A stretch of 64,000 nt of DNA from Eubacterium limosum (GTDB lineage: Bacteria; Bacillota; Clostridia; Eubacteriales; Eubacteriaceae). The notes beneath the pieces are model-generated. The model ran no database searches. It worked only from the letters and a program-made list of their open reading frames with translations, and was not told the DNA's origin. The stretch spans positions 1,302,001 through 1,366,000 of the forward strand of contig NZ_CP019962.1 in the NCBI RefSeq assembly GCF_000807675.2, given 5' to 3'. A program made the position numbers and the translations under genes. Positions 1 to 64,000 of the stretch are shown piece after piece; position 1 is the first letter of the stretch, and the number at the start of each line of letters is the position of its first letter.

Positions 1-1
1 G

Positions 2-277
2 GCGGCAGCCCTGGTGGGCCGTGTGATGACCGCTGACCTGGGGGTTGATTCTCAGGCGCTCAAGCAGGAGCTGACCGAGCTTTTCGGCGGGGCCTGTGTG
101 GAGATGGAGGGCGCGGCCATCGGCCAGGCAGCCTACATCAATCACATTCCCTATATCGTGATCCGCTCCATTTCAGACAATGCGGACGGTAACCTGGTAG
201 AAACCTACCAGAATAATTTCCAGATGTCTGTGGTCAACGCAGCCAAGATGGTGCTGGAAATGGTTAAAAATTACTAA
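2..277 (+). CDS. mtnN: 5'-methylthioadenosine/S-adenosylhomocysteine nucleosidase, C-terminal part
   Basis: The reading frame is open from the first bases of the window, so only the last 91 or so residues are present. They carry the family's C-terminal core: the EMEGAAIGQAAY segment, whose glutamates contact the ribose of the substrate, and the IRSISDNAD segment containing the catalytic aspartate. The enzyme hydrolyses the glycosidic bond of methylthioadenosine and S-adenosylhomocysteine, recycling by-products of S-adenosylmethionine use in the cytoplasm. It stops 18 bases before the preferred alr start, so the two are probably co-transcribed. The family assignment is firm; the N-terminus lies outside the window. 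Confidence 0.9.
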   Translation, partial: AAALVGRVMTADLGVDSQALKQELTELFGGACVEMEGAAIGQAAYINHIPYIVIRSISDNADGNLVETYQNNFQMSVVNAAKMVLEMVKNY

Positions 278-295
278 AGACAGAAGGTGTTTCCC

Positions 296-1495
296 TTGGA
301 TCTTTTTGATGATTTTAGTGTAGTCCCGGCCCACCGGCCTACCTGGGCGGAGATCAAGCTTGAGAACCTGCTCTTTAACCTTGAGCAGATAAAAAAAGCG
401 GTAGGGCCAGAGGCCCGGATCATGGGCGTGGTCAAGGCGGACGCCTATGGCCACGGCGTGGATGTGGCCGAGCTCCTGCAGGACGAGGGCGTGCCCTGGC
501 TGGGAGTCGCTTTTCTGGACGAGGCCATCGCCCTGCGCCAGAAAGGGATTGACCGCTGCGATCTCTTTATTCTGGGCTACACCGGCGCCGACCAGATTCC
601 AGAGCTGGTGGAATGGGATGTGACGCCTGGGGTTTATCAGCTTGAGTTTGCCCAGGCCCTCTCGGACTACTGTGTGGTCAATGGCTCGGTGCATCCGGTC
701 CATATCAAGGTGGACACCGGCATGGGCCGGATCGGCTTCCGGTGGGATGAGGCGGTGGAGGCGGTCCTGAAGATCGCAGAGATGCCGGGCATCCGCATCG
801 AGGGGCTTTACACCCACTTTGCCACTGCGGATGAAGGCGACAAGGACTTTACGCATTTACAGCTCATGCGCTACGCTCAGGTGGTCAAGGCGCTTTCCGA
901 TAAGGGCGTTGAGATTCCGCTCAAGCATGTGGAAAACTCAGCCGCCATCATTGATTTTGATAAAACGGTTTTTAACATGGTGCGGCCGGGCATCATTCTC
1001 TACGGCCACTACCCCTCAGACGAGGTGAAAAAGGAAAAGCTTGGGCTAAAGCCGGTTATGAGCTTTAAAACCAGAATCGTCCATATCAAGACCATTCACG
1101 CGGGGGACTCGGTGAGCTATGGACGAAAGTTCACGGCTGAGTGTGACCGAAAAATCGCGACACTGCCGGTGGGCTATGCTGACGGCTACAGCCGGATGCT
1201 CTCCGGAAAGGGTGCGGAGGTACTGATTAACGGCTACCGCGCGCCTGTTGTGGGGAATATCTGTATGGACCAGTGTATGGTTGATATTACAGGCCTTGAG
1301 GGCGTTTCGCTCTATGATGAGGTGGAGCTTTTCGGGGAGAACCTCCCCGCCGAGGAGCTGGCTGAAAAGCTGGGCACCATCTCCTATGAGCTGCTCTGTA
1401 TGGTCAACAAGCGGGTTCCCCGCATTTATGATTTTATGGGTGAGAAACATCTGGAGGTAGAGATACTGAACGATGGATTTTTTGGCGGCCTCTGA
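296..1495 (+). CDS. alr: Alanine racemase (PLP-dependent)
   Basis: Interconverts L- and D-alanine for peptidoglycan synthesis. Counting from the TTG at 296, the PLP-binding lysine is K47 in VVKADAYGHG and the catalytic tyrosine of the second base is Y275 in SYGRKF. The length, about 399 residues, is normal for an N-terminal TIM barrel plus C-terminal beta domain. A GTG at 287 is in frame, but it overlaps the only purine-rich ribosome binding site (AGAAGG ending at 287). The TTG at 296, eight bases beyond that site, is therefore the better start. It follows mtnN closely and precedes a YitT-family membrane protein. Confidence 0.93.
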   Translation: MDLFDDFSVVPAHRPTWAEIKLENLLFNLEQIKKAVGPEARIMGVVKADAYGHGVDVAELLQDEGVPWLGVAFLDEAIALRQKGIDRCDLFILGYTGADQIPELVEWDVTPGVYQLEFAQALSDYCVVNGSVHPVHIKVDTGMGRIGFRWDEAVEAVLKIAEMPGIRIEGLYTHFATADEGDKDFTHLQLMRYAQVVKALSDKGVEIPLKHVENSAAIIDFDKTVFNMVRPGIILYGHYPSDEVKKEKLGLKPVMSFKTRIVHIKTIHAGDSVSYGRKFTAECDRKIATLPVGYADGYSRMLSGKGAEVLINGYRAPVVGNICMDQCMVDITGLEGVSLYDEVELFGENLPAEELAEKLGTISYELLCMVNKRVPRIYDFMGEKHLEVEILNDGFFGGL

Positions 1496-1555
1496 CCGCT
1501 GTAAAATTTATGAGGTTAGGCCGGCCGGCGGTGTGTCGGCCGATGTGATGGGGAA

Positions 1556-2431
1556 ATGGAAAACAAAATCAAAGATAATAAGGTCGCCCGTACCATTTTT
1601 GAGTACGTGGGCATTTTGTTCGGGACATTTATGACAGCCCTGGCTGCCAATATGTTCATGATTCCCAATAAGCTGGCACCCGGGGGCTTCAGCGGGCTTG
1701 CCACTGTGCTCTACTATGTGACGGGGCTGCCGGTTGGGACGGTTACCTTTGTATTCTCTGTGGCCACACAGCTGATCTCGCTCAAAGTGCTGGGCAAGAG
1801 CGTGGGCCTCAAGAGCTTTGTCTGTACCCTGGCCTACGGGGTTCTGGTCGATGTGATGGCAGGTGTGATACCGCCCTTCTCAGACGACGTCCTTCTGGCC
1901 AGTATTTTCGCCGGCGTCCTTTACGGGGTCGGCATGGGCGTGCTGTACCGCATGGGCGGCTCCGGCGGCGGGACAGACCTGCTGGCCCGGATGCTCCATA
2001 AGGTCACAAAGCGCCTGACTCTGAGCACCTGGATCATGTGCATTGACTTCTGCGTTGTCCTCTTTGCGGGGATCGCCTTTAAAAACATTTCGATCATGCT
2101 TTATTCCATCATCGTGCTGTTTTTATACACGCAGGTCATGGATTTTGTCATCGCGGGCAACAATTACGCCAAGGCGGCCAACATTGTCTCAGACAAAAGT
2201 CCGGAAATCTGTGAGCGCATCCGCACAGACCTCAACAAGAGCGCCACGATTTTTCACGCCTACGGCGCGTATTCGGGGCAGAGCAAGGATGTGGTTTACT
2301 GCATTGTCTACAGAAACCAGATCGCTAAGCTCAAAAGCATCATCTATGAGATTGACCCGAACGCCTTTGTAACCCTGGCCGATACCCAGGAGGTGCTGGG
2401 CGCAGGGTTTAAGAATTTCAATGGAGAATGA
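1556..2431 (+). CDS. YitT family (DUF161/DUF2179) membrane protein
   Basis: A 291-residue protein with about five to six hydrophobic segments in its first 200 residues (including FGTFMTALAANMFMIPNKLAPGG near the N-terminus and GVLYGVGMGVLYRMGGSGGG near residue 130). A soluble C-terminal DUF2179-type domain of about 85 residues follows, ending in the expected pattern around the FVTLADTQEVLG segment. This layout is typical of YitT/YebE proteins; their transport substrate is not established. The last codons and the stop lie inside the left arm of a MITE-like inverted repeat (2420-2570), so the extreme C-terminus (NFNGE) may have been supplied by that element. Confidence 0.85.
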   Translation: MENKIKDNKVARTIFEYVGILFGTFMTALAANMFMIPNKLAPGGFSGLATVLYYVTGLPVGTVTFVFSVATQLISLKVLGKSVGLKSFVCTLAYGVLVDVMAGVIPPFSDDVLLASIFAGVLYGVGMGVLYRMGGSGGGTDLLARMLHKVTKRLTLSTWIMCIDFCVVLFAGIAFKNISIMLYSIIVLFLYTQVMDFVIAGNNYAKAANIVSDKSPEICERIRTDLNKSATIFHAYGAYSGQSKDVVYCIVYRNQIAKLKSIIYEIDPNAFVTLADTQEVLGAGFKNFNGE

Positions 2432-2570
2432 AGAATTGAGAATGGAGAATTGATGAACCCTTTTTCTATCGAAAAAGTGATTAAGACAGCGGCCGCAGGC
2501 CGCCATTCCATTCAAAATGCGTTGCATTTTGTTCCTCTAATTCTCCATTCTGCATTCTCAAATCTCCATT
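2420..2570. repeat. MITE-like inverted-repeat element
   Basis: Two 32-bp arms, 2420-2451 and 2539-2570, are inverted copies matching at 27 of 32 positions; the outer arm is built of repeated AATGGAGAAT-type units. The interior holds a perfect 8-bp hairpin (CAAAATGC / GCATTTTG, 2513-2531). There is no coding capacity. The left arm supplies the stop codon of the YitT gene. It looks like a small non-autonomous palindromic element rather than a terminator, because no T-tract follows. Confidence 0.6.
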
Positions 2571-2663
2571 GGCAAAATTTGCTTTCTTATTAGGAAGGCA
2601 TATAAATTACCATGTTTGTTCGCACTTTGCGAAGTGCTAAAAATATTTTAGAAGGAGTAACAT

Positions 2664-3473
2664 ATGGAAAACTTAGAAAAAACAGCAAAAGGTATCCGCC
2701 GGGATATCGTGAAAATGATTGGTAAAGCCGCTTCCGGTCATCCGGGTGGATCTTTATCAGCAGTTGAAATTTTGAGCTTGTTATATTTTGAAAAGATGAA
2801 CGTTGATCCAAAGGATCCTAAAAAAGCAGACCGCGACCGTTTCGTCTTGTCAAAGGGCCATGCCGCACCGGTTCTGTACGCAACCCTGGCAGCAAAGGGC
2901 TTCTTTGACGCATCCGAACTGGATAACTTACGTCAGGTTGGTGCCATCCTTCAGGGCCACCCGGACATGAAGAAGATTCCGGGTGTGGATATGTCCACCG
3001 GTTCTCTGGGCCAGGGTATCTCCGCTGCTGTCGGTATGGCGCTGGGCGCTAAGATTGATGCGGCAGACTGGAAAACCTATGTGTTACTCGGCGACGGCGA
3101 ACTCCAGGAAGGCCTGGTCTGGGAAGCTGCCATGTCCGCAGCCCACTACAAGCTGGACAACCTGATCGCCTTTGTGGATAACAACAACCTGCAGATCGAC
3201 GGCGCCATCACAGACGTTATGTCACCGTACCCGATTGATGAAAAATTTGCGGCCTTTGGCTGGAATGTCATCAACATCGCAGACGGCAACGACTTTGATC
3301 AGTTGCGCGAAGGCCTTGAAAAAGCTTATGCCTGCGAAGGCAAGCCTTCTGTTTTAGTCTGCAAAACCGTTAAGGGCAAGGGCGTTTCCTACATGGAAAA
3401 CAATGCTGGCTGGCACGGTAAGGGACCAAACGCGGAACAGGTTGAAATTGCACTGAAAGAACTGGAGGATTAA
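2664..3473 (+). CDS. Transketolase, N-terminal (thiamine-diphosphate) subunit
   Basis: Transfers two-carbon ketol units between sugar phosphates in the non-oxidative pentose phosphate pathway. In many Clostridia and archaea the enzyme is split in two; this 269-residue protein is the TPP-binding half. It has the [13 protein letters not shown] start of the TPP domain near residue 26, the [11 protein letters not shown] histidine motif, and the GDGELQEG...NNN cofactor motif (residues about 144-175). The ATG has an ideal GAAGGAG ribosome binding site. The other half begins two bases after its stop, so the two are translated together. Codon use is more biased than in neighbours, consistent with high expression. 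Confidence 0.95.
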
Positions 3474-3475
3474 TC

Positions 3476-4417
3476 ATGAGTAAAAAATCAACAAGACAGG
3501 CGTACGGCGAATATTTAGCAGTGCTCGCCGAAAAAAATAAAGATATTGTGGTTCTGGACGCGGATTTATCCGGCGCGACCAAAACCTCTGAATTTAAAAA
3601 GGTGATGCCAGAACGTCATTTTAACGCCGGTATCGCAGAATGCGACCTCATGGGCATGTCCGCTGGCTTAGCCACCACAGGCAAGATCCCGTTTGCCAGC
3701 ACCTTTGCCATTTTCGGCGCTGGCCGTGCTTTTGAAATCATCCGCAACAGCATCTGCTATCCAAAGCTGAACGTGAAGATTGCCCTGACCCATGCGGGGA
3801 TCTCCGTCGGCGAAGACGGCGGCTCCCACCAGTCTGTGGAAGACGTTGCCCTGATGCGCGCGGTTCCGAACATGACCGTTCTGGTACCGGCAGACGCCAC
3901 TGAAACACAGCGCATGATGGACGCAGCCGTTGCCATCGACGGCCCGGTCTACATCCGCTTAGGCCGTCTGGACACCAACGTGATCTTTGACGAAGACTAT
4001 GAATTTGAAGTCGGCAAGGCATCCGCATTAAAAGAAGGCCACGACCTGACCATCATGGCTATGGGCTTAATGGTTGAAAAGGCTCTGGAAGCCGCTGACA
4101 TCTTAAAGGCAGAAGGCATCTCCGCCCGCGTCCTGAACATGGGCTCCATCAAACCCATTGACCGTGAAGCCATCGAAGCAGCCGCCAAAGAAACTGGCGC
4201 CATCGTCACTGCTGAAGAACACAGCATCATCGGCGGCCTGGCCGGCGCAGTCTGCGAAGTTCTGGCAGAAACCACTCCGGCACCGGTTGAAAAAGTCGGC
4301 GTGATGGATCAGTTCGGCCAGTCCGGCAAAGCGCTGGAACTGCTTGAAAAATACAACCTGACTACTGGCGCCATCGTGGAAGCCGCCAAAAAGGTCGTGG
4401 CACGCAAAGCCAAATAA
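3476..4417 (+). CDS. Transketolase, C-terminal (pyrimidine-binding) subunit
   Basis: The second half of the split transketolase, 313 residues. It contains the pyrimidine-binding domain (VVLDADLSGATKTSEF, then ERHFNAGIAECDLMGMSAGLA with the catalytic glutamate, about residues 42-62) and a C-terminal transketolase domain (VRLGR-like YIRLGRLD, then AEEHSIIGGL). It starts two bases after the N-terminal subunit with a GGAGGA site inside that gene's last codons. A strong intrinsic terminator ends the operon 12 bases downstream. The two chains should form the active heterotetramer. Confidence 0.95.
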   Translation: MSKKSTRQAYGEYLAVLAEKNKDIVVLDADLSGATKTSEFKKVMPERHFNAGIAECDLMGMSAGLATTGKIPFASTFAIFGAGRAFEIIRNSICYPKLNVKIALTHAGISVGEDGGSHQSVEDVALMRAVPNMTVLVPADATETQRMMDAAVAIDGPVYIRLGRLDTNVIFDEDYEFEVGKASALKEGHDLTIMAMGLMVEKALEAADILKAEGISARVLNMGSIKPIDREAIEAAAKETGAIVTAEEHSIIGGLAGAVCEVLAETTPAPVEKVGVMDQFGQSGKALELLEKYNLTTGAIVEAAKKVVARKAK

Positions 4418-4428
4418 AGATACCGCAT

Positions 4429-4466
4429 GAGAGGCAGGGTCTGAAACAGACCCTGCCTCTTTTTTA
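4429..4466 (+). terminator. Intrinsic terminator after the transketolase operon
   Basis: A perfect 13-bp stem (4431-4443 pairing with 4447-4459), an AAA loop and six following T residues. The loop-proximal bases read GTCTGAAACAGAC, a motif related to the nadE terminator at 18035. Confidence 0.92.
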
Positions 4467-4490
4467 AATGGAAAATTTCCGATTTATTCA

Positions 4491-4512
4491 AAGGGTATCG
4501 CGGCGATACGGG
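4491..4512. repeat. GTATCG-CGG-CGATAC palindrome, non-terminator copy
   Basis: One of five intergenic copies in this window of a palindrome with core GTATCG, a 3-base loop and CGATAC (others at 15234, 22036, 26579, 53193). Here the flanks do not pair (GG opposite GG) and no T-tract follows, so it is unlikely to terminate transcription. Confidence 0.6.
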
Positions 4513-4730
4513 CTGAAGGGACGGGACTCTGGGATTGGCGGTCTTGGTATCCCTACCTGTTCCGACAGCGAATTAATTTTTATTTAAGAATTGAACATTT
4601 TCAGGTTGAAACATTTGCGTTTAAAGAAAATTAAGCAAAGGGACAAGTTTTAGGGAAGAACTTTTTTGTAAAAACCCTGTAAAAAATCTTTAAAATTAAA
4701 AAATATCTTTGCCACACTTTTTGCCACATA

Positions 4731-4926
4731 TTGAAATCCCCGCAAAACTCTGATATGATGAGATTACATTCTGGTGCTGTGGACGCCACAGACCGGTAAA
4801 ACATGTCCAATCTCTACAGTTTATCCCTTGATGCCAAAGACTGCTCCGAGGCATCATGCCGGACTGCTCCAAATTTTCCGGTTTAAACTGTTTGGTGAAA
4901 ATACTGCCATTGGCAGTATTTTTTTG
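4731..4926 (+). ncRNA. Candidate structured small RNA with its own promoter and terminator
   Basis: There is no ORF here, but the parts of a small RNA gene are complete. The promoter is TTGAAA (4731-4736), 17 bases, and TATGAT (4754-4759) with an extended TGA; initiation is expected near 4766. A 5' hairpin follows (4771-4796, stem broken by one bulge). The 7-bp helix CAGTTTA (4817-4823) with TAAACTG (4884-4890) then closes a multiloop holding two hairpins: 4829-4856 (loop 14 nt) and 4859-4881. Both loops display the same GACTGCTCC. The terminator is 4900-4920 plus a T-tract. The CUCC loops could pair with Shine-Dalgarno sequences, which is an inference. I do not recognise it as a known family. 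Confidence 0.55.
4898..4926 (+). terminator. Intrinsic terminator of the candidate small RNA
   Basis: Nine-base-pair stem AATACTGCC (4900-4908) with GGCAGTATT (4912-4920), 3-base loop, followed by a run of T residues to 4925. There is no upstream protein gene within 480 bases, so it most plausibly ends a non-coding transcript. Confidence 0.85.
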
Positions 4927-4973
4927 GCTGAACTGTAGAACGTTTGCAAAAAATTCTCTTATACTTGAGAATA

Positions 4974-5008
4974 TTGACATTGTATTTTACCACAAATAAA
5001 TATATAAT
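4974..5008 (+). promoter_or_regulatory. Probable promoter of the XRE/DUF3987 pair
   Basis: TTGACA at 4974-4979, with TAAATA at 4997 (17-base spacing) or a better-looking TATAAT at 5003-5008 (longer, non-optimal spacing). It lies in an AT-rich stretch 45-80 bases upstream of the ATG at 5052. Confidence 0.45.
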
Positions 5009-5051
5009 ATTTCTATTAATCTTTAAATTCACGTCTGAAAGGAGAAAGCCC

Positions 5052-6485
5052 ATGTCGCAATTCAGTGAACGCCTGACAACTTTAGTTGAAGCAACGGGAT
5101 TTTCCATCTATCAGCTTTCCAAAAAAGCCAAAATCGACCGCTCCACCATCCACAAGGTCATGGTGGGCGAACGCGTGCCCAGCGCCGATTTCTATAAAAA
5201 GCTCTGCCGCTCCCTGTTACTGACCCCCTTTGAAAAGAGCGAGCTCGACGATCTCTACAAGATGGCCAAGATCGGCGATAAGGTCTACTACCGGCGCAAC
5301 AGCGTCAAGCGGCTCGTGGAGGAGCTGGCCGGCAACACCTACGCCCCCACCGAGGACATCGCAGACCGCGAGTACAAGGCCTTTCCCGTACTCCAGCACG
5401 GGACACAGGTCATCGAGGGCAAAAACGACATCAACAGCGTGATCATTGATGTGATCAACGACGAGATTTACCACAGAGAGGCGCCGCACCTGGCCATCGC
5501 CCTGGATTTTGACCACCAGTTTGTGTACGAGTACCTGTACAACGCCTTTGTGTGCACTGCCGAGGCAGTGGACATCGAGCACTTTATCTACCTGGAAAAG
5601 GAGAGCAGCCGCCATGACGCCATCCAAAAAAATCTGCGCCACCTCCAGTACATTCTGTCCTTCAGCCTGTGCGGCCGGGACGGTTATCATCCCTACTATT
5701 CCTATACCGGTGCCGACCCTGCCCAGGCCGTTACCACCTTTCTGCCCTATTTCATCATCACCAACCGCCATGTGCTGAAGCTGTCCAGAAGCTTTAAAAC
5801 CGCCATTTTGTATGATGATGCTCCCATTGTGGACTTTTATCAGAAATCAGTGGACCGCCTCTGCCGCGGCCTGCCACTGCTTACCCGCAGGACCGACAAC
5901 CTTGAGGATATGTATGGCTGGACCAGAGAGAACCTGGGCGACGCCAGTCTGGAGCCCCACCCCTGCCTGACCCTCTGCCTGACCGACGAGCGCATCGAGT
6001 CTCTGGTGCGGCCAGGTATCCCCGGAAGGGAGGCTGTCTGCGCCCTGGCGCGCGAGGTTTACGGCCCTTACAGCCGTGGCGAAAAGCCCTTGCCAAGGTC
6101 CTTCTTTTCCCGGGAAGGGCTGAGGGCCTATGTCGAAACCGGGCGCATCTGTTACTTCCCGGAAAGTCTGGTGCGCTGCTGCACCAAAGAGGAGCGGCAG
6201 GTCTTTATGCAAGAGCTGCTGGCAGCTGTGGAGGCCGGTGAGACGGCCTTTACCGCTATGGATTCTGACAAATTCAGGACGCCCCTCAATGTGGAGATCA
6301 TTCTATCCGACACCCAGCAGGTGGTGGTCCAGCGCTTCTGCAATGACAGCCAGCGGCTCAACGCCGTGGTCATCGAAGAGCCCGGCATCTGCGAAGCCTT
6401 TTCCGATTTCTTTGACTATCTGCCCGAGAGCGATCTGACCCTGAGCCGGGAGGGGATGATTGACCTGCTGAAAAGCTACTTATAA
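5052..6485 (+). CDS. XRE-family helix-turn-helix regulator with a large unassigned C-terminal region
   Basis: 477 residues. Residues about 5-60 form a Cro/CI-type helix-turn-helix (SIYQLSKKAKIDRSTIHKVMVGERVPS). The remaining 400 residues match no domain I recognise; they are aromatic-rich in the middle (for example DGYHPYYSYTGADP), end in a leucine-rich helix and contain no membrane segment. The ATG at 5052 is chosen over upstream in-frame codons because of the GAAAGGAGAAAGCCC site before it and because the HTH begins there. It is followed after 10 bases by the DUF3987 gene, so the two form an operon; it may regulate that operon itself. No function beyond DNA binding can be stated. Confidence 0.7.
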   Translation: MSQFSERLTTLVEATGFSIYQLSKKAKIDRSTIHKVMVGERVPSADFYKKLCRSLLLTPFEKSELDDLYKMAKIGDKVYYRRNSVKRLVEELAGNTYAPTEDIADREYKAFPVLQHGTQVIEGKNDINSVIIDVINDEIYHREAPHLAIALDFDHQFVYEYLYNAFVCTAEAVDIEHFIYLEKESSRHDAIQKNLRHLQYILSFSLCGRDGYHPYYSYTGADPAQAVTTFLPYFIITNRHVLKLSRSFKTAILYDDAPIVDFYQKSVDRLCRGLPLLTRRTDNLEDMYGWTRENLGDASLEPHPCLTLCLTDERIESLVRPGIPGREAVCALAREVYGPYSRGEKPLPRSFFSREGLRAYVETGRICYFPESLVRCCTKEERQVFMQELLAAVEAGETAFTAMDSDKFRTPLNVEIILSDTQQVVVQRFCNDSQRLNAVVIEEPGICEAFSDFFDYLPESDLTLSREGMIDLLKSYL

Positions 6486-6495
6486 AGGAGAATCC

Positions 6496-8364
6496 ATGAA
6501 AACCGACGACGTAAACAACCAGGCGCTGACGCCAGAACAGGCCAAGGCCCTGGAGGAAAGCCTGGAGAATATTAACGCGGCCCTGGCCGTGGAGGAAAAG
6601 GACCGGGAGCCCGGAAAGCCCTACATCAAACACACACACCGGGTCACCCATGAGACCATTACCCTCTGCGACCCTAAAACCGGCAAGGAGCGGAAACTCA
6701 CCGATGAGGAGCGGGCGGCCATGACCACTGTGGAGGAGACTGTGCGCTACTATCCCGACTTCCGTCTGAAATGGGGCGAATACCTCTGCGATCCCGGCAA
6801 AGGCTGGACTCTGGAGGACTATGAGCACTACGAAGAGCGCATGAAAGAGTACGCCGAGACCGGAAGCGTCCGCGCCGAGTGGGGACGGCTGAGACCCCTG
6901 ACCGAGGAGATCGAGCGCCCCGCCTTCCCCGTGAACGCCCTGCCCGAGCCCTACGCCTCCTACACCGAAGCCCTGGCCGCGAGCCTCCAGGTGCCCGTGG
7001 ACATGGTGGGCGTGTCCGTGCTGGCCCTGCTGGGCGGCTGCCTGCAGAAGCGGTACGAGATCAACGCAAAGGATAAATTCACGGTGCCTCTGGGACTGTA
7101 CACCCTGGTGGTGGCCGACCCCGGCGAGCGGAAATCCAGTGTCTACGACGAGGTGGTGCGCCCAGTCAAGGACTACGAGCAAAAGCTCTGGAAAGAATAT
7201 CAGAAGAACCAGTTCGATGACGAGCTGGAGCAGGAGCTGGCAGAGGAAGCCTTTAAGACCGCCAAGAACCAGTACAAGAAATGCAAAGAATCCTCCGAGC
7301 GGGAGGCACTGAAGGAAACCATGCTCGAGCTCAAGGAAAAAATCGCCTTTTTCCAGAAAAAATGCCCGCCCTGCCTGTATATGGACGATACCACCAACGC
7401 GGCCCTGGAACAGGAGCTGGCCCGCAACGGCGGCCGTATGATCATCATGTCCGATGAGGGCGACCTGTTCGCCAACATGATGGGCCTGTACACCGGCGGC
7501 CAGCATACCCTGGGCGCTCTGCTCAAGGGCCACACCGGCGGCAGCTCCAAGACCCACCGCGTGGGCCGCGACCCCGTCCACCTGCCCGCCAGCAACCTGA
7601 GCATTCTGCTCATGGTCCAGCCCATCATCATCGACACCATTATGGCCGACCCTGTGATGCGGGGCCGCGGCATGAACGCCCGCTTTCTCTACACCATGCC
7701 CAAAACCAGGGTGGGCGAGCGCAACATCGAGACCGCCCCCGACGTGGACCCCAAAATCGACGCGGACTACTACAACGCTGTCTACAGCCTGTACGCAGAC
7801 AACCACATCACCCTCGAGCCAAAACCCAGGCAGCTTGAGCTGAAGGACAGCGCTCAGATGGCCTATATGGCCTATGAGACTGTGTTTGAGCGCCGTCTGA
7901 AAGGGGATATGAAGGATATAAGAGACTGGGGCAGCAAGCTCGGCGGCGAGATGCTGCGCCTGGTGGGCATCCTTCAGTGCGCCGCCCACCCCCATGCCAT
8001 CCTGGAGACCCCGGTGGCCAAGGAAACCGTGGATCAGGCCTACAAGCTGGCCCGCTATTTCGGCGAGTACGCACGCATCATCTATAATATGGGCGAGGGG
8101 ATGGACCCGAATATGGGCGTCTGCCGGCGGATTGTGGAGGTGGTCCGGGCCCAGGGGCTCAAAACCTTCTCGAAAACCGAGCTCTTTGGCATCTCACGCA
8201 TGGGCTGTAAAAAAATTTCAGATCTGCTGCCCTATCTGAATATTCTGGAAGACTACGGCTATCTGAGAAGCGGCCAGTTCACCAATGGAAACCGCACCTT
8301 TACAGGCTACCAGGTGAACCCGGCAGTGTTTGAAGCCCAGGAGGTCATCCATAACAACGCATAA
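6496..8364 (+). CDS. DUF3987 (YfjI-like) P-loop ATPase
   Basis: 622 residues. The segment from about residue 140 (FPVNALPEPYASYTEALAAS) through VVADPGERKSS (a Walker-A-like loop at residues 205-215) and the later MIIMSDEGDLF (Walker-B-like) fits DUF3987 proteins. These are often found with phage, plasmid or integrative-element replication genes and are related to primase-associated helicases. A charged coiled-coil-like stretch separates the two ATPase motifs (about residues 230-295). It is the second gene of a two-gene unit with an XRE regulator; no integrase, primase or relaxase accompanies it. Its role here is unknown. The stop lies in the left arm of an inverted repeat (8349-8540). Confidence 0.7.
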   Translation: MKTDDVNNQALTPEQAKALEESLENINAALAVEEKDREPGKPYIKHTHRVTHETITLCDPKTGKERKLTDEERAAMTTVEETVRYYPDFRLKWGEYLCDPGKGWTLEDYEHYEERMKEYAETGSVRAEWGRLRPLTEEIERPAFPVNALPEPYASYTEALAASLQVPVDMVGVSVLALLGGCLQKRYEINAKDKFTVPLGLYTLVVADPGERKSSVYDEVVRPVKDYEQKLWKEYQKNQFDDELEQELAEEAFKTAKNQYKKCKESSEREALKETMLELKEKIAFFQKKCPPCLYMDDTTNAALEQELARNGGRMIIMSDEGDLFANMMGLYTGGQHTLGALLKGHTGGSSKTHRVGRDPVHLPASNLSILLMVQPIIIDTIMADPVMRGRGMNARFLYTMPKTRVGERNIETAPDVDPKIDADYYNAVYSLYADNHITLEPKPRQLELKDSAQMAYMAYETVFERRLKGDMKDIRDWGSKLGGEMLRLVGILQCAAHPHAILETPVAKETVDQAYKLARYFGEYARIIYNMGEGMDPNMGVCRRIVEVVRAQGLKTFSKTELFGISRMGCKKISDLLPYLNILEDYGYLRSGQFTNGNRTFTGYQVNPAVFEAQEVIHNNA

Positions 8365-8540
8365 CCACTGACATTTTTATCAGGAGCCCCAAAACCTGCA
8401 AAGCAGGATAAGACTCATTAGGCATTTTTATGTAATGTTTATTTTATATAAATATTATATTATAAAAATGTCTTTTTTTCATTTTCAAGATTGAATTAAA
8501 GGTATACGGTTTGGAAGTTAGTGGCTATGCGTTGTTATGG
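8349..8540. repeat. Nested inverted repeat enclosing an AT-rich spacer
   Basis: Outer arms 8349-8369 and 8520-8540 match at 20 of 21 positions in inverted orientation. An inner perfect 11-bp pair, GACATTTTTAT (8370-8380) and ATAAAAATGTC (8462-8472), is nested inside. The left arm contains the stop of the DUF3987 gene. The remainder, to the surface-protein gene at 8658, is AT-rich and holds no gene that I can see. Confidence 0.6.
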
Positions 8541-8657
8541 CCTAAATTCACCCCAAAAGATAAAAAAGCATCCCGCCCAAATACTTGATTTTTCCTTAAT
8601 TAGATGGGTAAAACTCTTTAAAAGATTAATTTTTACCATTAAGAAAAGGAAAATAAA

Positions 8658-11600
8658 ATGAAAACACATCGCTTACCGATCCTCCGGACCTTTTTATTCG
8701 CAGTGCTGCTGCTTCTGGCGGGCCTGCTTTTCTGGTCTGCGCCGGTGCGTGCAGAGGGCAGCCGCGAGCTGGCAGCCGAGGGCGGCGACCGGCCCTACAC
8801 CGAGTGGTACGACCACAAGGACGCGGGCGTGCTGCGCCATCAGATCGTCAAGGTCTACGCCAAGGCAGGGGAGACCCTGTACTTTGGCTCCAGCGTCACC
8901 GATAATGTGAATAAGCAGGACATTGTCATGCGTTATACCGGCGCCGATGACTCGGGCTACGAGCCCTTTACCATCGCGCCGGGCCAGCAGGGCATGGAGC
9001 TTGTCTATGACACCAACACCGGCGACAATGCAGGCTATCTCATGAACCGCGATCAGGAAAAGGCCGGCCCGGACATTGCGGGCACCGGCACGGGCTACAA
9101 GCCCCTGGTCTTTAAAGTGATCGAAACCGGCAACTACGAGTTTGAGTTCCACGCCCGGCTGGACAGCGGCAACCGGAACAACCCCCGCCCCCTGAACGTG
9201 GACAGCAACGACGCCTGGAAGGCAAGCGGACAGGGCGACAGCACCGTGGCGGCCTGGGACGTGACCGTGGCCAAGGCGGACGGCACCCAGGTGCCCGGAA
9301 GGGTATTCACCCATTTTCTGACCCTGAACATGGGCAACAACGGCCGCAGTCTGGAGTCCAAGGTGCGGGTGCTCACCCTCGACGGGTTTCAGTACTGCGT
9401 GGATATGAACGGCATGGACCCCTTTGGCTTTATTTTCTTTGCCAACAACCGCGGCCTGGTCGTGGATGACACCAACAACAGCTATTACCACTCCTTTTAC
9501 TCCGACAATCCAGGACAGGGCGTGGACATTGACACCCTCATCAACCATGATCCCTCCCTGCAGCTCAACTCACCCATTGTTCCGGACAACGGCCTGGACA
9601 TCAATGACCGCATCTTCTTCAACACACCAGATACCGAGCTGCTGGAATCCCTGGGGATGGCCCAGGAGCCAGACACCAGCGGCACCGTGAGCGATTTTAA
9701 ATTCACGGGCTTCAAGGAAGGCTTCGGCTACGTGGGCGAGGGCGGCACCTTTACCTTCAACGCCCAGAACATCAGCAGCTATGAGCTCAAAATTGACCTG
9801 AGAAACTACCAGGAAAAACAGGCTGACGGCAGCTACAAAACCGTAGACCATGGCATTGTGACCATTGGCAACGCCTGCGTCGACGGGCTTAACAGCGTAT
9901 CCTGGAACGGCAGGGACGCGGACGGCAACGTGCTGCCCGCGGGCAAGTGTGACCTGACCGAGGTGACCCTCCAGGCCCGGGGCGGCGAGGTTCATCTGCC
10001 GCTTCTGGATGTGGAAAATAACCCGGGCGGCATCATTGTTGAGCGCTGCAACGGCGGCGGCACCGATGCCGAGCGCCACACCATCTACTATAACAATACC
10101 ACCGTCCCGGCCCTGAACGGCGCAGACGCCGACCAGAGCGCAGGTGTGGACAGCACAGACGGCGCCATGAAATTCTCAGGCAACAAAGGCAACCGGACCA
10201 TTCTGGACGTCTGGGCCTATTACAAAATCGGCGATCCGGGCAGCCTGAGCACCAACCTCGAGCTGATCCCAAGAACCGACGACACCAACGGCGAGATCCG
10301 CGGCCTGGTCTTCTACGACAGCAACAAGGACGGCATCTACGCCAAAATCGACCAGGATTATCCGCTGCCAAACGTGACGGTTGAACTGCTGGGGCCTGAC
10401 GGCAAAACCGTTATCGCCACCACAACCACCGACATTTCCGGCAGCTATGTGTTCACCAATGTCCCCTTCTCAGAGGACGCCTACCGGGTACAGGTGGTCA
10501 GCCCCTATCCGGGCATGAACGCCTGCACCACCAAGGATAAAACAGACGCCGCAAAGACCAACGAGCTCCAGCTCGACACCGTGGACCCGGCCACCCCCAA
10601 CGTGACCAACACCGACGTCGGCTACTACGTGCCCCCGGAAACCATCAGCATTCCCGTGCAAAAGCTCTGGAACGATGTGGACGACACCACCGGGCGGCCC
10701 AGCGAGATTGTGGTCAAGCTGCTCAAGAACGGCAAGCCCACCCTGGAAAGCCTGACCCTGAACGCCGGAAATGGCTGGAGGGGCAGCTTTGACAACCTGC
10801 TCAAATTTGAAAACGGCAAGGCCATCCAGTACACCATCGCCGAGGTGACCGTGGACGGCTATACCAGCCAGACCCAGGGCGATATGACCTCAGGCTACAC
10901 CCTGATCAACACCCGCGTGGGCAAGACCAGCCTGTCCGGCACCAAGACCTGGAAGGACGACGGCGGCGCCCGGCCCGAAGTCACGCTGACCCTTAAAGCG
11001 GGCGGCACTCCAGTTGCAGGCGCGGTACCGGTCTGGGACAAGACCGGCGACGTCTGGACCTGGAGCTTCGACAACCTGGACAAGTTTGACGGAAACGGCC
11101 GCCTCATCACCTACACCGTGGAAGAAGCGGTTCCCGACGGCTACAAGGCCGAATACGACGGCAATAACATCACCAACATCCGCTTTGGCTACACCAAGGT
11201 CACCGGCCAGAAGACTTGGCAGGATGGCGGTCAGAACAACAGCCAGCGCCCCAATATTACACTCACCCTCAAGGCAGACGGCGAGGTAGTGCAGGATGCG
11301 GTGCCATTCTGGACCTATGAGAGCAACATCTGGTCCTATACCTTTGAAAACCTGCTGAAATACAACAAAGAGGGGCAGCTCATCACCTACACGGTAGAAG
11401 AAGCCCCTATGGACGGCTACACCACCACCATGAACGGCAACGACATTACAAACACCCGCACAGGCATTACCAGCCTGGAGGGCAAAAAAATCTGGCAGGA
11501 TGACAACGACGTGGACGGCAAGCGCCCGTCCGAGGTCACCGTCCAGCTTATGCAGAGCATTGACCACGGCGCCCCAGTGCCCGTGGACGGCAAGACCGCT

Positions 11601-13442
11601 GTGATCGACGAGGCAGCCGGCTGGAGCTACAGCTTTACCGACCTGCCCGCCTACGACAGCCAGGGCCGCGACATCATCTACACTGTGGCCGAAAAAGGCG
11701 TTGATCCGGGTGACTACTCCACCAGCTACGACGGCACCGACATCATCAACACCCACCCGGCCAACCCCACCATCGAGGTGGCCGGCGCCAAGACCTGGGA
11801 GGATAATAATGACGCTGAGGGCCTGCGCCCCGAAAGCATTACCGTTCACCTGATGAAGGACGGCGTGGAGGCCGCCAGCCAGACCGTCACTGGTCCGGAC
11901 TGGCAGTACCGCTTTGAGGGTCTGAAAGCTGGCACCGCCGATAACCCGATCCACTATACCGTCAAAGAAGACCCCATCGAGCACTACACCACCAGCTATG
12001 ACGGCGCCAACATCACCAACACGCGTATCCCGACCATCACTGTCTCAGGCATCAAAACCTGGAAGGACGGCCACAACGCCAACAGGCCTTATCTGGACCT
12101 GATCCTCATGGCAAATGGCGTGGAACAGCCCGATAAAACGCCAGAGTGGAGCAAGCAGGACGGCGATGTCTGGACCTACGAATACCGCAACCTGGACAAA
12201 TTTGACGCAGAGGGCAAGACCATCACCTACACCGTAACCGAGGCCATCCCGGCCGGCTACGGCGGCTATCAGGATCCGGAGAACCCCTTTAATTTCACCA
12301 ATGTCCGCGACGAGGTCACAAGCCTGCACGGCCGCAAGACCTGGAGCGACAAGAATAATCAGGACGGAATGAGGCCCGAGAGCGTCACCGTCCAGCTCAT
12401 GCAGAGCATCGGCGGCGCAGCTGCCACACCGGTAGAAGGGCAGACCCAGGTCATGTCCGCAGAAAATTACTGGACCTACAATTTTGAACGGATCCCGGGC
12501 TACGACCAGAACGGCGACGCCATTGTCTATACCGTCAAGGAAATCGACCTGCCCGACGGCTACAGCGCCGACTACAACGGCAACAACATTGTTAACGTGC
12601 ACCCGGCCAAGGAGAAAATCCAGATCACCGGCACCAAGACCTGGGGTGACGACAACGACGCCTCCGGCAAGCGCCCGGGCAGCGTCCGGGTACACCTCAA
12701 GGCAAACGGCGTCGAAATCGCCGCTCAGACTGTCTACGGGCCGGACTGGCAGTACATCTTCGAGAACCTGGACAAAACAGGCGATGATGGCAGCCTGGTG
12801 GCCTATACCGTGGTCGAGGACCAGGTTCCGGGCTATGACACCATCTACAACGGCTACAACATCACCAACCAGTGCCGGGACTGCAGCGTGCCGCCAGAGC
12901 CCAAGAAGCTCGGCAGCATCAGCGGCAATGTCTTCTACGACGACAACTGGGATAAGAAATGGGATCACGATACCGAAGCCCCGGTGGGCAACATCGTGGT
13001 CACCCTGTACAATGAAGCCGGGGACAAGGTGGGCGAGACCTTTGCGGACAGCAACGGCTACTACCGCTTCACCGACCTGGAATACGGCGCGTATACTGTG
13101 AGCGTCAGCGACCGCGGCGACGGCTATGTCTGCACTACCGAGAACCAGCAGCAGAAAATCACCTTGGACGCGCCGGAGCAGGAGGCCGCAGACGTTGGCT
13201 TTGCGAAGAAGGAGCCCCCGGTCGATCCGCCGGTAGACCCACCTGTGAATCCGCCGGTCAACCCGCCGACAGACCCGGGAACCCCGGACATTGTGCCGCC
13301 TCAGAGCTTTGAGGTTCCGCCGCAGGTGCCCGCCGCCTCTGTGAACCCGAACACCGGCACAAGGGCTGCCTACGCAGGCGTGTTCGGCGCTGTACTGCTC
13401 CTGGCAGTCACCGCTGTTTTAAGGAAAGTGCGCAGACGGTAG
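8658..13442 (+). CDS. Cell-wall-anchored Cna_B-repeat surface protein (adhesin-like)
   Basis: A 1594-residue secreted protein. In order: a signal peptide (residues 1-32, charged start, leucine-rich core, VRAEG); a non-repetitive N-terminal region to about 540; one SdrD-type B domain (about 544-640, GEIRGLVFYDSNKDG); eight Cna_B repeats (about 664-1405, each opening with G-x-K-x-W and closing with YTVxE...ITN); a second SdrD-type domain (about 1418-1510); a proline-rich wall-spanning stretch; then NPNTG (residues 1563-1567), a hydrophobic segment and RKVRRR. The repeats keep the Lys/Glu/Asn pattern of intramolecular isopeptide bonds. The sorting motif is NPNTG rather than LPXTG. No sortase gene lies in the window. 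The ligand is unknown. Confidence 0.88.
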   Translation: MKTHRLPILRTFLFAVLLLLAGLLFWSAPVRAEGSRELAAEGGDRPYTEWYDHKDAGVLRHQIVKVYAKAGETLYFGSSVTDNVNKQDIVMRYTGADDSGYEPFTIAPGQQGMELVYDTNTGDNAGYLMNRDQEKAGPDIAGTGTGYKPLVFKVIETGNYEFEFHARLDSGNRNNPRPLNVDSNDAWKASGQGDSTVAAWDVTVAKADGTQVPGRVFTHFLTLNMGNNGRSLESKVRVLTLDGFQYCVDMNGMDPFGFIFFANNRGLVVDDTNNSYYHSFYSDNPGQGVDIDTLINHDPSLQLNSPIVPDNGLDINDRIFFNTPDTELLESLGMAQEPDTSGTVSDFKFTGFKEGFGYVGEGGTFTFNAQNISSYELKIDLRNYQEKQADGSYKTVDHGIVTIGNACVDGLNSVSWNGRDADGNVLPAGKCDLTEVTLQARGGEVHLPLLDVENNPGGIIVERCNGGGTDAERHTIYYNNTTVPALNGADADQSAGVDSTDGAMKFSGNKGNRTILDVWAYYKIGDPGSLSTNLELIPRTDDTNGEIRGLVFYDSNKDGIYAKIDQDYPLPNVTVELLGPDGKTVIATTTTDISGSYVFTNVPFSEDAYRVQVVSPYPGMNACTTKDKTDAAKTNELQLDTVDPATPNVTNTDVGYYVPPETISIPVQKLWNDVDDTTGRPSEIVVKLLKNGKPTLESLTLNAGNGWRGSFDNLLKFENGKAIQYTIAEVTVDGYTSQTQGDMTSGYTLINTRVGKTSLSGTKTWKDDGGARPEVTLTLKAGGTPVAGAVPVWDKTGDVWTWSFDNLDKFDGNGRLITYTVEEAVPDGYKAEYDGNNITNIRFGYTKVTGQKTWQDGGQNNSQRPNITLTLKADGEVVQDAVPFWTYESNIWSYTFENLLKYNKEGQLITYTVEEAPMDGYTTTMNGNDITNTRTGITSLEGKKIWQDDNDVDGKRPSEVTVQLMQSIDHGAPVPVDGKTAVIDEAAGWSYSFTDLPAYDSQGRDIIYTVAEKGVDPGDYSTSYDGTDIINTHPANPTIEVAGAKTWEDNNDAEGLRPESITVHLMKDGVEAASQTVTGPDWQYRFEGLKAGTADNPIHYTVKEDPIEHYTTSYDGANITNTRIPTITVSGIKTWKDGHNANRPYLDLILMANGVEQPDKTPEWSKQDGDVWTYEYRNLDKFDAEGKTITYTVTEAIPAGYGGYQDPENPFNFTNVRDEVTSLHGRKTWSDKNNQDGMRPESVTVQLMQSIGGAAATPVEGQTQVMSAENYWTYNFERIPGYDQNGDAIVYTVKEIDLPDGYSADYNGNNIVNVHPAKEKIQITGTKTWGDDNDASGKRPGSVRVHLKANGVEIAAQTVYGPDWQYIFENLDKTGDDGSLVAYTVVEDQVPGYDTIYNGYNITNQCRDCSVPPEPKKLGSISGNVFYDDNWDKKWDHDTEAPVGNIVVTLYNEAGDKVGETFADSNGYYRFTDLEYGAYTVSVSDRGDGYVCTTENQQQKITLDAPEQEAADVGFAKKEPPVDPPVDPPVNPPVNPPTDPGTPDIVPPQSFEVPPQVPAASVNPNTGTRAAYAGVFGAVLLLAVTAVLRKVRRR

Positions 13443-13483
13443 GAAAGAAACCAGAAAATTCTCAGGAATTTTAAAACTTTCCC

Positions 13484-15221
<1,738 letters not shown>

Positions 15222-15233
15222 TATGAAATTTTC

Positions 15234-15267
15234 CAAGGGGTATCGTTACGATACCCCTTGATTTTTT
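15234..15267 (+). terminator. pyrG terminator built on the GTATCG palindrome
   Basis: A 12-bp stem (15234-15245 with 15249-15260), loop TTA, then ATTTTTTT. It shares the GTATCG/CGATAC core with copies at 4491, 22036, 26579 and 53193. Confidence 0.9.
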
Positions 15268-15420
15268 AAAAGATGGCGTTCAGACTGTCAAAGAATTTCT
15301 GAGAGACGAAGCCTTTTTTCTTATCAGGATAAAAAACGCAGTCTCGGGCTGATACACTTCTTTGACAGCTTCTTGAATTTTCACGTTTAATTAAAAAATG
15401 ATGAAAAATTTTATCTTGAC
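15268..15420. other. Gene-free stretch with pairing potential
   Basis: No gene is visible. CTGTCAAAGAA near 15295 can pair with TTCTTTGACAG near 15350, and an AT-rich run (about 15385-15420) leads into the DnaA-box cluster. Confidence 0.4.
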
Positions 15421-15444
15421 ACAAGATATAGACCTGTGCAAAAC

Positions 15445-15653
15445 TGTGGATAACTTTCACTTTGTTTATAAAAATCGGTTAAAAATGTGTAAAACTGTGG
15501 AAAACATCCGTTTTTCCTGTGGACAATGTTTATAACTTAGTGGGTAAGTGGAAAAATCCCCATAAATCCATTGTTGAAAAGTGGAGAATCTGTGGATAAG
15601 GTTCTGGAAAAGTTTATGCACAACTTGTGGATAAACCCCCTTAGTTATCCACA
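15445..15653. other. DnaA-box cluster (possible origin or DnaA-titration site)
   Basis: Four perfect DnaA boxes lie in 209 bases: TGTGGATAA at 15445-15453, 15591-15599 and 15626-15634, and TTATCCACA at 15645-15653. Three further boxes with one mismatch are at 15496-15504, 15518-15526 and 15614-15622. An AT-rich segment adjoins on the left. This density matches replication origins. However, dnaA/dnaN are not in the window and the large genes on both sides (pyrG, nadE) point the same way, whereas genes usually diverge from a chromosomal origin. A DnaA-box cluster controlling initiation at a distance is therefore as likely. Confidence 0.65.
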
Positions 15654-15758
15654 CTTGTTCATAAATCCGATTCGCGGTATAATGAGATAAAAGCAAAACT
15701 ATATCTTGGGGCAGACTTTTCACACCACACTTTGCCAGTCAAAAAAGATAATGTTTTC

Positions 15759-16036
15759 AATGCTGAGTCCGGTTTTTCTTTGGAAAACCGGGAGCGAGTA
15801 AGGAGCGAACAGCAGTGAGCGGACAAGCGCAACGAAGCGAAGATCTTGTTTGGAAAAGGATTCCGAAGAAGGGACAAAAGCTTTTCCAAATAAAGACAAT
15901 GCTGAGTCCGGTTTTCCAAAGAAAAACCGGGAGCGAGTAAGGAGCGAACGGCAGTGAGCAGACGAGCGCAACGAAGCGAAGATCTTGTTTGGAAAAGCCT
16001 TCCGTAAGAAGGATAAGGGCTTTTGCAAATAAAGAC
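15759..16036. repeat. 139-bp direct tandem duplication of a hairpin-rich repeat
   Basis: Two head-to-tail copies of equal length, 15759-15897 and 15898-16036, with scattered differences. Each contains a CCGGTTTT/AAAACCGG hairpin, a GAGCGA/AGCGAAC-rich core (a low-complexity purine-rich sequence) and a second hairpin with TTTGGAAAAG opposite CTTTTCCAAA. There is no credible coding potential. It lies just upstream of nadE and would form part of its upstream region or leader. Confidence 0.75.
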
Positions 16037-16084
16037 GAATAATGTGACGATGATTGATGTTATGAAGTAAAAGAAAGGGTAGAT

Positions 16085-18034
16085 ATGAAAGATTTAGGAT
16101 ATATTCGCACCGCCTGCGCGGTGCCGGTCATCAAAGTAGGGGACTGCGCGGCCAATGCGGAGGCCATTTTGAGCCTTTGCGCAGAATCCTTTGACAAGCA
16201 GGTGGGCATCGTGGTTTTTCCAGAGCTGTGCGTTACCGGCTACACCTGCGGCGACCTTTTTTTCCAGCGCACCCTGCAAAAAGCAGCGGCAGCGGCTGTG
16301 GATAAAATCAAGGCGTGGTCTGAGGGCAAAGCTATGCTCATCGTGGTGGGGGCGCCTGTGGCTGTGGGCAGCGGGCTATACAACTGCGCGGTCGCCATCT
16401 CGGACGGGGAGATCCTGGGCATTGTGCCCAAAACCTATGTGCCGGACAATCAGGAATACTATGAAAAGCGCTGGTTCCGCTCCGCCGGGCAGCTGCGCGT
16501 GTCCGAAACCAGTTTCTTTGGGGAGCCGGCGCCCATCGGTACCGGGCTTCTGTTCAGCCACGAGAGTTGGGAAGAAGTGGTCGTGGGCATTGAAATCTGT
16601 GAGGACCTGTGGGCGCCGGTCCCCCCGAGCAGCTATCAGGCCGTGGCCGGCGCCACCATCATCGTGAACCCCTCGGCCAGCAACGAGATTATCGCCAAGA
16701 GCGAGTACCGCAGAGACCTGGTAAGACAGCAGTCCGCCCGCTTAAACGCCGGGTACCTGTACTGCTCCAGCGGCTATGGCGAGTCCACCACCGACCTCGT
16801 CTTTGGCGGCGACGCCCTCATCTATGAAAAGGGGGCGCTGCTGGCCCGGTCACGCCGTTTCCAGACCGAAAGCCAGCTGGTGGTGGCCGATATGGACGTG
16901 GAGGCCATCCTCCACGACCGTCAGCTCCAGAGCTCCTTCGGTGATTCGGTGGATATTCTGGAGGGGCACGTGTATGAGGAATGTCTCTTTTCGGCCTGCG
17001 ACGCCCAGGACTGCCTGCGCAGCGTGAACCCACAGCCCTTTGTGCCTGCGGACACAGCACGCCGCAATGAGCGCTGTGAGGAAATCTTCAACATCCAGAC
17101 CATGGCTCTGGGCAGCCGTGTGGCCCATATCGGCAGCCCGGCCATGGTGGTGGGCATCTCCGGCGGCCTGGATTCCACGCTGGCGCTGCTGGTCTGCGTG
17201 AACGTCTGCGACCAGTTCGGCATTGACAGAAAGCGCATCCACGCGGTCACCATGCCTGGCTTTGGCACGACCGACCGCACCTATGACAACGCGGTCAGCC
17301 TGATCCGTTCTCTGGGAGCCACCTTCCACGAAATCTCGATCAAGGACGCAGCCACACGCCATCTGGAGGACATCGGCCACGACCTGAGCGTCCACGACGT
17401 CACCTATGAGAACGCCCAGGCCCGGGAGCGGACCCAGATCCTTATGGATCTGGCCAACCGCCTGGACGGCCTGGTTATCGGTACCGGGGACCTGTCTGAG
17501 CTGGCCCTGGGCTGGGCCACCTACAACGGGGACCACATGTCAATGTACGGGGTTAACGGCGGCATTCCCAAGACCCTGGTGCGCTACCTGGTGCGCTACG
17601 TGGCCGACGAAAACCCTGACGAAGAAATCCGCCGGATTCTCTACGATGTGCTGGATACCCCCGTATCGCCCGAGCTGCTGCCCCCGGACGCATCGGGTAA
17701 AATCGCCCAGAAAACCGAGGATCTGGTGGGCCCCTACGAGCTCCACGATTTCTTCATGTACCATGTGCTGAGAAACGGCTACAGCCCGGACAAGATTTAT
17801 TACCTGAGCCGGCGGGCTTTTGAGGGGGCCTATGACGACGCCACCCTTTACAAGTGGCTGCGCAATTTTTACTGGCGCTTCTTTACCCAGCAGTTCAAGC
17901 GCTCCTGCCTGCCCGACGGCCCCAAGGTAGGCACCGTGTCCCTGTCCCCGAGGGGGGACTGGCGCATGCCCTCAGACGCTAAGGTGGCCGAGTGGACCCG
18001 CGCGCTGGACGCGTTCCGGTCAGCCGGGGTGTAA
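16085..18034 (+). CDS. nadE: Glutamine-dependent NAD(+) synthetase
   Basis: Final step of NAD synthesis: amidates nicotinic acid adenine dinucleotide with glutamine nitrogen. 649 residues, two domains. The N-terminal nitrilase-type glutaminase has the catalytic glutamate in FPELCVTGY and the nucleophile C172 in GIEICEDLW. The C-terminal synthetase has the PP-loop SGGLDS at residues 359-364 and the conserved [23 protein letters not shown] region. The ATG has a GAAAGGG site. It is convergent with plsC and shares a bidirectional terminator with it. Confidence 0.96.
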
Positions 18035-18076
18035 AAAAAGGAGGTATGGTCTGTTTCAGACCGTACCTCCTTTTTA
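18035..18076. terminator. Bidirectional terminator between nadE and plsC
   Basis: A long stem centred on a TTT loop (18054-18056), one G-T pair, with A-run and T-run on opposite sides so it works on both strands. The inner 25 bases belong to a recurring GGTAYGGT...ACCRTACC family (also at 26611 and 26855). Confidence 0.9.
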
Positions 18077-18811
18077 ATGAAACCCCTCGCCGCCCATGGC
18101 TTCAAGCCCCTCACGCACCTTTTCCTCTGCCAGCTTTGGCAGGTTCTTCCAGTCGGCCCGGGTGTAGTCCTCGGTGTCGATGGGGGGCAGTACCTTGATG
18201 GCGATGTCGGCCGGATGAATCCAGAGATTGTCGCGGCCCATGAGCTTGTCCGTATCCTTTATGCAGAAAGGAACCACGGGCACCTTGTTGTTCTGGGCGA
18301 TTTTAAACGCCCCGGCCTTAAATTCGCCCAAATAGCCGTCTTTGGTGCGGGTGCCTTCTGGAAAGACAACCATGGAGTAGCCCTCGGCCACCCAGTATTC
18401 CGCCTCTTTGATGTTTTTGATGGCCTCACGCGGGTTATCCCGGTCCAGGAACACACAGTGCAGCTCCTCCATCCACGCGCGGATCAGCGGGATTTTGCCA
18501 ATTTCCTTCTTGGCCACCAGCGGCTTGGTGTCATCGCCCAGATAGCCCAGAACCAGGGGAATGTCAAAGTAGCTGCGGTGGTTGGAAACGTAGACCGCAG
18601 GCTCATCAGGCATGTTCTCAAGCCCCTCCACCGAGACAGTGCCCCCGGCAGTGCGGATCATGCTCCTGGCCCAGGGGCCGACCGCCTTTCGGACGACCGC
18701 GTCATGAGCGGCCCGGTCGCCCGCGCCCACAAGCCTGCGGGCCTTAAAACGGCTGGGTAAAAGGGCCAGCTGATACAGCCAGAAATGGATAAACCATAGA
18801 ATTGTTCTCAA
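18074..18811 (-). CDS. plsC: 1-acyl-sn-glycerol-3-phosphate acyltransferase
   Basis: Adds the second acyl chain to lysophosphatidic acid in membrane phospholipid synthesis. 245 residues, with an N-terminal hydrophobic segment (ILWFIHFWLYQLALL), the catalytic NHRSYFD (NHx4D) box near residue 77 and the substrate-binding FPEGTRTK box near 153. Transcribed with trmB, which lies 13 bases upstream on the same strand. Confidence 0.93.
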   Translation of the reverse strand: MRTILWFIHFWLYQLALLPSRFKARRLVGAGDRAAHDAVVRKAVGPWARSMIRTAGGTVSVEGLENMPDEPAVYVSNHRSYFDIPLVLGYLGDDTKPLVAKKEIGKIPLIRAWMEELHCVFLDRDNPREAIKNIKEAEYWVAEGYSMVVFPEGTRTKDGYLGEFKAGAFKIAQNNKVPVVPFCIKDTDKLMGRDNLWIHPADIAIKVLPPIDTEDYTRADWKNLPKLAEEKVREGLEAMGGEGFH

Positions 18812-18824
18812 ATTTGTCTCCTTC

Positions 18825-19478
18825 TCAACGTATTTCTGCCACAGCCAGCTTGATCTTGACGCCCTGGTCTGTAAACATCCGCTCGTGCTCAGTCACGATG
18901 TTGCCCGGGTATTCATCCGACGCGTGCAGGTCCCGGATCAGTGTCGTCACCCGGAAGCCCGAGTCCTCAAAGTATTTCAGCGACGCCTCAAACAGAGGAT
19001 CGTCGTCGGTCTTGAAGTGGATCTGCGCCCCGGGAACCATGAATTTTTTGTACTGCTCAAGCTGGCGGGAGTGGGTCAGCCGCTTTTTCTGGTAACGGCG
19101 CTTGGGCCAGGGGTTGCAGAAGTTAATATAGATCCGCTCCACCGCATCCTCAGGCGAGAGCATCTCCCCGATACGGGCGATGTCCCAGGCGGTCAGGCGG
19201 ACGTTATCCACCGCTTTGGGCGCGTAGGCCTGCTCCACGTTGCGCTTGGACAGCCCCAGCACCGCGTCGATCATGTCCACCGCCAGATAGTTGACCTCGG
19301 GATGGCGTCTGCCCAAAGCGGCGATAAAGGTACCCTTGCCGCAGCCCAGCTCCAGATGCAGAGGCGCCCTGCGCTCAAAAGCGTCCTGCCAGTGCCCCCG
19401 CAGTTCAGTGGCTTCCGGAATAAAAAAGCCGCAGGCTAAGAGCTCGGGCCGGGCCCAGGGTTTTGGTCGAATATGCAT
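18825..19478 (-). CDS. trmB: tRNA (guanine-N7)-methyltransferase
   Basis: Makes 7-methylguanosine at position 46 of tRNAs using S-adenosylmethionine. 217 residues with the SAM-binding LELGCGKGTF motif near residue 43, the YINFCNPWPKRRYQKKRL segment that is diagnostic of TrmB, and a TDD motif (FKTDDDPLF) near the C-terminus. First gene of a two-gene minus-strand unit with plsC. Confidence 0.95.
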   Translation of the reverse strand: MHIRPKPWARPELLACGFFIPEATELRGHWQDAFERRAPLHLELGCGKGTFIAALGRRHPEVNYLAVDMIDAVLGLSKRNVEQAYAPKAVDNVRLTAWDIARIGEMLSPEDAVERIYINFCNPWPKRRYQKKRLTHSRQLEQYKKFMVPGAQIHFKTDDDPLFEASLKYFEDSGFRVTTLIRDLHASDEYPGNIVTEHERMFTDQGVKIKLAVAEIR

Positions 19479-19615
19479 AAATGCCCTCCGTCAATTGTTT
19501 TGTTCAAAAAAATGGGATTATTTCCTAGGATATATTACCATTTGCCTCGGCATCCGTCAATTTTAAATTATTATCCGAAGTGTTAAAAAAAGTAAAGCTA
19601 TTTTTGTGGGATCTG

Positions 19616-19646
19616 TGATATAATTTGCCTAGACAAGTATACTACA
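19616..19646 (+). promoter_or_regulatory. Extended -10 promoter with shared operator, upstream of the corrinoid-protein gene
   Basis: TGA followed by TATAAT (19619-19624), with no clear -35. Immediately downstream, 19633-19646 carries a 14-bp site containing AGTATACT. The same site, in inverted orientation and with one difference, lies just downstream of the -10 of the MFS promoter (22170-22183). Its position suggests repression or ligand-controlled release by one of the GntR/UTRA proteins encoded between the two promoters. Confidence 0.6.
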
Positions 19647-19981
19647 GCGGTCGTCCGGCCGTCGACAATGAGCAAACTGCGGCGTTGCGGCCTTTTTTAA
19701 ATTCAGTTACATATTGTAGATATGCGCCTTCATTTAAAAAAAGCCGCGCCTTGCATTTTGCCCATTCTCTTAGACCGTTGGTCGTCCGTCGATAAAGAAC
19801 AAGCTGCTGGAAAAGTGGCGAAGTCCGAGACTGCGCCTTTTATCCAGATAACAAAAAAGGTCCAGGCGCTGTGGTAAACGCAAGCCGGGAGCAAGAGCGA
19901 CTGGCGCTCTTAATGCTACTGCGAAGCGGTAGCAACCGAAACCATCAACGATCAATTATATAAAAATTTGGAGAGAACATT
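19647..19981 (+). other. Long hairpin-rich leader upstream of the corrinoid-protein gene
   Basis: No gene is visible in these 335 bases. A GGTCGTCCG...CAAGCTGCTGG-type element occurs twice (19647-19682 and 19780-19810). Several hairpins are evident: AAGAGCG/CGCTCTT near 19890 and GCTACTGC/GCGGTAGC near 19915. I looked for cobalamin-riboswitch consensus blocks and did not find them. Confidence 0.4.
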
Positions 19982-20626
19982 ATGTTAGAAATGTTAATCA
20001 ATGCCATCGAGGAGCTGGATGAAGAAAAAGTTCTAAAGATTGTGAAACGCTGTGTGGCGGCGGGGACGCCGCCCAAGGATATCTGGATGGCCCTCAATAA
20101 GGGGCTGGAAAAGGTCGGTCTGCGCTATGAGACCGGCGAGTACTCCATCGCGGACCTCATGGTCGTGGGCATTATTTTTGAAAATGTGCTGGAGTACACC
20201 AATATGTGTGATATTTACGACAGCATCGAAGCCGGGGAGTTTGGAAAGACCATGCTGTTAGGTACGGTCGAGGGGGATATCCATGACATCGGCAAGTCGA
20301 TTTTTAAGGGCGCCATGCAGGCCGGCGGGTTCATTGTCAGGGACCTGGGTGTGGATGTCAAGGCCCAGGATTTTGTGGAGGCTGCCAGGAAGTACAAGTG
20401 TGAGATCATCGGTCTGAGCGCTGTGCTCACCGACTGTATCCTCTCGGTCAAGGAAGTGGTGGACGCCTTTGTGGACGCGGGCATGCGGGACCAGGTCAAG
20501 ATCATCATCGGCGGCTGTGTGGCCAACAAAACCGTCAGTGATTTCGTGGGTGCTGACGCCTACACCAAATCGGCCATCAAAGGGGTGGAAATCTGTCAGG
20601 GATGGTTAAAAGATGAGCAAAAATGA
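19982..20626 (+). CDS. Corrinoid methyl-carrier protein (MtbC/MttC type)
   Basis: 214 residues. An N-terminal helical cap domain (residues about 1-85) is followed by a Rossmann-like B12-binding domain with GDIHDIGKSIF, whose histidine replaces the lower axial ligand of cobalt, near residue 98; later SAVLTD and GGC segments complete the pocket. The protein carries a methyl group from a substrate-specific methyltransferase to a tetrahydrofolate-linked partner. The best candidate methyl donor enzyme is the MttB homologue at 23565. GGAGAG precedes the ATG. The following GntR gene overlaps it by 14 bases. Confidence 0.93.
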   Translation: MLEMLINAIEELDEEKVLKIVKRCVAAGTPPKDIWMALNKGLEKVGLRYETGEYSIADLMVVGIIFENVLEYTNMCDIYDSIEAGEFGKTMLLGTVEGDIHDIGKSIFKGAMQAGGFIVRDLGVDVKAQDFVEAARKYKCEIIGLSAVLTDCILSVKEVVDAFVDAGMRDQVKIIIGGCVANKTVSDFVGADAYTKSAIKGVEICQGWLKDEQK

Positions 20627-21338
20627 AGTCAAATACCTCAATATTGCCGATTCCATTAAGATCAAGATCCTCAGCAACATCTATAAACCCGGCGACCTGC
20701 TGCCATCGGAGAACAGCCTCTGTGAGGAGTACGCCGTCAGCCGCATGACCATCCGCAAAGCCATCGAGGTGCTCATCGGCGAGGGGTACCTGATGTCGTC
20801 CCCGGGCAAGGGGACCTATGTGCGGGAGTACTCTCTGAATAAATTTGAGGTGGGCTTTCAAATTGATGAGATCATCCACGGGGGATACAGCCACGCCAAG
20901 CTCATCCATGCCAAAATCATGGCGCCCACCATCGAGCTGGTCTACCACCTCCAGGTGGCCCCCAAGACTAAGATCGTCTGTATCCGCTCCATGCTGTTCC
21001 AGGGGGAGCGGCCTGTGGCCCTGGATGAGAAGTACATTCCTTATTTTCCGGGCATGAACATCAAGGAGGACAGCTTCAGCTACCGCGATATGGTCAGCAT
21101 TATCTTTGGTGAGAACTACGGCTTTGGCTACTGGGAGGAGATTTTTGTCACCGGTGTGATGACCGACGCCGAGATCGGCGCTTTTTTCGAGGAAATGACC
21201 GGGGAGCCCCGGAAAAAGCAGAAATTTATGATGCTCTTTGAGCAGAAGTTGTACGATTCTGACGATATTCCCATTGGCTACGGCAAGCTGTATGTGGAGA
21301 GCGATTTGTGCCGCCTCCGCGGCAATTCCAGAGTGTAG
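20613..21338 (+). CDS. GntR-family regulator with UTRA ligand domain (HutC type), first copy
   Basis: 241 residues. Winged helix-turn-helix at about 10-75 (YAVSRMTIRKAIEVLIGEGYLMSSPGKGTYV is typical), then a UTRA effector-binding domain to the C-terminus. It overlaps the corrinoid-protein gene by 14 bases, so the two are translationally coupled. It probably senses the substrate or product of the methyl-transfer module and binds the site repeated at 19633 and 22170; this is inferred from position only. Confidence 0.88.
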   Translation: MSKNEVKYLNIADSIKIKILSNIYKPGDLLPSENSLCEEYAVSRMTIRKAIEVLIGEGYLMSSPGKGTYVREYSLNKFEVGFQIDEIIHGGYSHAKLIHAKIMAPTIELVYHLQVAPKTKIVCIRSMLFQGERPVALDEKYIPYFPGMNIKEDSFSYRDMVSIIFGENYGFGYWEEIFVTGVMTDAEIGAFFEEMTGEPRKKQKFMMLFEQKLYDSDDIPIGYGKLYVESDLCRLRGNSRV

Positions 21339-21347
21339 AGGTGTGCT

Positions 21348-22031
21348 GTGAAGACCTATGAATTTATTCTGAACGATATTCAGGCCAAAATTGAAAAGGG
21401 CGATTACAAGCCTGAGGAACAGCTCCCCTCGCTGCGGGAGTTCTCGAAAATCTACACGACCACACCGGTCACGGTAAAGAAGAGCCTGGCGATTCTGGAG
21501 GAGCGCGGTTATGTGTATGTGGTGGACCGAAAGGGCTTCTTTGTGAGCTCGAGCAACCATAAAACCTACACTATGATCTTTCATGAGACCAAGAGCATCG
21601 ACCACCTGACTGACATCCGCCTTGAGAAGATCGAGGAGGTGAGCGGCGGGGCCCTGCGGGAGCGGTTTGGCATGGATGTGCCGCCCCAGACCCGCTGCCT
21701 GCGGGCCGTACGGATTCTCTACAACCGGGACATGCCCATTGGCCTGGATGTCAAGTATATTATCCACAATGTCCGGAGCGCCTCGCCGGTCCGAAACCCG
21801 GAGCGGCTCATGGATTCGCTGAACCTGGTGCTGGGCAATTACGACATTTACAAGGAACTTGAGATCACGCTCATGACGGACAACGCCCCGGTCCGGGACA
21901 CGCTGTTCATTGACGCCGATGACGGTGTCTTTGAGTTTAAGCAGACCTACCGCACCGAGAACGGCCAGCTCGTCGGGGTGTCAGAAACCTATGTGCCCTG
22001 CGAGGAAATGCAGTTAAAAATGAAATATTAA
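21348..22031 (+). CDS. GntR-family regulator with UTRA-like domain, second copy
   Basis: 227 residues, GTG start 9 bases after the preceding regulator. Winged HTH at about 5-68 (PSLREFSKIYTTTPVTVKKSLAILEERGY), then a UTRA-like effector domain ending in VSETYVPCEEMQLKMKY. It is clearly diverged from its neighbour, so the two may recognise different ligands or act as a pair. A GTATCG-palindrome terminator closes the operon five bases downstream. Confidence 0.85.
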   Translation: MKTYEFILNDIQAKIEKGDYKPEEQLPSLREFSKIYTTTPVTVKKSLAILEERGYVYVVDRKGFFVSSSNHKTYTMIFHETKSIDHLTDIRLEKIEEVSGGALRERFGMDVPPQTRCLRAVRILYNRDMPIGLDVKYIIHNVRSASPVRNPERLMDSLNLVLGNYDIYKELEITLMTDNAPVRDTLFIDADDGVFEFKQTYRTENGQLVGVSETYVPCEEMQLKMKY

Positions 22032-22035
22032 AGGG

Positions 22036-22066
22036 AAAGGGTATCGCCGCGATACCCTTTGTTTTT
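22036..22066 (+). terminator. Terminator built on the GTATCG palindrome
   Basis: Eleven-base-pair stem (22036-22046 with 22050-22060), loop CCG, then GTTTTT. It ends the corrinoid/GntR/GntR operon. Confidence 0.9.
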
Positions 22067-22140
22067 GTACAGGTGACCTTCATTATTTTATTGATATATA
22101 CAGTTATATGATCTGTTATATATTTTTTGATCAAATTCTA

Positions 22141-22204
22141 TTGACAGAAACCGTTGCACGTGTTATAGTTGTAGCATACTTGTATATGACACATGGTCCG
22201 GACC
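22141..22204 (+). promoter_or_regulatory. Promoter and operators of the MFS/MttB operon
   Basis: TTGACA (22141-22146), 17 bases, TATAGT (22164-22169). Directly after the -10 is TGTAGCATACTTGT (22170-22183), the inverted counterpart of the site at 19633 (13 of 14 bases). A perfect 10-bp palindrome GGTCCGGACC follows at 22195-22204. Both are well placed for repressor binding. Confidence 0.65.
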
Positions 22205-22235
22205 CAAGTGTTATCAGTTTTTATGGAGGGGAAAA

Positions 22236-23528
22236 ATGAATAAAAACGAAGTGACAAACGAAAGCATCAGCGGCTTTACCCGGAACGCGGTAATCGGTAT
22301 TATCAGCTCCGGTGCGGTAGTAGTTTATCTGACATTCCTGATCCGGTACGTCTTTTACGAACCGGTTTTACAGAGTCTCGCACTCTCAAACGAACAGCTT
22401 GGTGTGCTCTATGGCCTTTATGGCACAACGGCCATGATTTCTTACCTGCCTGGCGGTATTCTGGCAGACAAAATTCGCGTCAAATACCTGGCGACTGCCG
22501 GCTTTGGTCTTTCTGCAATTTTAACTTTCTGGTACGCGACACTGCCGAGCTATGAGACACTGAAGGTGATCTTCCTGCTCATGGGGGTCTGCACGACCTT
22601 TATTTACTGGGGCGTCCGCTATAAGGGCATCCGCCTTGTCAGCACAGACAACACCTATTCCAGAAATATCGGCATCAGCTACGGGATCGTCGGGATTCTC
22701 GGCTTAGTGGTCAACTTTATCTCCATGTGGATCTTCGACCTCTTTGCGGATCCGGCTTCCGGCTTCAACATGGTGCTCATGTTCTACGCATTCTTAAACA
22801 TCGCCTTTGCCGTGGCATCTTTCTTCCTGATTCCGAAATTTGAAGGCGAAATCATCAAAACAAAGAAAAAATTCGATTTATCTGAGCTGGTGGCAGCCGT
22901 TAAGCACCCTGGTGTATGGCTGACAACCCTGTGTATGTTCTTTACCTATACGGTTTATACCTCCCTCAGCTATACGGTGCCTTACGTACAGGCTGTATTT
23001 GGCGCCAGCGTCGCTATGGCTGCGCTTATGGGCAATATCCGTATGTACGGTACTTCGCTCTTTTCGTCACCGATCATCGGGGCCCTCGCGACAAAGATCA
23101 AATCGCCGGCCAAAACCATTCTGCTGTGTATGGCCATCACGGCCATCTGCCTCTTTGTCATTGTTCTGGCGCCGCAGACCGCAGGCTTTATGATTCCGGC
23201 CATTATCCTGATCATGATTCTGTCCTTCTTCTTAAGCGGGGCATATGGGGTTGAATCCTCTCTGTTCACAGAAACCAAGGTACCGGCAGCCATCTTCGGC
23301 TCTGCCTCTGGTATTCTGTCACTGATCGGCTTCCTGCCAGATATGTTCGTATCACCGATCGCCGGTAAATGGCTGGACAGCTATGGAAACCAGGCCTATA
23401 CCTATATCTTCATCGCCCTGGGCGTCAGCGCGATCCTGTCCATGGGCTGCGCGCTGCTGGTACTGGTCTACAATAAGAAAAAAGGGATCTCAATCGAAGA
23501 ACCCGCTGAAGAAACACAGGCATCATAA
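22236..23528 (+). CDS. MFS transporter, likely for the methylated substrate or its product
   Basis: 430 residues with about twelve hydrophobic segments and the MFS motif-A region LPGGILADKIRVKYL between segments 2 and 3. It resembles the oxalate/formate-antiporter-like branch of the major facilitator superfamily. It is the first gene of an operon whose next gene is an MttB-type methyltransferase, 36 bases on, and it shares an operator with the corrinoid-protein operon. It probably moves the methylated substrate in or the demethylated product out; direction and substrate cannot be read from sequence. Confidence 0.82.
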   Translation: MNKNEVTNESISGFTRNAVIGIISSGAVVVYLTFLIRYVFYEPVLQSLALSNEQLGVLYGLYGTTAMISYLPGGILADKIRVKYLATAGFGLSAILTFWYATLPSYETLKVIFLLMGVCTTFIYWGVRYKGIRLVSTDNTYSRNIGISYGIVGILGLVVNFISMWIFDLFADPASGFNMVLMFYAFLNIAFAVASFFLIPKFEGEIIKTKKKFDLSELVAAVKHPGVWLTTLCMFFTYTVYTSLSYTVPYVQAVFGASVAMAALMGNIRMYGTSLFSSPIIGALATKIKSPAKTILLCMAITAICLFVIVLAPQTAGFMIPAIILIMILSFFLSGAYGVESSLFTETKVPAAIFGSASGILSLIGFLPDMFVSPIAGKWLDSYGNQAYTYIFIALGVSAILSMGCALLVLVYNKKKGISIEEPAEETQAS

Positions 23529-23564
23529 GAAAACAACTAGGGAACTTGAAGGAGAGAATAACAT

Positions 23565-24971
23565 ATGGAACTTGAAAAACTGTTTTTACAGGCTAAGGAT
23601 GTTGAATTTATTCACGAACAGTCCGCAAAATTACTGAAGGAAACCGGCTGCGTGTTTGAGGATGACCGCGCAATCGAAATTTTCAAAAAACACGGTGCCA
23701 CTGTGGATGGCTACACCGTTCATTTTACCGATGAACTCATTGCCAAGGGCCTGTCCACCGTCAGCCAGGAATTTGATATCCTGCGTCCGGACGGCACCAG
23801 CTATCACATGGGCGGGGGAAGCCTCACCATGGCCACAGCCGGCAGTCCACCGTACGTGATGGAAAACGGCGAGTTCCGTTTTGCCGAAATGCACGACTAT
23901 GTCGATATCTGCAAGCTGGTACAGACCAGTGACTGCATTGACATGACCCATCTTCTCCTCTGCGATACCTATGACGTCCCGAGAGAAGACCGCTCCTACA
24001 ACATGGCCGCCGCGCTGCTGAACTACACAACACTGCCGATTTCACTGACAGCGCTGGCAACCAAGCTGCACGATTCCGGCACAGTGGCCACCAATGTGGT
24101 TAAAATGGTACAGGATTTCGTGGATGTCCATGACAAATATGTGGCGGTTGGCTGTATCAGCCCAATCTCACCGCTGGCATGGGTTAAGGACAGCCTGGAT
24201 GCCATGTTTGCCTACTGTGAGCTGAACCAGCCCATGCAGCTGGCAACCTGCTCACTGCCGGTACTCACGAGTCCTGCCTCCATTCTGGGCACCATTATCC
24301 AGAACAATGCAGAGCTGCTGGCCGTTACCGTGCTTATCCAGCTCATCAAACCGGGTCTGCCGATTTTCTACGGCAGCACCTCCACTTCCACAAACCTGAG
24401 AGCAGTATCCATGGCTCTGGGCAACAGTGAAACAGCCCTGATCTCTTTGGCGAGCGCCGCCATGGCCAAACATTACAGAATGCCGTTCAGAACCTCCGGC
24501 GCCCTCAACGACGCCATTGATGTTGACTACCAGGCAGGGGTTGAATCCACCCTCAACCTGATGAGCGGCACCCTCAGCAGCACAGACCTGATCTTCTTCA
24601 GCTGCGGGATGCTCAGCGGATTTAATGTCAGCTCTCTGGAAAAATATGTGGCGGATGAACAGCTCATCAAGATGCTGAAACGCATGACCCAGGGGATTGC
24701 CATTGACTACAATAAAGATTATACTAAAGAGATCAGCAAGGTCGGCCCGAGAGGCAACTTCATGTCTGGCCGTACCCCCAAGGAATACCGCAACGAGCAC
24801 TATGTGCCCGATATGTTTGTGAAGGTAGACTACAACACCTGGCAGACAGAGGATAAAAAATCCGTCAAAGAAAAGGCATCCGAAAAGGTAGCTGAACGCC
24901 TAGCTGCCTATCAGGAACCGGAAAAGACACCGGAACAGATGAAAGTCATTGAAAAATATTTAATTAAGTAA
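23565..24971 (+). CDS. MttB-superfamily (non-pyrrolysine) corrinoid methyltransferase
   Basis: 468 residues, alignable by eye to MttB-like proteins from EFIHEQSAKLLKETGCVFEDD at the N-terminus through the glycine-rich GGGSLTMATAGSPPY region to a C-terminal helical tail. The frame is uninterrupted, so it lacks the in-frame amber (pyrrolysine) codon of true trimethylamine methyltransferases. Non-Pyl members characterised in Eubacterium and other bacteria demethylate quaternary amines such as glycine betaine, proline betaine, carnitine or gamma-butyrobetaine. Its partner should be the corrinoid protein at 19982. The BCCT carrier downstream supports a quaternary-ammonium substrate. AAGGAGAG precedes the ATG. 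Confidence 0.88.
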   Translation: MELEKLFLQAKDVEFIHEQSAKLLKETGCVFEDDRAIEIFKKHGATVDGYTVHFTDELIAKGLSTVSQEFDILRPDGTSYHMGGGSLTMATAGSPPYVMENGEFRFAEMHDYVDICKLVQTSDCIDMTHLLLCDTYDVPREDRSYNMAAALLNYTTLPISLTALATKLHDSGTVATNVVKMVQDFVDVHDKYVAVGCISPISPLAWVKDSLDAMFAYCELNQPMQLATCSLPVLTSPASILGTIIQNNAELLAVTVLIQLIKPGLPIFYGSTSTSTNLRAVSMALGNSETALISLASAAMAKHYRMPFRTSGALNDAIDVDYQAGVESTLNLMSGTLSSTDLIFFSCGMLSGFNVSSLEKYVADEQLIKMLKRMTQGIAIDYNKDYTKEISKVGPRGNFMSGRTPKEYRNEHYVPDMFVKVDYNTWQTEDKKSVKEKASEKVAERLAAYQEPEKTPEQMKVIEKYLIK

Positions 24972-24978
24972 ACGGCAT

Positions 24979-25016
24979 AGACGGGCGCGCAACAGGCAAG
25001 CCCGTCTTTGTTTTTT
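24979..25016 (+). terminator. Terminator between MttB homologue and BCCT gene
   Basis: An eight-base-pair stem (24979-24986 with 25000-25007), 13-base loop, then a T-rich run. The loop is long, so some read-through into the BCCT gene is likely. Confidence 0.75.
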
Positions 25017-25040
25017 GAATTTAAGAAACGGAAGTGGAAT

Positions 25041-26573
25041 ATGGACCCGCAAAAAAACAAAATCCCCATTGATAAAACCATTTTTTTCGGCGCGCTGCTG
25101 CTCATGCTCCTGGTATCTGCGGCCTGCCTTGCCTTTCCGGAACAGGCGCTCTCTGTATCCGGTGTGCTCAGGAACTTTGTCATCACAAAATTTGACTGGT
25201 TTTTCCTGCTTTTCGGGCTGGGGGTGTTCATTGTCTGTATTGTGGTGGGCTGCAGCCGGTTCGGCAAGATCCGCCTTGGCGGCGAGGGGGAGCCGCCAGC
25301 CTACAGCTTCTACAGCTGGCTGGCCATGATTTTCTTTTCAGCCATTGGCTCCTCTGCTATCCTCTGGTCCGTGTGCGAGCCGCTGAATTATATCGAGTCG
25401 CCACCCTTTGGCTATGAGCCCTACTCCCTTGAGGCCTTTAACATGGCCATTCCCTACGGCCTTTTTCACTGGGGGCCTGTGGCCTGGTCCTTTTACGCGC
25501 TGTCCGGACTGGTGGTCTCCTATTATTTTCTGGTGCTGAAGCGCAGGAACCTGAAAATATCCGGCGTAATGACCGACCTGATCGGTGAGAAGGCCGCGAA
25601 AGGCGTTCCGGGCAAGGCCATTGACATCGTGACGATTTTTGCGACCTTCTGCACCTTTGCGCCGGCCCTCGGCTTAGGGGTGCCCCTGCTCTCAGTGCTC
25701 ATCTGTAAGATTACCGGGCTGCCGGACACCACTGAGCTTCAGGTGGTGGTGCTGGTGGTCTGGATGTTTATTTTCTCCATCAGCGTTTACCGTGGGCTGG
25801 ACAAGGGCATCAAGATTCTCAGCGACATTAACATGTATCTGCTCATTGGCGTCATACTGTTTATCTTTTTTGCCAGCGGCGCCCGCTATATTCTGGCGGC
25901 CTCGGTCGAGGAATTCGGGACTCTGCTCAGCAATTTCCTCCGCATGAACAGCTACAGCGACGTGTTCGGCGGCGGAACCTTTGCCCAGGACTGGACGGTT
26001 TTTTACTGGAGCTGGTGGGTGGCCTCTGTGCCCTTTATGGCTATTTTTATCGCCAGGGTATCCAAGGGGCGTACAGTCCGCGAACTGGTTTTCGGCATCA
26101 TGGGCGCCGGCTCGGCCGGTACCATGGCGATTTTCTGCGTGCTGGGCAATTACGCCCTCAAGCTGCAGAGCAGCGGCGTGGTGGATCTGGCAAAGATCAA
26201 CGCCGAACAGGGGAGCAATTATGCGGTGCTCGCCATGCTGGACCAGCTGCCCTTTAAAAACGTGATCATTGTGGGCGTGATCCTTCTGTACTTTGTTTTC
26301 CTGGCCACCTGTGTGGATTCCTGCGCCTTCACCATGGGCTGTATCGCGTCAAAGGAGATGACCGATATCAGCCAGCCGGCCCGCTGGAACCGCCTGTCCT
26401 GGTCCATCGCCATCGCCGTTCTCGGTGTGGCAGTGCTGAAGCTCGGCGGCGGCATCAACGCCCTGCAGACCTTTGTCATTGTCGTGGGCCTGCCCTCAGC
26501 CATTCTGACCATTGCCATGACCGTTTTGCTGTTCCGGTGGCTGAAAAAGAGAGACATAAAAGAAAAGCCGTAA
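25041..26573 (+). CDS. BCCT-family betaine/carnitine/choline transporter
   Basis: 510 residues with about twelve membrane segments. The signature region FYWSWWVASVPFMAIFIARVSKGRTVREL sits near residue 320, and the aromatic substrate box includes HWGPVAWSFYALSG. BCCT carriers import trimethylammonium compounds by sodium or proton symport or substrate/product exchange. The ATG at 25041 is chosen because an in-frame TTG at 25008 lies inside the upstream terminator's T-tract. It ends the methyl-transfer module and is followed by a strong terminator. Confidence 0.92.
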   Translation: MDPQKNKIPIDKTIFFGALLLMLLVSAACLAFPEQALSVSGVLRNFVITKFDWFFLLFGLGVFIVCIVVGCSRFGKIRLGGEGEPPAYSFYSWLAMIFFSAIGSSAILWSVCEPLNYIESPPFGYEPYSLEAFNMAIPYGLFHWGPVAWSFYALSGLVVSYYFLVLKRRNLKISGVMTDLIGEKAAKGVPGKAIDIVTIFATFCTFAPALGLGVPLLSVLICKITGLPDTTELQVVVLVVWMFIFSISVYRGLDKGIKILSDINMYLLIGVILFIFFASGARYILAASVEEFGTLLSNFLRMNSYSDVFGGGTFAQDWTVFYWSWWVASVPFMAIFIARVSKGRTVRELVFGIMGAGSAGTMAIFCVLGNYALKLQSSGVVDLAKINAEQGSNYAVLAMLDQLPFKNVIIVGVILLYFVFLATCVDSCAFTMGCIASKEMTDISQPARWNRLSWSIAIAVLGVAVLKLGGGINALQTFVIVVGLPSAILTIAMTVLLFRWLKKRDIKEKP

Positions 26574-26578
26574 GCTTC

Positions 26579-26610
26579 AACCCGTATCGCCGCGATACGG
26601 GTTGTTTTTT
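26579..26610 (+). terminator. BCCT terminator built on the GTATCG palindrome
   Basis: Eleven-base-pair stem (26579-26589 with 26593-26603), loop CCG, then GTTTTTT. Confidence 0.9.
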
Positions 26611-26879
26611 GGTACGGTTTCAAACGCACCATACCCCTTGGTGGAAGGAACTAAAGGCGAGGCCCTGTCTTTCATCCAGATGAGAAAAAGCATCCAGGCG
26701 ATGGGGTGACGGCCATGAATCGAGACTTTTGTTTGGAACAGCCGGACAGGGATGAGTGGCTTATGATCGTTTGATAAGAATGCTTCTGAGTTTTTTCTGT
26801 CTGCAGGACGGCTTTTTCTCCCTTAGGTGAAAGACGCCGCCTTTTGGGCTTTGCGGTATGGTCTGAAACGCACCGTACC
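26611..26879. repeat. Intergenic segment bracketed by two 25-bp palindromes
   Basis: The palindromes at 26611-26635 and 26855-26879 share GGTAYGGTYT...CGCACCRTACC and resemble the nadE/plsC terminator core at 18043. Between them is a stretch with ATCCAGAT...TCCAGGCG (about 26671-26700) that recurs, degenerate, near 19850. No gene is visible. Confidence 0.45.
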
Positions 26880-26916
26880 AAACAACTAAAAATAAAGATA
26901 AATTTTTGATTTCTGC

Positions 26917-26955
26917 TTGACTTTCTCAAAGAATAAATATACCCTATAGGGGTAT
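26917..26955 (+). promoter_or_regulatory. Promoter with CsoR-like operator for the metal ATPase
   Basis: TTGACT (26917-26922), with the expected -10 position overlapped by a near-perfect palindrome, ATACCC-TATA-GGGGTAT (26939-26955). G/C tracts around a central TATA match the operators of CsoR/RcnR-family metal-sensing repressors. AAGGAGG and the ATG follow within 25 bases. Confidence 0.6.
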
Positions 26956-26976
26956 AGAGTAAGTAAGGAGGAAATC

Positions 26977-28887
26977 ATGATGACTTGGCTAAAAGATGAA
27001 GAAAAAAGAACGGTTGCGGCCATGGTGATCTCAGCACTGGCGCTGGGAATCCATTTCGTGGCGGGCGACCGTCTGGCTTTTGATTTATCGTGGATTGCTG
27101 TTGTTTTATGCGGCCTGCCGATTATAATCGGCGCGGTGGCCGCAGTGATAAAAGAGTTTGACATCCGGGCGGATGTGCTGGTCTCCATCGCGATCATTGC
27201 CTCAGTGGCTATCGGCGAGGTTTTTGCAGCGGGCGAGATCGCAGTGATCATGACCCTTGGCGGTTACTTAGAGGAAAGAACCGTAAATAAAGCCCGGAAG
27301 GGCATCGAGCGTCTGGTGGATCTGACACCGGAAAAAGCCCGCGTGATGCGGGATGGCGTGGAAGTTGTCATCGACGTGGAGGATGTGGCAGTAGGCGAAG
27401 CAGTGCGTGTGCTGCCCGGAGAAAAAATACCCGTAGACGGTATCGTGCTCTGTGGCGATACGGCGGTAGACCAGTCTCTGATGACTGGAGAATCCCTGCC
27501 TGTCGATAAGGAAAAGGGTGATGAGGTATTCTGCGGGACCATGAACCAGTTTGGGACAGTGGATATCCGCGTGACCAGGGCGGCTGAGGACAGCTCCCTG
27601 AAACGGATGATCCGCCTGGTTGAGTCTGCCGACGCGGGCCGCGCACCCATATCACACCTGGCAGACCGTTTAGCCACCGTCATTGTAGTGCTGGCGCTGA
27701 CCGCTGCCGTTGTTACCGGCCTGGTAACCGGAGAGCTGACCCGCGCGGTCACAATCCTGGTGGTGTTCTGTCCCTGCGCGCTGGTGCTCGCCACGCCCAC
27801 AGCCATCATGGCAGGGATCGGCAACGCGGCTAAAAATGGCATTCTGATCCGGTCTGGCGATGTACTGGAGCGGCTTGCATCTGTGGGCCGCATTGCCTTT
27901 GACAAAACCGGCACCATCACCTACGGAAAGCCCTGTGTGCGTGCTTTTGAGTGTGAGGAGGCGTGGGAAAAGGACGCGCTGCTCAAATGGACCGCAGCCG
28001 CCGAAGCCCGCTCAGAGCATCCTCTCGGTAAAGCGGTCTCAGAGCATTATGCCGAAGGGCATCCGGAGCCGCTGCCAGAACCGTCGGAATTTGCGATGCT
28101 GCCCGGTAAAGGCGTTCATGCGGTGGTAGAAGGGCATGAAATCGCAGCCGGAAACCGAAAACTTCTGGATGTGATGGGCATTACTGTGACGGAAAGCCTT
28201 GAAAAATCAGCGAAAAAATACCTGAGTGAGGGCGGCACCATTATTTATATCGCGGTGGATGGAAAAGCAGCGGGCTACGCAGTGCTGGCAGATACCCTCC
28301 GCAACAATGCGCCGAATATGGTTGAAAAACTGAGGGCACAGGGGCTTAAAACCGCCCTGATCACCGGCGACCACCGGGCCGCGGCACTTTATATGGCAGA
28401 GCGGGCCGGCATTGACACCGTCGAAGCCGACTGTCTGCCCGAGGATAAGATCGACGTGATCAAGCGACTCCAGGGGAAGGGGCAGGAGAAGGTCTGTATG
28501 ATCGGCGACGGCATCAACGACGCGCCGGCCCTGAAAACAGCCGACGTGGGCCTGGCCATGGGAGATATTGGCTCAGACATCGCTATGGACGCCGCCGACG
28601 CGGTGTTTGTGGGCGACGATGTGATGAAGGTGCCCTATCTGATGACACTGTCCCAGAAAACCATGCGGACCATCCGCGTCAATATTTTTCTGTCCCAGGC
28701 GCTCAACGCAGTGGCGGTAGTGCTGGCCATGACCGGGATCATGGGGCCGGTGGCCGGCGCGCTGGTCCACAATGTGGGCTCGGTGGCAGTCATCATCAGC
28801 TCAGCCATGCTGCTGAACTTTAATGAGAAGAAAAACGGGAAGGACCGGCAGAAAACGTCCGGTTCTCTGAAATTATCGCAGTCGTAG
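26977..28887 (+). CDS. P1B-type heavy-metal translocating ATPase
   Basis: 636 residues, an ATP-driven metal exporter. It has the actuator TGES loop (near 173), the intramembrane metal site C265-P-C267 in FCPCALVLATPTA, the phosphorylation site D309 in DKTGT, the SEHPLG nucleotide-binding histidine motif and the hinge GDGINDAPAL. There is no N-terminal HMA metal-binding domain. CPC is used by copper and by zinc/cadmium/other exporters, and the last membrane segments (HNVGSVAVIISSAMLL) do not settle which. The CsoR-like operator upstream favours copper, but this is inference. It converges with birA, with a 15-base tail overlap. Confidence 0.9.
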   Translation: MMTWLKDEEKRTVAAMVISALALGIHFVAGDRLAFDLSWIAVVLCGLPIIIGAVAAVIKEFDIRADVLVSIAIIASVAIGEVFAAGEIAVIMTLGGYLEERTVNKARKGIERLVDLTPEKARVMRDGVEVVIDVEDVAVGEAVRVLPGEKIPVDGIVLCGDTAVDQSLMTGESLPVDKEKGDEVFCGTMNQFGTVDIRVTRAAEDSSLKRMIRLVESADAGRAPISHLADRLATVIVVLALTAAVVTGLVTGELTRAVTILVVFCPCALVLATPTAIMAGIGNAAKNGILIRSGDVLERLASVGRIAFDKTGTITYGKPCVRAFECEEAWEKDALLKWTAAAEARSEHPLGKAVSEHYAEGHPEPLPEPSEFAMLPGKGVHAVVEGHEIAAGNRKLLDVMGITVTESLEKSAKKYLSEGGTIIYIAVDGKAAGYAVLADTLRNNAPNMVEKLRAQGLKTALITGDHRAAALYMAERAGIDTVEADCLPEDKIDVIKRLQGKGQEKVCMIGDGINDAPALKTADVGLAMGDIGSDIAMDAADAVFVGDDVMKVPYLMTLSQKTMRTIRVNIFLSQALNAVAVVLAMTGIMGPVAGALVHNVGSVAVIISSAMLLNFNEKKNGKDRQKTSGSLKLSQS

Positions 28888-29850
28888 GCTGACCTCGCCA
28901 GAGACGATGGACTGAAAGGTTCCATCGTCTTTTTTTAGGATCAGGTGCCCCGCGTCATTGATATCGCTGACCACGCCCTCCAGGGTTTCCCGGCCGTTCA
29001 GGATGGTAACCGGCTTTCCGATTACCATGGAGTGCTTCCGGTAGTCGGCCATGACAGCGCCGGCCTCGGGAATGCAGGTGAGGCGGCTCAGGCGGTTGAC
29101 CAGCTCGGCGGCCAGCCGGCTGCGGAGCTGCCCGTCCGGCGCTTCCTTAAAGAGGGCACCCGCCACAGACTGGAGCTCTTCGGGAAAACCCTGCTTTGGT
29201 TCGGTAAAATTGATCCCGGCGCCGAGGACAATGTAGTCAATATTCCCGGTTTCAAAGTCGGCGGCCGCCTCGGTAAGAATGCCGCAGATTTTTTTATCCT
29301 TTATATAGAGGTCGTTGACCCATTTGATCTCGGGCTCCAGGCCCGTCACGTCCGCGATGGCCTGACGGATCAGAACGCTGGCGGCAATGGTGATAAAGAG
29401 GGACTGGCTGATGGCAGTGCCGGGCCGCAAGATAATACTCAGATAAATCCCGGAGCCGCCGGGTGAAAAGAAAGTGCGCCCCATGCGCCCGCGTCCGCCG
29501 GTTTGGGATTCAGCGATGATGACTGTGCCGTCCGGCGCCCCGGCCAGGGCCCGCTCCTTGCCCAAGCTGTTGGTGGAGTCAAGGGAGGGGTAGACCTCCA
29601 GACGATCCGCCTGCGCAGGGTCCTTCAGCCAGGGCGCGATGGAGGCAGCGGAGAGAATATCATTGCTCTTGCACAGGGTGTAGCCCTGCCTGGTTTTGGA
29701 TGTGATCTGGTAGCCCTTATCTCTGAGGCCCTTGATGGCTTTCCAGACAGCGCTCCGGGAGAGGCTCAGCTTTTCTGCCAGCGCTTCGCCGGATACAGGC
29801 TCGCCCCGGTTTTCCTCCAGTATTTTTAAAAGGTCGGTTTGTGTGGACAT
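28873..29850 (-). CDS. birA: Bifunctional biotin-[acetyl-CoA-carboxylase] ligase / biotin repressor
   Basis: Attaches biotin to carboxylase carrier domains and, when charged with biotinyl-AMP, represses biotin genes. 325 residues: N-terminal winged HTH (LAEKLSLSRSAVWKAIKGLRDKGYQI, residues about 18-45), the catalytic domain with GGRGRMGRTFFSPGG (biotinyl-AMP loop, near 115), KWVNDLYIKDKKICGIL with the catalytic lysine, and a C-terminal SH3-like domain. The start at 29850 is preferred to a farther upstream one because AAAGGAG precedes it and the HTH begins there. Confidence 0.95.
   Translation of the reverse strand: MSTQTDLLKILEENRGEPVSGEALAEKLSLSRSAVWKAIKGLRDKGYQITSKTRQGYTLCKSNDILSAASIAPWLKDPAQADRLEVYPSLDSTNSLGKERALAGAPDGTVIIAESQTGGRGRMGRTFFSPGGSGIYLSIILRPGTAISQSLFITIAASVLIRQAIADVTGLEPEIKWVNDLYIKDKKICGILTEAAADFETGNIDYIVLGAGINFTEPKQGFPEELQSVAGALFKEAPDGQLRSRLAAELVNRLSRLTCIPEAGAVMADYRKHSMVIGKPVTILNGRETLEGVVSDINDAGHLILKKDDGTFQSIVSGEVSLRLR
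28903..28937 (+). terminator. Terminator of the metal ATPase embedded in the birA coding sequence
   Basis: Perfect nine-base-pair stem (28903-28911 with 28921-28929), nine-base loop and seven to eight T residues. It lies wholly inside the convergent birA 3' end, where it encodes the KKDDGTFQS region. Confidence 0.85.
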
Positions 29851-30210
29851 GGGCAGTTCTCCTTTATATTTGTTAGTATTATTATAAGATAGAAGAAAAG
29901 CAGCGGTCAATGTAAGAATCATCTGAGGGCAAAATATTGCTGTTTTTCGCGCTCAGAATCTTTAAATAAACCTTAAAAAGGTTACAGGAGTAAAAATATG
30001 ACTTTTGTATTTAAAAGAGGAAAGTAAATAAAAAAGGAATATTTTGCCATTAAAATAAAATGATTCTTAATTGATGGACAATTTAATGCCTATTTCAGTC
30101 AAAATAATCTAAAATGTCAAAAATTTGGTTAAAAAAGTGCACGTTTGTGTTATAATATTATTCAAACAAGAGTTTTTAAAGTAAGATCATTAAAATAAAG
30201 AGGTTAATCT
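29851..30210 (+). promoter_or_regulatory. Divergent intergenic region; extended -10 promoter for the sensor kinase
   Basis: TG-T-TATAAT at 30148-30156 (extended -10, no convincing -35) lies about 55 bases upstream of the kinase start. The rest of this AT-rich 360-base gap holds the birA promoter on the other strand and no visible gene. Confidence 0.5.
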
Positions 30211-31476
30211 ATGAGAGTCTTATTAAAAATCACAGATATCATCGATGTGGAAGTGCTGCAGAAAATTCAAGATTCTTTTTCAGATGCAACAGGCTTTGCA
30301 ACCATTACCGTAGATTACAAGGGAAACCCCATTACAGAATACAGTAATTTTTCCGGCTACTGCACCAAGGTGCGCGAGGACGCCAAGTGTCTCGAGTGCT
30401 GCTATCGTTCCGATGCTCACGGAGGCATTGAATCTGCCCGCTCTGGAAAACCCTCAATCTATATCTGTCACGGAGGCCTCGTAGATTTAGCGGTTCCGAT
30501 CATGGTCAAGGGGAACTATCTGGGCGCCATTATGTCCGGGCAGGTCCGGATTGATGAAGAGGGGATGAAAAAGCTGCCTCTCGGTTCCGTTTCCGAGCTC
30601 ACTGATTTTTCAGGTAACCCGGAGCTTCAGAAGCTTTATGATCAAACGCTGGTGACCACGCTGAAGCAGGTTCACGCTGCTGCGGACCTTTTGTATACGA
30701 TTGCCAATTATCTGGTCGAAAAACAAATGATCCATATCATGCAGGAGGAGCTGCACAACAAGAACCTCGAGCTTATGGAAGAGGTTAAGCTGAGAAGTGA
30801 AGTGGAGGCCGCCCTCAAGGAGGCTGATCTCAAGGCGCTGCAGGCCCAGATTAATCCGCACTTCCTGTTCAATGTCCTCAATACCATCGGGCGTCTGGCC
30901 CTTCTTGAAAACGCCGAAAAGACCCAGGAGATGATCTATGCCTTTTCGGATATGATGCGTTATACTTTAAAAAAGGAAAACACCAATATCGTTACTTTGA
31001 AGGAAGAGGTTGAGCATGTGCGGAATTACCTCTCGATTCAGAAAATGCGCCTGGGAGAACGTCTGGATTATTCCATTCACATCGACGAGGACGCCGAAGA
31101 GGTGATGTGCCCCTTCATGACGATCCAGCCTTTTGTGGAGAACGCGATCAATCATGCCATTGAACCCCATGCTGCCGGCGGCAAGGTGATGATCACCGGA
31201 GAACAGGACGGCGATATCGTGACGGTCCGCATTATTGACGATGGAAAGGGAATCGCTCCAGAGTTGATTGAAAAGATCCTTGATGGTAACTACGACCCAG
31301 AGGCGCAAGGTAATGACAAAAATACGGGTATTGGCATCAACAATGCCAATAAACGGCTAAAATATTATTATGGCCCTGAATTTGGTATTAAGATCAACAG
31401 TGAGGTTGGTAAAGGGACTGAAGTGATGATTAAGATACCCCGTAAGGCATTATTAGGGAGAGGTTTAAATGTATAA
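30211..31476 (+). CDS. PocR-domain sensor histidine kinase (LytS/YesM-like)
   Basis: 421 residues. Residues about 8-170 are a PocR ligand-binding domain, with conserved cysteines in the KCLECCYRSDAHGG segment and in YICHGGLVDLAVPI. A short coiled coil follows (about 175-205), then a His_kinase domain with the phosphoacceptor H217 in NPHFLFN and a C-terminal HATPase with IDDGKGI and GIGINNANKRL. It has no membrane segment, so it senses a cytoplasmic ligand. PocR domains are known from propanediol regulation in Salmonella. It overlaps the response-regulator gene by 8 bases and sits just upstream of the BMC operon, so a propanediol-type signal is likely. Confidence 0.92.
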   Translation: MRVLLKITDIIDVEVLQKIQDSFSDATGFATITVDYKGNPITEYSNFSGYCTKVREDAKCLECCYRSDAHGGIESARSGKPSIYICHGGLVDLAVPIMVKGNYLGAIMSGQVRIDEEGMKKLPLGSVSELTDFSGNPELQKLYDQTLVTTLKQVHAAADLLYTIANYLVEKQMIHIMQEELHNKNLELMEEVKLRSEVEAALKEADLKALQAQINPHFLFNVLNTIGRLALLENAEKTQEMIYAFSDMMRYTLKKENTNIVTLKEEVEHVRNYLSIQKMRLGERLDYSIHIDEDAEEVMCPFMTIQPFVENAINHAIEPHAAGGKVMITGEQDGDIVTVRIIDDGKGIAPELIEKILDGNYDPEAQGNDKNTGIGINNANKRLKYYYGPEFGIKINSEVGKGTEVMIKIPRKALLGRGLNV

Positions 31477-32545
31477 ATTATTTATCGTAGAAGACGAACA
31501 TCTGGAAATTGAAGCGATTGAATTGATTTTAAGTCAGTACGGTAAAAATATCACGGTCATTGGAAAAGCGTCTTCAGGGCGCGTTGCTCTTGAAGAGATC
31601 AGAAGGCTGGACCCAGACATTGTTCTGTTGGATATCAATATCCCGGAAATCAATAGGATTGATGTGCTGCGCGCCATCAAAAAAGAAGATCAGGAAAAAA
31701 AGGTCATTCTGATCACGGCTTTTAACGAGTTCGATTTTGCCCATCAGGCCATCAAAGCCCGGGTGGACGATTTCCTGCTGAAGCCCATCAGGCCTCAGCA
31801 GCTCATGGAATCCATCAATATGGTGATCTCTACATTAAAAGCAAACGCCAAAAATAAATTTGATGAAAAGATGAGTGAAGTCATTTTTGCGGTCGTCCAG
31901 AAAAAATACAGCGACACCAGAAGCGTCCTCACCGAATACCTGGATCTACTCTATGACCACTATGGCTACGACCTGATGTCGATCCAGAACGAGATCCAGC
32001 ATTTTATGGAAGAGCTGAACATTGTCTCTATGGATACCTGCGGCTACGATATCAAAAGCCCGCTGCGCATGAAGAACAACCAGCAATTTGTGACGTCCTA
32101 TAAAAACCGTTACGATCTGAAGGTCGAAATTATGAAGGTCATCGACAAAATTTTCGATCACCTCATGGACAATAAGGAAAACCGGAAAAATAATATTGAG
32201 GATATCCTGAACTATATTGACCGGAACTGCCATAAGGACATCTCTCTGGATCAGGTGGGCGAGTACGCTAACATGAGCTCCTACTATCTGAGTAAAATCT
32301 TTAAAAAAGAAACTGGCGTCAATTTCGTCACCTACCTCACCGAACGGAAAATTGAGATCGCCAAGGATATGCTGCTCAATACCGACGTGCCGATTATTAA
32401 TATCGCGCTGGATTTGTCCTACCATGAGCCAAATTATTTCAGTAAGGTTTTTAAGAAAAGCACAGGAATGACGCCGACGGAATACAGACGTCTGCGAAAG
32501 GGCGACAGCGTCGAGGAAAAAGAAGAAGAAAAGGAAATTTCCTGA
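31469..32545 (+). CDS. Response regulator with AraC-type DNA-binding domain
   Basis: 358 residues. The receiver domain has phospho-acceptor D55 in VLLDINIPE, a conserved TAFNEF and the KP of FLLKPIRP. A helical linker (about 130-240) leads to a C-terminal AraC/XylS double helix-turn-helix (ISLDQVGEYANMSSYYLSKIFKKETG...NYFSKVFKKSTGMTPTEYRR). Coupled to the PocR kinase by an 8-base overlap. The likely target is the BMC promoter region, where two direct repeats lie 32 bases apart. Its own terminator follows. Confidence 0.93.
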   Translation: MYKLFIVEDEHLEIEAIELILSQYGKNITVIGKASSGRVALEEIRRLDPDIVLLDINIPEINRIDVLRAIKKEDQEKKVILITAFNEFDFAHQAIKARVDDFLLKPIRPQQLMESINMVISTLKANAKNKFDEKMSEVIFAVVQKKYSDTRSVLTEYLDLLYDHYGYDLMSIQNEIQHFMEELNIVSMDTCGYDIKSPLRMKNNQQFVTSYKNRYDLKVEIMKVIDKIFDHLMDNKENRKNNIEDILNYIDRNCHKDISLDQVGEYANMSSYYLSKIFKKETGVNFVTYLTERKIEIAKDMLLNTDVPIINIALDLSYHEPNYFSKVFKKSTGMTPTEYRRLRKGDSVEEKEEEKEIS

Positions 32546-32604
32546 TTTTATTCTTAAAGCCCAAAAAGATAAACACGTAAAAAAACAATATAAAGCAGGT
32601 CTCC

Positions 32605-32648
32605 AAAACAGGAAGTGTTGTTAAAAAATGCACTTCCTGTTTTTATTT
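32605..32648 (+). terminator. Terminator separating the two-component pair from the BMC operon
   Basis: A 13-bp stem AAAACAGGAAGTG (32605-32617) with its complement at 32631-32643, 13-base loop, T-rich tail. Confidence 0.85.
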
Positions 32649-32676
32649 TACGAAATTTCACAAAATAATATCGGGA

Positions 32677-32815
32677 AAAGACAAAAAAAGATAGGACTTT
32701 GAAAGGCTAAAGACAAAAAGAAACCAAATTGAAAACCGTTTTCAAAAAAAGCAGAGATCGGACAATAATTTTATAACAATAGTGCAAGTAATTACTCCCG
32801 CATATGGATTAAAAT
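32677..32815 (+). promoter_or_regulatory. BMC operon control region
   Basis: Two direct repeats AAAGACAAAAA at 32677-32687 and 32709-32719, 32 bases apart (about three helical turns), fit paired AraC-type sites. A perfect 17-bp palindrome follows, TTGAAAACCGTTTTCAA at 32729-32745, similar to LacI/CcpA-type operators but one base longer than a standard cre site. A -10-like TAAAAT is at 32810-32815 without a good -35, as expected for an activator-dependent promoter. Confidence 0.45.
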
Positions 32816-32859
32816 AGTAACAGTAAGAATATTAATATCAACCAAGGAGGGCAAAGCTT

Positions 32860-33135
32860 ATGACAAATGAAGCTTTAGGTATGATTGAAACCAAAGGTCT
32901 TGTTGGCTGTATTGAAGCAGCTGATGCAATGGTTAAATCTGCAAATGTAGTATTAACAGGCTATGAAAAAATCGGTTCTGGTTTAGTAACCGTTATGGTT
33001 CGTGGCGATGTTGGTGCTGTAAAAGCAGCCGTAGACGCTGGCGCAGCTGCAGCTGACAAAGTAGGTCAGGTTGTTTCTGTACACGTTATCCCAAGACCAC
33101 ATCAAGATGTGGAAAAAATGTTACCTAGTTTTTAA
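32860..33135 (+). CDS. pduA: BMC-H shell protein, PduA/PduJ type
   Basis: A 91-residue single-domain BMC protein. It opens with [26 protein letters not shown] and contains the [18 protein letters not shown] helix and [14 protein letters not shown] tail of PduA/PduJ, which form hexagonal tiles whose central pore passes propanediol. PduA and PduJ cannot be separated here by eye. First gene of the operon, with a strong CAAGGAGGG site, consistent with the most abundant shell component. Confidence 0.93.
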
Positions 33136-33161
33136 TCTAAATTTAATGGAGGTGTAGATTA

Positions 33162-33947
33162 ATGAAAGATGATTTAATGAACAAATTGATGGAAGAAGTC
33201 ATGAAAAAAATGGACGAAGTTGAAGAAACAGGTACTTGTGCAGCAGCAACTGGTGTTTGTGGCTTAACTGAATTCGTTGGAACCGCCATTGGTGACACCA
33301 TTGGTTTCGTAATCGCTAATGTAGACTCTCAGTTACATGAAGCAATGAAAATTGACCCTAAATATAGATCAATCGGTATTTTATCCGCTCGTACTGGTGC
33401 TGGCCCTCAGGTTTTCGCAGCTGATGAAGCTGTTAAAGCTACCAACACAGAAGTTGTTTCCTGCGAATTCGCAAGAGATACAAAAGGTGGCGCTGGTCAC
33501 GGTTCTTTAATTATTTTCGGTGCTGAAGACGTATCTGATGCTAAACGTGCTGTTGAAGTCGCTTTAAATGACTTGAACAGAACTTTCGGCGATGTATACG
33601 GAAACGACGCTGGTCATCTGGAATTCCAGTACACAGCAAGAGCTTCTTTCGCTTGCAACATGGTATTAGGCGCTCCAATCGGCAAAGCTTTCGGTATCGT
33701 TGTAGGCGCTCCTGCAGGTATCGGCGTATTAATGTCTGATGCTGCTTTAAAAGCTGCTAACGTAGAATTAGTTGGTTATGCTTCACCTGACAATGGTGGC
33801 ACACAGTATTCAAACGAGTCCATGATTTTCTTCTCTGGCGACGCAGGTGCTGTTCGTCAAGCTATTTACGCTGCAAGAGAAGTTGGTAAACCAGCTCTGG
33901 AAGCTATGGCTGGTCCTGCACCATCTTCTACAACTCCTTATATTTAA
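33162..33947 (+). CDS. pduB: BMC-T shell protein PduB
   Basis: 261 residues with two tandem BMC domains (about 40-145 and 150-250), forming pseudohexameric trimers. The N-terminal extension (residues 1-22, MKDDLMNKLMEEVMKKMDEVEE) is a charged amphipathic helix; in Salmonella the PduB N-terminus links the enzymatic core to the shell. Good GGAGGTG site 26 bases after pduA. Confidence 0.93.
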   Translation: MKDDLMNKLMEEVMKKMDEVEETGTCAAATGVCGLTEFVGTAIGDTIGFVIANVDSQLHEAMKIDPKYRSIGILSARTGAGPQVFAADEAVKATNTEVVSCEFARDTKGGAGHGSLIIFGAEDVSDAKRAVEVALNDLNRTFGDVYGNDAGHLEFQYTARASFACNMVLGAPIGKAFGIVVGAPAGIGVLMSDAALKAANVELVGYASPDNGGTQYSNESMIFFSGDAGAVRQAIYAAREVGKPALEAMAGPAPSSTTPYI

Positions 33948-33989
33948 GAAGCAGTAGCGAAATAGTTATAGAAAAGAGGAGGAATGACT

Positions 33990-35648
33990 ATGAGATCAAA
34001 AAGATTTGAAGCGTTAGATGCTCGTCCGGTTAAAAAGGACGGTTTCGTAAAAGAATGGCCTGAAGTAGGTCTTATTGCAATGAATAACCCCGGAGATCCT
34101 ACTCCGAGCTTAAAAATTGAAAATGGCGTTATCGTAGAAATGGACGGTAAGGCAAGAGCAGAATTTGATATGCTCGATACCTTCATCGCTAACTACGGTA
34201 TCCGTACAGAAAAAGCACAGGAATACATGGCAATGGATTCTCTGGAAATTGCTCGTATGCTTTGTGATATCAACGTACCAAGAGCAACTGTTGTAGACAT
34301 TACTACTTCCATTACTCCTGCTAAAATTACCGAAGTTTTAGGTAACATGACAGTACTGGAAATGATGATGGCACAGACAAAAATGCGTGCACGCTTAATG
34401 CCTTCTAACCAGTGCCACGTTACCAACGTTAAAGATAACATGGTTCAGATCGCGTGTGACGCTGCTGAAGCTGCTATCCGTGGTTTCGACGAAATGGAAA
34501 CAACCGTTGGTATCGCTCGTTACGCTCCTTTCAACGCTTTAGCTATCATGGTTGGCGCAAATGTTGGCCGTCCTGGTATCTTAACACAGTGTGCTGTTGA
34601 AGAAGCTACCGAACTTGACTTAGGTATGAAGGGCTACACCGCTTATGCTGAAACTATTTCTGTATATGGTACAGAACCAGTATTCATGGATGGCGATGAT
34701 ACTCCTTACTCTAAAGCTTTCTTAGCATCCTGCTACGCTTCCCGTGGTCTTAAGATGCGTTTTACATCCGGTTCCGGTTCTGAAGTACAGATGGGTTATG
34801 CCGAAGGTAAATCCATGTTATACTTAGAAGCCCGCTGCTTATATGTAACAAAAGGCGCTGGCGTTCAGGGTACTCAGAATGGTTCCGTATCTTGTATCGG
34901 TGTACCTGCTGGTGTACCTGGCGGTATCCGTGAAGTATTGGCTGAAAACTTATTAGCAGCATGTTTAGACCTTGAATGTGCTTCTTCTAATGACCAGACC
35001 TTCACCCACTCCGACCTTCGTAGAGTTGCTCGTTCATTAATGCAGATGGTACCAGGTACCGATTATATCTGTTCTGGTTACTCTTCTACACCAAACTACG
35101 ACAACATGTTCGCAGGTTCTAACTGGGATGCTGAAGACTATGATGACTGGAACGTAATCCAGCGTGACCTTAAGATCGACGCCGGCTTACAGCCTGCTGA
35201 TGAAGATACTGTTGTTGCTGCTCGTGCAAAAGCTGCTCGTGCTATGCAGGTTATCTTCCGTGAATTAGGCTTACCAGAAATCACCGATGAAGAAGTTGAA
35301 GCTGGTACATACGCTAACGGTTCTCAGGATATGCCTGACCGTGACGTAGTTGCTGACCTGAAAGCTGCTGAAGACTTAGTAAACCGCGCAACGGCTGTTG
35401 ACTTCGTTAAAGCATTAGACCGCGGCGGCATGAGAGATGTTGCTGAATCTATCTTCAACATTCAGTTACAGAAATGTGCTGGTGACTACTTACACACCGC
35501 TTCTATGATCACATCTGACTGGGAAGTTGTTTCTGCAGTTAACTACATGAACGACTACCATGGTCCAATGACTGGTTATGTAATCAGTGATGAAAGATGG
35601 AAAGAAATTCAGGATATTCCATGGGCTGTTGACCCAGCCAGCATTTAA
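33990..35648 (+). CDS. pduC: B12-dependent propanediol/glycerol dehydratase large subunit
   Basis: 552 residues, the catalytic TIM-barrel subunit that converts 1,2-propanediol to propionaldehyde using adenosylcobalamin. It starts MRSKRFEALDARPVKKDGFVKEWPE, the family's N-terminus, and has the conserved QMGYAEGKSMLYLE and GVQGTQNGSVSCIG segments. An ATG six bases earlier (33984) sits on top of the AGAGGAGG site, so 33990 is the start. Order pduC-D-E matches known operons. Glycerol as an alternative substrate cannot be excluded. Confidence 0.95.
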   Translation: MRSKRFEALDARPVKKDGFVKEWPEVGLIAMNNPGDPTPSLKIENGVIVEMDGKARAEFDMLDTFIANYGIRTEKAQEYMAMDSLEIARMLCDINVPRATVVDITTSITPAKITEVLGNMTVLEMMMAQTKMRARLMPSNQCHVTNVKDNMVQIACDAAEAAIRGFDEMETTVGIARYAPFNALAIMVGANVGRPGILTQCAVEEATELDLGMKGYTAYAETISVYGTEPVFMDGDDTPYSKAFLASCYASRGLKMRFTSGSGSEVQMGYAEGKSMLYLEARCLYVTKGAGVQGTQNGSVSCIGVPAGVPGGIREVLAENLLAACLDLECASSNDQTFTHSDLRRVARSLMQMVPGTDYICSGYSSTPNYDNMFAGSNWDAEDYDDWNVIQRDLKIDAGLQPADEDTVVAARAKAARAMQVIFRELGLPEITDEEVEAGTYANGSQDMPDRDVVADLKAAEDLVNRATAVDFVKALDRGGMRDVAESIFNIQLQKCAGDYLHTASMITSDWEVVSAVNYMNDYHGPMTGYVISDERWKEIQDIPWAVDPASI

Positions 35649-35666
35649 GGAAAGGGGTGTAGTAGA

Positions 35667-36338
35667 ATGGCTATTAATGAACAAATGTTAAAAAGTATCA
35701 TCGAAGATGTTTTAAATGAAATGAGCGGCGCTGCTCCTGCATGCGATGCTGCTCCTGCTGCTCCGGCTGCTTCTGCCGCTGCTGCTGCGGGTTCTGTTGA
35801 ATTAACTCCAGTAGGGGATGTTCAGCAGGGTGTTGCTGCTGACGAAGTTCTGATTGGTTTAGCTCCAGCTTTTGCTGAATTCCAGACAGAAAATATTGTT
35901 GGCGTACCTCATGATAAAATCTTAAAAGAAATTATTGCCGGTATCGAAGAAGAAGGTTTAAAAGCTCGTGTTATCAAAGTATACAGAAGCTCCGACGTTG
36001 CTGTATGCGGACATGACGCTGCTGAACTGAGTGGTTCTGGCGTTGCTGTTGGCTTACAGTCAAAAGGCACCTGCTTAATCCACCAGAAAGATTTACCACA
36101 GTTATCTAACTTGGAATTATTCTCTCAGGCTCCTTTGATCGATTTAGACACCTATCGTGCCATCGGTAAAAATGCTGCTAAATATGCTAAAGGCGAAAGC
36201 CCGGCTCCAGTTCCGGTTCGTAATGACCAGATGGCTCGTCCTGCTTATCAGGCTAAAGCTGCTCTGTTACATATTAAAGAAACAGAACATGTTGTGCCAG
36301 GTAAAAAACCTGTAGAAATGAAAGTTACATTCAAATAG
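35667..36338 (+). CDS. pduD: Diol dehydratase medium subunit
   Basis: 223 residues. Residues 1-20 ([20 protein letters not shown]) form an amphipathic encapsulation-type helix, then an Ala/Pro-rich linker to about 45, then the subunit fold ([26 protein letters not shown]... [35 protein letters not shown]). It contacts the lower side of the cobalamin cofactor. The same length as enteric PduD. Confidence 0.94.
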
Positions 36339-36350
36339 GAGGTGGATAGA

Positions 36351-36860
36351 ATGACTCAAGAACAAATGTTAGAACAGATCGTTAAACAAGTTATGGCGTC
36401 TATGTCAGCTGCACCAGCTGAAGCACCTTCTTGTGCTTGTGGCGACAAAGTTACAAAAGATGATTACCCAATCGGTGATAAGAGACCAGAATTAATTATC
36501 TCTGCTACTGGCAAACAGTACAAAGAATTAACACTGGATAAATTATTAGCTGGTGAATTAACCGCTGAAGATTTAAGAATCAGACCAGAAACTCTGGAAT
36601 TACAGGCTCAGGTAGCTGAATCTGTACATCGTGATGCATTCGCAGGCAACTTAAGAAGAGCTGCTGAATTGATCGCTGTTCCAGATGCTCGTTTACTTGA
36701 AATCTACAATGCACTGAGACCTTACAAATCTACTAAAGATGAACTGTTAGCTATCTCAGAAGAACTGAAAAACCAGTACAATGCACCTATCTCTGCAGCT
36801 TTAGTAGCAGAAGCCGCTGAAGTTTACTACGTAAGAAAGAGATCTAAAGAATTTAAGTAA
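36351..36860 (+). CDS. pduE: Diol dehydratase small subunit
   Basis: 169 residues. The N-terminal helix MTQEQMLEQIVKQVMASMS is again encapsulation-like, followed by a linker with a CAC dipeptide-flanked cysteine pair and the conserved DYPIGDKRPELI start of the small-subunit fold. ATG at 36351 is preferred to the GTG at 36342 because AGGAGGTGG ends at 36344. Confidence 0.93.
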   Translation: MTQEQMLEQIVKQVMASMSAAPAEAPSCACGDKVTKDDYPIGDKRPELIISATGKQYKELTLDKLLAGELTAEDLRIRPETLELQAQVAESVHRDAFAGNLRRAAELIAVPDARLLEIYNALRPYKSTKDELLAISEELKNQYNAPISAALVAEAAEVYYVRKRSKEFK

Positions 36861-36898
36861 GCACAACATAATCCAGGAAATTGTTTGGAGGAAGCGAT

Positions 36899-38713
36899 AT
36901 GATTATTGCAGGTATTGATATTGGTAATGCAAGTACCGAAACGGCGCTTGCCCGATATACTGACGGAAAACCTGAGTTCCTGAGCAGTGGCATCGTTAGT
37001 ACCACTGGTATGAAAGGGACACGTCAAAACATTCATGGAGTGTTCGCCTCTCTAAAACAAGCCCTAGAAAAAGCAAACTTAACTGTTGATAATGTTGATT
37101 TAATTAGAATCAATGAAGCCGCTCCAGTTATTGGTGATGTGGCTATGGAAACTATTACTGAGACAATTATTACAGAATCAACCATGATCGGTCACAATCC
37201 TTCCACTCCGGGAGGATTGGGGACCGGCGTTGGTGTTACTGTAAACATAAGGGAAATTAATAGTGTTAAAAAAGGCGACTCGGTTATTGTCATCATTCCG
37301 CGTGAAGTTGACTTTGAGAGTTCCTCCAGCATTATTAATCAGGCCGTTGCAAACGGCATTTTTGTAAATGGTGCCATTGTCCAGCGTGATGATGGCGTTT
37401 TAATTAATAACCGTTTGAACAAACAAATCCCGATTGTCGATGAAGTTTCTTTAATTGATAAGGTTCCGCTTGGAATGCGTGCTGCTGTAGAAGTAGCAGC
37501 TCCAGGAGCCGTCGTTGAACAATTATCCAATCCTTATGGGATTGCAACAGTCTTCGATTTATCCTCCGATGAAACCAAACAAGTCGTTCCTGTATCAAGA
37601 GCCTTGATCGGGAACCGTTCTGCCGTTGTCATCAAAACGCCAGCAGGGGACGTTAAAGAACGTAAAATCCCAGCCGGCAAAATCATTATCCAGGGCGAAC
37701 ATAAAAAAGCCGAAGTTAATGTTGATGAAGGCGCGGAAATCATCATGGATGCAATCCGAAGCGTTGCGCCTGTCGAAGATGTTAAGGGGGAAGCTGGAAC
37801 AAACGCCGGCGGTATGCTCGAAAAGGTAAGACAGGTTATGTCTAATCTGACTGAACAGAATCCCCAGAACATTAAAATCCAGGATTTATTAGCTGTTGAC
37901 ACCTTTGTGCCTCAGAGCGTAAAGGGCGGTATGGCCGACGAATTTTCCATGGAAAATGCCGTTGGTATCGCCGCGATGGTTAAGGCTGATAAATTACAGA
38001 TGAACATGATTGCTGAAGTTCTTGAAAAAGAACTGAATGTTAAGGTTGAAGTCGGCGGTGTTGAAGCTGACATGGCAATCCGTGGTGCGTTAACCACCCC
38101 GGGTAGCAATAGACCACTTGCGATCATTGACATGGGCGCAGGATCGACAGATGCTGCTATTATTAACAGGGCTGGCGAAATACATTCTATTCATCTGGCA
38201 GGCGCTGGTAACATGGTCACCATGCTTATCGGTTCAGAACTTGGTTTCGAGGACTCAGGCCTGGCAGAAGATATTAAAAAATACCCTTTAGCAAAGGTAG
38301 AAAGCTTATTCCATATTCGTCATGAAGATGGAACTGTTCAATTTTTTGATGAACCATTAGATCCGAGATCATTTGCACGTGTCGTTATTCTGACACCAAG
38401 CGGCATGGTTCCGATTCCAGGAAACCATTCGCTGGAAAGAATCCGTACTGTGCGCCGTGAAGCAAAAACCAAAGTTTTTGTTGTCAACGCGATTCGTTCA
38501 TTGGAACGCGTCAGCCCAACCGGTAATGTAAGAGACATCGAGTTTGTTACATTGGTCGGCGGCTCTGCTCTCGACTTTGAGATTCCGCAGCTGGTAACGG
38601 ATGCTTTGTCAAAATTCAGTATTGTAGCAGGTAGAGCAAATATAAGAAGTGTAGAAGGTCCAAGAAACGCAGTTGCCACCGGCTTAGTACTTGCGTACGG
38701 CGAAGGTGAATAA
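36899..38713 (+). CDS. pduG: Diol dehydratase reactivase large subunit
   Basis: 604 residues. An ATP-dependent, Hsp70-like chaperone that ejects damaged cobalamin from the dehydratase. It begins MIIAGIDIGNASTETALAR (phosphate-1 loop) and contains IIDMGAGSTDAAI (phosphate-2 loop) and a C-terminal VGGSALDFEIP adenosine-type motif. ATG at 36899 follows GGAGGAAGCGAT; a TTG at 36881 overlaps the ribosome binding site. pduH starts one base after its stop. Confidence 0.94.
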   Translation: MIIAGIDIGNASTETALARYTDGKPEFLSSGIVSTTGMKGTRQNIHGVFASLKQALEKANLTVDNVDLIRINEAAPVIGDVAMETITETIITESTMIGHNPSTPGGLGTGVGVTVNIREINSVKKGDSVIVIIPREVDFESSSSIINQAVANGIFVNGAIVQRDDGVLINNRLNKQIPIVDEVSLIDKVPLGMRAAVEVAAPGAVVEQLSNPYGIATVFDLSSDETKQVVPVSRALIGNRSAVVIKTPAGDVKERKIPAGKIIIQGEHKKAEVNVDEGAEIIMDAIRSVAPVEDVKGEAGTNAGGMLEKVRQVMSNLTEQNPQNIKIQDLLAVDTFVPQSVKGGMADEFSMENAVGIAAMVKADKLQMNMIAEVLEKELNVKVEVGGVEADMAIRGALTTPGSNRPLAIIDMGAGSTDAAIINRAGEIHSIHLAGAGNMVTMLIGSELGFEDSGLAEDIKKYPLAKVESLFHIRHEDGTVQFFDEPLDPRSFARVVILTPSGMVPIPGNHSLERIRTVRREAKTKVFVVNAIRSLERVSPTGNVRDIEFVTLVGGSALDFEIPQLVTDALSKFSIVAGRANIRSVEGPRNAVATGLVLAYGEGE

Positions 38714-38714
38714 C

Positions 38715-39080
38715 ATGAATGTGAACTTCGAAGCTCCAAAACCAGAAATAAAGGTTTATTACAATAAAAACTCTGTCAATAAAAGCATTGTCACACAGGT
38801 TTTATTAGGCATCGAAGAAGAAGGTTTACCTTATTCTCTTGAAGAAAAGGACAACAATGACGGCGTTGAGCTTGCTTACAAAGCGGCTGAGGTCTCGCAT
38901 CTCGGTGTGGGCATCGGCATCGGCGACAGTATTGTTTTACATTACATTAAGTTGAAAGAAAATGCTCCGCTTTTTTCTGTCCGTCTTCAGGATGATGAGA
39001 ATACCCTCAGAGCCATTGGCGCAAATGCGGCCAGACTTGTAAAACGAATGCCTTTTAAAGACATTGGCAGTGCTAAATAG
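38715..39080 (+). CDS. pduH: Diol dehydratase reactivase small subunit
   Basis: 121 residues, swivelling partner of PduG, structurally related to the dehydratase medium subunit. Shows the GIEEEGLPY and GVGIGIGDSIVLHY segments of the family. ATG 38715 lies just after the pduG stop, with GAAGGTGA as the ribosome binding site. Confidence 0.9.
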   Translation: MNVNFEAPKPEIKVYYNKNSVNKSIVTQVLLGIEEEGLPYSLEEKDNNDGVELAYKAAEVSHLGVGIGIGDSIVLHYIKLKENAPLFSVRLQDDENTLRAIGANAARLVKRMPFKDIGSAK

Positions 39081-39095
39081 TGAGGGGGGATTTAT

Positions 39096-39542
39096 TTGAG
39101 ACAAGCATTAGGGTTGATTGAAGCGATTGGGCTGGCAACAGCCATTGAAGCCACTGATGCTGCTGTGAAATCAGCAAATGTCGAGTTGCTTGGTTTGGAA
39201 TCCGCTAAAGGCGACGGTATGCATACCATTAAAGTCGTTGGCGATGTGGGTGCGGTTAAAGCTGCTGTTGAAGCGGCAACGGCTGCCTGCGCCAAAGGAC
39301 GCGGTGTCTTTAGTACAAAAGTGATTGCGCGGCCGGCCGATGGGCTTGGGCCGATGATCTATAATAACCAGACAATGGGCTTTGATCCGGAACAGGATCG
39401 TGATCGGATGGAACTGGATTCTTATTGGGTTTTCAATAAGTATGACCAGAAAAAACCGACAACTGCAGTGGAAAAAACACTGACGCCTATTTCTGAGGAA
39501 AAAGATGAAGCAGTCGAAGAACAACCGACAGAAGAAGAATAA
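39096..39542 (+). CDS. pduK: BMC-H shell protein with acidic C-terminal extension (PduK-like)
   Basis: 148 residues, TTG start after GAGGGGGG. Residues 1-88 are a BMC domain (ALGLIEAIGLATAIEATDAAVKSANV). The remaining 60 form a hydrophilic extension ending in a glutamate-rich tail. Enteric PduK also has a C-terminal extension, but that one carries a cysteine cluster; none is visible here, so the symbol is by position and layout. Confidence 0.75.
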   Translation: MRQALGLIEAIGLATAIEATDAAVKSANVELLGLESAKGDGMHTIKVVGDVGAVKAAVEAATAACAKGRGVFSTKVIARPADGLGPMIYNNQTMGFDPEQDRDRMELDSYWVFNKYDQKKPTTAVEKTLTPISEEKDEAVEEQPTEEE

Positions 39543-39590
39543 TCCTTGCGAACAGCAGATCCATAGATCTTAAAGAAAAGGTGTAAGCGA

Positions 39591-40250
39591 ATGAATGATA
39601 TTGAAAGAAAAGTGATTGAAGAGATTGTCATCAACACTGTCAAGAAATTAATGGCAGAAAAAGACGCTCCAAATCGCGTGCCCTTGGGCGTTTCCAATAA
39701 ACATCTTCACTTGACACAGGAACATGTCGAAATATTATTCGGCGAAGGACATCAGCTTACAAATTTAAAAGATGTTAAACAGCCTGGTCAGTTTGCATGT
39801 GAAGAATGTGTAAGAATCATTGGACCCAAAGGTGAATTTCCTAAAGTTAGAGTTTTAGGACCAGCAAGAAATGAAACCCAGATTGAACTTTCAATGACCG
39901 ATGCACGAACCTTGGGTGTTAATGTACCAATTCGTGAGTCTGGCAAACTGGAAGGAACACCGGGACTTATTCTGGAAGGGCCGTGCGGCCGTGTTGAACT
40001 GGATCATGGTGCCATTGCGGCACTGCGTCACATTCACATGACTCCGGACATTGCAGAACAGCTGGGACTGAAGGATGGCGATTGTGTAGGTGTAGAGAGC
40101 AGTGGACTGCGTCCTACGCTGTTCCGAGATGTGTTGGTACGTGTGTCTCCGAAATATGCTTATGAAATGCATATCGACACTGATGAAGCCAACGCTGCCG
40201 GACTTAAAAATAATGACATTTTAAAAATTGTTAAAAAGCAGGAGAAATAA
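39591..40250 (+). CDS. pduL: Phosphate propanoyltransferase
   Basis: 219 residues. Converts propionyl-CoA and phosphate to propionyl-phosphate, recycling CoA inside the compartment. The N-terminal helix (MNDIERKVIEEIVINTVKKLM) is an encapsulation peptide. The two PduL domains carry the zinc-binding histidines in SNKHLHLT and RHIHMTP. The stop overlaps the next start (TAATG). Confidence 0.95.
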   Translation: MNDIERKVIEEIVINTVKKLMAEKDAPNRVPLGVSNKHLHLTQEHVEILFGEGHQLTNLKDVKQPGQFACEECVRIIGPKGEFPKVRVLGPARNETQIELSMTDARTLGVNVPIRESGKLEGTPGLILEGPCGRVELDHGAIAALRHIHMTPDIAEQLGLKDGDCVGVESSGLRPTLFRDVLVRVSPKYAYEMHIDTDEANAAGLKNNDILKIVKKQEK

Positions 40251-41074
40251 TGGACTGGAAGAGCGGTAATGACACGATACTAGAGTTTAATGAACTGATC
40301 AAAGCCAAAAGAGCAAACCCTTATCAGGGAAACCTGAAGGTTGGCGTCGACCTTGGTACAGCCAATATCGTTGTAGCTGTTGTTGACGAAAATAACCGTC
40401 CGGTAGCAGGCGCTACCCAGGGCGCTCACGTTGTAAGAGACGGGATCGTCGTGGATTACCTCGGAGCGGTGAACATCGTCAGAACATTGAAATCCGAAGT
40501 CGAAAAAATTATTGGTGTTGATTTAACGTATGCCAATGCCGCAACCGCTATCCCACCTGGAATTTTGGAAGGAAATACTAAGATTATTTCCAATGTTGTG
40601 GATTCAGCTGATTTTACTGTTACCAATGTGGTCGACGAACCGACGGCGGCCGCAACCGTTTTGGGAATCCAGAACGGTGCTGTTGTAGACGTTGGGGGTG
40701 GTACCACCGGTATCAGTATTTTGAAAAATGGTGAAGTCATTTTTACAGCCGATGAGGCAACTGGCGGGACGCATATGAGTCTTGTCATCGCAGGCGCTTA
40801 TCATATCAGCTTTGAAGAAGCAGAAGAAATGAAAAAGCATGAAGACCAGCGGAAGATATTTCCAGTCATTAAACCAGTTGTGGAAAAGATGGCGTCAATT
40901 GTCCATCGTTTTATCCAGGGCTATGATGTCGACACCATTTATGTGGTCGGCGGGGCCTGTGTTTTTGATAAATTTGAACAGGTTTTTGAAAAAGAAATCG
41001 GCATCAAAACAGTAAAACCCGTAGAACCTTTGTTGGTAACCCCTTTAGGGATAGCCTTTAATTGTCAAAGGTAA
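40250..41074 (+). CDS. eutJ: EutJ-like Hsp70-fold protein
   Basis: 274 residues. Actin/Hsp70-type ATPase fold: VGVDLGTANIVVAVVD (phosphate 1), VVDEPTAAATVLG, VVDVGGGTTGISIL (phosphate 2) and VVGGACVFDKF. It matches EutJ of ethanolamine BMC operons, proposed to be a chaperone; in this Pdu-type operon it may assist enzyme assembly or encapsulation. Overlaps pduL by one base. Confidence 0.88.
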   Translation: MDWKSGNDTILEFNELIKAKRANPYQGNLKVGVDLGTANIVVAVVDENNRPVAGATQGAHVVRDGIVVDYLGAVNIVRTLKSEVEKIIGVDLTYANAATAIPPGILEGNTKIISNVVDSADFTVTNVVDEPTAAATVLGIQNGAVVDVGGGTTGISILKNGEVIFTADEATGGTHMSLVIAGAYHISFEEAEEMKKHEDQRKIFPVIKPVVEKMASIVHRFIQGYDVDTIYVVGGACVFDKFEQVFEKEIGIKTVKPVEPLLVTPLGIAFNCQR

Positions 41075-41092
41075 GGAATGTGGTGATATAAT

Positions 41093-41929
41093 TTGGACTT
41101 AAAAGATTTGATTAACAGTGAAGCCTTTATGGATGTTTTTATCCAGAAGGTTGTCGAAGAAGTCATCAAAAGAATAAAGAATAGACCTAAAACGGCGCTG
41201 GTTGTTTTTTCCGGTGCGGCTATCGGGTTTAAACAGGCAATGGATTCACTGGTCAAGTTAAAAAATGATGGTTGGCAATTAAAGGTTTTCCTTTCGGATG
41301 AGGCGATGCACGTGTTCACTCCGAGTTATATACAGGAAACCTTAGGTTTAGACACCATTTATAACAGTGATTCCAAGGTAGCCCAAAAAGAACTTTACGG
41401 TGAAGTTGATCAAATCATTATTGCAGCGACAACTGTTAATACCGCAGCAAAAGTTGCTCACGGTATTTGTGATAATGAAATGCTCACCCTCATCAACCAC
41501 GGAATCATGGCCGGAACACCAGTTGTTTGTGCGATCAATGGCGCCTGTCCGGATGACAGCGTCAGAGCTCAGCTGGGAATGGGAAAATCCCCGCAAGGCT
41601 ACCGTGAGTTACTGAGAAATAACCTCAAAGCTCTAAAAAGCTTTGGAATCAAGCTGGTCAGCTCAGATGAGCTGTATGATGGCTGTGTTGGAAAGGACAG
41701 CTGCAAAGACGCACTTCAGAGCAGCGCCTGTGCAGTGTCTTCGCAGACATCTAAAGAATCCGATCCCTTTGAACCGGATGATGGCATGATTGCAAAACGT
41801 ATCATCAGCCGCGGCGATGTATTATTACACCGCAACAGCAAAGTGATCAAAGTGCCTGCGGACGCTATCATTACAGAATATGCTAAGGAAGCAATCGCTA
41901 CCCTTGGTCTTCGTGTAGAAAAGATATAG
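41093..41929 (+). CDS. BMC-associated flavoprotein-domain protein (possible PduM-like C-terminus)
   Basis: 278 residues, TTG start. Residues 1-30 form another amphipathic helix (LINSEAFMDVFIQKVVEEVIKR). Residues about 32-190 resemble the flavoprotein (FMN-binding, Pad/Dfp-like) fold: TALVVFSGAAIGF, IIIAATTVNTAAKV, INHGIMAGTPVVCAINGACP. A linker with several cysteines is followed by a 40-residue C-terminal domain (RIISRGDVLLHR...VPADAIITEYAKEAIATLGLRV) of a type seen in BMC accessory proteins. No reaction is assigned; a redox or assembly role is inferred from neighbours. Confidence 0.65.
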   Translation: MDLKDLINSEAFMDVFIQKVVEEVIKRIKNRPKTALVVFSGAAIGFKQAMDSLVKLKNDGWQLKVFLSDEAMHVFTPSYIQETLGLDTIYNSDSKVAQKELYGEVDQIIIAATTVNTAAKVAHGICDNEMLTLINHGIMAGTPVVCAINGACPDDSVRAQLGMGKSPQGYRELLRNNLKALKSFGIKLVSSDELYDGCVGKDSCKDALQSSACAVSSQTSKESDPFEPDDGMIAKRIISRGDVLLHRNSKVIKVPADAIITEYAKEAIATLGLRVEKI

Positions 41930-41940
41930 TAGGTGATTGA

Positions 41941-42219
41941 ATGCATTTAGCAAAAGTAGTTGGTAATGTGGTTTCAACTCAGAAGGATTCAAATCTTGTG
42001 GGTTGCAAACTCTTAATTATCAAAAAAATCAATGAAAACGGGGAGTTTGAAAAATACTCCAGCCAGTCCACTGCCATCGCGGTCGACTCTGTCGGCGCTG
42101 GCATTGGTGAAACCGTCATTGTAACGACCGGTAGTACGGCCCGTTATGTTTATGGTGATAAGCTGGCACCGCTTGATATGACTATCGTTGGAATTGTTGA
42201 CGAAATTCAAATTGTTTAG
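41941..42219 (+). CDS. pduN: BMC-P vertex protein (EutN/CcmL type)
   Basis: 92 residues. The pentameric vertex protein that closes the shell: HLAKVVGNVVSTQKDSNLVGCKLLIIKKI at the N-terminus, then VDSVGAGIGETVIVTTGSTAR and IVGIVDEIQI at the end, the standard pattern of the family. Confidence 0.95.
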   Translation: MHLAKVVGNVVSTQKDSNLVGCKLLIIKKINENGEFEKYSSQSTAIAVDSVGAGIGETVIVTTGSTARYVYGDKLAPLDMTIVGIVDEIQIV

Positions 42220-42231
42220 TGAGGTAGAAAT

Positions 42232-43239
42232 ATGCCAAATGTCTATACAAGAGGCGGTGACAAAGGTGAAACCGGTTTGTTCGGCGGTAACCGCACGCCT
42301 AAAGATGATATTCGGGTAGAAGCTTACGGTACAATGGATGAAGCAAATTCAGCCATTGGCCTGGCCTATTCTTTATCTGAAGACAATGACATCCGCGAAA
42401 TCCTCCACCATTTACAAGAAAGAATTTTCGTTTTAGGTGCGGAACTCGCCAGTGATGAAAAGGGGAAGGCAATGCTGAAGGATGGGATTTCCCAGGCAGA
42501 CATTGACTTTATGGAAGAAAAACTCGACTATTACCTTTCCGTTATCGGCCCGCAAAAATCGTTTATTGTACCAGGGAAAAACCCTGTATCCTCAGCTTTG
42601 CATCTGGCCCGTACAGTTGTACGGCGCGGCGAAAGAAGAATTGTGGAATATACCCACAAGGATCCGGATGTAAGACCGGAGCTGGTGAAATTTGCCAACC
42701 GTCTTTCCGATCTGCTTTTCGTTCTCGCAAGAACTGAAGAATACAACGAAATGGTGAAAGAAGTCGTCAGACGAGTCGTTGAAAAAATAAAAATGGCTGA
42801 AGCGCCTTCAGAAGAAGCTCCTGAGGAAGAGAAAAAAAAAGACTTTTCACTTCTGACAACTGCTAAGAGAATGGGAGCAGCAGCAAGGGTTAAGGCAGAA
42901 AAAATGGGTGTGCCTATTGTTTTTTCCGTTGTTGATGCAGGTGGTAATTTAACGTATTTTGAAAGAATGGAAGATTCCCTGCTCGCCAGTATGGATATTT
43001 CAGTTAACAAGGCTTATACAGCCAATGCGTTGAAAATGTCTACCGATAAGGTTACCGATCTGGCAAAAGAAGATGGAGCACTCTTTGGAATTCAATTTAC
43101 TAATGAAGGCCGCATTGTGACCTTCGGTGGTGGTTATCCACTCATTGTTGAGGGAAAAGTTGTCGGTGGTATCGGCGTTAGCGGCGGTACAGCAGACCAG
43201 GATATGGCCATTGCACAAAGCGCATTAGCTATTTTATAA
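42232..43239 (+). CDS. pduO: ATP:cob(I)alamin adenosyltransferase fused to a GlcG/HbpS domain
   Basis: 335 residues. The N-terminal PduO-type adenosyltransferase (1 to about 180) has YTRGGDKGETGLFGG and VRRGERRIVEY, and makes adenosylcobalamin for the dehydratase. After an acidic linker (about 185-205), the C-terminal 130 residues form a GlcG/HbpS (DUF336) domain (AARVKAEKMGVPIVFSVVDAGGNL...GGIGVSGGTADQD), which binds haem or corrinoids in other proteins. The same two-domain layout as enteric PduO. Confidence 0.95.
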   Translation: MPNVYTRGGDKGETGLFGGNRTPKDDIRVEAYGTMDEANSAIGLAYSLSEDNDIREILHHLQERIFVLGAELASDEKGKAMLKDGISQADIDFMEEKLDYYLSVIGPQKSFIVPGKNPVSSALHLARTVVRRGERRIVEYTHKDPDVRPELVKFANRLSDLLFVLARTEEYNEMVKEVVRRVVEKIKMAEAPSEEAPEEEKKKDFSLLTTAKRMGAAARVKAEKMGVPIVFSVVDAGGNLTYFERMEDSLLASMDISVNKAYTANALKMSTDKVTDLAKEDGALFGIQFTNEGRIVTFGGGYPLIVEGKVVGGIGVSGGTADQDMAIAQSALAIL

Positions 43240-43278
43240 AAGAGAAGATTTAATAGAGGAATCCAGGAGGAAATCTGT

Positions 43279-44688
43279 ATGAATATTGATACAACAGGTA
43301 TTGAATATATTGTAAAAAAGGTAATGGATCAGATCGACTATGCTGAAGAAACCGGAGCTCCGGTAGTAGACGGCAAAGACGGCGTTTTCCAGACCATGGA
43401 CGCTGCAATTGAAGCTGCTGCAGTTGCCCAGAAAGAGTACATGAAAAAACCATTGGCACTGCGTCGTCAGATGATTGCTGCAATGCGTGAAATCATGCTC
43501 AAAAAAGAAAATGTTGAAACAATCTGCGCTATGGTTGTTGAAGAATCTGGTATGGGTAACTATGAACATAAGTTGGCCAAACACCGTCTTGCAACAACTG
43601 GTACACCAGGCGTTGAAGATTTATTGACAGAAGCATGGGCTGGTGATGACGGCTGTACTTTACTTGAGTTGTCACCATTCGGCGTGATCGGCGCGATTAC
43701 ACCGACCACAAACCCGAACGAAACCATTGTTAATAACAGTATTGGTATGTTAGCTGCCGGTAATGCGGTTGTTTTCTCACCCCATCCAAAGGCATTAAAG
43801 ACAAGCTTCTTATGTATTAAATTATTAAATGAAGCCATTGTCTCTGTCGGTGGTCCGAGAAACTTAATCGTAACCTGTGCTAACCCGACAATTGAAGCTG
43901 CTAACGAAATGATGGTTCATCCTAAAATTAGAATGTTAGTTGCAACAGGTGGTCCTGGTGTTGTTAAAGCGGTTCTGTCCAGTGGTAAAAAAGCCATTGG
44001 CGCCGGCGCTGGTAACCCACCGGCATTGGTTGACGAAACTGCTGATATCGAAAAAGCAGCAAAAGATATTATCGACGGCTGTTCTTTCGACAATAATCTG
44101 CCATGTATTGCAGAAAAAGAAGTCGTTGTTGTCGATCAGGTAGCAGACTATCTGATTTTCAACATGAAGAAAAACGGCGCATATGAAATCACAGATAAAA
44201 AAGCCATTGACGCTTTAGCCGATCTGGTTTGTCCTGAAGGCCGTCTGAGCCGTGACTTTGTTGGTAAATCTGCTAAATACATCGCAGCGGCAGCTGGCCT
44301 GGATGTTCCTGAAGACACACGCGTGTTAATCTGTGAAACTTCTAAAGATCATCTGTTGGCTGTAGAAGAACTGATGATGCCGATTCTTCCAATCGTTCGT
44401 GTTGCTAACGTTGATGAAGGTATCGATGTTGCTGTTGAATTAGAACATGGAAACAGACACACCGCTATCATGCATTCCAAAAATGTAGATAAATTAACAG
44501 AAATGGCTAAGAGAATCCAGACGACCATTTTCGTTAAAAATGGTCCATCCTACGCTGGTATTGGCTTTGGTGGTGAAGGTTATCCGACATTCACGATTGC
44601 AGGTCCGACCGGTGAAGGCTTAACATCTGCTAAATCCTTCGCAAGAAGAAGAAGATGTGTGCTCGTTGGGGGATTCGATATTAAATAA
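43279..44688 (+). CDS. pduP: CoA-acylating propionaldehyde dehydrogenase
   Basis: 469 residues. Oxidises propionaldehyde with NAD+ and CoA to propionyl-CoA. The N-terminal targeting helix (MNIDTTGIEYIVKKVMDQIDY) is followed by the aldehyde dehydrogenase fold, with the catalytic C276 in NLPCIAEKE and the NAD-site glycine-rich ATGGPGVVKAVLSSG. GGAGGAAA precedes the ATG. Confidence 0.95.
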   Translation: MNIDTTGIEYIVKKVMDQIDYAEETGAPVVDGKDGVFQTMDAAIEAAAVAQKEYMKKPLALRRQMIAAMREIMLKKENVETICAMVVEESGMGNYEHKLAKHRLATTGTPGVEDLLTEAWAGDDGCTLLELSPFGVIGAITPTTNPNETIVNNSIGMLAAGNAVVFSPHPKALKTSFLCIKLLNEAIVSVGGPRNLIVTCANPTIEAANEMMVHPKIRMLVATGGPGVVKAVLSSGKKAIGAGAGNPPALVDETADIEKAAKDIIDGCSFDNNLPCIAEKEVVVVDQVADYLIFNMKKNGAYEITDKKAIDALADLVCPEGRLSRDFVGKSAKYIAAAAGLDVPEDTRVLICETSKDHLLAVEELMMPILPIVRVANVDEGIDVAVELEHGNRHTAIMHSKNVDKLTEMAKRIQTTIFVKNGPSYAGIGFGGEGYPTFTIAGPTGEGLTSAKSFARRRRCVLVGGFDIK

Positions 44689-44708
44689 CAATAACAGGGG
44701 TGTTGCTC

Positions 44709-46034
44709 ATGAGCACAAATTTAGTTGAAATAGTCAAAAGCGCTGGTATTATTGGTGCCGGCGGGGCTGGCTTCCCAACCCATGTGAAAATCGACGCTGA
44801 AGTTGATACAGTTATTGTCAACGGTGCTGAATGTGAGCCTTTGTTAAGAGTTGACCAACAATTAATGGCCGAGAGAGCCCACCACATGCTGGTGGCTCTT
44901 CAGGCTGTTATGGATCATACTAAGGCAAAGGCAGGCATTGTCGGACTTAAAAAGAAATATGTCCCGGCCATTGGCGCTTTAAGACAGGACTTACCAAATT
45001 TTCCAAAAATCGACCTTCACATTATGAATAATTTCTATCCTGCCGGTGATGAACAAACACTGGTATATGAAACAACAGGGAGAATTGTTCCAGAGGGTGG
45101 AATTCCATTAAATGTTGGAACTTTAGTCATAAATGTAGAGACACTTCTCAATATTTATGATATAATGAACGAGGACAAGCCCGTAGTAGATAAATATATT
45201 ACTGTTACGGGAGCAGTCCGCAATAAAATCACGACAAAGGTTCCACTTGGAATTACTGTTCGTGAAGCACTTGAGCTGGCTGGCGGAACAACCATTTCCG
45301 ATTTTGTCATTATCAATGGTGGACCAATGATGGGGAAAATTGTCGATATCGACTCCTACGTCACAAAGACTACAAAGGGCTTTATTGTTTTACCGAGCGA
45401 TCATCCATTGATCGAATCAAAGACAAGAAGCATCCAGGATACGATAAAATTAGCCGGAATGGCGTGTATGCAGTGTAGTTTATGTACAGAAGTTTGTCCG
45501 AGACACAGTCTGGGACATAACCTTGAACCACACAAGCTTATGCGAATCGCAGCCTATGGCTCAACTTGTGATACGACCACTCAAGCTACAAATGCTTTCT
45601 TATGCTGTGAATGTGGCTTATGTCAATATGCGTGCGTTATGGATCTCCAGCCTTGGAAGTTCAATATCGCACTCAAGCGGGAATTAGGCAGCAAAGGCAT
45701 CAAAAACCCACATCACAACAAACCTGAACAGGCTGATCCTTTCAGATCGGCAAAACAGTTTAACGTACATCGTTTAATTTCTCGTCTGGGTCTGGATGAA
45801 TATGATCAACCAGCTCCGATGGTCGATTGCGGCAAACAGTTTACTGAAGTAACCATTCAGCTGGCACAGCACATTGGTGCACCTGCTCAGCCGGTTGTCA
45901 GTGTAGGGGATGTTGTTGAAAAGGGAACCCTGATCGGAGAAATCCCGGAAGGAAGCCTTGGCGCCCGTATTTTCGCAAGTATCGACGGTAAAGTAACTGC
46001 CGTCGAAGATGGTAAAATTACCATCCGGTCCTAA
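44709..46034 (+). CDS. pduS: RnfC-like cobalamin reductase/electron-transfer protein
   Basis: 441 residues. A flavin and iron-sulfur protein of the PduS family, thought to reduce cobalamin for PduO or to move electrons across the shell with PduT. GGAGFPTHVK at the N-terminus belongs to the FMN/NADH-binding RnfC-like domain. Two [4Fe-4S] motifs are present: C253-x2-C256-x2-C259-x3-C263 and C299-x2-C302-x2-C305-x3-C309. ATG 44709 lies eight bases from AGGGG; an earlier GTG at 44700 overlaps that site. Confidence 0.93.
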   Translation: MSTNLVEIVKSAGIIGAGGAGFPTHVKIDAEVDTVIVNGAECEPLLRVDQQLMAERAHHMLVALQAVMDHTKAKAGIVGLKKKYVPAIGALRQDLPNFPKIDLHIMNNFYPAGDEQTLVYETTGRIVPEGGIPLNVGTLVINVETLLNIYDIMNEDKPVVDKYITVTGAVRNKITTKVPLGITVREALELAGGTTISDFVIINGGPMMGKIVDIDSYVTKTTKGFIVLPSDHPLIESKTRSIQDTIKLAGMACMQCSLCTEVCPRHSLGHNLEPHKLMRIAAYGSTCDTTTQATNAFLCCECGLCQYACVMDLQPWKFNIALKRELGSKGIKNPHHNKPEQADPFRSAKQFNVHRLISRLGLDEYDQPAPMVDCGKQFTEVTIQLAQHIGAPAQPVVSVGDVVEKGTLIGEIPEGSLGARIFASIDGKVTAVEDGKITIRS

Positions 46035-46057
46035 ATAATTTAATAAGGGGGATAATT

Positions 46058-46999
46058 ATGGACTTTACAATGTTAATTACCGCGTTTGGCGGTGGTTTAT
46101 TAGCTGCTGCTATCGGTGGTGTTCCTTCATTCGTATTTACAGGTTTAACTGTAATTGCTGCTATTTTTGGCGGAGAAGCTGGTGCTCCTATGATTGGTGC
46201 GTTAAGCTTTGGTTCTTTCTTTGGACCTCACGTAGCATTCGGTGGTGCTGTAGCCGGTGCTGCATACGCTAAGACTAAAAACCTGTTAGACGACGGTCAG
46301 GATATCGTTACTCCATTATTCAAAACTGGAGACGCTGGTGTTCTGTTAGTCGGTGGTGTATTTGGTATTATTGGTTTCTTAATTCAGTACTTATTAGGTG
46401 CCGTTCTTGGCGGAATGGTATTCAGCTATGCAGGTTGGACCGATACTGTTGCTTTAACAGTATTCATTTCTGACATCTTAGTACGTTTGATCTTCACAAA
46501 ATCTGGTCTTACTGGTAAATATACTGGTACTGAAAAGAGAAAATACTTCCCAGAAGGCAAACGCTTAAGCTTCTTAATTATGGTAGGCTTAGGTATTGGT
46601 ATTGCTATTGGTGGCTTAGCTGCTACTTTAGGTCAGTTAGGCGTAGCTGGTTCTGATGAAGCTTTATACTTATTCAATAACATCGGTTCCATCGGTTTCG
46701 GTATCGCTGCTGTATCCCTGGCGTTCTTATGTATGGGTCTTCCTTTAGAAGGATACCACCACGTAATCCTGCCAGCAGGCACAACAGCTATGATCGTTTT
46801 CGCTGCTACATTAAATCCATTCTTAGCAATTTTAGGTGGCGCTATCATGGGTATTATTACCTCTGTATGGGGCGAAGTAATGGCATTGACATTCAATAGC
46901 TATGCTGATTCTCATATTGACCCTCCAGCAGCTACTATCTGGGTATGGCAGTTAGTTAACTTTAGCCTGTTAATGATGTTATTACCATCAGTTCTTTAA
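46058..46999 (+). CDS. Polytopic membrane protein of unknown function within the BMC operon
   Basis: 313 residues with about eight to nine glycine- and alanine-rich hydrophobic segments (for example ITAFGGGLLAAAIGGVPSFVFTGL at the start and LVNFSLLMMLLPSVL at the end). A single longer hydrophilic loop (KSGLTGKYTGTEKRKYFPEGKR) lies near residue 150-170. I do not recognise the family; it is not an aquaporin-type PduF. Placed between pduS and pduT with a GGGGG-type site, and of the same codon style, it is probably a substrate permease or a membrane anchor for electron transfer. Confidence 0.7.
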   Translation: MDFTMLITAFGGGLLAAAIGGVPSFVFTGLTVIAAIFGGEAGAPMIGALSFGSFFGPHVAFGGAVAGAAYAKTKNLLDDGQDIVTPLFKTGDAGVLLVGGVFGIIGFLIQYLLGAVLGGMVFSYAGWTDTVALTVFISDILVRLIFTKSGLTGKYTGTEKRKYFPEGKRLSFLIMVGLGIGIAIGGLAATLGQLGVAGSDEALYLFNNIGSIGFGIAAVSLAFLCMGLPLEGYHHVILPAGTTAMIVFAATLNPFLAILGGAIMGIITSVWGEVMALTFNSYADSHIDPPAATIWVWQLVNFSLLMMLLPSVL

Positions 47000-47073
47000 T
47001 TTTTTAATCTAGTAATTATACGTAATTTGTAGCAAATAAGCATTGAATTCACAGTATAGAAAGAAGTGGTATT

Positions 47074-47622
47074 TTGAAAAAAGCAGTAGGTTTTATAGAA
47101 TTTAAGAGTATTCCTATCGGCATCGAAGCCACTGATGATATGCTGAAAGCCGGAAATGTTGATTTAATGATGGCCTCTCCTTTATGTCCCGGGAAATATG
47201 TTACCATAATTTCCGGTGACGTAGGGGCCGTTCAGGCATCAATTAGAAACGGTGAGCACATCGGTGGAATCTATGTACTCGAATCCCACGTTATTCCGAA
47301 CATTCATCCGGATGTATTGCCGGCTATGTTAGGTGCGGGAGAAATCGAAGATGTCAAAGCTCTTGGTATCGTTGAAACAATTAATGCAATCTCTTCAATT
47401 ATCGTTGGCGATGTGGCTGTTAAGGCTGCAAATGTCGAGTTGATTGAAATCAGAATAGCCAGAGGCTTGGGTGGTAAAGGTTTTGTATTATTGACTGGTG
47501 AAGTTGCTTCTGTTAAACAGGCGATCAAGGCCGCAGAAGCAGATATGCGCGATTTAGGTGTTATCACAAGTTACTCAGTAATCGCGTCACCGCATAAAGA
47601 TATTAAGAAAGTCATTTTCTAA
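47074..47622 (+). CDS. pduT: BMC-T shell protein PduT with iron-sulfur cysteine
   Basis: 182 residues, TTG start after AGAAGTGG, with two tandem BMC domains. C38 (SPLCPGKY) is at the position that, in known PduT, supplies three cysteines per trimer to a [4Fe-4S] cluster in the pore, an electron route across the shell probably used with PduS. Last gene of the operon; a 14-bp-stem terminator follows. Confidence 0.93.
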   Translation: MKKAVGFIEFKSIPIGIEATDDMLKAGNVDLMMASPLCPGKYVTIISGDVGAVQASIRNGEHIGGIYVLESHVIPNIHPDVLPAMLGAGEIEDVKALGIVETINAISSIIVGDVAVKAANVELIEIRIARGLGGKGFVLLTGEVASVKQAIKAAEADMRDLGVITSYSVIASPHKDIKKVIF

Positions 47623-47632
47623 AACGCATGAA

Positions 47633-47672
47633 ATGTTTAGATGGAAGCTATTCCATCTAAACATCTTTTCAT
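47633..47672 (+). terminator. Terminator of the BMC operon
   Basis: Perfect 14-bp stem, 47633-47646 with 47651-47664, 4-base loop, followed by CTTTTCAT. The T-tract is interrupted, so some read-through to the ParA-like gene is possible. Confidence 0.8.
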
Positions 47673-47750
47673 ATATAGACCTTTTATTTTTTATAAGCGA
47701 TTATATCACTATGATCTTTTATAAAAAATAAAAAGATAAGAGGGAACGAC

Positions 47751-48512
47751 GTGAAAACCATCAGTTTATTTAACTTAAAGGGCGGCTGCGGAAAAACCAC
47801 ATCTGTCATCAATCTCGGATATCTGCTGGGACAAAAGATAAAAGGAAAGGTGCTTTATATTGACTGCGATATGCAGAGCAACCTGACCAACTCTCTTATG
47901 GAGTACGATCTGGACCGTCCATGTATCTATCATTTATTTACTGACGAAAAAGAAGCCAAGGATGTTATTTATCAAGTAAGCGATAACATTGATATTATTC
48001 CTTCCAGTCTGCTGATGGCAACGATTGAGCCGCGTCTTGCAGGCATGTATGGACGCGAGTTTATTTTAAAACGTAAGCTTGAGGCAGTGGCAGACGATTA
48101 TGAATACTGCATCATTGACTGTTCGCCGTCATTCAGTATTGTAACCACCAACGCGCTTGTTGTCACCGATGATATTTTCATTCCAGTGCAAACCGAGTAT
48201 TATGCTGTGGATGGGGTGCATCTCTTGGAGGAAACTCTGGAATATATCAGCAAGTCACTGGGAATCAATAAGGATATTACCCTTCTTTTTGCAACACTTC
48301 ATGATGTACGTAATAATATTAACAATCTTCAATATGATAATTTAAAGGCGAGCTTTGGCGAGAAGTTTATGGATACCTATATCAGAAAAAATATCGCCCT
48401 GGTAGAGTCACCGATATTTAAGCAATCTATTTTTGAGTATAAACCAAAGTCAAATGGCGCTGAAGATTATCTGAATTTATTTAAAGAAATAGAATCCAAA
48501 GGGGGCTTTTAA
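47751..48512 (+). CDS. ParA/Soj-family P-loop ATPase next to the BMC operon
   Basis: 253 residues, GTG start after GAGGG. Deviant Walker A KGGCGKTT (residues 10-17) with the signature lysine K10, Walker A' YIDCDMQSNLT, Walker B CIIDCSPSF. ParA-like ATPases bind DNA or surfaces as ATP dimers and position cargo in response to a partner protein; McdA does this for carboxysomes. No parB gene or parS-like repeat is evident. The next gene starts directly at its stop codon, which makes that product the likely partner. Position after pduT suggests BMC positioning, but plasmid- or chromosome-type partition is an alternative. Confidence 0.88.
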   Translation: MKTISLFNLKGGCGKTTSVINLGYLLGQKIKGKVLYIDCDMQSNLTNSLMEYDLDRPCIYHLFTDEKEAKDVIYQVSDNIDIIPSSLLMATIEPRLAGMYGREFILKRKLEAVADDYEYCIIDCSPSFSIVTTNALVVTDDIFIPVQTEYYAVDGVHLLEETLEYISKSLGINKDITLLFATLHDVRNNINNLQYDNLKASFGEKFMDTYIRKNIALVESPIFKQSIFEYKPKSNGAEDYLNLFKEIESKGGF

Positions 48513-49493
48513 ATGGCTAGGAAAAGCAAATTAAAATCAGAATTAAAAACACATAATAGTACCATTAAGGAAAAAAACGAACTGGCTTCTAAGGTTTTGA
48601 CAGATGAAAATTCTACTAATACGGGGGATAACGAAGTGGGAATCATCGATGATTTGAAGAAAAAGATTATGGGGGAACCGAAGGAAGAAGAACAGGCCTC
48701 CGCTGCCAAGCTTGAAGCAGAAAAGCTGAAAGCCGAAGCCATTAAAAAGGAAAAAGAACTGGCCGAAAAGGCAGCTGAGGAAAAAGAAAAGAAAGCCGAA
48801 GTCGCTCGCCAGAAAGCCGAGGCTGAAGCCGCCGAAAAAGCGAAAAAAGAAGCCGAAGCTGCTGCCAAGGTAAAAGAAGCTGAAAAAAAGGCGAAAGAAG
48901 AGGCTGATCAGCAGGCCGCCAAGGAAACCGCTGAAAAGGAAAAGGCAGAAAAATTGGCGGAACAAAAAGCAAAAGAAGCCGAAGCTGCCAAGAAAAAAGC
49001 TGAGGCAGAGTTGAAGAAAAAACAAGAAGCTGAGGCCAAAGCGAAAGCTGAGGCAGAGGCCAAGAAAAAGGCAGAGGAAGAAGCGGCTGCGAAAGCAAAA
49101 GCGGCTGATGATGCCCAGGCAAAGGCCAGGGAAGAGGCTGAAGCTAAGAAAAAAGCCGAAGAAGCCGCCAAAGCAAAAGAAAAGGCAGAAGCGGAAGCTA
49201 AAAAGAAGGCTGAGAGAGAAGCGGCCACCAAAGCGAAAGCTGAAGAGGAAGCTAAGAAGAAAGCAGCTGCCGAAGCAGAAGCTAAGAAGAAGGCGGAAGT
49301 CGAAGAAAAACGGAAGGCCGAAGAAGCTAAGAAGAAAGAATTTGAACGTCAGGAAGCCATCCGTATCGAAAAAGAACGAAAAGAAAAAGAAGAGCAGGAA
49401 GCACGAAATAAAGTAGAACTTGAAGAAAAAATCAAGAAAGAGTTGAAAGAAAAAATGCAGAAGCTCCATGAGCTTCCTGATTATCTTCTCTAA
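48513..49493 (+). CDS. Lys/Glu/Ala-rich coiled-coil or single-helix protein, putative ParA partner
   Basis: 326 residues. A short basic, polar N-terminus (MARKSKLKSELKTHN; about 1-60), then about 240 residues made almost only of A, E, K with some Q, R and D in heptad-like blocks (AEAKKKAEEEA type), and a distinct C-terminal end (ELKEKMQKLHELPDYLL). No membrane segment, so it is not a TolA. The composition predicts a long rigid helix. ATG follows the ParA stop with no gap. By analogy with McdB or ParB-like partners it could link the ATPase to cargo, with the non-repetitive ends as binding sites. Function is not established. Confidence 0.7.
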   Translation: MARKSKLKSELKTHNSTIKEKNELASKVLTDENSTNTGDNEVGIIDDLKKKIMGEPKEEEQASAAKLEAEKLKAEAIKKEKELAEKAAEEKEKKAEVARQKAEAEAAEKAKKEAEAAAKVKEAEKKAKEEADQQAAKETAEKEKAEKLAEQKAKEAEAAKKKAEAELKKKQEAEAKAKAEAEAKKKAEEEAAAKAKAADDAQAKAREEAEAKKKAEEAAKAKEKAEAEAKKKAEREAATKAKAEEEAKKKAAAEAEAKKKAEVEEKRKAEEAKKKEFERQEAIRIEKERKEKEEQEARNKVELEEKIKKELKEKMQKLHELPDYLL

Positions 49494-49501
49494 ATATTTT
49501 G

Positions 49502-49537
49502 AGACCTGTACCAATAAAGGTACGGGTCTTTTTTTAT
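49502..49537 (+). terminator. Terminator after the ParA/coiled-coil pair
   Basis: Stem AGACC-T-GTACC (49502-49512) with GGTAC-G-GGTCT (49519-49529), including one T-G pair, 6-base loop, seven T residues. Confidence 0.9.
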
Positions 49538-49649
49538 TGCCGCACAGAAGTGTCACATTTTTTTCGTGATTATTGTCAAAAGAGTGTTTAGAAGTGAAAA
49601 AGGTCTTCTATAATAAGAGATACGGCATAATAGAGAAGGAGTAAAAAGG

Positions 49650-50009
49650 ATGGATAAGTTTACGAAGGGCCTTTTGGCTTTTTTGGGCATTATAATATTT
49701 ATTATCAGCAGCAGCTTTTTTACTTATGTTAAGGAGATGGGAGCACTTCAATTTGAACAGGAGGTTGAGCAAAAAGAAGAAGTAGTCAAAGGTGATACCA
49801 CATCACTTGAAACAGATGATGAGACAGAAAAAGAGAATGCTTTGCTTTACAATGGAGTGAGGGCCTACGAAGCATACTCCAGTGTTTCAGAAAAAGATTT
49901 GCACGTAAAAATCAGGGATGTAGGTATGGCCTTGATTTTTCTTGTCGCCATTCTTGGATCGGCGGCTTTACTTTTTTTATTGAGGAAGGAAACGGATAAA
50001 GAAGAATAA
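49650..50009 (+). CDS. Small bitopic-hairpin membrane protein, unknown
   Basis: 119 residues with a hydrophobic segment near each end (LLAFLGIIIFIISSSFFTYV at about 8-27 and a second at about 90-111) and an acidic, probably external loop of about 60 residues between them (KEEVVKGDTTSLETDDETEKEN). GAAGGAG precedes the ATG. No family recognised. It sits between terminators, with its own upstream TATAAT (49609-49614), and precedes a small wall-sorted-type peptide. Confidence 0.6.
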   Translation: MDKFTKGLLAFLGIIIFIISSSFFTYVKEMGALQFEQEVEQKEEVVKGDTTSLETDDETEKENALLYNGVRAYEAYSSVSEKDLHVKIRDVGMALIFLVAILGSAALLFLLRKETDKEE

Positions 50010-50086
50010 GGCTTTTTTAAGGCAATGTGTCAAATTTTACCAGAAGGGTATAAAATAGATACTTATAGAATATAAGGAGTCTTATC

Positions 50087-50353
50087 ATGAAAAAAATAAA
50101 TCATTCGATCATTATAGCATTGCTTTTATTTTGTCTGGCTTTTAGCCCCCAGGCATTTGTCATGGCGAAAGAAGACAACAATGCGGCGCAAGCAGTAACT
50201 CAAACCAGTTCAGGAAACCCAAATACCGGAATTGCGGAAAGGATAGGGACAGGCGCAGTTCTGATTATGGCAGGGGGCGGTTCTCTTGCAGGAACGGTCA
50301 TATTGAAAAAATATCATACTGAACAGATTAAAAAAGAAAACCGGCACTGCTAA
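50087..50353 (+). CDS. Very small surface protein with NPNTG sorting-type signal
   Basis: 88 residues. Signal peptide at 1-27 (MKKINHSIIIALLLFCLAF...VMA), then only about 20 residues, then NPNTG (44-48), a glycine-rich hydrophobic segment and a basic tail (KKYHTEQIKKENRHC). If cleaved at both ends the mature peptide would be about 20 residues. The same NPNTG occurs in the large Cna_B protein at 8658. AAGGAG lies before the ATG. The stop codon is inside the terminator hairpin. Confidence 0.65.
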   Translation: MKKINHSIIIALLLFCLAFSPQAFVMAKEDNNAAQAVTQTSSGNPNTGIAERIGTGAVLIMAGGGSLAGTVILKKYHTEQIKKENRHC

Positions 50354-50373
50354 ATGCCGGTTTTGTGTTTTTT
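50337..50373 (+). terminator. Terminator overlapping the end of the small surface-protein gene
   Basis: Stem AAAACCGGCA (50337-50346) with TGCCGGTTTT (50355-50364), then GTGTTTTTT. Confidence 0.85.
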
Positions 50374-50500
50374 GCAACAGCATTTGCGGCGGCAGTATGT
50401 TAAAATAGAATAGCATTAATTTACCCGTTCATAGGGTGGCGAATTTAAAGAATAAGTGATAAACTGGGGATATTATAAAAGAACATCGAGGAAAAAGATA

Positions 50501-52240
50501 ATGGGGGAAAATTTACATTGGGAATATGATGACTTTGAGTTTGATAATCGTGTAACAAACCTGATGTGGACCATCTGTGGAGATTATAAAGAACAGATGA
50601 GTACAGCGGAAAAAACAAACCTTTCTAAAAACATTGCGCTTTATTATGGCATTACGGCAGGTGGCCGCCGTCGATTCATAGATTGGCAGCTGGTTGATAC
50701 CTATGTTGGCTGGCGGAGACGTCAGGGCTTTAAACGAGACAGGCTCCAGCTGTTGATTCTTTATGCGGCTAACCCAATGGTCATTGACCGTCTGGTTAGA
50801 GAGAGGCCAGGAATTGCGGACATTCAAAACGAAGCCTGCTCGGAGATGGTTGCCCTGATGGAAATGCCCGACTCAAATAAGATACTGGATCAGGTGGAGT
50901 TTGCCATCTTTGAGACGCTGGCGGGCGCTGCTTCTTCGGTCAGACCAGAGGCGCAGCAGCTGGCGGAGGGCTTACTGAGTCTGCGAAGCTCAGCGACAAC
51001 AGCAGAGCTGCTTGAGGGCGTGGATGCCATCTATATCGAGTGGCAGGGGTTAAAAGATACAAGGGTTCTTGACTGGGGCGCGGTTCTACATCAGGATAAA
51101 GAAAAGGATATTAACACAGAGGATTTTGTGGACAGTGTTATTTCGGCGATGATGAGCCGCGAGTCGCTCCAGGTAAACAGTGACCAAAAGGAAATATCTG
51201 GAAATATCGCGGAAGCAGATGTGGTTTATCTCGATCAGGAACAGATTGATAATATGCATAAGCAGGTAGCGCATTACTGCGGCAGCTCATATCTGGAATC
51301 CTACCAGGTCAAGCAGCTTCAGAGCCGGACATGCAAGGGCGTTCACCGGGACTGCAGGCTGCATTATACAGAGGGTGTCCTGCGGAGTGAGTGTGATGGT
51401 GAATTTCAGAGGAAATATGCGAAAAGGGATCTGAAAAGAAACCAGGATGCCTATCAGGCAAATCTGAGGGTGTATTCCAGAACGATCAAGCGTCTCCGCG
51501 ACGCATTGATCCGCACACTGGTCGCAGAGAGAGCCCGCTATCCGGTTGCCAGCGATTCAGGCGATATTGACGCCGCCAAGGTATGGCGCGTGGGCAGAAC
51601 ACCCTGTTCCAGGATATTCAGGCGTTTTGAGAGCAATGATAAGGGCGGCTACGTGGTCGACCTCTTGCTGGACAGCAGTACCTCCCAAAAGGGGCGTGAG
51701 GCATTGGTCGCCATTCAGGCATACATCATTGCCCGGGCGTTGATCGAAGCGGGGATACCCTGCCGGGTCAACGGTTTTAACTGTTTTCTGGATTTTACGG
51801 TTCTCAAGCGTTTTAGAAATTATGATGATCCCCTGAGGGAGACTGAGAATATTTTTGAATATTACTGTGAAGGAAGCAACCGGGATGGTCTGGCCATCAA
51901 AGGAATCTGTGATGGGCTTTATACAAGGGATGAAGAGAACAAGATTCTCATTATACTGAGTGACGGCAAGCCCAACGACATGCATCTGGAGCGCAAGGGG
52001 AATAAAAATCCATTCAGGGGAGAAAAAGCCTATACCGGCGGTTTGGCTGTCGGCGATACGGCCAAGGAGGTGCGCATTGCCAGACAGCGCGGGATCTCGG
52101 TCCTTGGCGTTTTCACCGGAAACGAACAGGAGCTTAAGGCAGAAAAGCTGATTTACGGCAAGGACTTTATCTATACCCGGGATGTTAAGCATTTTGCCGA
52201 TATTGTTACAACCTATCTCAAGCGTATTATTACGCGGTAG
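50501..52240 (+). CDS. VWA-domain protein (NorD/CbbO-like), first paralogue
   Basis: 579 residues from the ATG at 50501, chosen because its N-terminus (WEYDDFEFDNRVTNLMWTICGDY) aligns with that of the paralogue at 53236 and GAGG precedes it. The N-terminal 380 residues are helical and unassigned. The C-terminal VWA domain has the metal-ion site DSSTS starting at D391, plus a conserved threonine/aspartate region (ILSDGKPND). VWA proteins of this kind work with MoxR AAA+ ATPases as target-binding adaptors in metal insertion or enzyme activation, as NorD/NorQ and CbbO/CbbQ do. The MoxR gene follows after 39 bases. Confidence 0.82.
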   Translation: MGENLHWEYDDFEFDNRVTNLMWTICGDYKEQMSTAEKTNLSKNIALYYGITAGGRRRFIDWQLVDTYVGWRRRQGFKRDRLQLLILYAANPMVIDRLVRERPGIADIQNEACSEMVALMEMPDSNKILDQVEFAIFETLAGAASSVRPEAQQLAEGLLSLRSSATTAELLEGVDAIYIEWQGLKDTRVLDWGAVLHQDKEKDINTEDFVDSVISAMMSRESLQVNSDQKEISGNIAEADVVYLDQEQIDNMHKQVAHYCGSSYLESYQVKQLQSRTCKGVHRDCRLHYTEGVLRSECDGEFQRKYAKRDLKRNQDAYQANLRVYSRTIKRLRDALIRTLVAERARYPVASDSGDIDAAKVWRVGRTPCSRIFRRFESNDKGGYVVDLLLDSSTSQKGREALVAIQAYIIARALIEAGIPCRVNGFNCFLDFTVLKRFRNYDDPLRETENIFEYYCEGSNRDGLAIKGICDGLYTRDEENKILIILSDGKPNDMHLERKGNKNPFRGEKAYTGGLAVGDTAKEVRIARQRGISVLGVFTGNEQELKAEKLIYGKDFIYTRDVKHFADIVTTYLKRIITR

Positions 52241-52279
52241 AGAAAAATAAATGATGAGAAAAGACAAAAGGAGATTGAA

Positions 52280-53194
52280 TTGGAACTTTATAACAAACTT
52301 TTAGAGCAGGGCATCAGTGAGAAATTGATTGACGATGTAAAGCATTTTAGAGCCGAGTACCCGGTTGAGGCAGACCTGGCAGACCGAGTGCCCCGGTCAG
52401 AGACCATCTTTTATGGCAGGGACATCTGGGCCATGTGCATCACTGCGATTCTGGAGGGTGAAAATATCCTGCTTTCCGGCCCCAAGGCGACAGGAAAAAA
52501 TGTTTTGGCTGATAACCTGTGTGAGCTTTTCAGCAGACCCCAGTGGAATACATCCTTCCATGTCAACACAGACAGCACCAGCCTGATTGGAACAGATACC
52601 TTTATTGACAATGAGGTTCGCCTGCGCCGCGGGTCGGTTTATGAATGTGCGGTGAACGGCGGGTTTGGCGTCTTTGATGAAATCAATATGGCTAAAAATG
52701 ACGCGCTGGTCGTTCTGCACTCCGCCCTTGACTACCGTAAGGTCATTGATGTGCCAGGCTATGAAAAGATCAGCCTGAATCCGGCCACCCGCTTTATCGG
52801 GACCATGAATTATGAATACGCGGGGACCAAAGAGCTGAATGAAGCCCTGGTATCCCGTTTTATGACCATTGATATTCCTCAGATTGATGAAGAAACCCTG
52901 ATGGTCATTTTAGCCGATGAATTTCCAGACGCCAAGCAGGATATGCTGAAGCAGTTTGCCGGTATCTTTCTGGATTTACAGGAAAAAGCCATGAACTCTG
53001 AAATCTCAACCAAATCGGTGGACCTTCGCGGAATCATGGGCAGCCTCCGCACCATACGCAGGGGCTTGCGGCCAATGCTTGCCATCAATATGGGCGTTAT
53101 CGGGAAAACCTTCGACCAGTATGAAAAGGAAATTGTTTATGACGTTATCCGGACGCGTATCCGGGAGGACTGGACAGCTGAGGATATTTTTTAA
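52280..53194 (+). CDS. MoxR-family AAA+ ATPase (NorQ/CbbQ-like)
   Basis: 304 residues, TTG start with AAAGGAG. Walker A GPKATGKN (residues 67-74, K73), Walker B GVFDEINMAKNDAL (about 132), sensor-1 GTMNYEYAGT and an arginine-bearing helix after it. MoxR ATPases remodel or activate partner enzymes through VWA adaptors. Here the gene is flanked on both sides by VWA genes in one apparent operon. The client is unknown; no nitric-oxide reductase or Rubisco gene is in the window, and the nearest large enzyme system is the BMC operon. Confidence 0.9.
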   Translation: MELYNKLLEQGISEKLIDDVKHFRAEYPVEADLADRVPRSETIFYGRDIWAMCITAILEGENILLSGPKATGKNVLADNLCELFSRPQWNTSFHVNTDSTSLIGTDTFIDNEVRLRRGSVYECAVNGGFGVFDEINMAKNDALVVLHSALDYRKVIDVPGYEKISLNPATRFIGTMNYEYAGTKELNEALVSRFMTIDIPQIDEETLMVILADEFPDAKQDMLKQFAGIFLDLQEKAMNSEISTKSVDLRGIMGSLRTIRRGLRPMLAINMGVIGKTFDQYEKEIVYDVIRTRIREDWTAEDIF

Positions 53195-53217
53195 CCCGTA
53201 TCGCGGCGATACCCTTT
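53193..53217. repeat. GTATCG palindrome inside the VWA-MoxR-VWA operon
   Basis: Core GTATCG-CGG-CGATAC (53198-53212) with non-pairing CCC flanks and no T-tract, overlapping the MoxR stop. It is probably not a terminator, but could form an intercistronic hairpin. Confidence 0.55.
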
Positions 53218-53235
53218 GAGAAAGGAGGGATGACA

Positions 53236-55011
53236 ATGGCAGAACTGGAAAAATGGGTTTATGATGACCTGGATTTTGACAACCGTGTGACAAATCTGAT
53301 GTGGACGATTTCCGGCAATTACGATGAGAACATGGACGCTGGCGAAAAGAGCTTTATCTCTAAGGATGTGGCCCTTTACCAGGGGATCACAGCGGGCGGA
53401 CGGCGTAAATACATCAACTGGGACGCAGTGAAGCGTTTTATCATCAGCCGCGTAAAGGCAGGATTGGACAAGGATATTCTCCTGGGGCTGATCCAGATGG
53501 CGACGGATGTGCTGGTAGAGGAAAAGCTCATGGAGGAACGGCCAGGAATCTATGATATTCGGAAAAAGGCCTATGACGATATTCTGTCCGATTATTTCAG
53601 GATGCATACCGACAATCTCCTTGAAAAGGCAAGACATGCGCTGGTGCTGGAAAAGGTTGGTAAAACGCCCCGGATGGATGTGGCGACAAACGGCCTGATT
53701 GGCGACATCAAATCCCTCAGCGGCTGTGAGGACACCATTGATATGCTGAAGGGCGTTGAGTCTGCCTATATCAAGTATTTTCCCATTTATGTGTACTCAG
53801 AGGATGGGGAGGTTATTGGTGAGGAACGCCGCGGCGATGTGGAGCCGAGTGATTTCAACGATTTTATGATGGAAGAATTCTATGATGACGCGTTGGAAGA
53901 AGAAATGCAGCTGGATGAAAGCCTGAATGAAATCGCCGAATCCCTTCTGGGGGATAACGGGGAGGGCAGCGGGCTTAACAGTGATGTCAAAAGTAACCGT
54001 GTCCTCCGTATCAAGGCTGAGGATCTGGATAAAATCTACGAAAAGGTCTCCTATCATTTTGGAAAAACCTACCTTTCGACACCGGAGGTCCGGAGGCTGC
54101 AGAACAGGGTGTGCCGTGATGTGCATGAAAACTGCCGGATTCATCTGACGGATGGGGTTATCCGCAGCAATTGTGATAACGGATTCCAGAAAAATCTGGT
54201 TGGACGGCACAAGGTAAAGAATACCCTGGCCTACGGTGTGAATAAGCGCATTCATAAGCGCAATATCCACAAGCTGCGGGACAGTATTGCCCGGACGCTG
54301 ATTCAGGAGGAATTTAAGGACGAGATTCCATCGGACCAGGGAATGCTTGTGCCCAACAAGCTGTGGAGGGTTGGGCGCAGCAGCAACACGAAGGTATTTG
54401 TGCGCACGCTGGATAATGACAAGGGAAGTTATGTGGTGGATATTCTCATTGATTCCAGCGGATCGCAGCGGCGCAATCAGGCGCTGGTGGCAAGCCAGGC
54501 CTATGTGCTGGCTCAGGCGCTGACCCTGAACGGTATTCCCAACCGAGTGATGGGGTTTAACAGCTTTCTGGATTACACGATTCTGAAGCGTTACCGTGAT
54601 TATGAGTCAAACCTGAGGGCCAATGAAAATATTTTTGAGTATTACTGCACTGGCAATAACCGTGACGGTTTAGCCATCAAGGCAGTGGTTGAGGAATTGA
54701 AAAGCCGCCCGGAGGATAATAAAATTCTCATTGTTTTGAGCGACGGACGCCCCAATGATATCAAGGTGGGAAAAGGGCAGAGCCAGACGCTCGAGGAGGC
54801 CTACCGCGGCGCCACAGCCGTGAGAGATACGGCGATCGAGGTGCGCAGGGCGCGCCAGCAGGGGATCATGGTGCTCGGTGTATTCACGGGCAAGGAGAGG
54901 GATCTGCCGGCAGAAAAGCTGATTTACGGTAAGGACTTTGCCTATATCAAAGACATTAACCGCTTTGCGGACCTGGTGATCAAATACCTGAAACAGGTTA
55001 TAACCAACTAA
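53236..55011 (+). CDS. VWA-domain protein (NorD/CbbO-like), second paralogue
   Basis: 591 residues from the ATG at 53236 (AGGAGGG ends six bases before; an ATG at 53230 overlaps that site). It shares with the first paralogue the N-terminal WVYDDLDFDNRVTNLMWTISGNY, the central CRDVHENCRIHLTDGVIRSNCD block (cysteines conserved) and a C-terminal VWA domain with D406-SSGS and VLSDGRPND. An acidic insert around residues 210-250 is specific to this copy. Two different VWA adaptors per MoxR suggest two clients or a heteromeric complex. Confidence 0.82.
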   Translation: MAELEKWVYDDLDFDNRVTNLMWTISGNYDENMDAGEKSFISKDVALYQGITAGGRRKYINWDAVKRFIISRVKAGLDKDILLGLIQMATDVLVEEKLMEERPGIYDIRKKAYDDILSDYFRMHTDNLLEKARHALVLEKVGKTPRMDVATNGLIGDIKSLSGCEDTIDMLKGVESAYIKYFPIYVYSEDGEVIGEERRGDVEPSDFNDFMMEEFYDDALEEEMQLDESLNEIAESLLGDNGEGSGLNSDVKSNRVLRIKAEDLDKIYEKVSYHFGKTYLSTPEVRRLQNRVCRDVHENCRIHLTDGVIRSNCDNGFQKNLVGRHKVKNTLAYGVNKRIHKRNIHKLRDSIARTLIQEEFKDEIPSDQGMLVPNKLWRVGRSSNTKVFVRTLDNDKGSYVVDILIDSSGSQRRNQALVASQAYVLAQALTLNGIPNRVMGFNSFLDYTILKRYRDYESNLRANENIFEYYCTGNNRDGLAIKAVVEELKSRPEDNKILIVLSDGRPNDIKVGKGQSQTLEEAYRGATAVRDTAIEVRRARQQGIMVLGVFTGKERDLPAEKLIYGKDFAYIKDINRFADLVIKYLKQVITN

Positions 55012-55046
55012 AAAAAGCTGTTGCCAGTCTGGTAACAGCTTTTTTA
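55011..55046. terminator. Bidirectional terminator between VWA and GH25 genes
   Basis: Near-complete inverted repeat with AAAAAAGCTGTT (55011-55022) and AACAGCTTTTTT (55034-55045) as outer stem, serving both convergent units. Confidence 0.9.
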
Positions 55047-55784
55047 ATACCCGAACTGGGCCATGAACTCGTCATAGCTGCCGCGGTAAACATTGAGGTC
55101 GATGTTGGGCGCGTAGCCTGTATACCCGGAGAGAGAGCCTTTGTCTGAGTATTGCCAGAAGGTCCATTGCCGGTGGTCTGACAGGATGGGACAGGCGTAG
55201 AAATTCCGAATCCAGATGGGATAATCGGTGTAATGATCAGCAATGTAGGTGGCGTAGGGCTTGGTAGAGGTGTAGAGGATCGGCCGCTTGCCATAATGGC
55301 TTTCAAGGCGATTTAAAAGCTCTGTGAGCTCTCTGCGGGTGGTCTCTTTATCCGGCGCGGTATAACGGGTATAGCTGCCGTAAAATTCAATGTCGACCAC
55401 AGGCGGCAGGGCGTCGTCCTTTATGGGGACGGTTTTGATATAATTTTCCGCCTGGGTGGCGCCGCTGGTTTCATAGCTGAAAAAATGATAGGCGCCGACC
55501 TTCAGATGGGTCTTTCCGGCGTTTTCCCAGTTGTATTTGAATTTTTCATCCTGAAAACTGCTGCCTTCAGTAGCCTTGATAAAGGCGAAGGTCAGGTCAT
55601 TACCAGCCAAAACCGGCCAGTCGATGGTGCCCTGGTAGGTGGAGACATCAATGCCCTGCACCGGGTAGGTTTCCGCGTCGGGATGGTTAAACTGCAGGAT
55701 GCCCCAGTGGTAGAGCAGAAAGGCACCTGTGATCAGGATAAGGACGATGATGATCAGGGGGGATATTTTCTTACGGGTTGGCAT
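55044..55784 (-). CDS. Membrane-anchored GH25 lysozyme-type muramidase
   Basis: 246 residues from the preferred ATG at 55784 (GGTGGGG upstream). A basic N-terminus and one membrane segment (LIIIVLILITGAFLLYHWGIL) tether it outside the cell. The GH25 domain runs from VQGIDVSTYQGTIDW to the C-terminus, with catalytic-type acidic residues in IDVS and VVDIEFYG. It cleaves peptidoglycan glycan strands. It overlaps the PAP2 gene by 14 bases, so they are coupled. Confidence 0.9.
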   Translation of the reverse strand: MPTRKKISPLIIIVLILITGAFLLYHWGILQFNHPDAETYPVQGIDVSTYQGTIDWPVLAGNDLTFAFIKATEGSSFQDEKFKYNWENAGKTHLKVGAYHFFSYETSGATQAENYIKTVPIKDDALPPVVDIEFYGSYTRYTAPDKETTRRELTELLNRLESHYGKRPILYTSTKPYATYIADHYTDYPIWIRNFYACPILSDHRQWTFWQYSDKGSLSGYTGYAPNIDLNVYRGSYDEFMAQFGY

Positions 55785-56310
55785 GGATTCCCCACCTTCC
55801 ATTTTTTACAAGCCTGTCAGCAATGAGCTTTGCGGCATAGCTCAGAATAACGCCAATGATGATGCCGGCCAGCACGTCTGTTGGGAAATGGACAAAGAGG
55901 TACAGGCGCGAGAAAGCAATGGCGGCAGCCAGCGCTAAAAGCCCCCAGCGAAGCCGGTTTTTCCTTGTGATAAAGTAGGCCCAGGCAGCCGCAAAGGAGG
56001 TGGCGCTGTGGCCTGATGGGAAGGAGGTCCCGTAAGGCGCGGCGATGGCAAGCTCGATGGGGTGGACCTGAAAGGGCCGCGGCCTGCTGACAAGGGGCTT
56101 TATACCAAGATTGACCACTGCTGCCGACAGGATAAACGCGATGGCCATGACCAGGCCTGTATAGCGGGTATCTTTGCGGATGAGCAGGATCAGGGTCAGC
56201 AGTATCCAGATAATGCCGGTATTGCCAAGCTTTGTGATAAGGGTAAAAATAAAATCAAGCACATCGCAGCGCATATGTGCCTGAATCCAGAGTAAAATTG
56301 TTAAATCCAA
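55771..56310 (-). CDS. PAP2-family membrane phosphatase
   Basis: 179 residues with about five membrane segments and all three motifs of the acid-phosphatase/PAP2 family: KPLVSRPRP (KX6RP), PSGHSATS and SRLYLFVHFPTD (SRX5HX3D). Substrates in the family include phosphatidic acid, phosphatidylglycerol phosphate and undecaprenyl pyrophosphate. The co-transcribed muramidase hints at cell-wall lipid recycling, but this is not decisive. Confidence 0.92.
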   Translation of the reverse strand: MDLTILLWIQAHMRCDVLDFIFTLITKLGNTGIIWILLTLILLIRKDTRYTGLVMAIAFILSAAVVNLGIKPLVSRPRPFQVHPIELAIAAPYGTSFPSGHSATSFAAAWAYFITRKNRLRWGLLALAAAIAFSRLYLFVHFPTDVLAGIIIGVILSYAAKLIADRLVKNGRWGIHANP

Positions 56311-56324
56311 GATGAACCTCGTTT

Positions 56325-57002
56325 CTAAAGGGGATCGATCTGCCAGTCAACCGGTTTTTTACCAATGCTTTCGAGAAAGGCGTTGGTCTTTGAAAACGGC
56401 CGGCTGCCAAAGAAGCCGCGGCTTGCCGAGAATGGGCTGGGATGCGGCGATTTTATAATATGATGGGCCGGGTTGGTGATCATTGGGATTTTGGACTGGG
56501 CAAAAGCACCCCACAGAATAAAGACAATGGGGTCTTCGCGCTTGTTCAAAGTTTCGATAACATGGTCTGTGAACTGTTCCCAGCCCATGCCTCTGTGGGA
56601 GGCTGGCTGGCCTGCCCGCACGGTGAGCACTGCGTTGAGCAGCAGAACCCCTTCATCGGTCCATTTTTTCAGGTAGCCATGGCTGGGAATCGCGCAGCCC
56701 AGGTCGTCGTGCAGCTCCTTATAAATGTTCTGAAGCGATGGCGGCACAGCAACCTCTGGCTTTACAGAAAAAGAAAGGCCGTGAGCCTGGCCTTTGCCGT
56801 GGTAAGGGTCCTGGCCGATGATGCAGACCTTGGTATCCGAGTAGGCCGTGAAATGAAATGCGTTAAAAATGTCATACATATCCGGGTAGACGGTCTGTGT
56901 TTTATACTCGTGAAACAGAAAGCGCCGCAGCTTCTGATAGTATTCCTGTTGAAACTCTTTTTGGAGGGTGTCCTCCCAGTCATTTTGAAAGTTGATGGAC
57001 AT
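56325..57002 (-). CDS. ung: Uracil-DNA glycosylase
   Basis: 225 residues from ATG 57002. Removes uracil from DNA in base-excision repair. Has the water-activating [18 protein letters not shown] motif (near 60), the [12 protein letters not shown] segment and the DNA-intercalating [13 protein letters not shown] loop. Lies in a minus-strand run with the HAD hydrolase upstream (14 bases). Confidence 0.97.
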
Positions 57003-57016
57003 CGGAGTTTTCCTTT

Positions 57017-57667
57017 CTATTCTAAATCTGTAAAATCCTGAATGAAACCATCGGACAGATTCTTGATTTTGACCAGATGGTCGCCCTGCCATAAATCAGC
57101 TACGGCGATCACGTCCATTCCAGCGGCCTTGGCGGCCTGAATCCCCTCCAGCGTATCCTCGAAGACAAGACAATCCTCTGGCGGCAGGGACAGCAGCTGT
57201 GCCGCCTGGTTAAAAACTGCCGGGTTTGGTTTTCCTGCGCCTACCTCGGTGGTAAAGCAGAGAATGTCAAAATAGCTCAGCACGTTGTGCTTTTGGAGAA
57301 AAGCCTCGGTGGTCTCCCGGTTGTTGGAAGTTGCCATGGCAATGCGCTGGCAACGCCTGTGCAAATCGCGGATCAGGTGCAGGGCACCGGGCTTAAAATG
57401 TACGTGGTTTAAATATTCTTCGTGGGACATCTCCACCCATTCGGCTTTAATGTCTTCGATGGAGTCCTCGAGTTCGAAGCGCTCCTTAAAATATTCTGCG
57501 GTCTCGGTAAAGCTTTTACCGGCAATCTCATAGGGCAGGGTTTCAGGACAGGCCTTGTTATGGCGTTCCAGATAGATGTGGTCAATGCTGTGCCACAGCC
57601 CCATTGAATCTACAAGGGTACCGTCAAAATCAAAGATGACAGCCTTGTAATCCTCTATGTTTTTCAT
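57017..57667 (-). CDS. HAD-superfamily hydrolase (beta-phosphoglucomutase-like)
   Basis: 216 residues. The nucleophile and acid/base aspartates are in [10 protein letters not shown] (near 13), followed by a helical cap domain, motif II in ATSNN, the motif III lysine in GAGKPNP and motif IV in [17 protein letters not shown]. The fold class is certain; the substrate (sugar phosphate, phosphoglycolate-like or other) is not. Confidence 0.9.
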
Positions 57668-57779
57668 TCATACGCTCCCTTGATTAAAGTATCCCTAATT
57701 ATACACTATTTGCTTAAAGAAATACATGAAATTGCATTTAAACTTACGGATAATTTTTAGACAAACTTAAAGATACCAG

Positions 57780-57807
57780 TTGAATTTACTTTGTCTTGTG
57801 TTATAAT
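57780..57807 (+). promoter_or_regulatory. Promoter of ispE operon
   Basis: TTGAAT (57780-57785), 16 bases, TATAAT (57802-57807), about 40 bases upstream of the ispE start. Confidence 0.65.
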
Positions 57808-57848
57808 GTATACAATGTGCTCAGAGTATAAACGAGAAGGATGGATGT

Positions 57849-58700
57849 ATGAAAGAATATGTAGTGCGGGCGCCCGCAAAGGTAAACCTTTCTTTGGACG
57901 TTATCGGCAAACGCCATGACGGTTATCATGAGATGCGCATGGTTAACCATTCGGTGGCATTGTCGGATACACTTGTGTTTAAAAGCAGCGGCCAGGGAAT
58001 CTCCATTTCCTGCAGTGATCCTAAAATCCCGACAGATGAGCGCAATCTGGTCCATCGGGTCGCTGAAAAGCTGCAGGCCCGTTTTGGCATTGACCGGGGA
58101 GTCCAGATCGACATCAAAAAGAACATTCCAAGTGAAGCGGGACTGGCTGGCGGCAGCGCCGACGCGGCGGCAGCCATTCTGGGACTGAACCTGATCTGGG
58201 GGCTGAACCTGAGTCTTGAGGAGATGCTTGCTTTTGGCAGTACGATCGGCGCGGATGTTCCATATTGCTGCTACAAAGGAATGGCGCTGGTAGAGGGGAT
58301 CGGTGAGGTCATCAAGCCGGTAAAGCCCTTGAGAAAGCTGCCGGTGCTGGTGGTAAAGCCTGAGATAAACATCGCGACACCCTGGGCTTTCGGCCGTTTG
58401 GACAGCGCGGAGCATGTGGCACATCCGGACATCGACCGAGTCATCCAGCTGGTGGAGACGGAGGATTACGCGGCGCTTGGCAGTGCTGTGGGCAATGCCT
58501 TTGAGCAGGTGGTTTTTCAGGATTATCCAGAGATTGGCGAGATGAAGGCAAAAATGCTGGAGTCTGGCGCTTTCGCATCCATTATGAGCGGCAGCGGTTC
58601 GACGGTGATCGGTTACTTTTTAGACAAGGCGGCGGCTGAGAATGCGCGCGAAGCCTTTAGACGGAATTATTTTTTAACATTTTTAACTGAAATAGAATAG
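57849..58700 (+). CDS. ispE: 4-diphosphocytidyl-2-C-methyl-D-erythritol kinase
   Basis: 283 residues, GHMP kinase of the non-mevalonate isoprenoid pathway. Starts VRAPAKVNLSLDVIGKRHDGYHEM, with the ATP loop IPSEAGLAGGSADAAA near 95 and the C-terminal MSGSGSTVIGYF motif. A GntR/FCD regulator gene begins 14 bases downstream. Confidence 0.96.
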   Translation: MKEYVVRAPAKVNLSLDVIGKRHDGYHEMRMVNHSVALSDTLVFKSSGQGISISCSDPKIPTDERNLVHRVAEKLQARFGIDRGVQIDIKKNIPSEAGLAGGSADAAAAILGLNLIWGLNLSLEEMLAFGSTIGADVPYCCYKGMALVEGIGEVIKPVKPLRKLPVLVVKPEINIATPWAFGRLDSAEHVAHPDIDRVIQLVETEDYAALGSAVGNAFEQVVFQDYPEIGEMKAKMLESGAFASIMSGSGSTVIGYFLDKAAAENAREAFRRNYFLTFLTEIE

Positions 58701-58714
58701 AGGATACAGAGAAT

Positions 58715-59395
58715 ATGGAAGCAGAAAAAGAAAAAATCAAATTAACCCTTGATGTGAGCTCATGCAAGCCGCTGAGAGAAATCGTGTTTGAAACCATCAG
58801 AAACGCCATTATCAACGGCGACCTGAAGCCGGGCCAGCGTCTGATGGAGGTGCAGCTGGCAGAACAGCTGGGCGTCAGCCGTACCCCGGTGCGTGAGTCC
58901 ATCCGTAAGCTTGAGCTGGAAGGACTTGTGAAAATGGTGCCGAGAAAGGGCGCTTACGTTACGCCCATGTCCATCGACGACCTCCGGGATATGATGGAAA
59001 TCCGGCGCGCTCTGGAAGCTCTGTCCGCTGAGTTAGCGGCCAAAAACGCAACGGAGGAAGATGTCAAAAAGCTGAAGGAAAGTAACCGGGGTTTTGAGGA
59101 ATCTGCCCTTAAAAATGATGAGGAAGGCATTATCAACTACGATATTGAGTTTCACGAAGCCATTTACCGCGCGACGGGAAACGAACGCCTGATCCAGATG
59201 ATCAACTCTTTGAGAGAACAGATGCAGCGTGTCCGTGTGGAATATGTCCATCATATTGAGGACAAGACGCCGCTCATCGGCCAGCACCAGAAGATCATTG
59301 ACAATATCGCCAACCACCGCTGCAGTGAAGCCAGCGAAGCGGCCGGCGCGCATATCCAGATCACTGAAAAAGATATGGTGGCTGTACTGGAATAG
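58715..59395 (+). CDS. GntR-family regulator with FCD domain
   Basis: 226 residues. Winged HTH at about 15-80 (LAEQLGVSRTPVRESIRKLELEGLVKMVPRKGAYV), then an all-helical FCD effector domain whose metal-binding residues include D and H in NYDIEFHEAIY and the H of AGAHIQ. FCD regulators usually sense small carboxylates. Co-transcribed with ispE; targets unknown. Confidence 0.92.
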   Translation: MEAEKEKIKLTLDVSSCKPLREIVFETIRNAIINGDLKPGQRLMEVQLAEQLGVSRTPVRESIRKLELEGLVKMVPRKGAYVTPMSIDDLRDMMEIRRALEALSAELAAKNATEEDVKKLKESNRGFEESALKNDEEGIINYDIEFHEAIYRATGNERLIQMINSLREQMQRVRVEYVHHIEDKTPLIGQHQKIIDNIANHRCSEASEAAGAHIQITEKDMVAVLE

Positions 59396-59411
59396 ACAGG
59401 ACAGCCAACGC

Positions 59412-59460
59412 AAAAACACCTCCCGAAAAACCAGAAGCTGGCGTTTCAGGAGGTGTTTTA
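59412..59460. terminator. Terminator between the GntR/FCD gene and lspA
   Basis: Inverted repeat AAAACACCTCC (from 59413) with GGAGGTGTTTT (ending 59459), long loop, usable on both strands. Confidence 0.75.
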
Positions 59461-59469
59461 ATCTGTGGA

Positions 59470-60228
59470 TTAATCCTCGGAATTTTTTTTCTTTTTGTGC
59501 TGGAGGAACTCTGGCTCCTCCGGCGGCGGTCCGGGTTCAAAGTCGATGGAGCTGTAATGCTCAGGCAGCTTTTCGATTTTGGTCTTGACCTCTGGCTCCA
59601 GATTCCGGCGGCGTTTTCGGGGCTTTCTCTTTGAAAGCACATCCTTATTCAGCCCCTGGGCATCTTCGGCCGTGCGCTCAGCGGGTGCGTTATTGTTTTT
59701 GGCGCTGGTTTTGGACTTTTTTAATGTCTGTTCGGCCCGCTGGCGTTTTTTTTTAGCCAGACTCGGCGGGTCATTGAGAAGCTCTTTGTTTCTGAAAATG
59801 GCGATAACCATCAGGATACACCCAACGACCACAAAAATATCGGCGATGTTGAAAATGGCAAAGCCAATGAGACGGACGTCGAAAAAGTCGATCACATAGT
59901 TCAGGCGGATACGGTCGATCAGATTGCCGACAGCGCCGCTGATGATCATGGACAGGGCCAGATTGACATCAAAATACCGCTTGGTCTTTGGCATGATGAC
60001 AAAGAAGTAGACCAGCACAACAATAAAAATCAGGGTGAGAAGGATCAGAAAGATCTGTTTCCCGGCAAAAATACTGAAAGCGGCGCCTGTGTTCTCCACG
60101 TAGGTCAGGTGAAATACATGGGGAATGACCGGGACAGTGGTGACGGGCGATAAAAATGTTACGGCCAGATATTTGGTTAGCTGGTCAACGACGATTCCTC
60201 CAATGATGAATAATATATAAAATAACAT
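59470..60228 (-). CDS. lspA: Lipoprotein signal peptidase II with a long charged C-terminal tail
   Basis: 252 residues. The first 155 are a normal LspA: four membrane segments, the catalytic aspartates in GNLIDRIRLNYVIDFFD and FNIADIFV, and ENTGAAFSI. It removes signal peptides from prolipoproteins. The remaining 95 residues form a cytoplasmic, lysine/arginine/glutamate-rich, proline-containing extension (KKKRQRAEQTLKKSK...RKPRKRRR... PEFLQHKKKK) not present in typical LspA (150-170 residues). Confidence 0.92.
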   Translation of the reverse strand: MLFYILFIIGGIVVDQLTKYLAVTFLSPVTTVPVIPHVFHLTYVENTGAAFSIFAGKQIFLILLTLIFIVVLVYFFVIMPKTKRYFDVNLALSMIISGAVGNLIDRIRLNYVIDFFDVRLIGFAIFNIADIFVVVGCILMVIAIFRNKELLNDPPSLAKKKRQRAEQTLKKSKTSAKNNNAPAERTAEDAQGLNKDVLSKRKPRKRRRNLEPEVKTKIEKLPEHYSSIDFEPGPPPEEPEFLQHKKKKNSED

Positions 60229-60471
60229 GGATGCTCCTTAAAGAGGGCCGCCGATAAAAAACGGAGCGGCGATGCCGTGGGGATTCGCTTTTTACCTTGG
60301 TCCAGAATTTTATAAATTCAGTGTTAACTGCCTTGTTTGTTTTATCATTGTTCAAGTATACATGATAATTTGAAATTTTTCAAAGATTTCTTAGAAAATT
60401 GTTTAAATTTTTCTCTTAAAATGGTAAGATGAAGGTTGTTAATCTATTTTTTAAGACAGGAGGTGCAGAGA

Positions 60472-61719
60472 ATGCGCATTAAATTTGATAAGCAGTATTT
60501 AAAATACTATACTTACGCGGTTTTAGGCGTCATTACCATCATTCTGTTTTATAAGATACTCGACAATCTCGGCTTTATCCTCTCGGCCGTCAGCAATGTG
60601 GTAGGATCGGCCTTTGAAATTCTGCTGCCCATTATCATGGGAGCAGTGCTGGCCTACTTTTTGTTCCGTCCCATGCGGTGGATTGAGAAGAAAGCCTTTA
60701 AGTACATTAAGGGAAGTGAGAAAAAACCAAAACTCGTCAGGCTCCTGGCGGTTTTGGTTATCTATGTCATTACGATTATCGTGGTGATCCTGTTCATGTA
60801 TATCTCGATACCGGCCATCATTGACAGCGTGGTCGGCTTAGTGAGCAGTATACCCACCTATGCGGCGGAAATCAATGCTTTTTTGATAAACCTGTCACAG
60901 CGCGGGGGTTTCTTTAAGGATTTGGTTGACATGATACAGCTGGACCTGTCTTCGGTCCAGAACCTGAATGCCAAGGACACCATGGACTTTATTTTTGGCA
61001 ATATGAATTTCAACTCCGAATCGGTTAAGCAGATCGGAAACATTGCCGTTGGCTTTGCCAAGGGAACCACCAGCTTTTTAATCGGCTTTGTGGCAGTTTT
61101 TTTCGCCGGCTTTTACCTGATGCTGGACAAGGAAAATATTGAGAGTCAGCTGAAACGGCTGAACCGTGCCATTATGAGCCCAAAGGCTAACAATGGCTTT
61201 AATTGGGCCATCCGTACCATTGACGGTGTTTTTTACAAATACTTCTCTGGTAAAATCATGACCTCGGCCTTAATCGGGCTCATCTGCTACATCGGGCTTC
61301 TGGTGCTGCGGGTGGAATACGCGCCGCTTATCGCACTGGTGGTGGGCGTGACCAATGTTATCCCTTATTTTGGCCCGATCATCGGGGCGATCCCCGGTAT
61401 TTTCCTGACACTGCTTTACAGCCCGGCCAAGGCCCTCGGGGTTGCGATCTGGATTCTTGCGGTACAGCAGTTTGACGGCAATATTCTGGGACCAAACGTA
61501 CTTGGAAAAATCGTGGAGCTGAACCCCTTCTGGGTACTGTTCTGCGTCATGGTAGGCGGGAGCCTTTTCGGACCGCTCGGCATGTTTGTGGCCATTCCGT
61601 TTTTTGCGGTCATCAAGGTGTTTGTCACCGAGGCGCTGGTCCGGTGGGAGCGGCGTAAGACGACGGTTCAGGAAGAAGTCACGGATAAAATCAATGAAAA
61701 TATGAAGGATCTTTTATAG
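60472..61719 (+). CDS. AI-2E family (PerM/TqsA-like) membrane transporter
   Basis: 415 residues. About eight hydrophobic segments with the family's layout, including FFAGFYLMLDKENI in the middle and VVGVTNVIPYFGPIIGAIPGIFLTLL plus QQFDGNILGPNVLG near 290-350. Members export or exchange ions or small molecules; some were named for autoinducer-2, but many are not. ATG 60472 follows AGGAGGTG. It precedes tyrS by 38 bases. Confidence 0.88.
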   Translation: MRIKFDKQYLKYYTYAVLGVITIILFYKILDNLGFILSAVSNVVGSAFEILLPIIMGAVLAYFLFRPMRWIEKKAFKYIKGSEKKPKLVRLLAVLVIYVITIIVVILFMYISIPAIIDSVVGLVSSIPTYAAEINAFLINLSQRGGFFKDLVDMIQLDLSSVQNLNAKDTMDFIFGNMNFNSESVKQIGNIAVGFAKGTTSFLIGFVAVFFAGFYLMLDKENIESQLKRLNRAIMSPKANNGFNWAIRTIDGVFYKYFSGKIMTSALIGLICYIGLLVLRVEYAPLIALVVGVTNVIPYFGPIIGAIPGIFLTLLYSPAKALGVAIWILAVQQFDGNILGPNVLGKIVELNPFWVLFCVMVGGSLFGPLGMFVAIPFFAVIKVFVTEALVRWERRKTTVQEEVTDKINENMKDLL

Positions 61720-61757
61720 AGAAATAATAAAACACTTTTGAAAGGATAGACAGACAA

Positions 61758-62984
61758 ATGGAAAATGTATTTGACGTACTAAAAGAACGCGGTATGATCG
61801 AGCAGTGCACCAATGAGGAAGAAATCCGCAAATTATTGGGCAGCGAATCGGTCACCTTTTATATTGGCTTCGACCCGACAGCAGACAGCCTGCACGTTGG
61901 GCACTTCATCCAGATTATGGTGATGGCGCACATGCAGCGCTATGGGCACAGACCCATTGCTCTGATCGGCGGCGGAACCACCATGATCGGGGACCCCTCC
62001 GGCAGACAGGACCTGCGCCAGGTCATGACTCAGGAACGGATTGCGGAAAACGGCGAAAAATTCAAAAAGGTTTTTGAAAAATTCCTGACCTTTGAGGATG
62101 ACAGAGCCATGATGGTTAACAACGCGGAATGGCTTCTGCCTTTAAACTATATTGGCTTCTTAAGAGATGTGGGCGCCCACTTCTCTGTCAACCGGATGCT
62201 GACCGCAGAATGTTACAAATCCAGAATGGAAAAAGGCCTGACCTTCCTTGAATTTAACTACATGCTGCTGCAGGCCTATGACTTCTATGTACTGCACAAG
62301 GACTATGGCTGTAAAATGCAGTTCGGCGGCAATGACCAGTGGTCTAATATCATCGCCGGGGCTGAGCTGGTGCGCCGCAAGGATGCCCAAACCGTATATG
62401 GCATGACCTTCTCTCTGCTGACCACCAGCGAGGGCATTAAAATGGGTAAAACCGCCAAAGGCGCGCTGTGGCTTGATCCTGAAAAAACCTCACCCTACGA
62501 GTTCTACCAGTACTGGCGGAATGTGGCGGACGCTGACGTTGAAAAATGCCTGGCAATGCTCACCTTCCTGCCCATGGATGAGGTTCACCGTCTGGGCGCT
62601 CTGGAGGGTTCTGAAATCAATAAAGCCAAGGAAATTTTGGCCTATGAGGTTACCTCTATGGTTCACAGCAAGGAGGATGCAGACAAGGCGCAGGAAGCTT
62701 CAAGAGCCTTATTTGCGGGCGGTGTGAAAACCGATGATATCCCGAGCGTGGACCTGTCAAGGGATGCGCTGGGCGACGGCATGGAAATCCTGACACTGCT
62801 CGATGCGGCAGGCCTGATTCCGAGCAGGAGCGAAGGCCGCAGGCTGGTACAGCAGGGCGGTATTGAAGTGGACGGCAATAAGATTACAGACATCAAGGCG
62901 CTTATCACACCGGCGGATTTCAAGGATGATGCCATCATCGTTAAAAAGGGCAAGAAAGTTTATCGTCAGATTAAATTAGTATAA
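61758..62984 (+). CDS. tyrS: Tyrosyl-tRNA synthetase
   Basis: 408 residues, class I. HIGH-type motif HVGHF near 45, KMSKS-type KMGKT near 226, and a C-terminal S4 RNA-binding domain ([20 protein letters not shown]). Gln/Asp residues of the tyrosine pocket lie in QAYDFYVL and GGNDQW. No T-box leader is visible in the 38-base gap upstream. hisS follows after 12 bases. Confidence 0.97.
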
Positions 62985-62996
62985 GAGGTGACCGAA

Positions 62997-64000
62997 TTGA
63001 TTAGTTCAAATCCAGTGCGGGGCGCGCGTGATATTCTGCCCCGGGAAATGCTTATCCGGGATCAGCTAGAGCAGCAGATCCTGGCGATTTACAGAAGTCA
63101 TGGGTTCTCGCGGATTGAAACGCCGGCCCTTGAAAATATCGAATTGCTGCTCGGCAGCGACGGCGGCGAAAACCTGAAGATGCTCTTCACGGTTTTAAAG
63201 CGCGGCGACAAGCTTAAGGTTCATGAGGAAAGCACTGTGTCTGATCTCTGTGATATGGGCCTGCGCTTTGATCTGACCTTGCCGCTGAGCCGTTTTTACT
63301 CAAACAATGCCGGTGAGCTGGAAACGCCTTTTAAAGCCATCCAGATCGGCAACGTGTTCCGGGCGGAGCGCCCGCAGAAGGGGCGTTACCGTTCCTTCAA
63401 GCAGTGCGATATTGATATTATCGGCGATCCCACGGTATCGGCTGAGATGGAACTGATCAACACGACCTCCAAAGCACTCATGGCCATCGGCTTTGAGGGA
63501 TTCACCATCAAGGTGAATGACCGCAAGCTGCTGAACGCCTTTATCGCAAAGGCGGGCTTTAAGGAAGAGGATGCAGGCTCGGTCTGCATTTCCCTGGACA
63601 AGGCGGATAAGATCGGCGCGGACGGCGTGAAGAAGGAACTTATCGAAAAGGGCTATGATGAAGCCATGGTAAATGCTTTCGTGGACGAGGCGGCCACCGT
63701 TACGCTGGACAACATCGGCGACAAGGTTGACGAGCCTGAGGCGGTGGCAGACCTGAAAAAGGTTATTGAAACCAGCGCTGCCCTTTCTGGCGGCAGGTAT
63801 CAGGTTGTCTTTGACTTTACGCTGATCCGCGGCATGGGCTATTATACCGGCCAGATCTTTGAGGTGAGCTATGGGCCCTATGGCTTTTCCATTGCCGGCG
63901 GCGGGCGCTATGACAATATGATCGGCAAATACTCTAAAAACTCGGCTCCGGCGGTTGGCTTTTCCATCGGCTTTGAACGGATTGTCAATATCCTTCTGGA
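62997..64000 (+). CDS. hisS: Histidyl-tRNA synthetase, 5' part
   Basis: Open to the end of the window (334 codons). TTG start 5 bases after GAGGTGA. Class II motifs are visible: GARDILPREMLIRDQLEQ at the N-terminus, motif 2 GNVFRAERPQKGRYRSFKQCDIDIIG, HisA-type GMGYYTGQIFEV and GGGRYDNMIG. The motif-1 region (NLKMLFTVLKRGDKLK) resembles the longer Clostridial-type HisRS. The C-terminal anticodon domain lies outside the window. Confidence 0.93.
   Translation, partial: MISSNPVRGARDILPREMLIRDQLEQQILAIYRSHGFSRIETPALENIELLLGSDGGENLKMLFTVLKRGDKLKVHEESTVSDLCDMGLRFDLTLPLSRFYSNNAGELETPFKAIQIGNVFRAERPQKGRYRSFKQCDIDIIGDPTVSAEMELINTTSKALMAIGFEGFTIKVNDRKLLNAFIAKAGFKEEDAGSVCISLDKADKIGADGVKKELIEKGYDEAMVNAFVDEAATVTLDNIGDKVDEPEAVADLKKVIETSAALSGGRYQVVFDFTLIRGMGYYTGQIFEVSYGPYGFSIAGGGRYDNMIGKYSKNSAPAVGFSIGFERIVNILL

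Follow-up and report, generated by a model that had tools for sequence, protein, structure and literature searches.

A ParA-type ATPase and a partner protein beside the Pdu microcompartment operon of Eubacterium limosum: a candidate McdAB-like positioning system

Organization of the locus

The window, that is, the whole stretch of DNA that was analysed, covers 64 kb of the Eubacterium limosum genome, which is 4.42 Mb long and consists of a single contig. It contains a Pdu microcompartment operon that is followed by a pair of genes encoding a ParA-type ATPase and a partner protein. The features of this region are the following.

32860..47622, + strand: Pdu microcompartment operon from pduA to pduT, whose compartment is the putative cargo of the pair (BMC, EutN_CcmL, dehydratase, reactivase and other Pfam matches)
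47074..47622, + strand: pduT, gene for a trimeric-type shell protein directly 5′ of the pair (two Pfam BMC matches; the best NCBIfam match is eut_PduT, below cut-off)
47633..47664, + strand: terminator-like hairpin in the gap between pduT and the ParA gene, with a 14-bp perfect stem
47682..47733, + strand: second inverted repeat, AT-rich, 5′ of the ParA gene
47751..48512, + strand: ParA-type ATPase gene, GTG start, 253 aa
47778..47801, + strand: deviant Walker A motif KGGCGKTT, ParA residues 10-17
48513..49493, + strand: partner gene, product K/E/A-rich, 326 aa
48513..48578, + strand: basic N-terminal segment of the partner, residues 1-22, proposed ParA contact by analogy with McdB (PMC12204374)
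49470..49490, + strand: C-terminal tail of the partner, ELPDYLL, residues 320-326, proposed shell docking motif by analogy with McdB (PMC11321042)
49501..49530, + strand: terminator-like hairpin 3′ of the pair

The arrangement agrees with an original prediction, made from this DNA alone, which had described a ParA with a deviant Walker A motif about 130 bp 3′ of pduT, a partner gene in contact with its stop codon, and a terminator belonging to the pair. In effect, KGGCGKTT is found in the ORF of 253 aa, the gap measures 128 nt, the partner ATG at position 48513 directly follows the ParA stop codon, and the pair is followed by its own terminator-like hairpin. The other hairpin, at 47633-47664, was absent from that account. 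Because it separates pduT from the ParA gene, a plain operon of the pdu genes and the pair is disfavoured, which suggests that the pair is not simply cotranscribed with pdu. No RNA family was found in the window at gathering score.

The Pdu operon holds two further genes of note. At 40250-41071 there is an actin-like protein with matches to PilM_2, FtsA and MreB; actin-like proteins have been named as another possible positioning factor (PMC8262871). A 313-aa protein that looks membrane-like by eye is encoded at 46058-46999, between pduS and pduT. It has no Pfam or NCBIfam match, and the ORF is absent from that place in L040, L041, L046 and L047, for example.

The ATPase

The window ParA matches AAA_31 in Pfam at 2e-48 and has a fold of the ParA class. 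It carries the signature lysine and the Walker A′ and B aspartates of ParA/MinD ATPases and of the ParA/Soj class, and these ATPase motifs are intact and conserved. In profile comparisons it scores 156 bits with the ParA 8ray, 143 with Soj and 74 with McdA, the McdA reference being the solved Cyanothece protein. Thus, with this reference, the protein is nearer to Soj and plasmid ParA than to McdA. The lysine missing from McdA is dealt with in PMC6328274.

Distribution and linkage to pduT

A close ParA ortholog is present in 16 of the 40 genomes sampled from the family Eubacteriaceae, spread over 8 genera, at 55-100% identity; the ortholog of Eubacterium callanderi (L055) is 100% identical to the window protein. 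The best ParA match in the other 24 is 41%, or there is none at 1e-40. The order sample of 67 genomes adds none to these 16, which represent 8 of its 26 genera. At the level of the class, 6 of 391 genomes have a match at 1e-52, namely five of the family and G046, whose ParA is 41% identical and is followed by a ParB-like gene. Twenty-seven loci emerged when public genome contigs were scanned: 12 from Eubacteriaceae (55-100%), one from a Vallitalea MAG (63% identical to the window ParA) and 14 others, of which twelve are at 33% identity or less and two are short matches at 39 and 47%. No match to the Pdu proteins of the window was found in the available stretches of these 14 loci.

Wherever it occurs in the family, in the window as in the 15 other genomes, the ParA gene lies directly 3′ of pduT. 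Accordingly, a ParA-type gene stands beside microcompartment genes, as in McdAB-like systems, in 16 of 16 cases in the family, and it does not in Vallitalea. Because this order recurs in 15 other genomes, the pair is more than a product of chance; since the 16 genomes share ancestry, the linkage does not amount to 16 independent events. The genes 3′ of the pair vary, with dnaX in genera g3, g4 and g9, others in g1, g5, g7 and g8, and a contig end in g6.

A Pdu-type pduT, defined by an E value of 1e-55 or better, is found in 33 of the 40 family genomes, 16 of which have ParA and 17 of which do not, the latter all belonging to genus g2. Thus, Pdu compartments as a whole can do without the ParA system. 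Conversely, ParA is found in none of the 7 family genomes that lack a Pdu-type pduT; of all 40, 37 encode BMC domains. Across the class sample, 86 of 391 genomes have a PduT-like protein. A ParA profile search around such genes outside the family but within the same class returned no ParA in 80 control loci (76 genomes, 1.295 Mb; G294, G156 and weaker second matches left out), and the same profile recovered 6 of 6 ParA loci that served as a positive control.

The original prediction had called for a survey of the family and class for co-occurrence of the pair with BMC genes, and had regarded itself as endangered if the pair turned up mostly in plasmids or in BMC-free genomes, or beside parS-like sites. 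On sequence grounds the survey came out in its favour, with ParA next to pduT throughout the family and missing where a Pdu-type pduT is missing. Among the 5000 plasmid matches listed, none reaches 60% identity to ParA and the best is 40.5%; the same is true of 144 phage records, where the best listed match is 40.1%. A scan of viral contigs gave one locus, at 26% identity. On these figures, a plasmid or phage origin is not supported. A search of the 64-kb window for parS-like sites, with up to 2 mismatches to the consensus allowed, found none.

These results also bear on the idea that the pair is left over from a ParAB partition system, either of a plasmid or of the chromosome. The ATPase does belong to the Soj/plasmid ParA sequence class, and one tail-bearing partner of a second lineage, described below, has a ParB_N domain. 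However, the window partner has no match to ParB or to any other domain, the window has no parS-like site within the same 2 mismatches, plasmids and phages offer no match of at least 60% among those listed, and the ParA motifs are intact and conserved. With neither a ParB match in the window partner nor a parS-like site in the 64-kb window, the pair falls outside the ParABS class, and a remnant origin is highly improbable.

Conserved ends and variable middle of the partner

K, E and A make up 73% of the window partner and 86% of its residues 61-290. There is a single Tyr, which is the third residue from the end and thus lies in the C-terminal tail, and there is no Trp or Cys. No match was found at 0.001 in Pfam, NCBIfam or PHROGs. 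Long ORFs lie antisense to the partner gene; they are probably by-products of the partner composition.

The 16 ParA-bearing family genomes include 14 with a complete partner, one whose partner is truncated where the contig stops and one whose partner would lie beyond that point; setting the window aside, the partner is complete in 13 of 15. The complete family partners are 117 to 650 aa long. The description of the partner as nearly all A, E and K with non-repetitive ends holds for the window protein, but composition is not the conserved part among its relatives, because the middle is not K/E/A-rich in 2 of the 14 (G039 and G022, at 0.33 and 0.36). The middle ranges from almost none to about 600 residues, and both ends are kept.

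At the N-terminus, K4, L7, K8, L11 and K19 are invariant among 8 aligned partners, and the first 22 residues have a net charge of +1 to +10 in 15 partners, a basic start like that of McdB. At the extreme C-terminus, the tail [DE][LM]Px[YW]L[LM] is present in 15 of 15 complete ParA-linked partners (14 from the family and the one from Vallitalea), with Tyr as the aromatic residue in 14 and Trp in 1. All 15 therefore have an aromatic residue within the last five positions and an acidic residue within five of it, as expected for McdB-like proteins. The C-terminal Trp that is invariant in carboxysome McdB is not shared, as the window has Tyr and Trp occurs in 1 of the 15 ParA-linked partners. No ORF out of 10,897 (30 aa or longer) in the 80 control loci ends in this tail, even in a looser form. 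In the window itself, the partner matches the pattern, and one 44-aa antisense ORF fits only the looser form.

Loci that keep the partner and lack the ATPase

Genus g2, which we infer to be Acetobacterium-like and name accordingly, shows what becomes of the locus when ParA is missing. Sixteen of its 17 pduT loci were examined (G006 was left out). None has ParA, and all 16 have a homologous partner directly 3′ of pduT, after a gap of 126-146 nt. Hence the partner is tied to the compartment genes of the Pdu locus, and not to the ATPase alone. Residue 7, which is L in the 8 aligned partners, is P in 14 of these proteins and T in 2; as the genus is one clade, this change counts as one event. The tails, 15 of which are complete while the sixteenth is cut by a contig end, follow [DE][LI]Px[HYF]L[LM]. 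The position of the aromatic residue is taken by His in 11 of the 15 and by Phe and Tyr in 2 each; the His of these 11 is not aromatic in the McdB sense. For A. woodii, a published study describes the cluster as ending with pduT, and its main text makes no mention of the locus tag that comes next (PMC7593272).

A tree of PduS plus PduT, built with 16 ParA-bearing, 16 ParA-less and 7 outgroup rows, nests g2 inside the ParA-bearing loci (support 89/88), and for this reason loss of ParA in the Acetobacterium-like genus is favoured. An alternative tree in which all ParA-bearing loci form one clade is not rejected (p-AU 0.166). The region 3′ of pduT tells a compatible story. Among 31 gaps, comprising the 16 ParA-less ones and 15 of the 16 ParA-bearing ones (L035 was left out), 22 have two successive strong stems, in contrast to 0 of 40 plain base-shuffles of eight of the gaps. 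The AT-rich second repeat, with the core TTATAAAAAA, occurs in three ParA-bearing genera (g1, g4 and g6) as well as in the majority of g2 loci. Such a shared leader is consistent with the ParA gene having been removed, or inserted, behind it. As for the role of these repeats, they perhaps act in termination, attenuation or mRNA processing.

Since the partner can stand without ParA, it might be asked whether it is mainly a compartment-bound spacer, an anti-clumping brush or an assembly factor, with ParA tuning assembly, number or anchoring. Its retention right after pduT in 16 of 16 Acetobacterium-like loci would be expected in that case, as would a middle of such unequal length, from almost none up to some 600 residues, and in Salmonella the shell protein PduK stops Pdu compartments from clumping without ParA (PMC13052382). 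Nevertheless, ParA adjoins the partner wherever it is found in the family, the N-terminus of the partner is basic as in ParA partners, and the known ParA-type systems that have partners of this kind serve to position cargo (PMC10241942). A structural role of this kind thus seems unlikely.

A short form in Vallitalea

In the Vallitalea MAG, no compartment genes are near the pair, although two regions elsewhere in the genome contain them, one Pdu-type and the other, by reading of its ORFs, glycyl-radical-type. In the ParA tree, twelve family sequences form one branch (87/96), which Vallitalea joins next (87/87). Its partner is the following.

L059:10760-10906: Vallitalea partner, 48 aa, starting right at the ParA stop codon and ending NNNDLPFYLL

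At 48 aa, this protein keeps both ends and has nearly lost the middle. It is easily overlooked with ORF length cut-offs of 90 or 50 aa. Over the whole Vallitalea genome the tail pattern has 18 matches, one of which comes directly after the ParA gene, against 14 in a reversed control, so that the genome-wide pattern is weak by itself.

A second ParA lineage

L069, a 5-kb contig of a Lachnospiraceae MAG, encodes a ParA that is 30% identical, and the next gene codes for a short protein that ends in ELPIYLM. This partner, taken from its ATG start, has no basic segment at the beginning. The genome has 11 BMC-domain matches, with no compartment genes on the 5-kb contig itself. A class-level search with the L069 ParA gave G141 at 59% and G312 at 55%, followed by a gap to 37%. 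In G312 the product of the next gene (L239:10492-11115) ends in EMPTFLL and includes a ParB_N domain; within 900 nt 3′ of the G141 ParA there is no tail-bearing gene. Both genomes carry PduT-like proteins, but no match to the Pdu proteins of the window lies within about 10 kb of their ParA genes in either direction. The L069, G141 and G312 ParA form a long separate branch of the ParA tree (100/100). Among 28 weaker matches for which a locus was available (L210-L237), a ParB-like gene comes next in most, by eye, and no gene after ParA has the tail.

The tail might therefore be seen more broadly: [DE][LM]Px[YWF]L[LM] would be a modular address for clostridial shells used by at least two ParA lineages, and the Acetobacterium partner would have outlived its ATPase and organise compartments alone. 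This extension is tentative and, on balance, doubtful, as the general claim for the tail is weakened by G141, which has no tail gene, by the lack of Pdu neighbours and by the non-basic start of the L069 partner.

The same loci are relevant to the notion that the pair serves a different cargo, or a different purpose altogether, and sits beside pduT by inherited gene order only. The position of the Vallitalea pair away from compartment genes, the hairpins between pduT and the ParA gene and the shared ancestry of the family genomes all point that way. However, downstream neighbours changed among genera while pduT stayed, the Acetobacterium-like loci lost or lack ParA and keep the partner after pduT, and Vallitalea, L069, G141 and G312 all have compartment genes, compared with PduT-like proteins in 86 of 391 class genomes. 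An unrelated cargo is thus quite improbable.

A probable positioning system for Pdu compartments

A conserved, compartment-linked ParA pair is real. We consider it likely that this pair is an McdAB-like positioning system for Pdu microcompartments. The features on which this rests are observed ones, namely gene linkage, conserved ATPase motifs and partner ends, a variable middle and a genus that lacks ParA. For instance, the positioning role is favoured by the fact that ParA adjoins pduT in 16 of 16 genomes while the genes 3′ of the pair differ, and by the occurrence of the tail in 15 of 15 ParA-linked partners against 0 of 10,897 control ORFs. It is disfavoured by the location of the Vallitalea pair away from compartment genes, by the lack of ParA in 17 family genomes with a Pdu-type pduT, and by the finding that Salmonella Pdu compartments are unaffected by loss of ParA or MinD (PMC12866334). 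In that study, carboxysome McdAB had no effect on the Salmonella compartments either, and neither the ParA nor the MinD gene is part of the pdu locus. The McdAB-like distribution of Pdu compartments that had originally been proposed is supported as far as sequence tells; positioning itself, together with DNA binding, both partner contacts and compartment movement, is what we infer from it.

A possible course of events would be as follows. ParA would bind ATP, dimerise and coat the nucleoid, and the C-terminal tail of the partner, [DE][LM]Px[YW]L[LM], would attach the partner to the Pdu shell. The basic N-terminal helix of the partner would contact the ParA dimer, and this contact would stimulate ATP hydrolysis and lead to the local release of ParA. 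Compartments would then follow ParA gradients, space out and pass to both daughter cells. The long K/E/A middle would act as a spacer whose length hardly matters.

Relation to known systems

The pair resembles McdA/McdB in having a ParA-type ATPase and an adjacent low-complexity partner beside microcompartment genes, and in a partner with a basic N-terminus and a C-terminal aromatic residue that has acidic residues nearby. In McdB, the N-terminal 20 residues are treated as the ATPase contact (PMC12204374), charged N-termini of ParA partners are discussed in PMC10241942, and the C-terminal aromatic residue is needed for carboxysome docking (PMC11321042). By contrast, the compartment here is Pdu and not a carboxysome, the window ParA is nearer to 8ray and Soj than to Cyanothece McdA, the tail of window-type partners has Tyr and not Trp in 14 of 15, the middle is K/E/A-rich in most, and a window-type partner can persist without the ATPase. 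With Soj/Spo0J (ParABS), the pair shares the ParA fold, sequence class and ATPase motifs, but the window ParA is linked to pduT and not to a ParB gene, its partner has no ParB match, and the window has no parS-like site.

ParA has been described as an ancillary family of BMC loci (PMC4207490), and the placing and inheritance of non-carboxysome microcompartments are called unclear in a review that also reports McdAB-like systems, with a C-terminal aromatic residue, at several BMC operons (PMC8262871). Among the last five residues of putative McdB-like proteins from PDU and GRM loci there is a Y or F (PMC11321042), and mcdAB-like genes are found near EUT and PDU operons (PMC13052382). The general positioning idea, with McdAB-like genes at Pdu loci, is thus already in print as a prediction. 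The genes predicted at PDU, EUT and GRM loci in these three papers express the same idea and very likely belong to the same broad class. The text of these predictions that was compared gives no defined tail motif, partner-only genus, 48-residue form or second ParA lineage. The part of PMC8217296 that was covered does not mention McdA or positioning. A search of the available literature text found no paper on the ParA-partner pair or on McdB together with Eubacterium. The present analysis adds the tail with its control, the partner-only genus, the leader, the second lineage, the 48-residue form and the ranking of the window ParA against Soj and McdA.

As one family has this locus both with and without ParA, it lends itself to a compact genetic test. 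In addition, the tail is short enough to be removed or grafted, and the 48-residue partner is a natural minimal form. If the positioning role is true, a Soj-like ParA would have been recruited to an organelle apart from McdA, the tail could be a tag for steering engineered Pdu shells, and organelle inheritance would become testable outside carbon-fixing bacteria.

Other genes in the window

Farther 3′ of the pair, at 50456-55011, an AAA gene (52280-53194) with weak GvpN similarity lies between two similar CobT-type VWA genes; this AAA/CobT-type VWA gene group is also found in L035 and L036. Before it, at 50087-50353, there is a small secreted-looking protein with an NPNTG motif 5′ of a hydrophobic stretch, which we take to resemble a sortase substrate. 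At the other side of the window, 8658-13442 encodes a 1594-aa protein with eight Cna_B stretches, which is probably a surface protein.
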